Below, one piece after another: positions 1-33,476 of a stretch of 33,476 nucleotides of DNA. A program made the translations under genes and the position numbers. The stretch's first letter is position 1. Every line of letters starts with the position of its first letter. The DNA lies in assembly GCA_937911445.1 (NCBI GenBank), contig CALDQY010000136.1, positions 1-33,476 of the forward strand, given 5' to 3'. The notes beneath the pieces were generated by a model that had not been told where the DNA came from, ran no database searches, and worked only from the letters and a program-made list of their open reading frames with translations. This DNA comes from an uncultured Rhodobiaceae bacterium (GTDB lineage Archaea; Thermoplasmatota; Poseidoniia; Poseidoniales; Poseidoniaceae).

Positions 1-131
1 AACTTGAGATCAGTCGTCTTTCCAAGGGATTGTGGAGGTCCTGCGAGTCGTATGGTCGACTCGGTTTGACTTGCAGCGAGAAAGTCCTTGACGCGAGCAA
101 GGACATCGTCGAGGAACTGCTCCGCCTCCAT
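1..131 (-). CDS. Partial CDS, N-terminal part of an unidentified protein (MEAEQFLDDVLARVKDFLAASQTESTIRLAGPPQSLGKTTDLK...)
   Basis: Manual translation of the minus strand from an ATG at 131 is open to the window edge; the product cannot be identified from 43 aa. Confidence 0.5.
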   Translation of the reverse strand, partial: MEAEQFLDDVLARVKDFLAASQTESTIRLAGPPQSLGKTTDLK

Positions 132-190
132 GATGTTTGGTACGCAAAGCGGTCTTTGAAGATGGTCATTTAATCCTCTTCTCAAAATAT

Positions 191-203
191 ATGCAAATTG
201 CAT
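191..203. promoter_or_regulatory. Palindrome ATGCAA-A-TTGCAT upstream of thiR; candidate operator
   Basis: Perfect 6-nt arms around one central base, inside the AT-rich intergenic region and overlapping a TATA-like aaaatatat, about 45 nt before the start codon. Confidence 0.4.
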
Positions 204-247
204 TTATCTTTACATAGTTTGAATAACTCTCTTGCTTTCGGAAGAAC

Positions 248-1111
248 ATGCTAGGAGAAACCGGAGGCGCATGGCTCACCCGCCTGCACATGCAACTTGC
301 ACGAGAATTACGCGGCCAGGGATGGTCACAAATGAACATCGCATCAATACTGGGTACAACGCAAAGCACCATTTCGAGACAATATCAGAAAGGAATCGTG
401 GACTTGCCTGGTTCTGCAGACGAGCTCACTGTTGATGGATGGGCCAAGGAAATTGCAGGTGGATTGCTGTCTGTTGGCCAGACCGAAGAATTGCTGAGGC
501 AAAGATTCATTGTCGAATTCCAATTCACCGGGAATCAAGTCCTCCGATTTGACAAGACCTTGACTGGATTGGACCTCGAAGTCGATCAAAACGAGCACGC
601 TTTGATTCGCCGGCTCGAGTGGGCCATCGGACGACTTGATGCTCGACTCCTCATGCCTGTCCTCCCGAAGGTTGGAATGAACATCGCAGCATGCCTCAAT
701 TCAGCAACCACTCCAGAAGATGTCGCAGCAGTACCCGGTAAAATCAACGCTGTTGAAGGAGAACTTCGAACCCACGGCAAACCACAGTTTGGGTCCTCAA
801 AGCATCTCGCTGAAATGCTACTCGAAGCCCGCAAAAACGATTCTTCAAAGTCTGCCATCATGAACATACGGCCACCTGGCGACTACGAGGGAACAGACAT
901 CGATGCTGTCCAAGAAGCATGCAATCAACTCGGTTGGGAACTTGCTGACGCAGATCGTTCTGGTCTCGAAGATTCAGGCACAACCATCGATGTCATTCTT
1001 GACATCGGGGATTTTGGATGGGAACCCTCGCTCTACATCGTCGGAACAAGCCCCTTGGATGTCGTCGATCGATGCCATAGACTCATCAACGCACTTGGAG
1101 GGATGGCATGA
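248..1111 (+). CDS. thiR: ThiR-type transcriptional regulator (HTH + ThiN-like thiamin phosphate-binding domain)
   Basis: N-terminal HTH (LARELRGQGWSQMNIASILGTTQSTISRQYQ) plus ThiN-like signature (LPKVGMNIAACLNSATTPEDVAAVPGKI...FGSSKHLAEMLL...AIMNIR); next to a thiamin-type ABC transporter. Confidence 0.82.
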   Translation: MLGETGGAWLTRLHMQLARELRGQGWSQMNIASILGTTQSTISRQYQKGIVDLPGSADELTVDGWAKEIAGGLLSVGQTEELLRQRFIVEFQFTGNQVLRFDKTLTGLDLEVDQNEHALIRRLEWAIGRLDARLLMPVLPKVGMNIAACLNSATTPEDVAAVPGKINAVEGELRTHGKPQFGSSKHLAEMLLEARKNDSSKSAIMNIRPPGDYEGTDIDAVQEACNQLGWELADADRSGLEDSGTTIDVILDIGDFGWEPSLYIVGTSPLDVVDRCHRLINALGGMA

Positions 1112-2214
1112 TTCGAACCGGTTTCATCCTGCTCGTCCTTCTACTCGCACCGCTGTCGGGTTGTTTGAGTACACACAGCATCACCGAAGAGTGCGTAATA
1201 ACAAAATCATCAGATGACAAGACACTCACCATTGTTACGTACGACATTATCGCATTGAGTGATGAAGTGCTCCAAGAGTTTACCAATCAGACAGGATACA
1301 GCATCGAGATGATTCGGACAGACGATGCAGGTGGCATCCTTGAGCAACTTCTTCTTACGAAGGAAGCCCCTCAAGCTGATCTCGCCTTGGGCCTTGACAA
1401 CACATACCTACAAACAGCACTAGAGAATTGTCTTCTCGCACCACACTCTGCAACACTGCCGGATCTTGACCCACAAGCCCTCGTCCCGTATGCAGGAAAC
1501 ATGGCTGTACCGTTCGATCAAGGCTACGTATGCCTTAACGTGGACACACAAGCCCTGGAAGAAAACAACGTGTCCTACCCAACCACACTCGAGGAATTGC
1601 TCAACGAGGAGTGGAAAGGTAGAACCGCGTTCCCGAGCCCAACAACCTCCTCACCCGGACGTGCCTTCATGACGGCCACAATCGATTACTTTGAACAACA
1701 ATCTAATATGGATGCAATGGAATGGTGGGAAGCCATAGCAGACAACGACGCCATCTTTACGTCCGGCTGGACTGAAGCGTATGAAACACATTACAGCGGA
1801 GGCTATGGTGTCTGGGGCGAAGGCCACATTGGTGATGCTTGGCTAACAGTTTCCTATTGCCACTCACCTGGCGTCGAAGCCTATTATGGAGGAAATTACA
1901 CCATCTCCAGTGCACTCGACATCGATTATGCATCCTTCCATCAAGTCGAATACGCTGCAAAAGTCAATGGTGGAGGTTCAGAATCCGCAGTTGATGCGTT
2001 CATCGAATTCCTCCTGAGTGAAGAAATCAACATCAACATGCCAGAAAACAATCTCATGTATTCGGTACTGGAAGGCCAAGATCTGCCAGAGACGGATGGA
2101 TACAGGTACCACAGCCCAGTCCCAACTCAACCTTCTGAAATCACAACCGAACGAATCGATGATGAAATGGAGACATGGCTCATGGATTGGCGAAAGGCAA
2201 CCCAAGCTCTCTGA
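1108..2214 (+). CDS. thiB: ABC transporter substrate-binding lipoprotein, thiamin (ThiB) type
   Basis: Signal peptide with lipobox LLLAPLSGC; ThiB/iron-type SBP pattern; ATGA overlap with thiR (1108-1111). Confidence 0.78.
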   Translation: MIRTGFILLVLLLAPLSGCLSTHSITEECVITKSSDDKTLTIVTYDIIALSDEVLQEFTNQTGYSIEMIRTDDAGGILEQLLLTKEAPQADLALGLDNTYLQTALENCLLAPHSATLPDLDPQALVPYAGNMAVPFDQGYVCLNVDTQALEENNVSYPTTLEELLNEEWKGRTAFPSPTTSSPGRAFMTATIDYFEQQSNMDAMEWWEAIADNDAIFTSGWTEAYETHYSGGYGVWGEGHIGDAWLTVSYCHSPGVEAYYGGNYTISSALDIDYASFHQVEYAAKVNGGGSESAVDAFIEFLLSEEININMPENNLMYSVLEGQDLPETDGYRYHSPVPTQPSEITTERIDDEMETWLMDWRKATQAL

Positions 2215-2223
2215 GTTGACAAC

Positions 2224-3951
2224 ATGAAAGCGGCTGTAGGGCGAGGCGTTCCAGTAGCCTTGTACCTTGCATTGATTCTCATACCGCTCATTCTAGCACT
2301 TGAGAGGTTAATGTTCGTCACAGGCATGAATCCTTTTCAGGCGATTCTTCATCTTGATGAGCACCCCTTTGGCGTGAATGCTGTTGTCTTCACATTCGTG
2401 CAAGCCATTCTTTCAGCTATACTTACCCTCATTCTCGGACTACCCATTGCATGGTGGTTGGGGCGATACGAATGGAAACGTGTAGGCATCATTAGGGCAG
2501 CGTTAACACTGCCATTCGTCACACCAACCGTCGTAGCAGCCATGGGCTTTCTCGCTCTGATCAAAGAAGGAGGTCTGCTGGATTCCTTTGGAATCGATCT
2601 ACGCAATGAGAGTGGAGTAATCGGTTCGTTTTCATCGATGATCGGTGTTGAACACTCTGGCCACATCATTGCACTGCTTCTGGCCCACGCTTGGTTCAAT
2701 CTCGCACTTGTTATTCGATTTGTTGAACCAAAGATTTCGACACTTCCTCCTCGATACGAGGATGCATTTCGTATGCTACCCATAGGCCATGGTCGTTTGA
2801 ACCGCTTGACTCAATTTTGGTGGCCCATGCTCCGAACGTCGATTCTGTCTGCATTTGTATTCACCTTCATTTTCTCATTCACCTCATTTGCCCTTGTGCG
2901 ATGGCTTGCTCCAAACATGTGGACGCTCGAAGCACTCATGGCGGTTGAGGGAGGGGCGGCAGGAATCCCAGGGTATCGTGTCGATGTCAGCGTACTTGTC
3001 CTTGGTGGAGCGACGCTTCAGGGGCTTGTCCTTCTGAGCGCCCTTGCGCTTGCTGGGCGATGGCAGCAAAAACAATCCAATGAAATTGAACTCGTCTCTG
3101 AGAATTTTTCGAGGAAATACATTGGCAAGCCAACGACTGTTCCACGCATCGGTGTCTTTGTTGCCACCGTCTATGCTTTGACACCACTCTTCCTCATGGT
3201 TCTTTCATCTGTTCGGATTCGAAACCGAACTTCGGAATCGTATCGGTGGAGTTTGGATGCATGGGAATACGCGTTCAAAGGCGATCTTACGTACGCTTCA
3301 ATTCCTGAAGCTCTGACAAATTCCTTGGTGTATGCAAGTGGATGTCTCGTCGTGTCCTGTATCCTCGGGTTCTTTGTTGCACAATCCATCCACAGTCTTG
3401 AGCAGAATGGCCAAACTCGATTTGCTCAACTTGTTGACCTTTTGTCCATGCTTCCTCTCGCTCTCTCAGGCGTGATGGTCGGCTTGGGTGTTCTCCTTGG
3501 TATACTGAAAATTTGGCCAGTCCTATTCTCATGGTATGCCTTGCCTATCCTGCCGCATGCTATGCTCACGACACCTTTTGTTGTGCGCATATTGCTTCCT
3601 GCGATGCGTGAAATTGATTCATACTATGATGATACAGGAAAGGTTCTGGGCTACACCACAGTGCAGCGATTCGTCCGAATCAAACTTCCACTTCTGAAGC
3701 CACAAATCGTTGTTGCGGCAGCATTGTCGATGGCCTTCTCACTAGGTGAATTCGGAGCTTCTTGGATACTCTTGCGTTCAGGAGCCTGGGACACATTACC
3801 TGTCTTAGTCGATCAGTTGATGTCCAGACCGAAATACTTCGAACTTGTCGAACCAATTGCCATGGCTACTGCGACCATCCTCATGTGCATGACATTCCTA
3901 TTGTTTGTTATTGCTGAACGATTTCGCAGTCATCAAGGGGGTGGTTTCTGA
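2224..3951 (+). CDS. thiP: ABC transporter permease, fused two-domain ThiP type
   Basis: 575 aa with two binding-protein-dependent permease halves, many TM segments; between SBP and ATPase genes. Confidence 0.8.
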   Translation: MKAAVGRGVPVALYLALILIPLILALERLMFVTGMNPFQAILHLDEHPFGVNAVVFTFVQAILSAILTLILGLPIAWWLGRYEWKRVGIIRAALTLPFVTPTVVAAMGFLALIKEGGLLDSFGIDLRNESGVIGSFSSMIGVEHSGHIIALLLAHAWFNLALVIRFVEPKISTLPPRYEDAFRMLPIGHGRLNRLTQFWWPMLRTSILSAFVFTFIFSFTSFALVRWLAPNMWTLEALMAVEGGAAGIPGYRVDVSVLVLGGATLQGLVLLSALALAGRWQQKQSNEIELVSENFSRKYIGKPTTVPRIGVFVATVYALTPLFLMVLSSVRIRNRTSESYRWSLDAWEYAFKGDLTYASIPEALTNSLVYASGCLVVSCILGFFVAQSIHSLEQNGQTRFAQLVDLLSMLPLALSGVMVGLGVLLGILKIWPVLFSWYALPILPHAMLTTPFVVRILLPAMREIDSYYDDTGKVLGYTTVQRFVRIKLPLLKPQIVVAAALSMAFSLGEFGASWILLRSGAWDTLPVLVDQLMSRPKYFELVEPIAMATATILMCMTFLLFVIAERFRSHQGGGF

Positions 3952-4595
3952 TGTCATTGACCATTAAGCAACTCAACGTCGTAATCGGTCAATACCACAT
4001 CCTTCACAATCTGAATCTTCACCTCAAGTCCGATGAAATTGTCGCTATCCTAGGCCCGAGTGGGTGCGGCAAAACGACTCTGTTACGCACGATTGCTGGA
4101 CTCCAAAAACAACAATTTGGCACTATATTGATGAATAATCAACCCATACAAGACATGTTGTGTGAACACAGAGGCATCGGAATGTTGTTTCAGCGACCCG
4201 TTCTGTTCCCGTTCAAAGACGTGCTCGGTAACATCCTTTTCGCGTACAAGAACAAGAGGCTCTGGAATATGGATGATGTTCACGAAGTGATGGACGAGAT
4301 GGGCCTCATCGGTAAAGAACAACAGAGTATTGAGACATTGTCAGGAGGAGAAGCGCAACGTGTTGTTCTGGCAAGAACGCTCCTTACCGATCCCAAACTT
4401 CTGCTCCTTGACGAGCCACTCTCCGCACTCGATGTGGACCTTCGGCGAAAGATTGCTCATGAGATTCGTGCAGTGCTGAAATCTCGTTCGATTCCAGCCA
4501 TCCACGTCACGCACGACCCTGCTGAAGCAGAAATCATTGGAGATCGGGTCATACATTGGAGAGAATTACAACCAGGTGGCAATGATGAGGAGTAG
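3951..4595 (+). CDS. thiQ: ABC transporter ATP-binding protein, ThiQ type
   Basis: Walker A GPSGCGKTT, signature LSGGEAQRV, Walker B LLLLDEPLSALD; TGATG overlap with thiP stop. Confidence 0.85.
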   Translation: MSLTIKQLNVVIGQYHILHNLNLHLKSDEIVAILGPSGCGKTTLLRTIAGLQKQQFGTILMNNQPIQDMLCEHRGIGMLFQRPVLFPFKDVLGNILFAYKNKRLWNMDDVHEVMDEMGLIGKEQQSIETLSGGEAQRVVLARTLLTDPKLLLLDEPLSALDVDLRRKIAHEIRAVLKSRSIPAIHVTHDPAEAEIIGDRVIHWRELQPGGNDEE

Positions 4596-5337
4596 ATTGT
4601 TTGAGCCTCATCCATGGAAGATGTGGAGGTTTGTGTGGATTCATCGAGAGCAAGGAATTCTACTTCCCTCATTTATTGGAGGATTGTTTCTCCTTGCCAT
4701 CGGAATTCCATATGGAATAACAAACAGAGTTTCTGAATTCATTGGGTGGACGGCATTTGACCCAGAACTCCCTCTTGATTCATCCATACCCTACATCCCG
4801 GTCATGAACATCGCATATTTTTCGTTCTACATCTACTACGTCCTCATTCCGTTGTTGGCACGAACGGAAGTGCAGAGAAAGTGTGCCATCATATTCTCAC
4901 AACGTCTCTTTGTTGTGACATTACCAGTGTTTCTGATGTTTCTCTTACTGCCAGTGGAAGTCGATCTCCGCTCTGAAGTTGAAGGAGAGGATATTTTCAC
5001 GACACTTCTTTCACTCATTCACGGCGTTGATCAACCCTACAATGCTTGGCCAAGTCTCCATGTTGGGCACAGTCTTTGTGTTGTTCTCTCAGTACCACTG
5101 GTGTACAACATGAACAAATTCGCCCATGCAGCGCTTTGGATTGCATGGCTACTGCTCTCAATTTCGACGATGACAACCCAACAGCACTATCTCTTCGACG
5201 TCATTACAGGCATTCTGTTTGCTCTCCTTGCTCACTACAAGTTCATTCGACCGGTCGTTACCAAATGCATCCAAGGCGAATACGATGATGCATTCCAAGA
5301 ACTCTATGCGAACAGCGTCGAAACAACCTCAGGTTGA
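4582..5337 (+). CDS. PAP2-family membrane phosphatase
   Basis: Multiple TM segments with PAP2-like motifs PSLHVGHS and TQQHYLFDV; start at MMRSRLFEP overlaps the thiQ 3' end. Confidence 0.75.
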   Translation: MMRSRLFEPHPWKMWRFVWIHREQGILLPSFIGGLFLLAIGIPYGITNRVSEFIGWTAFDPELPLDSSIPYIPVMNIAYFSFYIYYVLIPLLARTEVQRKCAIIFSQRLFVVTLPVFLMFLLLPVEVDLRSEVEGEDIFTTLLSLIHGVDQPYNAWPSLHVGHSLCVVLSVPLVYNMNKFAHAALWIAWLLLSISTMTTQQHYLFDVITGILFALLAHYKFIRPVVTKCIQGEYDDAFQELYANSVETTSG

Positions 5338-6767
5338 GTGAGGTAAATGGTCAATCCAACACCCGCCATAATCATCATCCAAGAACCAACCATCTTGATC
5401 ATGCCAGTCATTCGTCTCAAGAAATTGATCATCACTTGACGTCCAAGACCGACGAGTACTGTGACCAAAATCATCAGAATCAACAACCCAAGCATAAGGC
5501 CAGACAATCCTGAGATGGTCGCACTGGTTCCAAGCGTTCCGAGGAAGATAACGAATGGCAACACTGCAGCTGCCGTACAATCGATGGATGCAGCAGCATA
5601 GCCAATACCGTAGAGGTACATGTTTCGACGGGGCGTGAAGGTCTCATCCATTTCTGTTGTTGACCAACGATCGACAAGCTTTTGCACAAACCCAAGAACG
5701 TGAGAAGTAATTCCAAGAAGCATAATGGAACCTAGAATTATGAGCAGCACAGCGATTCCAATCGCAATGTAATGAATCATACCAGATTGAGCAAAGGCTT
5801 CACCCATGGCAAAGGCAATGATACCGATAACGATGAAGAACGTCCACATTCCCAATCCTGCAAGCGTTCCAATAACCCATGATGAAGGCATGGCCGTTTT
5901 TAATTTCCCTTCCTTGATCAAATCGTCTTCTCGTGCACCAAGGCTGAGGTAGTACGAAATGAAACCTGGAAGAACAGGGAAGGCGCAAGGAGAAAAGTAC
6001 ACCAGAATGGAGAGAATCATTCCAAGAACAAATACGGCAACAAACGATGTTGACGGTTCTTCCCATGCTATTCGATCATCCATGGTAAGAGAGACATTCC
6101 CTGTCAGAGCCTTTTCAACCGAGGAATCGAACTCACCCCATCCCCCGATTGGCGTTCCTGTTGCTTGACGTTCGACGATGTAGCCTTCAACATCGATGAC
6201 CATGACAACGGGAATTTGGCCAGTTCCAGCAGTCGTGAACAGTTTCACAGGATCTGTGGTTGAACCATCTTCAAGCACAGCAGACTCTGTTGATCCAAGT
6301 CCGGTCGGATACAGTGGAACGGTGTACTCTCCGCCTGATTCATTGAGATATTCCAATGACTCCTGATACCAAGCACCATATCCAAGGATGTGGAAGCCAA
6401 CACCGTTCTCATCAGCCGTCTGTTTCCATTCATCCATGTATTCCTCAAGATGGGCCTGAACAGCATGACAGTTCGAACAATCGTGTGCCAGCAAATCGAG
6501 AATAATGACATCGCCACGTAGTTCAGATAGGCGAATCTCGCCCCCTGTCGTGTAGCTGTCTTCGATTCCAGTTCGATTCAAACTCTGAACAATAATTTCT
6601 GGAATAGGAGCGGGTTCAGCATCCGACTCAAAGATCTCGTCCATGCTATCAAACAAAGACAAGCCTGCAAAGGCAATGACACCGAAGAGAACGACTGCGA
6701 TACCGAACGCTTTCCACGTCTCAGAACGCTGGAACACACCCCAATCTGCTTGGTCAAGCATCCCCAT
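5304..6767 (-). CDS. Thioredoxin-like domain fused to CcdA/DsbD-type membrane domain
   Basis: N-terminal TM, extracytoplasmic thioredoxin-like domain with CSNC motif, then 6-TM CcdA-like domain with SPCAFPVLP and SIDCTAAAVLP. The track start at 6791 is TTG; ATGs at 6767/6761 look likelier. Confidence 0.82.
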   Translation of the reverse strand: MGMLDQADWGVFQRSETWKAFGIAVVLFGVIAFAGLSLFDSMDEIFESDAEPAPIPEIIVQSLNRTGIEDSYTTGGEIRLSELRGDVIILDLLAHDCSNCHAVQAHLEEYMDEWKQTADENGVGFHILGYGAWYQESLEYLNESGGEYTVPLYPTGLGSTESAVLEDGSTTDPVKLFTTAGTGQIPVVMVIDVEGYIVERQATGTPIGGWGEFDSSVEKALTGNVSLTMDDRIAWEEPSTSFVAVFVLGMILSILVYFSPCAFPVLPGFISYYLSLGAREDDLIKEGKLKTAMPSSWVIGTLAGLGMWTFFIVIGIIAFAMGEAFAQSGMIHYIAIGIAVLLIILGSIMLLGITSHVLGFVQKLVDRWSTTEMDETFTPRRNMYLYGIGYAAASIDCTAAAVLPFVIFLGTLGTSATISGLSGLMLGLLILMILVTVLVGLGRQVMINFLRRMTGMIKMVGSWMMIMAGVGLTIYLTQPEVVSTLFA

Positions 6768-6806
6768 GATCAGTCCATTCACTGGTTGCAAATGAAACTA
6801 ATGCTG

Positions 6807-7895
6807 CTACATCGATTTTGCATTGAGATGTACCACAGAGACTTCCAAGCGCTCATGTGTTGGGTGAACTTCAACCATCTGTACCGGGACTGAAAGGACT
6901 TCTGCAAGTTCTTCAGCAACACTTAGTGGCATTTCGATACGACGAGTGGTTGCATCGTAACGAAGCCAAGAGGAACTGATGTGCAATGTTTCTTGCAATT
7001 CCATCATATCACCGCGAGCATCCTCGGGCTCTGTTGGTATCGCACCAAATAGAATCGTGTCATCTTCTGAAAGCGTTTCATAGGGCCGAAGTGTAGCTTC
7101 TGCTCGACGTCGGAATCGTGCTCGTAATTGTCCTGCATCCTTGTAGGAAGCCGTACAGAACTTGAGATGAAAGGACTTGTCTTTGGCCGCTTCTTTCAGT
7201 CGAACACCAAGTTCAAACGACCCTTCTGCCGCTGCAGAAAGGCCACTTGAGAGATTGAAACCTCGTACATCCATGTTCTCTTGGTTACCTGTTGTTATTT
7301 CCAACTCGTTCAAATTGAGGAATTGGACAGGGAGTTGATCCAATTGCTCGAGCAGTTCGAACAGAGAATCTTCCTTGTCCGGCTCACAAGGGAGTTCGAT
7401 TCCAACATTGATTCCGGCGACACTCGATGCTTTGATGACCTCTTCGTACTGCTTTGTTGTTCCATCGAGAAGATGGAATCGAAGCTCATCCAAACCCGCA
7501 GTTGCAAGTTTCTCGACCCATTCGAGTTTGAACGGAATCGAGGTGTAGAGGTGAATGTGGTGTTCTTGTCCGAAGGCTTGCTTCAGTTGTTTGATGGCTT
7601 CAACAGACCGTTCTGGATCAAGCATCGGATCTCCACCGGTGATGCCTGTTCCAGTTGCCTTCATGGCATGACCTTCCTCGATGACTTCCTCCCATGTGGA
7701 ACATCTTCGCTCATTCGCGAACATATCAGGAGATTCACGTCGATTCTCTGAGAGTGGACAATAATCGCACCCCCAGTGGCACTTGCCAGTCACAAAGAGG
7801 ACCAACTTTCGTCCTTCTTGGCATTGGACACATCCTTCTGCTTCACCCTCCTCAGGTGGCAGAATCTCCGTGTGCATTGGAAGATGGACGACCAT
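6807..7895 (-). CDS. Radical SAM protein, COG2108-like (pyruvate formate-lyase activating enzyme-related, uncharacterised)
   Basis: CHWGCDYC (CX3CX2C) cluster motif, GITGGDP motif; additional N-terminal CVQC pair. Confidence 0.75.
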   Translation of the reverse strand: MVVHLPMHTEILPPEEGEAEGCVQCQEGRKLVLFVTGKCHWGCDYCPLSENRRESPDMFANERRCSTWEEVIEEGHAMKATGTGITGGDPMLDPERSVEAIKQLKQAFGQEHHIHLYTSIPFKLEWVEKLATAGLDELRFHLLDGTTKQYEEVIKASSVAGINVGIELPCEPDKEDSLFELLEQLDQLPVQFLNLNELEITTGNQENMDVRGFNLSSGLSAAAEGSFELGVRLKEAAKDKSFHLKFCTASYKDAGQLRARFRRRAEATLRPYETLSEDDTILFGAIPTEPEDARGDMMELQETLHISSSWLRYDATTRRIEMPLSVAEELAEVLSVPVQMVEVHPTHERLEVSVVHLNAKSM

Positions 7896-7922
7896 GAGCA
7901 GAACCCCCTGTGCACTCCTTGT

Positions 7923-8615
7923 TCAATCCGTCGGTGAAAGCGCAGCGATTTCATTCAATAACCATGCATGGAAGCGACGGTCATTGGTGAGTTCAGGATG
8001 AAACGTTACGGCACATTTTGAACCATCTCGAACACCTACAATTTCTTCACCTAATCGGGCAACAACCTCACAGTCAATGCCATCGGATGCAAAACGAGGT
8101 GCTCGAATGAAGACACCCGGAAAAGCATCGCCTGAGTTTTGGTTGTCAACATCACCGACCACCAATGGCGTGTGACCAAAGACATCAGGCGTTCGTTGAA
8201 CGGAAACGCCACTTGATTGCAAACGCTCAAGTTCAACTTCAATCTCTGCCTCAAAGGATTGACGTTGCCTTCCCCAGGCGTTTCTTGAGATTTGGACATT
8301 GATGTATGGAGGTTCACTGTTGCTTGGCATTGCGAGGAGGATCGCCCCCGCACAGGTACCGAGCACTGGACGATTTGGATGTTCGTTCATCCAGTTGTAG
8401 ATTGCGTCGAGCAATCCTTCTGACCGAGCTGCAATACGCATCGTTGTCGATTCACCACCGGGTAAAATCAGGCCATGAATCGAGGCATCAAGTTGATCGC
8501 CTTTGCGTAATTGGACCACTTCAACTTCATGTTCCAAGTCTTTGGCAATGGAGAGAATCGCTTCTTCATGCTCATGTCGTGCACCTTGCAACATCGCAAG
8601 ACCCACTCGCATCAT
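7923..8615 (-). CDS. pdxT: Pyridoxal 5'-phosphate synthase glutaminase subunit PdxT
   Basis: Glutaminase motifs LPGGESTTM, GTCAGAILL, VTFHPELT. Confidence 0.88.
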   Translation of the reverse strand: MMRVGLAMLQGARHEHEEAILSIAKDLEHEVEVVQLRKGDQLDASIHGLILPGGESTTMRIAARSEGLLDAIYNWMNEHPNRPVLGTCAGAILLAMPSNSEPPYINVQISRNAWGRQRQSFEAEIEVELERLQSSGVSVQRTPDVFGHTPLVVGDVDNQNSGDAFPGVFIRAPRFASDGIDCEVVARLGEEIVGVRDGSKCAVTFHPELTNDRRFHAWLLNEIAALSPTD

Positions 8616-8723
8616 GGCTGCTCCTGGACCTCCATGTCTTTAGCACATAGCATCCATGCAAACAATGAATTCAAGGGAAGTTCAGTGTTCTTATTCAAAA
8701 ACCGTGCGCGTTACCGTTGGCAC

Positions 8724-9908
8724 ATGGCACACGAAGGCGATTGCTTTCTCGTCCCCGGTCCCGTTCGAATGAGTGATGCATGTTTGCAAGCCATGGCAAC
8801 ACCGGTTATGACGGCACGAGGAACAGAATTTCGAGATGTGATGGCCGATCTCAATGCTGGTCTGCGAACAGCCTTCAACCTCACACCATCTTCACGAAAA
8901 CGTGGAACTGAGTCATGGACTGGTGAAGATGGTTACAAGGTTCTTGCCGTATCTGGAAGCGGAACAGCTGCCATGGAGATGGTCATCGCCAACAGATTCA
9001 GACCAAACGATCGAGTGCTTGTTCCGACCAACGGCAAATTTGGTGAACGTGTTGCAGACATTTGTAAGCAATACTGTCAAGTCAAGCATATTGCATACGA
9101 GTGGGGCCGTAGTTTTGACATCATGGAACTTGAGGAACAACTTGGCCGTGGAACCTTCGAAGCGCTTCTTATTTGTCACAACGAAACAAGTTCTGGAATC
9201 ACACAAGACGCTGAAGCACTCGCTCAACTTTGCCAAGAACACGGCGTAGCGTTCATTCTCGATGGCATCACCTCCGTAGGGGGACTTCCCGTGCATCCCG
9301 CAAAATGGAACGCTGAAGCAGTGGTCATGGGTGCACAAAAGTGCACGGCTGGTCCAAGTGGAATCGCAGCCGTAGCCATCAATGACCACTTCATTGAGCG
9401 CGTCCACACCATTCGGCAACAAGGAGACTCCAATCCAGTGTATTATCTCGACATGGTTTCTGCCTTGAAAAAAGGGAACGACGATCAAACGCCGTGGACA
9501 CCTGCTATCAACTTAGCAATGGGTTGGGCAGCCTCCCTTCGTGAACTTGAAGACGAAGGTCTAGAGAACCGCTGGAATCGGTGCAAAACACTGGCTGATG
9601 GTGTGCGCAAATTGTTTTCCGACCTTGGCTTCATGTTGCTTGCCGATGCAGGGCAACAGAGCGACACAGTAACCGCCATCATGTATCCTGAGGGAATGAA
9701 CGATTCGTGGCGAAGCAAACTCAAGGATGAGTATGAAACGCAAGTCATCGGTGCCCAAGATCACCTCAAAGGTAAGATGTTCCGGGTTGGAAGTATGGGT
9801 ACGACCACCATCGAAGAAATGATTGAAGGCTGCAATCGAATGATTGCTTGCTTCAATGAGATGGGACATGCACTTCCAAACGTTGATGTTGCATCCTACT
9901 TTGCGTGA
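8724..9908 (+). CDS. Class V aminotransferase (serine/alanine-glyoxylate aminotransferase type)
   Basis: LVPGPVRMSD start, PLP-Lys region VVMGAQKCTAGPSGIAAVAI. The track ORF start at 8511 runs over pdxT; MAHEGDCFLVPGP at 8724 is the likely start. Confidence 0.82.
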   Translation: MAHEGDCFLVPGPVRMSDACLQAMATPVMTARGTEFRDVMADLNAGLRTAFNLTPSSRKRGTESWTGEDGYKVLAVSGSGTAAMEMVIANRFRPNDRVLVPTNGKFGERVADICKQYCQVKHIAYEWGRSFDIMELEEQLGRGTFEALLICHNETSSGITQDAEALAQLCQEHGVAFILDGITSVGGLPVHPAKWNAEAVVMGAQKCTAGPSGIAAVAINDHFIERVHTIRQQGDSNPVYYLDMVSALKKGNDDQTPWTPAINLAMGWAASLRELEDEGLENRWNRCKTLADGVRKLFSDLGFMLLADAGQQSDTVTAIMYPEGMNDSWRSKLKDEYETQVIGAQDHLKGKMFRVGSMGTTTIEEMIEGCNRMIACFNEMGHALPNVDVASYFA

Positions 9909-9911
9909 AGC

Positions 9912-10460
9912 ATGGGCAAAGGAATCGTATTGGGACGGTTCCAGCCGTTTCACAATGGCCATGCTTATCTCGTCGAACAAGCACTTGCTCGTTTCGAGCA
10001 GGTCACCATTGCAGTCGGTTCTGCACAAGACGAATGGACGGTCGACAACCCATTTTCATTCGAAGAACGAAGAGACATGATTCAGAGATGGGTAGACGGA
10101 AATGGGCACAATGAGAAGGTCGATATCGTAGGAATCGAAGACATCAATGACCCGCCGAACTGGGTTGAACATGCATCAAATCACCACGGCATAGGAACAC
10201 TGCTAACCTCCGATGAGGGCACAAGAACACTCTATGAGAAATCCGATTTCGAGGTCAGTTGGGTTGATCTTCATGAGCGTCAACAATTCGAAGGTTGGCG
10301 AATTCGTCAAACGTGCATGATGCTCTCAACGGTCTACGATGATGAAGCCACAAGGATGGTTTTGGCTCCGAGTGTCCCTTCACCTGTCATCGAATGGCTC
10401 ATTGAACAAGACGGGCTGTATCGCTTTTCGCAAATCAACACAAGTCCACATGCTGGTTAA
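9912..10460 (+). CDS. nadM: Archaeal-type nicotinamide-nucleotide adenylyltransferase
   Basis: GRFQPFHNGH nucleotidyltransferase motif, NPFSFEERRDMI; about 180 aa as in archaeal NadM. Confidence 0.88.
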   Translation: MGKGIVLGRFQPFHNGHAYLVEQALARFEQVTIAVGSAQDEWTVDNPFSFEERRDMIQRWVDGNGHNEKVDIVGIEDINDPPNWVEHASNHHGIGTLLTSDEGTRTLYEKSDFEVSWVDLHERQQFEGWRIRQTCMMLSTVYDDEATRMVLAPSVPSPVIEWLIEQDGLYRFSQINTSPHAG

Positions 10461-11030
10461 TCACTCGGTTGCAACGACAACTCGAGCTGCTCTTAGAACG
10501 CGTTCTTTGTACATGTAACCAGGTTCGAGAACGTCGATGACTCGGCCTGCCGGGAATTGTTCAGATGCCGGCAGTGTGGTGATGGCTTCCATCGTTGTTG
10601 GATTGAATTCTTGCCCTTTCGCTTCAATGGATTTGATACCATCTGCTTCAAGTTCTCTCCACAACTTGTTACGCAACAATCGGAGACCTTGCGCTACAGG
10701 GGACTCATCATCTTCCTCAACTTGACTCAACGCCCGATCAACGTCGTTCAAAATTGGAATCATTCGTCGAGCAAGGCCCATTCCGCCGTACTGTATCAGG
10801 GATGACTTTTCTGCCATCAAACGCTTGCGAACGTTTTGGATTTCTGCGTCTTTGTAAGCGATTTCCTTCTCAGCCTTCTCTGCCCGCTGAATCGCTTCGT
10901 CGAGAGGATCAACAGGTTCGACGTGTTCCGACAAATCCATCTGCTCATCGACCTCTTCGAAGGCGGGTGTCTCATCATCGTGAGATTCGTGGACTTCATC
11001 CAAAGGAACGTCTTCGTTCTCCTCTGACAT
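10461..11030 (-). CDS. grpE: Nucleotide exchange factor GrpE
   Basis: Acidic N-terminus, coiled coil, and C-terminal GrpE pattern (GQEFNPTTMEAITTLP...VIDVLEPGYMYKERVLRAARVVVA). Start at MSEENEDV. Confidence 0.85.
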   Translation of the reverse strand: MSEENEDVPLDEVHESHDDETPAFEEVDEQMDLSEHVEPVDPLDEAIQRAEKAEKEIAYKDAEIQNVRKRLMAEKSSLIQYGGMGLARRMIPILNDVDRALSQVEEDDESPVAQGLRLLRNKLWRELEADGIKSIEAKGQEFNPTTMEAITTLPASEQFPAGRVIDVLEPGYMYKERVLRAARVVVATE

Positions 11031-11056
11031 GATTCCACCGAAACGGATGTGGTCTT

Positions 11057-11770
11057 TCAACCCGACGCTGTTGTTTCATCAGGAAGTTCGTTCGCGAGAA
11101 CAGTTGAGAGATTCCATGAGAACGTCCCCCATTTTCTTGCCTCAAGATGATCTCGACCAATGATGGCCACAAGATTGCCCTCGCTGTTCCAACGCTTCAT
11201 GGTGTGGACGAGTGCCTTTGCGGCTCGATCGTGGGCTTCGAAGGTTGGAACAATTCGTGGATCTTCTTTCTCATCCATCGTTTCGCCTAATTCCTTGCGA
11301 CGTTCCATCCAATCCAGGCAAACTCGTTCAGCGTATTCTTGTTCCGGAATGTTCCATAGTGCTTGGCAGACCCCGTCCCACGTGTCACCGCCGTAGAGTT
11401 CTTCTTCACCTGCAATCGTTTTCGAGAGGGCAACGTCGAGGTACATGTAGGCTCTTCCTTCCCATGCTTCCCAAGCACCAGGACTGGCCCATTTCATGGC
11501 GAGAAGAAGGCCTTTTTCACCATCTCCTGAATCCTGCAAGCACGACCAAAAGGACGTTGTTTCTGAGGAATTGCGTTGTTGTGTATCCATCCAGTCGAGC
11601 AATTCCGCCTCAGCATCAATGTCAAAATTGACCTTCAACCGTGAATCCTGTTCCGGGCGAATCGATCGCATGGTACGCTTTTCTAAGCCAGAATAGAGGT
11701 CACTCCATGGAGTCGTGACAAGCTGACGCAAAATTGGGACATCAACGAGAAGAACAACGATTTCCAGTCC
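11057..11770 (-). CDS. Hypothetical protein, possibly distantly TraB/PrgY-like
   Basis: ORF with codon bias similar to its neighbours; track start at 11827 is TTG, ATG at 11770 (MGLEIVVLL). Weak resemblance to TraB-like segments (VVLLVDVPI, LVAIIGRDHLEA). Confidence 0.5.
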   Translation of the reverse strand, partial: GLEIVVLLVDVPILRQLVTTPWSDLYSGLEKRTMRSIRPEQDSRLKVNFDIDAEAELLDWMDTQQRNSSETTSFWSCLQDSGDGEKGLLLAMKWASPGAWEAWEGRAYMYLDVALSKTIAGEEELYGGDTWDGVCQALWNIPEQEYAERVCLDWMERRKELGETMDEKEDPRIVPTFEAHDRAAKALVHTMKRWNSEGNLVAIIGRDHLEARKWGTFSWNLSTVLANELPDETTASG

Positions 11771-11904
11771 CATAAGCAAAGCGAGTGCTGGCTCTTCTTT
11801 GAGGCATTCGGCATCATCAGAAAACAAAGGAATGGAAAATTTCGGTCGGAAGAGGCAACAGGATTGAAGAACAGGGCCTGTTCCAGAGAAGTAGGGGGGT
11901 TCGT

Positions 11905-13020
11905 ATGGCGACGATTAAAGAGCAAATCGAAATGATTCGCGCTGAAATCGACAAGACGCAAAAGAACAAGGCAACCAACGCCCACATTGGGAAGTTGAAG
12001 GCCAAGATTGCCCAACTCAAACTCAAGGAAGAGAAAGCCGCTGCACACTCGAAAGCGAGTGGTGGTGGCAAAGGCTTCGAAGTCAAGAAGTCTGGAGATG
12101 CTACAGTTTCACTGGTTGGTTTTCCTTCCGTCGGTAAGTCGACATTGATCTCCAAAGTGACTGATGCTCATTCTGAAGCAGGCGGATATGCCTTTACCAC
12201 ACTCACGTGCATTCCTGGTGTTATGGAACACCGTGGTGCGAAAATACAGATTCTCGACTTGCCAGGATTGATCAAAGGTGCTGCAGAAGGAAAGGGAAGG
12301 GGTAAAGAAATCCTCAATGTGATTCGTTCCTCTGACATGGTTCTCTACATCGTTGACCCTTTCCAAGACGGGCATTTTACTGTCCTGCATCGAGAATTGC
12401 ACAATTCCGGCCTTCGATTAAATCAACAGAAGCCTCCTGTCTTCATCAAGCGTGTCGATAAAGGAGGAATCGATGTACGAACAACGGTTGAGCAAACGCA
12501 CCTCACTCCTGAAGAAATGGGTGACATCATTCGATCGTTCGGTTACACATCTGCGATTGTAACGTTACGACAAGATACAACAGCGGAACAAATTGTTGAT
12601 TGTTTAGCAGGAAACATCGTGTATGAAAAAGCAGTTATCGCTATCAACAAAATTGACATTGCAACGCCTGAGGATATTGAAAGAGCGAAATCAGGACTCC
12701 CAAGCGATTGGCCAATCATGGAAATATCGGCGTTCAAGGATATTGGACTCACTGAATTGAAGGATTTCATTTACGACAACCTCGGTTTCATGCGCGTCTT
12801 CTTGAAACCACAAGGACAAGAAGCCGATTTGGAGGAACCTCTGATTGTCAAGGACGATTCAACCGTTGAAACAATCTGCAATAAGTTGCATCGCGACTTT
12901 GTCCGGAAATTCCGTTTCGCTCGAATCAAGGGTCCTTCTGCAAAGTTTGACTGGCAGCGTGTCGGACTTGATCACCAACTCAAAGATGGTGATCTCCTTA
13001 CCATCGTGGTGAAGCGATGA
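11905..13020 (+). CDS. DRG-family (Obg-like) GTPase with C-terminal TGS domain
   Basis: G1 GFPSVGKST, G3 DLPGLIKGA, G4 NKID, DRG-specific insertion and C-terminal TGS region. Confidence 0.92.
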   Translation: MATIKEQIEMIRAEIDKTQKNKATNAHIGKLKAKIAQLKLKEEKAAAHSKASGGGKGFEVKKSGDATVSLVGFPSVGKSTLISKVTDAHSEAGGYAFTTLTCIPGVMEHRGAKIQILDLPGLIKGAAEGKGRGKEILNVIRSSDMVLYIVDPFQDGHFTVLHRELHNSGLRLNQQKPPVFIKRVDKGGIDVRTTVEQTHLTPEEMGDIIRSFGYTSAIVTLRQDTTAEQIVDCLAGNIVYEKAVIAINKIDIATPEDIERAKSGLPSDWPIMEISAFKDIGLTELKDFIYDNLGFMRVFLKPQGQEADLEEPLIVKDDSTVETICNKLHRDFVRKFRFARIKGPSAKFDWQRVGLDHQLKDGDLLTIVVKR

Positions 13021-13430
13021 AGCATTTGTGGCCTTACCACAAAGACGCAATGGCATTGGTATTAGGTGCTTTTTTCATCTACGTTGGTATTCTTCACTTC
13101 ATTGATGTTGAATGGTTTACACCGATTGTACCTGAAGCCCTTCCGTTCAGTGCAGAATTCTGGGTCATCATCAGCGGCATACCGGAGGTCATTTGCGGGA
13201 TAGGACTCATCCTTCGGCCGACACGCGCCATTGCAGGAAAGGCCACGGTTGCCCTTCTCATCGTTCTGTATTGGGCAAATCTCAACATGTGGATCAATGA
13301 CATTCCACTGAATGGAAACACGTTCCCATTGTGGGCACACATCCTTCGTGCCCTCGCACAGCTTGGCATGATTGCCGTCGCTGCCTATCTAGGCGAGTGG
13401 ATTCGAGAAATCAAACTCAACGAGGATTAG
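13017..13430 (+). CDS. DoxX-like small membrane protein
   Basis: 137 aa, four TM segments, DoxX-like pattern (FIYVGILHFID...PEVICGIGLIL); ATGA overlap with the DRG gene. Confidence 0.65.
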   Translation: MKHLWPYHKDAMALVLGAFFIYVGILHFIDVEWFTPIVPEALPFSAEFWVIISGIPEVICGIGLILRPTRAIAGKATVALLIVLYWANLNMWINDIPLNGNTFPLWAHILRALAQLGMIAVAAYLGEWIREIKLNED

Positions 13431-16400
13431 ACCCACTTATCGTCTCCATCCTCACCGTTTCGAACACGAATGAAGGCAATGAGAAGAACAAGAACTGTAA
13501 TCAGAATTCCAATTTGAACGACGCCACTTGAAACTGCGGAAGATGTTTGTTCACCATCGTCATCATCGGTCGAGTCGTTTGGATTCGTTGGGTTTGGATT
13601 GGTGTTTTCTGCATCCACGTCGATGGTAACCGAGATGCTGCTTTGATTGAGATTGCCTGAAGCATCAGCACTCTCGACCAATAACTCATACACACCATTA
13701 GCGTAAGCCTCAGTGATGAATTCGTGGTTCTTTTTCGTTGCAAATGCATCCTCGTGAATTGTTGTACCAGCGATTGAAACAATCTCTGTAGCGCTTTCTG
13801 AGGTGTACCACGTAACTCGGATTCGACCATCGTCGAGGACTTCGGCATCCAAATTCAACAGTTCAGGAGCTGTTTCATCAACGACGCTGCTGGTGTTGAA
13901 GTACAGAATCACATCCTCCGTTCCTTCAGCTCGGACAAACACCCAGTAGGAGGTTCCAACTTCGAGTTCAGTCAGTGTCACTGCATGATCGGTTCCTGCA
14001 AGTGTTTCGAGAACATTTGTCGTTCCATCAACAGGCTGTTGGTCTGCAAGGGCATATTGAATGGATGTAGCCGCAGAGACCGTTGTTGACCACGTCAATA
14101 CGGCGCTTGAAGAGGTGACCGTTTCAACAGACGCTCCGAAAATCTGCTGGGGAATTTCAGGCATTTCAAATCCGGTTAATGTGGCATACACATGACCATC
14201 GACATCGTACGAAGCAAGCATCTGTTCTTGTCCATCTCCATCCAAAATCATATCAATGATGTTCGGATCGTAATCGATTCCATCGTCTGCTGCAGGATTT
14301 GAACCACCGCCAAGTGTCCAGGTCGATGGTGTTGCATCAACGTCTCTCCACTTTCCTGTTCCAAACCCGTCTTGACTACCGATCACAACGATGTATCGAT
14401 AGTTCGGAATGTCATCGCCAATCACATCCTTACTCACAGTGAAGGTGATGGTTTTGGCATCAATGTCACCTGAGACATCGATTCCGCGAGATGATGTACT
14501 TCCCGTTTCAGATTGGACAGCAAAGACGGCCCCTGGTTCTCCAGTTCCGCTGATGGCGACTTCCCATGCCCATGCATCATCAATTCGAGCATTTGCCCCA
14601 TCGAGCATCTCTGTTGAACCATAACTCGTGTCTCCTTGATCGACATAGATTTGTACGATCTGATGGCTGAATCCGTTGCTCAAGCCCCAGATATCGGTCA
14701 TCTCGTCCATTTCAAGAATGAATTGAGCGTTCCACGCACTTTGGCGAATGGTCAGTTTCCTTGCATCCCACAGACCACCATTGTTTGGTGTTGCGAAATC
14801 ACTTGCAAGTGGATAGATGTAATCGCCATCACCGGTTTCGTCTCCGATGGCATCATCCAGCTCAAGCAAGGTTACCCACTCTTCAAGGTCAGGAAGAACC
14901 ATTTCAGCCGGTGCTGGAGGTGCCATCTCCTTGTCTTCGCCATCACCATAGGCGAGCGAATCAGCGAGAGCTGCGACGACCTTGATTCGTGTCGAATAAC
15001 GTGGTGCAAGCCCAATCTCGGACCAAGGGATAACAAACTCATAGACATCCTGAACGGCGCAGCCACCGAGTCCAGAACTTCCGCTCAAGACCCATTGTTC
15101 CTGATCACCAGTCTTGCCCTTTGCTGTGAAGAGGTTCCATTTGGCACGCCCATCGTCTCGCAAGGTTTCAAAGTCAAAGGCGACCATGTATTTGGATGGG
15201 AAACTGAGAATTTGATTGCCGTAGTAGGTACGGAAATTCGTTTCAGCCTCGTTGAAATTGACTGCATTGGGTTGCATAAAGTAGAGGGCTAAATCAGGGG
15301 ATTTGCCATTAAGTGACATGTTCTCGAGTTCGGAAATGGTGGTTGCATCCACTCGGACAAACACGTTTGAAGCGTCATAGCCGACGTAGAACTCCTCAAT
15401 GTTGAACGGTGCTCCTTCGACCGGTGCGTCGTAACGAGCAGCACCGTCCCATTCACCAGGTAACGCAACGCCGTCAACCATCGGTTCAATGATTGAGGAG
15501 GCTGCCGGTGACGGAACGGCTGGATTGGTCCACAAGTCTTGCAAGTACGGAGGGAGATCGAGATTGACCGCTCGATAAATGTTGGACAGATGGACCTTGA
15601 AAAGAACGTCCCAGTTCTCGTCGTAGCCACTGTCTTGATCGAGACCATACCACCAGAACCAATCGCTGCCTTCAGCGATGTACAACGATTCCCACGCAGC
15701 TTCGAGACCGGGGTCGTTTGGATTGTCTGCTTCGAAAGCAACAAGTTGCTGACGTGCTTCTACAAGACGTTGCCAGGCAAGGGATTCTTCTTCTTCACCT
15801 GCCCAAGTACGAAGCGTTCCGTCAATCCATGAACCCGTTCCAATGGTTTGAATTTCTGGCAATGTTGGTTCGGTTTCGAGGAATTCAGATGGTGTCGTAG
15901 TTACGATGGTTGGATGCGTTGCCAACCGACCGTACCATTCTGCCATGAAAGGACGGGCGTTGTCTTGGTGTTGGAACTCGGACATGAACATCCAATTCTC
16001 CCCATCGAGGGCGACGGTAAGTAGGTGTTCGGACGGGTCTTCGCCCGCGTCGAGCAGTTGTTGTCGAATGTTGTCAAGGTAGGCAATGAAATCAGAAACT
16101 GCTGCCTCTGGCGTCATTGTTCCATATTGGAAAGCAATACGATCCGAGATGACACGATCACGGAAAATGACAGCTACTTCACCACCATCAGCACCCGTAA
16201 CTTTCCACGGGGTTGCCAAATTGGTAACATCCTCTACATCGATGAAGTCGCCGTTTTGATTGGTCGATTGCTTGAGAATTTCCTCATCGGTAACCATCCA
16301 TTCGATACCGACGTCCGTTACTGGTTGAACCATGGCTGGAGAAACAGCTTCCTCGCTGGGCCACATTCCAGTAGGACGGAAGCCAAGTTCGTCTTCGAAC

Positions 16401-17896
16401 AAATCCATCCCTGTGATGAGATGATTTTGAACGTCCTCGGGCCATGCTTCTTTGTTGACGCGAATACCGTCCTCCATTGTCCAGCCTTCCATCATGAGCA
16501 AAGGCATAATCGGGTGGTAATATGGTGTAGTCGTAAGTTCGACTTGTCCGTTCGCAGCAAGTTCACTGTACATCGGCAAGACGTTGCCCATGTGGGCATG
16601 TTGGGCATCAAGGACGTAGTTCAAATCGCTCAATTCGTAATTCCCACTTTGCATGAATAAATCGATGAGACCTTGGTCACGATGACTCGAGTTGTAGGAC
16701 CCGAGGACATAATCTGGTGAGAATTGGTAAAGATACCAAAGGACTTGAAGATCGAGGAAATCTTGCGGTGGAAGCAGTTCATCGTCCATAATGGTTGCCG
16801 GTTTGAGATTGTGGAGTGTGTTGTCGTAGAGTTCCTTGTAGCGTGCACTCGAAGGGTGAAGCCAGCCGAGTTTCGGGTCATCCTCGGAGACGTTGTATAT
16901 CCAACCACTGTTCCAAAACGATTGGAATTGCATGGTGTGGAGTTCAAGATCTGTTGCGTTTGGATAGCCACCTGTTGCCCATGACCTCTTGGCGATGTCT
17001 GTATGTACATCCAATGTCTCTTGCTCGTGGTAATCGACAAGTTGTTCGATGAACGAGGGCACAAGGTTGTACGTTACCTTCGTTCCAGTATCAGCAAGAA
17101 TGCCTGGTGAATCGACGTATTCTGTCATGGCGTGGACACGGACCCAAGGCATCTCATACATCCCCGTTAGTTTGTTCTTGTAGTACGGTTGATGTTGGTG
17201 GAAAACAATAGCAAGATTGAGTGCATCATCGACTTTGCCGACTGCTGCAGGTTGAATAACAGGTAATTGGTTTGGTGACGTTGCGTTGTTGACATTCTCG
17301 ATGTGCCAAGCATGGGTGAACGTTTCAGCACCATTGTTGCTTGCTGGATTTTGCCCTGGGAACGAAGCCCAAACATTTCCTTCGTCTTGCCATTGTGCAT
17401 ACATCATAACATCCAGCGACGTAGGTGAACCAATCTCAGCCCATGGAATAGCAAGTTCGGTCACCATATTTCCTTCCCAACCAGCAAAGAGATCAACCAC
17501 GTAGGTACTGTCAACCCATGCGCTTCCATCGTAGGAAACAAGACGGAAGTAGGTGTCGTCCTCGAGAACAAATCCATAATTCGCTGCAAAAGGAAGCGTA
17601 TGTGAAAAGCCCCAGTCCTTGCTCAAGACCGATCCATCCGTTGAAGTATTAAGGTAAACGAAGAGGTCTGCTCCTTCCGAGGTAGATTTCCAATCGGTTC
17701 CATCCCATCCAATGTAGAGATTGGATGCATCCCATGTCATGTGCAGGTCGATGTTGCTGCTTGACATCAACTCGTCAGCGCTCCAATCGATCAAATCACC
17801 ATCCACTGTGATGGTAGAAGGTGTCTGTGAAGTGGCAAAACCACTCAAGGTTGAAGTTAAGAAAAGGAGCGACAATACCACAGCACTTCTTCGCAT
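13427..17896 (-). CDS. Secreted, C-terminally anchored GH57 alpha-glucan hydrolase (amylopullulanase type) with several beta-sandwich domains
   Basis: Signal peptide, N-terminal DOMON/CBM9-like domain (TVDGDLIDWSADE), GH57 motifs HQHQPYY, GMWPSEEAVS, VALDGENW, further DOMON-like domains, FnIII-like domain, Thr/Asn/Asp-rich linker and C-terminal TM. Start taken at MRRSAVVLSLLF. Confidence 0.87.
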   Translation of the reverse strand: MRRSAVVLSLLFLTSTLSGFATSQTPSTITVDGDLIDWSADELMSSSNIDLHMTWDASNLYIGWDGTDWKSTSEGADLFVYLNTSTDGSVLSKDWGFSHTLPFAANYGFVLEDDTYFRLVSYDGSAWVDSTYVVDLFAGWEGNMVTELAIPWAEIGSPTSLDVMMYAQWQDEGNVWASFPGQNPASNNGAETFTHAWHIENVNNATSPNQLPVIQPAAVGKVDDALNLAIVFHQHQPYYKNKLTGMYEMPWVRVHAMTEYVDSPGILADTGTKVTYNLVPSFIEQLVDYHEQETLDVHTDIAKRSWATGGYPNATDLELHTMQFQSFWNSGWIYNVSEDDPKLGWLHPSSARYKELYDNTLHNLKPATIMDDELLPPQDFLDLQVLWYLYQFSPDYVLGSYNSSHRDQGLIDLFMQSGNYELSDLNYVLDAQHAHMGNVLPMYSELAANGQVELTTTPYYHPIMPLLMMEGWTMEDGIRVNKEAWPEDVQNHLITGMDLFEDELGFRPTGMWPSEEAVSPAMVQPVTDVGIEWMVTDEEILKQSTNQNGDFIDVEDVTNLATPWKVTGADGGEVAVIFRDRVISDRIAFQYGTMTPEAAVSDFIAYLDNIRQQLLDAGEDPSEHLLTVALDGENWMFMSEFQHQDNARPFMAEWYGRLATHPTIVTTTPSEFLETEPTLPEIQTIGTGSWIDGTLRTWAGEEEESLAWQRLVEARQQLVAFEADNPNDPGLEAAWESLYIAEGSDWFWWYGLDQDSGYDENWDVLFKVHLSNIYRAVNLDLPPYLQDLWTNPAVPSPAASSIIEPMVDGVALPGEWDGAARYDAPVEGAPFNIEEFYVGYDASNVFVRVDATTISELENMSLNGKSPDLALYFMQPNAVNFNEAETNFRTYYGNQILSFPSKYMVAFDFETLRDDGRAKWNLFTAKGKTGDQEQWVLSGSSGLGGCAVQDVYEFVIPWSEIGLAPRYSTRIKVVAALADSLAYGDGEDKEMAPPAPAEMVLPDLEEWVTLLELDDAIGDETGDGDYIYPLASDFATPNNGGLWDARKLTIRQSAWNAQFILEMDEMTDIWGLSNGFSHQIVQIYVDQGDTSYGSTEMLDGANARIDDAWAWEVAISGTGEPGAVFAVQSETGSTSSRGIDVSGDIDAKTITFTVSKDVIGDDIPNYRYIVVIGSQDGFGTGKWRDVDATPSTWTLGGGSNPAADDGIDYDPNIIDMILDGDGQEQMLASYDVDGHVYATLTGFEMPEIPQQIFGASVETVTSSSAVLTWSTTVSAATSIQYALADQQPVDGTTNVLETLAGTDHAVTLTELEVGTSYWVFVRAEGTEDVILYFNTSSVVDETAPELLNLDAEVLDDGRIRVTWYTSESATEIVSIAGTTIHEDAFATKKNHEFITEAYANGVYELLVESADASGNLNQSSISVTIDVDAENTNPNPTNPNDSTDDDDGEQTSSAVSSGVVQIGILITVLVLLIAFIRVRNGEDGDDKWV

Positions 17897-17942
17897 GGCT
17901 TGACCGTAGATATGATAATTTGAAAGACTTTGCAATGTTTTG

Positions 17943-19196
17943 ATGGAGACAGGTCACCAAAGTGGAATTCTCTGTCACTTGACATCACTGCCATCGAAGA
18001 AGTTGTCCGAAGGGCATCGATTTGTTGACTGGCTGAAAGAAAACGGATTCTCATTTTGGCAAATGTTGCCCCTCACACCGCCTGACAAATACCGCTCGCC
18101 ATATGCTTCACCATCGGCTTTTGCAGGATGGAGTGACCTGGCCGACTCGGAACAGAACTTTCCAATGGAGCAGGATGCATATTGGTTGAAGGATTGGGCT
18201 TTGTTTTGTGCAATCAAAGAGAATCAAGGTGGTAAACCTTGGTATGCATGGCCGGAGCCTCTCAAAAACCGAAATCCTGAGGCGTTGGCAGAGTTTGACC
18301 CACTGCTCAAACCATACATCCTTCAGCAACAAGCGTTCGCTGCAGAATGGGATGCATTACGAACACATGCGAACAACAACAGCATCAGAATGATTGGCGA
18401 CGTGCCAATTTTCATCGCTCACGACTCAGCTGACGTCTGGGCGCATCGGGAATTGTTCCAACTTGATGAGGACGGTTACCCCACCTACATCGCCGGTGTT
18501 CCGCCGGACTACTTCAGCGAAACTGGACAGGTTTGGGAAACAGTCCTGTACAACTGGGAGGCGCATGAACAAGACAACTGGAGATGGTGGGAAGAACGTA
18601 TGAAGCGAATGTTTCGCATGTATGACATCGTACGCATCGATCATTTCCGTGGATTTCATTCCAGTTGGGCCATACCCTATCCAGAAGAGGTTGCAACAAA
18701 CGGCCATTGGCAAAAGGGTCCTGGAGACAAATTGTTCGATCATCTGATGACTCTCGTTGCCTCACCTGATCAAATCATTGCAGAAGATTTGGGCATTATT
18801 CCAGAAGAAGTCATCGAATTCAGACGGCGACACATGCTACGTGGCATGAGTGTACTTCAATTTGGATTCTCGGATGACATCAACACCAACCCTCACCATC
18901 CGAACAACATTCGAGAAGATCAAATTGTGTACACTGGAACGCACGATAACAACACAGCAGAGGGATGGTTTGGCTCTGCCTCCGATGATGAACAGGAACA
19001 AGTTCGTTCACTTGCACTTGAAGATGAAACAACCTCGCAGACATTGATTCGCCTCGCACAATCTACGGACTCGCCAATTTCCATCATTCCTCTCCAAGAT
19101 TACCTCGGTTTAGGTGAAGATGCGAGAATGAATGTCCCCGGTCAAAAAGGTAAGAATTGGGGATGGAAATTTACTTGGCAGGATCTCATTGGGTGA
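17943..19196 (+). CDS. malQ: 4-alpha-glucanotransferase (GH77, amylomaltase)
   Basis: SGILCHLTSLPS, GVPPDYFSETGQVWETVLYNW, VRIDHFRGF, IIAEDLGII, YTGTHDNNT. Track start 17940 is TTG; ATG at 17943. Confidence 0.93.
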   Translation: METGHQSGILCHLTSLPSKKLSEGHRFVDWLKENGFSFWQMLPLTPPDKYRSPYASPSAFAGWSDLADSEQNFPMEQDAYWLKDWALFCAIKENQGGKPWYAWPEPLKNRNPEALAEFDPLLKPYILQQQAFAAEWDALRTHANNNSIRMIGDVPIFIAHDSADVWAHRELFQLDEDGYPTYIAGVPPDYFSETGQVWETVLYNWEAHEQDNWRWWEERMKRMFRMYDIVRIDHFRGFHSSWAIPYPEEVATNGHWQKGPGDKLFDHLMTLVASPDQIIAEDLGIIPEEVIEFRRRHMLRGMSVLQFGFSDDINTNPHHPNNIREDQIVYTGTHDNNTAEGWFGSASDDEQEQVRSLALEDETTSQTLIRLAQSTDSPISIIPLQDYLGLGEDARMNVPGQKGKNWGWKFTWQDLIG

Positions 19197-19241
19197 TGCA
19201 AGCAACAAAGAACTCATAACCTGATTTGACGAGCACAACCC

Positions 19242-20891
19242 ATGCCTGTGGTGGGGTATTTCACAGCAGAAATTGGACTCTGGTCGGAACTCCACACGTA
19301 CTCCGGTGGATTGGGTGTCCTCGCTGGAGACCACGTCAAATCAGCAGCAGATGCCGGCATTCCTCTTGTTGGTGTCACACTCCTCTACCACCAAGGCTAT
19401 GCACGCCAACACATTGACAGAAATGGCATCCAGACAGAAACTTTCCCAGAATTCGATCCAAGCAATCACTTGACAAAAACAGACATGACGATTACTCTAG
19501 CGCTCGATGGCCAATCACTGTCGGCTCATGTTTGGAAGGCCGACATCGTCGGACAATCAGGACACGTTGTTCCTGTATATTTCATCGACACGCATCATGA
19601 ATCAAATACTTCAGAACATCAAAGTCTCTCCTCAAGACTCTATGGAGGAGACGATGACATGCGGATTCGACAAGAATATGTCCTCGGCGTTGGTGGTGTC
19701 CAGTTGTTCGATCACCTTGATGTCGAAATGCAGGGCTTGCATTTGAATGAGGGGCACTGCACCTTTGCCATGCTCGAACTCCTGAATCGAGGATGGAGCA
19801 GAGAAGAGTTGGCAAGGCGAAGTCTGTTTACGACGCACACTCCAGTGCCCGCTGGTCACGACCGCTTTGAGTGGAGCTTGGTCGAACAGGTTGTGGGGGA
19901 CATCTTGCCAAGGGATGCACGTACATTGGTTCGGAATGCTGGCGACTCAGAAAGAGGCGCTCGATGCTCAATGTCACATCTTGCAGTTGCCCTCTCAACA
20001 TCGGTGAACGCTGTATCGAAGTTGAATGCTGATGTTGCTATGACCATGTTCGATGAACAAGTGATTCAGCCTATCACCAACGGCGTTCATCACATTACGT
20101 GGACGTCCCCGATCATGGCTTCGTACTTCGATCAACATCTGAATGGATGGAGAACGCATCCTGAATCGATTGCCAATGCCAAGACATTGCCGACAGAGGA
20201 ACTCAACCAAGCTCGAGCAACATCTCGCGCTCAGCTCCGAGACTATGTTCTCTCAACCACTGGGGTTGAACTTTCACCGGATCGATTGACGATTGGATTT
20301 GCGCGAAGGTTTGCAACGTACAAGCGTGCAAATCTCGTGTTCAAAGATTTGGACCGATTGTGTAGGATTGGGGCTGGAAAAATTCAGTTCGTCTTCTCCG
20401 GGAAGGCTCATCCGAGAGATCAGGGAGGAAAACAACTGATTCGAGACATTTTTGAGTCAGCAGAGCAAATCGCTGACGAAATTCCAGTTGCTTTCATCGA
20501 AAATTACGACATGCACACCGGTTTAATGATGACAAGTGGTGTTGATATTTGGCTCAACAATCCAATTCGTCCGATGGAAGCGTCTGGAACATCTGGAATG
20601 AAAGCAGCCATGAATGGTGTTCCGAACTGCTCCATTCTTGACGGGTGGTGGCCAGAAGCATGCATCCACGGTGTGAATGGATGGGCCATTGGCAATGCAG
20701 AAGATGACCGGGATGATGATCGTGATGCTGAGAACATCTACAAGGTGTTGGAGAACGATGTACTTCCTCTCTGGGAGGAAGATGGCGATGGTTGGTCGAA
20801 CATGATGAAGGCAAGCATTGCAGCATCAGCTGGATTCACTGGCCATCGTATGATTCAAGATTATCTTGAATTCTACAATCAATTTACTTGA
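19242..20891 (+). CDS. glgP: Alpha-glucan phosphorylase (GT35, short archaeal/bacterial type)
   Basis: AEIGLWSELHTYSGGLGVLAGDH, HLNEGH, ITNGVHH, RRFATYKRANL, SGKAHPRDQGGK, PMEASGTSGMKAAMNGVPN. Confidence 0.9.
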   Translation: MPVVGYFTAEIGLWSELHTYSGGLGVLAGDHVKSAADAGIPLVGVTLLYHQGYARQHIDRNGIQTETFPEFDPSNHLTKTDMTITLALDGQSLSAHVWKADIVGQSGHVVPVYFIDTHHESNTSEHQSLSSRLYGGDDDMRIRQEYVLGVGGVQLFDHLDVEMQGLHLNEGHCTFAMLELLNRGWSREELARRSLFTTHTPVPAGHDRFEWSLVEQVVGDILPRDARTLVRNAGDSERGARCSMSHLAVALSTSVNAVSKLNADVAMTMFDEQVIQPITNGVHHITWTSPIMASYFDQHLNGWRTHPESIANAKTLPTEELNQARATSRAQLRDYVLSTTGVELSPDRLTIGFARRFATYKRANLVFKDLDRLCRIGAGKIQFVFSGKAHPRDQGGKQLIRDIFESAEQIADEIPVAFIENYDMHTGLMMTSGVDIWLNNPIRPMEASGTSGMKAAMNGVPNCSILDGWWPEACIHGVNGWAIGNAEDDRDDDRDAENIYKVLENDVLPLWEEDGDGWSNMMKASIAASAGFTGHRMIQDYLEFYNQFT

Positions 20892-23620
20892 TCGCTCCAA
20901 TCAATTTCATCGAACTCATTCGCTTTCCCTTTACCCTTTTTTCCAGAAAAGACTAGGACAAGGGCTGCGATGACAACGACGCCAATCAACAAGGAGCGTG
21001 TCATTGTTATCGCAGATGATTTCGAGTCCGAGGTTCCTTCCGTTTCACAAGGAGCACAATCGACCACAGGACATGGTTCATCGGCTGCAACCTCGAACCC
21101 ATCTCCACAACATCCTTCACACGTTTTCATTTCACCGGGAGTGGACTGACTTCCATCCATTTCATTGTCCGGATTAGGTGATTGTGTTTCATTGTTCAAA
21201 GTCGATTCGTTTGTCGTTTCGTTCGTTTGTGTTGTCGTGTTTGTTTGATTGGTCGGACTTGGTTCCTCACAACTTGGACAACATTCTCCCTCTGCAGCAG
21301 GTATCGTGGTCCATCCTTCAGGACAAGCATCACAGAACACATCGCTGCAAGGATCGGTGTCGTACTGACAACTGCCATCATCTTCTGTTGCATTAGTATC
21401 ATAATTTGTAGCCGTGCTATCCATACAGCCGAGAATTGGTTCAGGTGGATACTCACAGGAGCCATCATCTTCTGTCGCAGATGCGTCAAAGTTTGTTGCT
21501 GTTTGATCGGTACACCCGTATACGGGAGATACGTCAACATCTGCATCAAGTTCGATGACCGTCACGGAATGTGCATCAACGGAAAGTGTTCCACTCTGCA
21601 TCAAGGAAGAACCGAAACGGACAACATCGTTGCTTGCAAATCCATTGACAGTTGTTGGCGCTCCACGGTTGAGAACAACGGACATGACCTGGTCTTCGTG
21701 CGTCATGTTGTAGACAAGGAGATTTGACATCGCCAATCTTGTGCTGTATTCACCCCGCTGTAAGGCAATCGAATTAGAGCGTAATTGACCAAGTTCAGAG
21801 ATGTTCTCAAACAATTGAGATTCCATCGGACTCCACGAACTTGCGTTTCGGTACATGTGACGATTGTCAGGGTCTGCACCTCCGTACTCCCCATATTCGT
21901 CACCGTAGTAAAGCAATGGAGCACCAGGTGTGGTCAAAAGCCACCCATAGGCTTGCAAAGCAGCATTGTACGCAGATGCATCACCAGGCTGTCCCGGAAG
22001 ACCATCCTCTGCCCATTGATTGAACGCATCGTTGGTACCAGTATCTGCTCGACTCGTCAATCGAGGAACGTCGTGACTACCCACATAAGGCACCATAATC
22101 GAACCATCGAGGTATTGATCCTGACTTCGGTTGGTCCAATAATCGAGATGCATGTAGTTCTCGTTTCCTGAAACGAACACGTTGTCAACAACAGCATGAT
22201 ACAACACGAAATCAGCTTGGCCATCCAATCCATCTGGACCCATGTATCCGTTGATTGTACCGTATTGTTCCTGGTTGTCTACGAGTGAGTGACCTGCCCA
22301 TCCCATGGCAGTCTCTCCCTTGAGGTAATAATCGGTTCCAACTGTTTCAAAGCGTTCGTTCACTTGGGCGACCAAGTTTCGAGTCGCCAAGTCTTCGACG
22401 TGTTTGACCGCATCAACCCTTAATCCATCGAGATCGTAGGTTTCCAACCACCACAATGCATCATCAATGAATTGCTCAGAGGCATCTCGAATTTTCCAAT
22501 TGACATCTGGCATATACGAGGTGAATTGGCAATCAAGCCGGTGCTCGGTCCAGTCACAATTTGCACTACCACAGATACAACCTGCATTGAACCACTCAGG
22601 ATTGTCTTCGTAGTAGGTGTGCTGCTCATGGACGTGGTTTACGACAAAGTCCATCATGACACGAATGTCATGGTCGTGGGCTGCTTCGACCAATGCATGA
22701 AGCTCCTCCGCTGTTCCTAATTTCGGTTCAATACCGCGTGGCTCGGTTGGCCAATATCCGTGGAAAGCAGAAACGTCGTGTACACCATCTGCAGCTTTAC
22801 CCGTTCCATTGGCTGCAGTATTGAATGGCGAAAGCCAAAGTGCTCCAACACCCAAGTCATCGAAATAACCAGATTCAATCATTTGCGTGACACCTGCAAA
22901 GTCACCGCCCTGCCAATCAGCCCCCTGGGCAGCACCAACCATGGGCTCATCGTTCGAGGTGTCTCCATTCACAAAACGGTCGGTCATGACCATGTAGATG
23001 AGAGCATCCTGCCAAACGAAATCAGCAGAAGGTCCTGTCCAGAATGGAACAAGTAAGTCATAGGCAGGATTTCCATCAACATCAAATCCATCGATTTTCA
23101 GAGAATGTTTCCCATCTTCCAATCCACTGACATCGTAGGTCCAAGTGCCTTGTTGGGCATCCCAAACGGCTCCGGTGATTGCAGAGGGCGTACCACTGAA
23201 GGCTGCTCCTGATGAACCAGGATGATACGAGACAACCAGAGACTGAGCAACAAGTTCAGCACTGAAGTGGGGACGTGTATGATCTCGCACACGGACTAGA
23301 GAATTCTCGATATCGCCACAATACGAACGTTCGGGATTCATTGGATCGAAGATGTATTCTCCATCAACGATGAACTTGTAACAGTACAATCCTTCCTGAA
23401 GATCGACCTCAGCGCTCCAAATACCATTTTGTTCCGTCATCGGAACTGGAACACTCCAATTCCATTCACCAACAACGGATACCTCGGTTGCAAAGCCTTT
23501 GAACGAAAACGACGTCATTGGAGATGCCGAGTGGGATGATGCGCGAACATCGTTCGACGAAAGTGGAGAGAAGAGGACGAGAATCATCATCAAAATCAAG
23601 AATCGTGCCGCGGTTTTCAT
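20879..23620 (-). CDS. Secreted membrane-anchored alpha-amylase (GH13) with N-terminal CBM48/E-set-like domain and Cys-rich C-terminal region
   Basis: Signal peptide; GH13 motifs DFVVNH, GLRVDAVKH, E in LKGETAMGW, VGSHDVPR; Cys-rich tail and C-terminal TM followed by GKKGKGK. Confidence 0.9.
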   Translation of the reverse strand: MKTAARFLILMMILVLFSPLSSNDVRASSHSASPMTSFSFKGFATEVSVVGEWNWSVPVPMTEQNGIWSAEVDLQEGLYCYKFIVDGEYIFDPMNPERSYCGDIENSLVRVRDHTRPHFSAELVAQSLVVSYHPGSSGAAFSGTPSAITGAVWDAQQGTWTYDVSGLEDGKHSLKIDGFDVDGNPAYDLLVPFWTGPSADFVWQDALIYMVMTDRFVNGDTSNDEPMVGAAQGADWQGGDFAGVTQMIESGYFDDLGVGALWLSPFNTAANGTGKAADGVHDVSAFHGYWPTEPRGIEPKLGTAEELHALVEAAHDHDIRVMMDFVVNHVHEQHTYYEDNPEWFNAGCICGSANCDWTEHRLDCQFTSYMPDVNWKIRDASEQFIDDALWWLETYDLDGLRVDAVKHVEDLATRNLVAQVNERFETVGTDYYLKGETAMGWAGHSLVDNQEQYGTINGYMGPDGLDGQADFVLYHAVVDNVFVSGNENYMHLDYWTNRSQDQYLDGSIMVPYVGSHDVPRLTSRADTGTNDAFNQWAEDGLPGQPGDASAYNAALQAYGWLLTTPGAPLLYYGDEYGEYGGADPDNRHMYRNASSWSPMESQLFENISELGQLRSNSIALQRGEYSTRLAMSNLLVYNMTHEDQVMSVVLNRGAPTTVNGFASNDVVRFGSSLMQSGTLSVDAHSVTVIELDADVDVSPVYGCTDQTATNFDASATEDDGSCEYPPEPILGCMDSTATNYDTNATEDDGSCQYDTDPCSDVFCDACPEGWTTIPAAEGECCPSCEEPSPTNQTNTTTQTNETTNESTLNNETQSPNPDNEMDGSQSTPGEMKTCEGCCGDGFEVAADEPCPVVDCAPCETEGTSDSKSSAITMTRSLLIGVVVIAALVLVFSGKKGKGKANEFDEIDWSDQVN
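21359..21520 (-). repeat. Two tandem Cys-containing peptide repeats (GC.D.TATN.D..ATEDDGSC.Y) in the amylase C-terminus
   Basis: YGCTDQTATNFDASATEDDGSCEY and LGCMDSTATNYDTNATEDDGSCQY. Confidence 0.85.
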
Positions 23621-24411
23621 TCCTGAACCTCCGATTGATGGGGTTGATTAAACAACGAATTCGCTGTGTCGACCAAATCATCGATGTGCTTGCACAAGAA
23701 CGAGCGAACAAACTCGTTCGCAGGATTATGGTAGGCATCCAGTGGTGCACAATGTTGCTGCAACTCACCTTTGTCAAGAATCGCAATTCGGTCTGCAAGC
23801 GTCATAGCTTCGATTTGATCGTGTGTGACGTAAATGGTCGTTGTTCCAAGTTCATCGTGCAAACGACGAATCTCGTTCCTCATTTGATGTCGTAATTCTG
23901 CATCGAGATTGGAAAGTGGTTCGTCCATCAACAGAACCTTTGGCCTTCGAACCAATGCACGACCAAGTGCAACTCGTTGTCGTTGGCCACCACTCAACTC
24001 CTTCGGTTTTTTATCGAGATGACCGTCAAGTTCCAGTAAATGGGCAATTTCTTTGACACGGTTCGAAATCTCCTGTGCCTCCAGTTTCTCAGTTCCCTTC
24101 ATCATCCTCAGTCCGAATGAGAGGTTGTCACGAATGGACATGTGTGGATACAGTGCGTACGATTGGAACACCATGCCAAGACCACGTGCTCCAGCAGGAA
24201 GATGATTCACCTTCATGCCGTCAATCCGGATGTCGCCTTCTGTGACGTCCTCAAGGCCTGCAAGCATCCGTAGAGTCGTTGACTTTCCACATCCAGACGG
24301 CCCGAGAAGAACCAAGAATTCCTTATCTTTGATGTCCAAGGACAAGCCCTTCACAGCTTGGAACCCATCATCGTATTGTTTGTTCACATTCTCAAATTCT
24401 ACGCTTACCAT
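23617..24411 (-). CDS. malK: ABC transporter ATP-binding protein, MalK-like but lacking a C-terminal TOBE/regulatory domain
   Basis: Walker A GPSGCGKST, signature LSGGQRQRVALGRAL, LLMDEPLSNLD; ends about 30 aa after PANEFVRSF. Start at MVSVEFEN; ATGA overlap with amylase. Confidence 0.87.
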   Translation of the reverse strand: MVSVEFENVNKQYDDGFQAVKGLSLDIKDKEFLVLLGPSGCGKSTTLRMLAGLEDVTEGDIRIDGMKVNHLPAGARGLGMVFQSYALYPHMSIRDNLSFGLRMMKGTEKLEAQEISNRVKEIAHLLELDGHLDKKPKELSGGQRQRVALGRALVRRPKVLLMDEPLSNLDAELRHQMRNEIRRLHDELGTTTIYVTHDQIEAMTLADRIAILDKGELQQHCAPLDAYHNPANEFVRSFLCKHIDDLVDTANSLFNQPHQSEVQE

Positions 24412-24415
24412 ATGC

Positions 24416-25663
24416 TCACCCTTTGACGCCACCTGCCGATAATCCATCGATCAAGAATTTCTGGAAGAAAAGGAACAACAGGGCAACCGGTAGGCTTACG
24501 AGCAAACTGGCTGCAGCAAAATCACCCCATGCTTGCCCAGTTGAGGAAATAAGCGAAGCCAATCCAACCGGAAGCGTGTACATATCGTTCGATGTGTTGA
24601 ACGTCAAAGCAAGCAAGAACTCGTTCCATGCCGCCAAGAAACTGAACAAGGCTGTCACGGCAATGGCTGGCGTCGACAAAGGTAAGACAACTTTTGTGAA
24701 CACTTGGAATTGATTGCATCCGTCGAGTGCAGCAGCCTCCTCAAGCTCTCGAGGTATGGTATCAAAGAATCCCTTCAGCATCCACACGCACAGTGGTAAG
24801 GCTGTAACACAGTAGGCCAGAATGAGACCCAAGTGTGAGTTTAGAAGTCCCAGCGTCTTCATGACCAAGAAGTATGGAACGAGAATAATAATCCCCGGGA
24901 ACATTTGCACCAACAGGAACGAGAACATCGAAACATCGCGCCCAGTGAACTTGTAGCGACTGAAAGCATAACCAGCAGGTATAGCAATGAACAGACCGAG
25001 AAGGGCTGTCCCAATACTCACGATGAGCGAATTTGTTAACCATGTCCAAAACGAATCTCCGTTGAGAATTTTTGAGAAGTGTTCCGTCGTAAATGAATCC
25101 CCAATCTGACCACCGAGAGCATTGCCTTCAGAGAAGGCAATATCGATGATCCAAATCAACGGAATCACTGTGATAGCAACGAAATGAAGCAACGTGATGT
25201 GGGTTGAAGTTTCATGGAATTTCTTGGACAAAGCCGCATTTCGCATCAAACCGTATTCAATCGCTGAATCGGACAGTTTCCTCGATGTCCAAACCGTCAC
25301 AGGTCGTCCTGATAACCAGAACAGCGTCAAGCCGGATGGAATCAAGCTCCAACAGTGAATCCAAATGTTAAACACCGTCGATTCAGTTCGCAAGAGGCGG
25401 TATACGGCAATTCCGAGAAGAATGGCACTCAAGACCAGACTGAGATTTCTGCGAACATGATCACTAACATTTGGAAGCGATGCACGAAGAGCTGCGAATA
25501 GAAGACACGATACGATACCCAGGAGAAGCAAGTCCGATTCAGCCCGGAGATAATCGACAGTCAGAAGGAGCACATTGACGAGGAAGGCTGCGACAAGCCA
25601 TCGTCTCAACATCACAATTTCCATTGGCACATACCACCAACGCATGTCTGTCGAATCCGTCAT
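24416..25663 (-). CDS. malG: Maltodextrin-type ABC permease, MalG-like, with extra N-terminal TM region
   Basis: EAA-loop EEAAALDGCNQFQVFTKVVLPLSTPAI; true start MTDSTDMRWW at 25663 forms ATGA overlap with the upstream stop; about 150 aa N-terminal hydrophobic extension. Confidence 0.87.
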   Translation of the reverse strand: MTDSTDMRWWYVPMEIVMLRRWLVAAFLVNVLLLTVDYLRAESDLLLLGIVSCLLFAALRASLPNVSDHVRRNLSLVLSAILLGIAVYRLLRTESTVFNIWIHCWSLIPSGLTLFWLSGRPVTVWTSRKLSDSAIEYGLMRNAALSKKFHETSTHITLLHFVAITVIPLIWIIDIAFSEGNALGGQIGDSFTTEHFSKILNGDSFWTWLTNSLIVSIGTALLGLFIAIPAGYAFSRYKFTGRDVSMFSFLLVQMFPGIIILVPYFLVMKTLGLLNSHLGLILAYCVTALPLCVWMLKGFFDTIPRELEEAAALDGCNQFQVFTKVVLPLSTPAIAVTALFSFLAAWNEFLLALTFNTSNDMYTLPVGLASLISSTGQAWGDFAAASLLVSLPVALLFLFFQKFLIDGLSAGGVKG

Positions 25664-28281
25664 GCTACCGCCTCCGTCGCATTGGTTTGTTTCATGTATC
25701 GCCAAGAGAATGCAAACAGCATCAGGAAGATGATGACCGACCACGCGGCAGCAACACCATAAGCACCTTCCCGGAAGGCAACATCGTAAACATACGTGAT
25801 CAAAATGTCCGTTTGACCGGGTTGGCCAAAGTACAGATTCGGTCCTCCATCGGTCATCAGATAAATCACGTTGAACATATTGAACGTCCATATAAATCCG
25901 AGAAGTGTAAGCGGAATCAATGCACTACGCAAGTTGGGTAACGTGAGATGTCGGAACGCCGCCCACCCAACAACCCCATCCAATTCAGCTGCTTCGTACA
26001 TATCCTTTGGAATGGATTGCAATGCACCGCTTATGGACATCATCATAAATGGAACACCCAGCCAAATATTGACGAGAATAACAATAATTTGTGCTCCAGT
26101 AGGATCTGAAAGGAAGTCAATGTTGGTACCGAGCAAGTCGTTCACAAATCCATCTGGCTGGAACATACCTCTCCAAACAAGGACGGAGATGTACGACGGA
26201 ACAGCCCAAGGTAGTAGCAAGAGTGTTCGATATGCAACCTTTCCGTGAATACGACTTCGGTGGAGCATATTGGCAAGGAACAGCCCAATTCCGATGTGAG
26301 CCGAAACGTTCACAACAGTCCAAACCAGTGTGAACAACGTGACGCGGAGGAATCCTTCAGCGGAAAAGACCTCAACGAAATTGTCGAGGCCAATAAACGA
26401 TTGATCACCAAGTTGCGTTTGATTCGCATCGGTAAAGGCAAGCCAAAAACCGTACAACACAGGATAGAAGGTCAAAATCGCCAAGGCCAGGAGCGCAGGT
26501 GCGACATAGAAATGAGCGAGTTTGGATTTTGTACGACCAAGCTTTGAATCGTTCCATTTCGCAAAACTTAGCAAAGCAATCAAAGAAAGGACAATTGCTC
26601 CAAGAGCGAAAAGCACTGGAGACGTATCGCCTGCTTCGGGGCGCTCATCAGCAACACTGGTGCGCTGAGTGGTCGAGAAAATCAGGACTTCATCGCCGAA
26701 CACCTCGATAAGATGGTCTTGCTCAGGCACCATTCCCGTCAAGGTACATTGGATGGTTTTTGTCGAAGCAAATGCGATTCTTTGTTGACCCAATTGGAGC
26801 AATTCGTTGACTCCGTCCGTGCATGAATCGTAATCCAATAGCGAACCATTGCTTCCCAACCCAACACGAATTTCAGTGTGCAGAGTGCCATCAACAAAGA
26901 CATCATACGATGTAGCATTCGTTGTTTCAAATTCGATTGTTATTGTGCGATAACCTTCTGCAAGCGGAAACGGATCTGCTCGGGATATGGATTCAATCTG
27001 TTCCTCAAGTTGCTGGTTTGCACCAGAAAGAGCTTCGTCTGTCGAGGCGATGCCTGAATAGGCTTGCTCAAAGGCGGTGGACAACGGATCATAGACAAGA
27101 GACATTGCTCTCGTTGTCGGAGCTGGTGTACCCTCTTTTGTTTGCTCAAGGAATCCTGCAAGCACTGCATCATCGTTGATGTCCGAATCCGATTCGAGCG
27201 CAACATGCGTCGGCATCGTGTAGGTTTCAACAGCGAATTCTTTCTGAACATCCTCCGATGAAAGCCATAGTGCGAGTTCAGTGGCAGCGACCTTGTTGGC
27301 ACTTTGCTTGCTAACAGTCCAACCTTTGTAGGTAACGAGTGGAGACATCCTTTCACCCGTACTTTCAACCGTGGGTAGCAGGGTTTGACCAATGTTTAAC
27401 CGGCTTGCTTCGTAGGTGGCCCAGTTCCATGGTCCATCAAAAATCATCGCAGCTTTCGAAGAGATGAATTGATTCTTCATGCCCTCAATTTGGGTGCCTG
27501 TTGCTACAACCCCATGTTCCAACTCAAGATCGAGCATCCAGCGCATCGCATCACTCGAACCGTTGGAATCAAGCGTTGGTTCACCGTTTTCATCAAACAA
27601 GGAACCACCAAATCCTTCCTGTATTGGGAACCACCAATAGGCAGTCTTGATAGGGATGGCTAAGCCTTGGACATCTTGGTAGGTGAGCAGTTCTGCTGCA
27701 TTGAGTAAATCTTGCTGAGTCCATGTTTCATCAGGATAAGCAAGGCCTTGCGCATCGAAGAGTGCTTTGTTGAAGATGAGGGAGAGACAATCCTGACTCG
27801 CTGGAATTCCATAAAGAGCATCTCCATAGCGCATCGCTTGCAAAGCCCTCTCTTCGAAAACAGCTCGATCTTGCGGTGTCAGGTGGGGACGTAAGTCTTC
27901 CAAGAGAGGGAATCCATCGACTCGGACTTCCCCAATCGCACCCAATTGGTCACTCGATAACCGCATCAGATCAGGTGCTTGTCCACCTTGCGCCGCTGTC
28001 ATGAACAGTTGATCTGCATTGCCAAAGGGCACCATCGTGACCTCGACCGTGACATTCGGATAAGCAGATTCAAACGATGAGACAGAATTCATGAAGACTT
28101 CTTCTTCTTTGCTTTCTGCAGCAAATGTGTGCCAGACCTCGAGAACAATCTCGCCATCAGCGTCTGTTTGTTGAGCATTTTCCTGACTACTACCAAGGCA
28201 TCCTGAAAGAAAAATCAAAGAAAAAAGCACAATGGCCAGAAGTCGCTTCCGACGGGAAGAACCTCGAGCCACTCCGTTCAT
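25660..28281 (-). CDS. Fusion protein: maltose-type substrate-binding lipoprotein (MalE-like) + MalF-like permease
   Basis: Single 873-aa frame: lipobox LIFLSGC, SBP region (VLEVWHTFAAESKEEE...YGIPASQD...AAMIFDGPWNWATYEA), linker domain, TM, then permease with EAAELDGVVGWAAFRHLTLPNLRSALIP. Confidence 0.92.
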   Translation of the reverse strand: MNGVARGSSRRKRLLAIVLFSLIFLSGCLGSSQENAQQTDADGEIVLEVWHTFAAESKEEEVFMNSVSSFESAYPNVTVEVTMVPFGNADQLFMTAAQGGQAPDLMRLSSDQLGAIGEVRVDGFPLLEDLRPHLTPQDRAVFEERALQAMRYGDALYGIPASQDCLSLIFNKALFDAQGLAYPDETWTQQDLLNAAELLTYQDVQGLAIPIKTAYWWFPIQEGFGGSLFDENGEPTLDSNGSSDAMRWMLDLELEHGVVATGTQIEGMKNQFISSKAAMIFDGPWNWATYEASRLNIGQTLLPTVESTGERMSPLVTYKGWTVSKQSANKVAATELALWLSSEDVQKEFAVETYTMPTHVALESDSDINDDAVLAGFLEQTKEGTPAPTTRAMSLVYDPLSTAFEQAYSGIASTDEALSGANQQLEEQIESISRADPFPLAEGYRTITIEFETTNATSYDVFVDGTLHTEIRVGLGSNGSLLDYDSCTDGVNELLQLGQQRIAFASTKTIQCTLTGMVPEQDHLIEVFGDEVLIFSTTQRTSVADERPEAGDTSPVLFALGAIVLSLIALLSFAKWNDSKLGRTKSKLAHFYVAPALLALAILTFYPVLYGFWLAFTDANQTQLGDQSFIGLDNFVEVFSAEGFLRVTLFTLVWTVVNVSAHIGIGLFLANMLHRSRIHGKVAYRTLLLLPWAVPSYISVLVWRGMFQPDGFVNDLLGTNIDFLSDPTGAQIIVILVNIWLGVPFMMMSISGALQSIPKDMYEAAELDGVVGWAAFRHLTLPNLRSALIPLTLLGFIWTFNMFNVIYLMTDGGPNLYFGQPGQTDILITYVYDVAFREGAYGVAAAWSVIIFLMLFAFSWRYMKQTNATEAVA

Positions 28282-28312
28282 GTTGTGTGCTTGAAATACG
28301 CCGACTTAAACA

Positions 28313-28336
28313 GAACGGAGGAACGATGTTCCGTTC
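28313..28336. promoter_or_regulatory. Nested inverted repeat GAACGGAGGAACGATGTTCCGTTC upstream of the malEF fusion; candidate operator
   Basis: Outer arms GAACGGA/TCCGTTC and inner arms GGAAC/GTTCC; on the minus strand it lies just upstream of a TATA-like GTTTAAG and about 30 nt before the start codon. Confidence 0.45.
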
Positions 28337-29255
28337 AATTTGACTTGTGATATGCAACAGGCAATTGTCCAAGTTGCATCCACTCGAGGTACAGCATACG
28401 TTTCATCTCCAATCGTGCACCTTGACGCCAACGTTTTCTCATGGTTCGCTCAGCCTCTCGACTGGGCACAGGAGCGGGTGAAAAGTTGCATGTTGATTCA
28501 TCGGATTCAGGAATTGGGGCATCTTCCCACTCAACACCCCACAGAATCAGCCAATCAGGAGGTGCGACGCCAAAATCAACCTCGATTTCAGGTTCATCGA
28601 TGGCCCGTTGTACATCCTCTTTACTTATTTCACCCAAGGCAAGAAGATGAAGCGCCATGGCAGTTCGGCGAACCTGATTCCACAGGAAGGCTTCTCCAAT
28701 GATTTCGAACCCAACCGTGCGACCATCAACAATCCAAGGTGTACACGAGAGAACGGTCCGAATTGGGTTCTTTCCTGGTTCCAATCGAGCAAAATTGCTT
28801 GCATTGTATGTCCCCTCGAATAATTTGAGCCATTCAGCGAAAATGTTTCCCGGATCGTTCCAAAATTCGATGCCCTCGAGACGATAGCGGTAGATGCGAT
28901 GTACTGCCATCCTCGGATTCCAATCCATAGGAACTTCGCGAACGTCAAGGAACGATATTTCGTCAGGGAGCAAGTCGTCTACAGCTCGTACAAACTTGCG
29001 AGGCGTGATGCTGTTCCAAAGCGATTGGGCAACCCGTACTGTCCCACCATTGAGTCGAACGTGAACCCCTGCATCGGTTCGACTCGAAAGAACGAGATTG
29101 TGTTCATCAGCATCCTTTGAAATCCAGCCAAGTTTCTCAAATGCGTGAATCAGTTCTCCCTGGACTGTTCGTACATCAGGTTGAATTTGGCTGCCGTGGA
29201 ACGCATCGCCCAAGTAACCGATTCGGAAATGCAGACGAGTTTCTGCATCCGACAT
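28335..29255 (-). CDS. truA: tRNA pseudouridine synthase TruA-like
   Basis: SSRTDAGVH catalytic motif, YRYRLEG, FLWNQVRRTAMAL. Confidence 0.88.
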   Translation of the reverse strand: MSDAETRLHFRIGYLGDAFHGSQIQPDVRTVQGELIHAFEKLGWISKDADEHNLVLSSRTDAGVHVRLNGGTVRVAQSLWNSITPRKFVRAVDDLLPDEISFLDVREVPMDWNPRMAVHRIYRYRLEGIEFWNDPGNIFAEWLKLFEGTYNASNFARLEPGKNPIRTVLSCTPWIVDGRTVGFEIIGEAFLWNQVRRTAMALHLLALGEISKEDVQRAIDEPEIEVDFGVAPPDWLILWGVEWEDAPIPESDESTCNFSPAPVPSREAERTMRKRWRQGARLEMKRMLYLEWMQLGQLPVAYHKSN

Positions 29256-29264
29256 ACGTGAACC

Positions 29265-29783
29265 TCAATCGTCCGAAGTGAGGATTTGAGCAGCTTCTTC
29301 AGGAGTGTACCCAAGTCCACCAACAGCCCAAATGAGCGCTTGCTTGACCCAAGGCTGAACCATTGGGTTTGCCTTTTCAGGATCGATCACTTCAATGGTG
29401 TCAACGATGTTGCGAGCAGCCATGTACAGGACATCGTCCGTTGGAATGTCCGCCATTTCGAGGCGACGGCTGTAACGTTGGAACTCCTTGACAGCCTGTG
29501 GAACACGGCGGCACTCAAGTGCGAACGATGCGAAATCAGCGATGTACTCATCGTTTTCTTCATCAAGTTCCATGGCTTTCTTGTAGGACATCATAATCTT
29601 GGTTCCGGGAACAACGTCATCCTGTTCTTCCATGTTGAGCATGTTTGCGAATTCTGCATATGTGTGCTGAAGTATAGCATTGTCACGGTTTGAACGGAGT
29701 TTTCCATCAAGATTCTCAACAGCGCCCTTGAGGTCGCCTGCGCGGAACAATTCCATTGCTTCTGCCATTACATCATCGCTCAT
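29265..29783 (-). CDS. TPR-like helical-repeat protein, unknown function
   Basis: AMELFRAGDLKGAVENLDGKLRSNRDNAILQHTYAEF...AMELDEENDEYIADFASFAL; start at MSDDVMAEAM. Confidence 0.6.
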   Translation of the reverse strand: MSDDVMAEAMELFRAGDLKGAVENLDGKLRSNRDNAILQHTYAEFANMLNMEEQDDVVPGTKIMMSYKKAMELDEENDEYIADFASFALECRRVPQAVKEFQRYSRRLEMADIPTDDVLYMAARNIVDTIEVIDPEKANPMVQPWVKQALIWAVGGLGYTPEEAAQILTSDD

Positions 29784-29801
29784 GTTTCTCTCTCCATTCC
29801 T

Positions 29802-29815
29802 CCCAATTTTTTGGG
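29802..29815. repeat. Small stem-loop CCCAA-TTTT-TTGGG between two co-directional genes
   Basis: Perfect 5-nt inverted repeat in the 50-nt gap. Confidence 0.35.
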
Positions 29816-29833
29816 GTTCTTGAACACAACGGT

Positions 29834-30874
29834 TCATTCTTGTCCTTCGTTTTGCTGAGTGAGAATCTCTGCAAGGTTGTCCAACTTGGTCGATTGGCTA
29901 TGCTTTTTGTGCATTTCATTAAGCAGGGTTTTGGTGTCCTCCCAACCACGAATCTTGTAAAAACAGTGTTTTGGATCTGGTCGAACGGTCTTGATGGTTC
30001 GTTGATAGAACATCAAAGCGAAAAATGATTTTAGGAAACCTTTCCCTGCTTTTTCGACCGTTGTGTCATTTTCATTTTCAGCCAAATTAGGTGAAACTCC
30101 AACACTTCCCCCAACAGATTCTTCGACAATGCCAACACCTGAATCGGTAAGGATGGTGAGTGTAGCAAAACCAGTCATTGTTCCAAATGGTGTACGCTCA
30201 ACCTGCACTTCGGAAATGCGATCGAACAGGATGCGGCGGTGTGCACGGCTCAGCAAGAACGCATGCTTGAAGATGACAGCATTACTGGTGATAGCATAAT
30301 CGAAACTTCGCTGATAATAGAAGACAAGAGCCCAGTAACTCAAGGTAAGGGCCAATCCCGAAATGAGGAAATTGTATTTCCAACCAAGGAATGGTTCAAC
30401 ATCTGCATCGGAAAATAAGTCACGAACCAAAGCAATGAGACCATCGATTTGAATCAGGACAGGTAAGAGTGTCGCAAGAAGCAACCATACCGTCACCCAC
30501 TTGCCAGAGGTTGATGTATTCATCATTCTGTTAAACCATGTCAAGGTTGCCATGACCAGTACAAAACCGAATGGAAGTTTGGATCCACCCAATCCCATGA
30601 CCCAGACAATGAATTTGGCAATCCCTCCTGAATTCTCGTTCAACAATGCATCAGGTTTCCAGAACAACATGTGAACGCCGAAGACAATCAAACCAAGAAC
30701 GTACATGCTCATGAAACCAACAGGGCTTGGAGACTTCGTAAGAAGTACCTCTTCGCCTTCAATGAGTTTGAATCGATTTTTCATCACTTCATCATTGGTT
30801 GGGCCTTCAGCCTTTTCTTGTGTATCAACATCGACGCCTCCCGGCTCTTCGGATTGTACTTCTTCATCGGTCAT
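29834..30874 (-). CDS. Membrane protein with PH-like (bPH2-type) domain
   Basis: Several TM segments followed by FDYAITSNAVIFKHAFLLSRAHRRILFDRISEVQVERTPFGTMTGFATLTILTDSG, typical of bacterial PH-like domains. Confidence 0.6.
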   Translation of the reverse strand: MTDEEVQSEEPGGVDVDTQEKAEGPTNDEVMKNRFKLIEGEEVLLTKSPSPVGFMSMYVLGLIVFGVHMLFWKPDALLNENSGGIAKFIVWVMGLGGSKLPFGFVLVMATLTWFNRMMNTSTSGKWVTVWLLLATLLPVLIQIDGLIALVRDLFSDADVEPFLGWKYNFLISGLALTLSYWALVFYYQRSFDYAITSNAVIFKHAFLLSRAHRRILFDRISEVQVERTPFGTMTGFATLTILTDSGVGIVEESVGGSVGVSPNLAENENDTTVEKAGKGFLKSFFALMFYQRTIKTVRPDPKHCFYKIRGWEDTKTLLNEMHKKHSQSTKLDNLAEILTQQNEGQE

Positions 30875-30910
30875 GTGCTTGCACCGTTATGTTCTCAGCA
30901 CACAAGCACA
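30874..30910. promoter_or_regulatory. Inverted repeat TGTGCTTG-(21 nt)-CAAGCACA in the upstream region of the PH-domain gene
   Basis: Perfect 8-nt arms, one adjoining the start codon. Confidence 0.4.
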
Positions 30911-30952
30911 TAAGCCCTTTGCCGTAAGTGGGACAAAAAAGGCATCATCTCG

Positions 30953-32089
30953 CTAATGAAGCAAACCCCAACTGTGTTCCGCATTACCACGAATCCAATC
31001 GTACATGGCTTCACGCCTTACTCCATGCTCGTCCGTAATCGTGAGCGATTCTACTTCGAGAGGATATTCGTTGTAAGTCAAGTGTGACCAGACGCCTCCG
31101 CGCGTGGGTTGATGAAAGTCCCAGTAGGCACGTGCAACGGCCTTTACAGTGGCGTCGATGGTCGTTCGACCATTCTTGAGTTTCACATGGAAGCGTGGAA
31201 GGTTGTTGTCTTGACGGTCCTTTTCCACACGAACACGCTTGAAGCGTTCGCTTCTTCCATGGACAGCATCATGGAACAGACCACCTTGACTTACGGCAAT
31301 GTGAGAGACATCTCGCCGCTTCCATTCGCGATGATCTCGACTTAGGATGGTTGTCGAGAGGTGAGGCAGGAACCAATCAAGATACGACCCGTCAGAAAAA
31401 TGAAGAACACCCCAATACCAAGGAACACTCGGAGCTTGGACGCAGACTTTTTGAAAATATGCGGTACCACTCACATCTTTACCATCGATGATTCCTGAAA
31501 CCTTCGTGCCGTGCAATCGAAGGATGTCATAACCAAGTGACCCAAGGTAGGTAGCGGTTGCCTCACGAGCCGTCGACATGGCAGGATTCCATGGTGTCAT
31601 CTTCAATTGAATGGATTGGACTGCTTCATGTTCGATATCCAAGTTGAGCCAAAATTGTGAGCGATCAGGTAGCATACCCATCGAGCAATCGCCTCCCAGC
31701 AGTGGGACGACAGCTCCTCCACCTTGGCCTTCCTTGCCTGGCCATGATGTATGGTTGGAGGGAAGAACCACCATATCACAGACTTTGGCAATAATTTCGT
31801 CATGCATAACCGAACCATCGAACCACCATGCACAAACCATACCATCGATTTGAATGGCTCCTTGATCATCGAACCCAGGCGTCCCTTTTGGCTTCCATTC
31901 CACATCATTGATTTGAACATGGTCGTTTTCTTTGGTTGACCAAAGAACCATCAGTTGTTTACCCGCCATGGGATGTTCATCATCATCGAGCATAACGAGC
32001 CACCACCACCAATCCCATGTGAGATGTTCAATGGGTGGACGTTGATTCAACGTCCAAAGAGTTGAAAAATCGCCAGCAAAGGTTTCCAT
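30953..32089 (-). CDS. Conserved-looking hypothetical protein, possibly CrtC/AttH lipocalin-like
   Basis: 379 aa from METFAGDF; soluble, Trp-rich beta-type sequence; pattern VSGTAYFQKVCVQAPSVPWYWGVLHFSDGSYLDWF faintly recalls CrtC/AttH-like proteins. Confidence 0.6.
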   Translation of the reverse strand: METFAGDFSTLWTLNQRPPIEHLTWDWWWWLVMLDDDEHPMAGKQLMVLWSTKENDHVQINDVEWKPKGTPGFDDQGAIQIDGMVCAWWFDGSVMHDEIIAKVCDMVVLPSNHTSWPGKEGQGGGAVVPLLGGDCSMGMLPDRSQFWLNLDIEHEAVQSIQLKMTPWNPAMSTAREATATYLGSLGYDILRLHGTKVSGIIDGKDVSGTAYFQKVCVQAPSVPWYWGVLHFSDGSYLDWFLPHLSTTILSRDHREWKRRDVSHIAVSQGGLFHDAVHGRSERFKRVRVEKDRQDNNLPRFHVKLKNGRTTIDATVKAVARAYWDFHQPTRGGVWSHLTYNEYPLEVESLTITDEHGVRREAMYDWIRGNAEHSWGLLH

Positions 32090-32097
32090 CCTATCCC

Positions 32098-33432
32098 TCA
32101 CACAATCTCTTTGGATTTGAAAATCAGTTGTCCAATGAACCAGAAAAACGTAGCTTGGAACACTAGAACGACCACAGAAACAACAGTCGTCGCATAGGGC
32201 CCCAAACCGAGACCAAGGTCGGATTGCGCCCATTCCAACGCACCATAACCTGGCAATTCATTGCCACCACCAAAGAAGAAAAAGCCATCAGGATTCGAAC
32301 CCCCTGCCCATGACCCTGCCTCGGTGAACATCGCCATATCTGGCCATACTAGATAGGCGCCAGAATCAATGATGCTCATCGACCAACCGACAATCGACAT
32401 TCGAAGGAAACTTGATTCAGGTACAGACATCGAGAGCAACGCCATTCCAAGCTCCCAAGCTGCAATCGGGAGGGCGAGAATGATTCCGTACTTCCAGAGA
32501 ACGCCCAAGAAAGCGAACAACATCCCGTACACGAGTGTCGCAAGTAAGGCAGCAATGAGGATTGAAAACCACACACCCAAATCTGCGAACCTGAAGAATT
32601 GGTCACCTGGCCCCATGAAGCCTGAAACAAGTGCAAGGAGGGTGCAGACAACGAGAAGATAGGGCCAAACGATAGCGAGATATCCAAGCATTCGATAAAG
32701 GAAAATTTCACCTCGAGCGATGGGCTTCGCCGTCATGTATTGCATCGTCCCGGAAGTCATTTCTTCTCGAATAAGACCCGTTGCGAGGAACAATGGTATG
32801 AAAATGCTCAGTAAGAACACAAATCCGAGTTTACCGATTCCAAGAATGAATGCTCGATGTTGAGCTTCCTTACCGTATCGATCTTCATCTGGATCTTCAT
32901 CGACATTTGGGTCGGCATAGACGAAATAGGTACCACTGTTAGCATCATAGACAAGAAGAATGTTGCATTGAATACCATCGCCATTGTCGTCTTTTTGGCT
33001 TGGTAACAACGATGAATCCGTACAATCACCATCATTATCGTATCCCGTTTTGACCGTTGAAGCATCGGAATAATCCCAATCATAGTCGTCTTCGTTGATG
33101 TACATCGATGCTGGCTCAGGTTCGATTGAAGGCGACAATAATCCAGGGTGCGACATTGAATCGTAAATGTCCGTGCCATACTTGATTTCCTGACCGTTTA
33201 CGTAACCATCACCATCCCAATCGTAGGAATCACCATCGTTATCGATTGCTTCAATCTCGGTATTCATCGCATCGATGTAAAAGAGGAGTACGACCGAAAT
33301 GGCGAGGAATCCAACCCCCAGGACAACCCATGTGGACAATCGGGTACGGTATTGCCGCATGGTAAATTCAGCAATTGCTGTTGCCTTTCGATCGAGCGAG
33401 GTCCAAATGGTCTCACCGCGTTCCTTTTCCAT
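32098..33432 (-). CDS. ABC-2 type permease with Asp-rich Ca-binding-like repeats in its first extracytoplasmic loop
   Basis: TM, large loop with DNDGDSYDWDGDGYVNGQE and DNDGDCTD...DDNGDGIQC, then IREEMTSGTMQYMTAKPIARGEIFLYRML and TM segments. Track start 33435 is TTG; ATG at 33432. Confidence 0.78.
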   Translation of the reverse strand: MEKERGETIWTSLDRKATAIAEFTMRQYRTRLSTWVVLGVGFLAISVVLLFYIDAMNTEIEAIDNDGDSYDWDGDGYVNGQEIKYGTDIYDSMSHPGLLSPSIEPEPASMYINEDDYDWDYSDASTVKTGYDNDGDCTDSSLLPSQKDDNGDGIQCNILLVYDANSGTYFVYADPNVDEDPDEDRYGKEAQHRAFILGIGKLGFVFLLSIFIPLFLATGLIREEMTSGTMQYMTAKPIARGEIFLYRMLGYLAIVWPYLLVVCTLLALVSGFMGPGDQFFRFADLGVWFSILIAALLATLVYGMLFAFLGVLWKYGIILALPIAAWELGMALLSMSVPESSFLRMSIVGWSMSIIDSGAYLVWPDMAMFTEAGSWAGGSNPDGFFFFGGGNELPGYGALEWAQSDLGLGLGPYATTVVSVVVLVFQATFFWFIGQLIFKSKEIV

Positions 33433-33476
33433 CAACGAAGCCCCCCTGTGAGATATCCGAGGATGGATTGTAGGTC
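33432..33476 (-). CDS. C-terminal fragment of an upstream gene (...DLQSILGYLTGGLR*), probably the partner ABC ATPase
   Basis: Open frame from the window edge ending in TGA that overlaps the permease ATG by one base (TGATG). Confidence 0.5.
   Translation of the reverse strand, partial: DLQSILGYLTGGLR

Follow-up and report, generated by a model that had tools for sequence, protein, structure and literature searches.

The window analyzed here, a stretch of 33,476 nucleotides, carries a single gene in which a MalE-type substrate-binding protein (SBP) is joined to the permease MalF, and it very probably encodes part of a Poseidoniales type I (CUT1) maltodextrin importer in which MalE and MalF form one polypeptide, with one tethered receptor per transporter. 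The MalE-MalF fusion evolved at least twice, its archaeal origin being independent of the bacterial one. The architecture itself is not new; the archaeal evolutionary variant is, as far as these searches show. The features concerned are as follows, with residue numbers referring to the fusion protein.

25660-28281, minus strand: MalE-MalF fusion gene, 873 aa; a single unbroken open reading frame (ORF) with SBP_bac_1 and BPD_transp_1 domains, conserved in 65 loci.
28198-28281, minus strand: residues 1-28, signal segment with the lipobox LSGC and Cys28 (sequence); lipobox in 43/43 fused loci of the window's family.
26992-28149, minus strand: residues 45-430, predicted maltodextrin-binding SBP domain (Pfam; Foldseek to 2zyn and 6ffl, TMt 0.87).
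26947-26991, minus strand: residues 431-445, fusion junction, with a spacing of ~10 residues to a GYRT motif that is constant in all fusions (junction comparison).
26665-26946, minus strand: residues 446-539, beta-sandwich ectodomain with invariant Cys487 and Cys512 (AlphaFold2; alignment to the homologous N-terminal ectodomain of unfused MalF; cysteine conservation).
26539-26622, minus strand: residues 554-581, extra transmembrane helix (TM0), already present in unfused MalF (model; hydropathy; split MalF).
25684-26517, minus strand: residues 589-866, MalF-type permease core with EAA loop EAAELDGVVGWAAFRHLTLP, without P2 loop (Pfam, NCBIfam MalF model, AlphaFold2, EAA motif).
24416-25663, minus strand: MalG, 415 aa (MalG model match); its ATG overlaps the TGA of the fusion (ATGA).
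23617-24447, minus strand: MalK-like ATPase, 264-276 aa, with Walker A, LSGGQ, Walker B and H-loop.
20879-23620, minus strand: secreted GH13 amylase, closing the operon, with an AMPK1_CBM glycogen-binding module and a membrane anchor at the C terminus.
19242-20891, plus strand: alpha-glucan phosphorylase (model matches).
17940-19196, plus strand: 4-alpha-glucanotransferase (GH77, MalQ; model matches).
13427-17935, minus strand: GH57 enzyme, 1502 aa, with a glucodextranase C-terminal module; probable surface amylopullulanase.

The first-pass annotation had placed the 873-aa frame correctly, leaving its strand unstated; the frame lies on the minus strand and contains no internal stop. Its reading as a MalE-MalF fusion with a complete permease is borne out by the occurrence of both domains in one ORF, SBP_bac_1 (PF01547) at residues 62-347 (Pfam, E 2.6e-25; PF13416 was also matched) and BPD_transp_1 at residues 663-858 (Pfam, E 1.2e-14). 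The NCBIfam MalF model matched residues 624-867, and because this match begins at model position 259, the E. coli-type P2 loop is absent from the fusion. An AlphaFold2 model computed from a 56-row alignment (pLDDT 83, pTM 0.76) comprises the SBP (45-430), a beta sandwich (446-539), a helix at 554-581 corresponding to TM0, and the permease helices (589-866). This helix supplies the extra membrane crossing that had been proposed on topological grounds, and the lipobox noted earlier is likewise present. Among solved structures, the best Foldseek matches of the SBP model were liganded maltodextrin-binding proteins (6ffl ranked third). The importer thus combines an SBP of the maltodextrin-binding fold, recognized by PF01547, PF13416 and Foldseek, with the two distinct EAA loop-bearing permeases of a CUT1 system, one matched by the MalF model on the fusion and the other by the MalG model at 24416-25663.

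The region between SBP and permease had been described as an extracytoplasmic linker of roughly 120 aa. An extracytoplasmic segment is indeed predicted, but in the AlphaFold2 model it consists of a folded domain of ~95 aa with short connectors. No Pfam family matched this ectodomain. In isolation it gave weak Foldseek similarity to Ig-like/FnIII folds (best E 0.02, TM up to about 0.5), and MalF P2 was absent among the 50 matches listed. As this similarity is weak, we call the domain a beta sandwich and give it no family name.

Unfused relatives account for both the ectodomain and the helix that follows it. In the split lineages, a lipoprotein SBP gene is followed at once by malF, and the SBP stop and malF start usually overlap as ATGA. 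Unfused MalF consists of its own signal peptide, an ectodomain, TM0 and the core, and alignment of the GYR motif and the invariant cysteines identifies this ectodomain as homologous to the "linker" of the fusion. As split MalF already possesses both parts, the linker and the extra TM are old components of MalF. Invention of a linker to make the fusion work is rejected, since MalF of the unfused sister lineages has the same ectodomain and TM. By this comparison, fusion entailed the loss of nothing but the stop codon of the SBP gene and the adjoining signal peptide of malF. The junction is spaced identically in every fusion compared, with an SBP helix, about 10 residues and then GYRT. In four unfused loci (L062-L065, genus code g19), malF follows the SBP gene in frame, separated from it by one TAG immediately ahead of the malF start codon; this arrangement may be a single step away from fusion, or may mark a readthrough site.

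A tree constrained to hold all archaeal fusions in one clade outscored the free quick tree by 6 log units (p-AU 0.68). As the one-clade tree fits better than the free quick search, a single archaeal origin is compatible with the data, and the fusion probably arose once within Poseidoniales. The free trees require three changes of the fused state, so there may instead have been two fissions, or more than one fusion, in the order.

The fused frame is widespread and maintained. Of the 86 distinct Poseidoniales loci compared, 65 carry both domains in a single frame and 21 are split, and the fusion occurs in both families of the order, the window's own and its sister family. Searches of the window's family yielded a match in 95 of 171 genomes, most of the strong matches being full-length and free of stops; a class-wide sample added almost nothing outside Poseidoniales. 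Fused loci are present in named public genomes (L094, L096-L098 and others), and the SBP domain is up to 96% identical in named relatives (MAGs labelled "Candidatus Poseidoniaceae archaeon" and "Poseidoniales archaeon"), which assigns the window to a Poseidoniales (Marine Group II) archaeon of the marine plankton. Against close relatives, where dS was measurable, dN/dS was about 0.02-0.03 for the SBP, 0.05-0.14 for the junction and ectodomain, and 0.02-0.05 for the permease core. The fusion is therefore under strong purifying selection. An apparent internal deletion in one locus (L044) merely reflects a stretch of N in its assembly. In a plasmid collection, the best annotated matches were adjoining but separate SBP and permease genes. 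Poseidoniales also carry a second, more distant maltodextrin importer (L071-L074, L038; SBP 31-33% and core 51-54% identical), which is fused in none of the loci seen and has a long C-terminal extension on its SBP.

The first-pass annotation knew of no well-described fusion of this kind in the maltose (CUT1) family; this is contradicted by published work, by PDB 6ffl and by fused bacterial ORFs. Licht et al. (2019, doi 10.1016/j.resmic.2018.08.006) characterize a MalE-MalF fusion of the maltose family, and a review (PMC7756565) calls MalE fused to MalF transport-competent. By its entry title, PDB 6ffl is the MalE domain of the Bdellovibrio bacteriovorus fusion. Genomes were scanned with the 6ffl SBP joined to the linker and permease start of the window, a query chosen to catch both groups, and fused or split status was read from the ORFs afterwards. 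The scan returned single ORFs with the order SBP-TM-permease (frames of 738-770 aa) from Bdellovibrionota, from Marinimicrobia and from one MAG labelled Calditrichaeota; in other Calditrichota and KSB1 relatives, SBP and permease are split. In the window fusion and in the Bdellovibrionota and Marinimicrobia ORFs alike, one chain runs from an N-terminal SBP through a TM to MalF. Where the archaeal protein has its beta domain, the bacterial fusions have a short connector, and they lack a lipobox. Several loci of Marinimicrobia and bacterium TMED198 (L110, L118-L121, L123) encode Bdellovibrio-type MalE-MalF fusions that group with those of Bdellovibrionota.

An assembly or frameshift artefact that joined two separate genes of one MAG would be in keeping with the fragmented state of the window's MAG (318 contigs) and with the two genes of the sister lineages. 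However, the same unbroken frame recurs in 65 distinct loci from many assemblies, down to about 58% identity, fused loci share an identical junction spacing, and dN/dS is well below 1 across junction and ectodomain, which leaves the artefact with a negligible chance. Also very improbable is that one ancient Bdellovibrio-type fusion passed between bacteria and archaea. Forcing all fused permeases into one clade was 202 log units worse (p-AU 4e-5), so the two groups share a design but not a descent, even though their domain order and operon order are alike. Each fused group has its own split relatives: in the permease trees, split Poseidoniales fall with fused Poseidoniales, and split Calditrichota/KSB1 fall with the bacterial fusions. 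The linkers are also unlike, a ~95-aa domain in the archaea and a short connector in the bacteria. As a common origin is rejected, the archaeal and bacterial fusions are convergent.

The operon comprises the fusion, MalG, a short MalK and the GH13 amylase, with overlapping start and stop codons, and the order malEF-malG-malK-amylase is kept in fused and split genomes. MalG has an N-terminal extension of ~145 aa with about three TM segments ahead of the standard core; the extension is found in most Poseidoniales, is poorly conserved, and is absent from Bdellovibrio MalG. Model matches to MalK reach position ~244 of 357. Because they stop with the ATPase domain, the C-terminal regulatory domain of MalFGK2-type MalK is absent; one unfused relative (L037) has a longer MalK frame of 359 aa. 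Together with the enzymes on either side, the operon forms an alpha-glucan utilization island. A published survey of Poseidoniales (PMC6461757) describes a maltose transporter that is accompanied by a glucanotransferase and that some genera have lost. Elsewhere in the window (248-4595, plus strand), a ThiN-type regulator/enzyme, an SBP_bac_6 protein, a double permease and an ATPase lie in a row, probably forming a thiamine-type ABC importer.

The lipid anchor bears on receptor attachment. A lipobox is present in 21/21 split SBPs and in 49 of the 65 fused proteins; it is missing in 15, and one sequence is cut off. The 15 proteins (L075-L083, L085, L054-L058) belong to genera g15 and g17 of the sister family and have lost the Cys while keeping a hydrophobic, signal-like N-terminal segment. 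Lipobox losses were found only among fused proteins, a suggestive pattern that would be expected if the permease anchors the receptor; as the losses probably represent only two or three independent events, it is suggestive and not statistical. The earlier proposal that the fusion suits a single-membrane cell fared poorly. Unfused archaeal SBPs are already lipoproteins and the same fusion occurs in Gram-negative bacteria, so receptor retention in a single-membrane cell is an insufficient reason for it.

Retention of the lipobox in 43/43 fused loci of the window's family, as if the SBP needed its own anchor, and the short flexible sequence at the junction might point to a chain that is cut after export, leaving a lipid-anchored SBP and a free MalF in a functionally ordinary four-part system. 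We consider this improbable. No conserved protease motif was seen at the junction among the fusions compared, its spacing is constant, and cutting in the 15 sister-family proteins without a lipobox would set the SBP free. As to the substrate, CUT1 SBPs are functionally diverse, and a different oligosaccharide, such as laminarin or trehalose fragments, might be imported in place of the maltodextrin predicted from fold and neighbors. This is unlikely, given the alpha-glucan enzymes on both sides and best structural matches that are maltodextrin/cyclodextrin binders.

The preferred reading is thus an intact, tethered receptor for maltodextrin, the substrate suggested by the neighboring genes and the fold. 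In this importer, extracellular amylases would cleave alpha-glucans, the tethered SBP would shut on maltodextrin and dock on the MalF-MalG heterodimer, and two copies of the short MalK would hydrolyze ATP; the imported sugar would then pass to MalQ and the phosphorylase. As each transporter contains a single MalF, it should have exactly one receptor, in line with the 1:1 receptor:channel ratio proposed earlier, which follows from the MalF/MalG heterodimer. The fusion is predicted to lie at the cell surface and, in the window's protein, to be lipid anchored. By analogy with Bdellovibrio, it is presumably transport-competent; the ATPase and transport rates of the fusion studied by Licht and coworkers are reportedly comparable to those of E. 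coli. The beta domain and TM0, ancestrally the ectodomain and anchor of MalF, would now act as a spacer and as the crossing that gives the permease core the right topology. Our best guess is that the beta domain sets the receptor's reach; it could also hold or guide the SBP. More tentatively, abundant marine archaea may have evolved, a second time and independently, a maltodextrin importer with one receptor. In this view, fusion would have altered the way the receptor is held: the ectodomain of MalF became a tether, after which the lipid anchor was dispensable and disappeared from some lineages. The ectodomain and the extra TMs of MalG may, moreover, compensate for the lack of a P2 loop in MalF and of a regulatory domain in MalK.

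As the design was already known, the added value of the archaeal fusion lies in its evolution. One archaeal order contains both the fused and the unfused form of a single importer, along with apparent half-way states (overlapping genes, and a lone in-frame TAG), and predatory and marine bacteria evolved the same fusion independently. This provides a natural experiment on why excess production is the rule for most SBPs, and on the circumstances in which one tethered receptor suffices.

The archaeal importer shares the MalF/MalG/MalK subunits, EAA loops and SBP fold of E. coli MalFGK2-E (PDB 2r6g). However, the E. coli receptor MalE diffuses as a protein of its own, a P2 loop follows TM3 in E. 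coli MalF, and E. coli MalK carries a regulatory domain, whereas the archaeal receptor is fused to MalF and the latter two elements are lacking. Like the SBP-TMD fusions OpuA and GlnPQ, the archaeal receptor is covalently tethered to its channel. Those importers have at least two SBDs on a homodimeric TMD (two SBDs in OpuA and tandem SBDs per TMD in GlnPQ, according to published abstracts), while the archaeal system is a CUT1-family heterodimer with one SBD, MalG being encoded by a separate gene without an SBD. The Bdellovibrio bacteriovorus fusion transporter likewise has a single chain in which the maltodextrin SBP precedes MalF and an extra TM lies in between, with MalG and MalK encoded directly downstream (an order seen in the Bdellovibrio relatives L100 and L103) and, presumably, one receptor per transporter. 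The archaeal fusion differs in its independent origin, in the beta domain of ~95 aa, with its two invariant cysteines, that separates SBP and TM, in its length (873 aa versus 738-770 aa for the bacterial stop-to-stop frames), in the lipobox of the window protein, in a MalK without C-terminal domain and in a MalG with extra N-terminal TMs. A further close system is the unfused Poseidoniales importer (L031-L037, L062-L070), which has the same operon, SBP and MalF ectodomain, TM0 and core, but in which SBP and MalF are encoded by two overlapping or abutting genes and MalF retains its own signal peptide.
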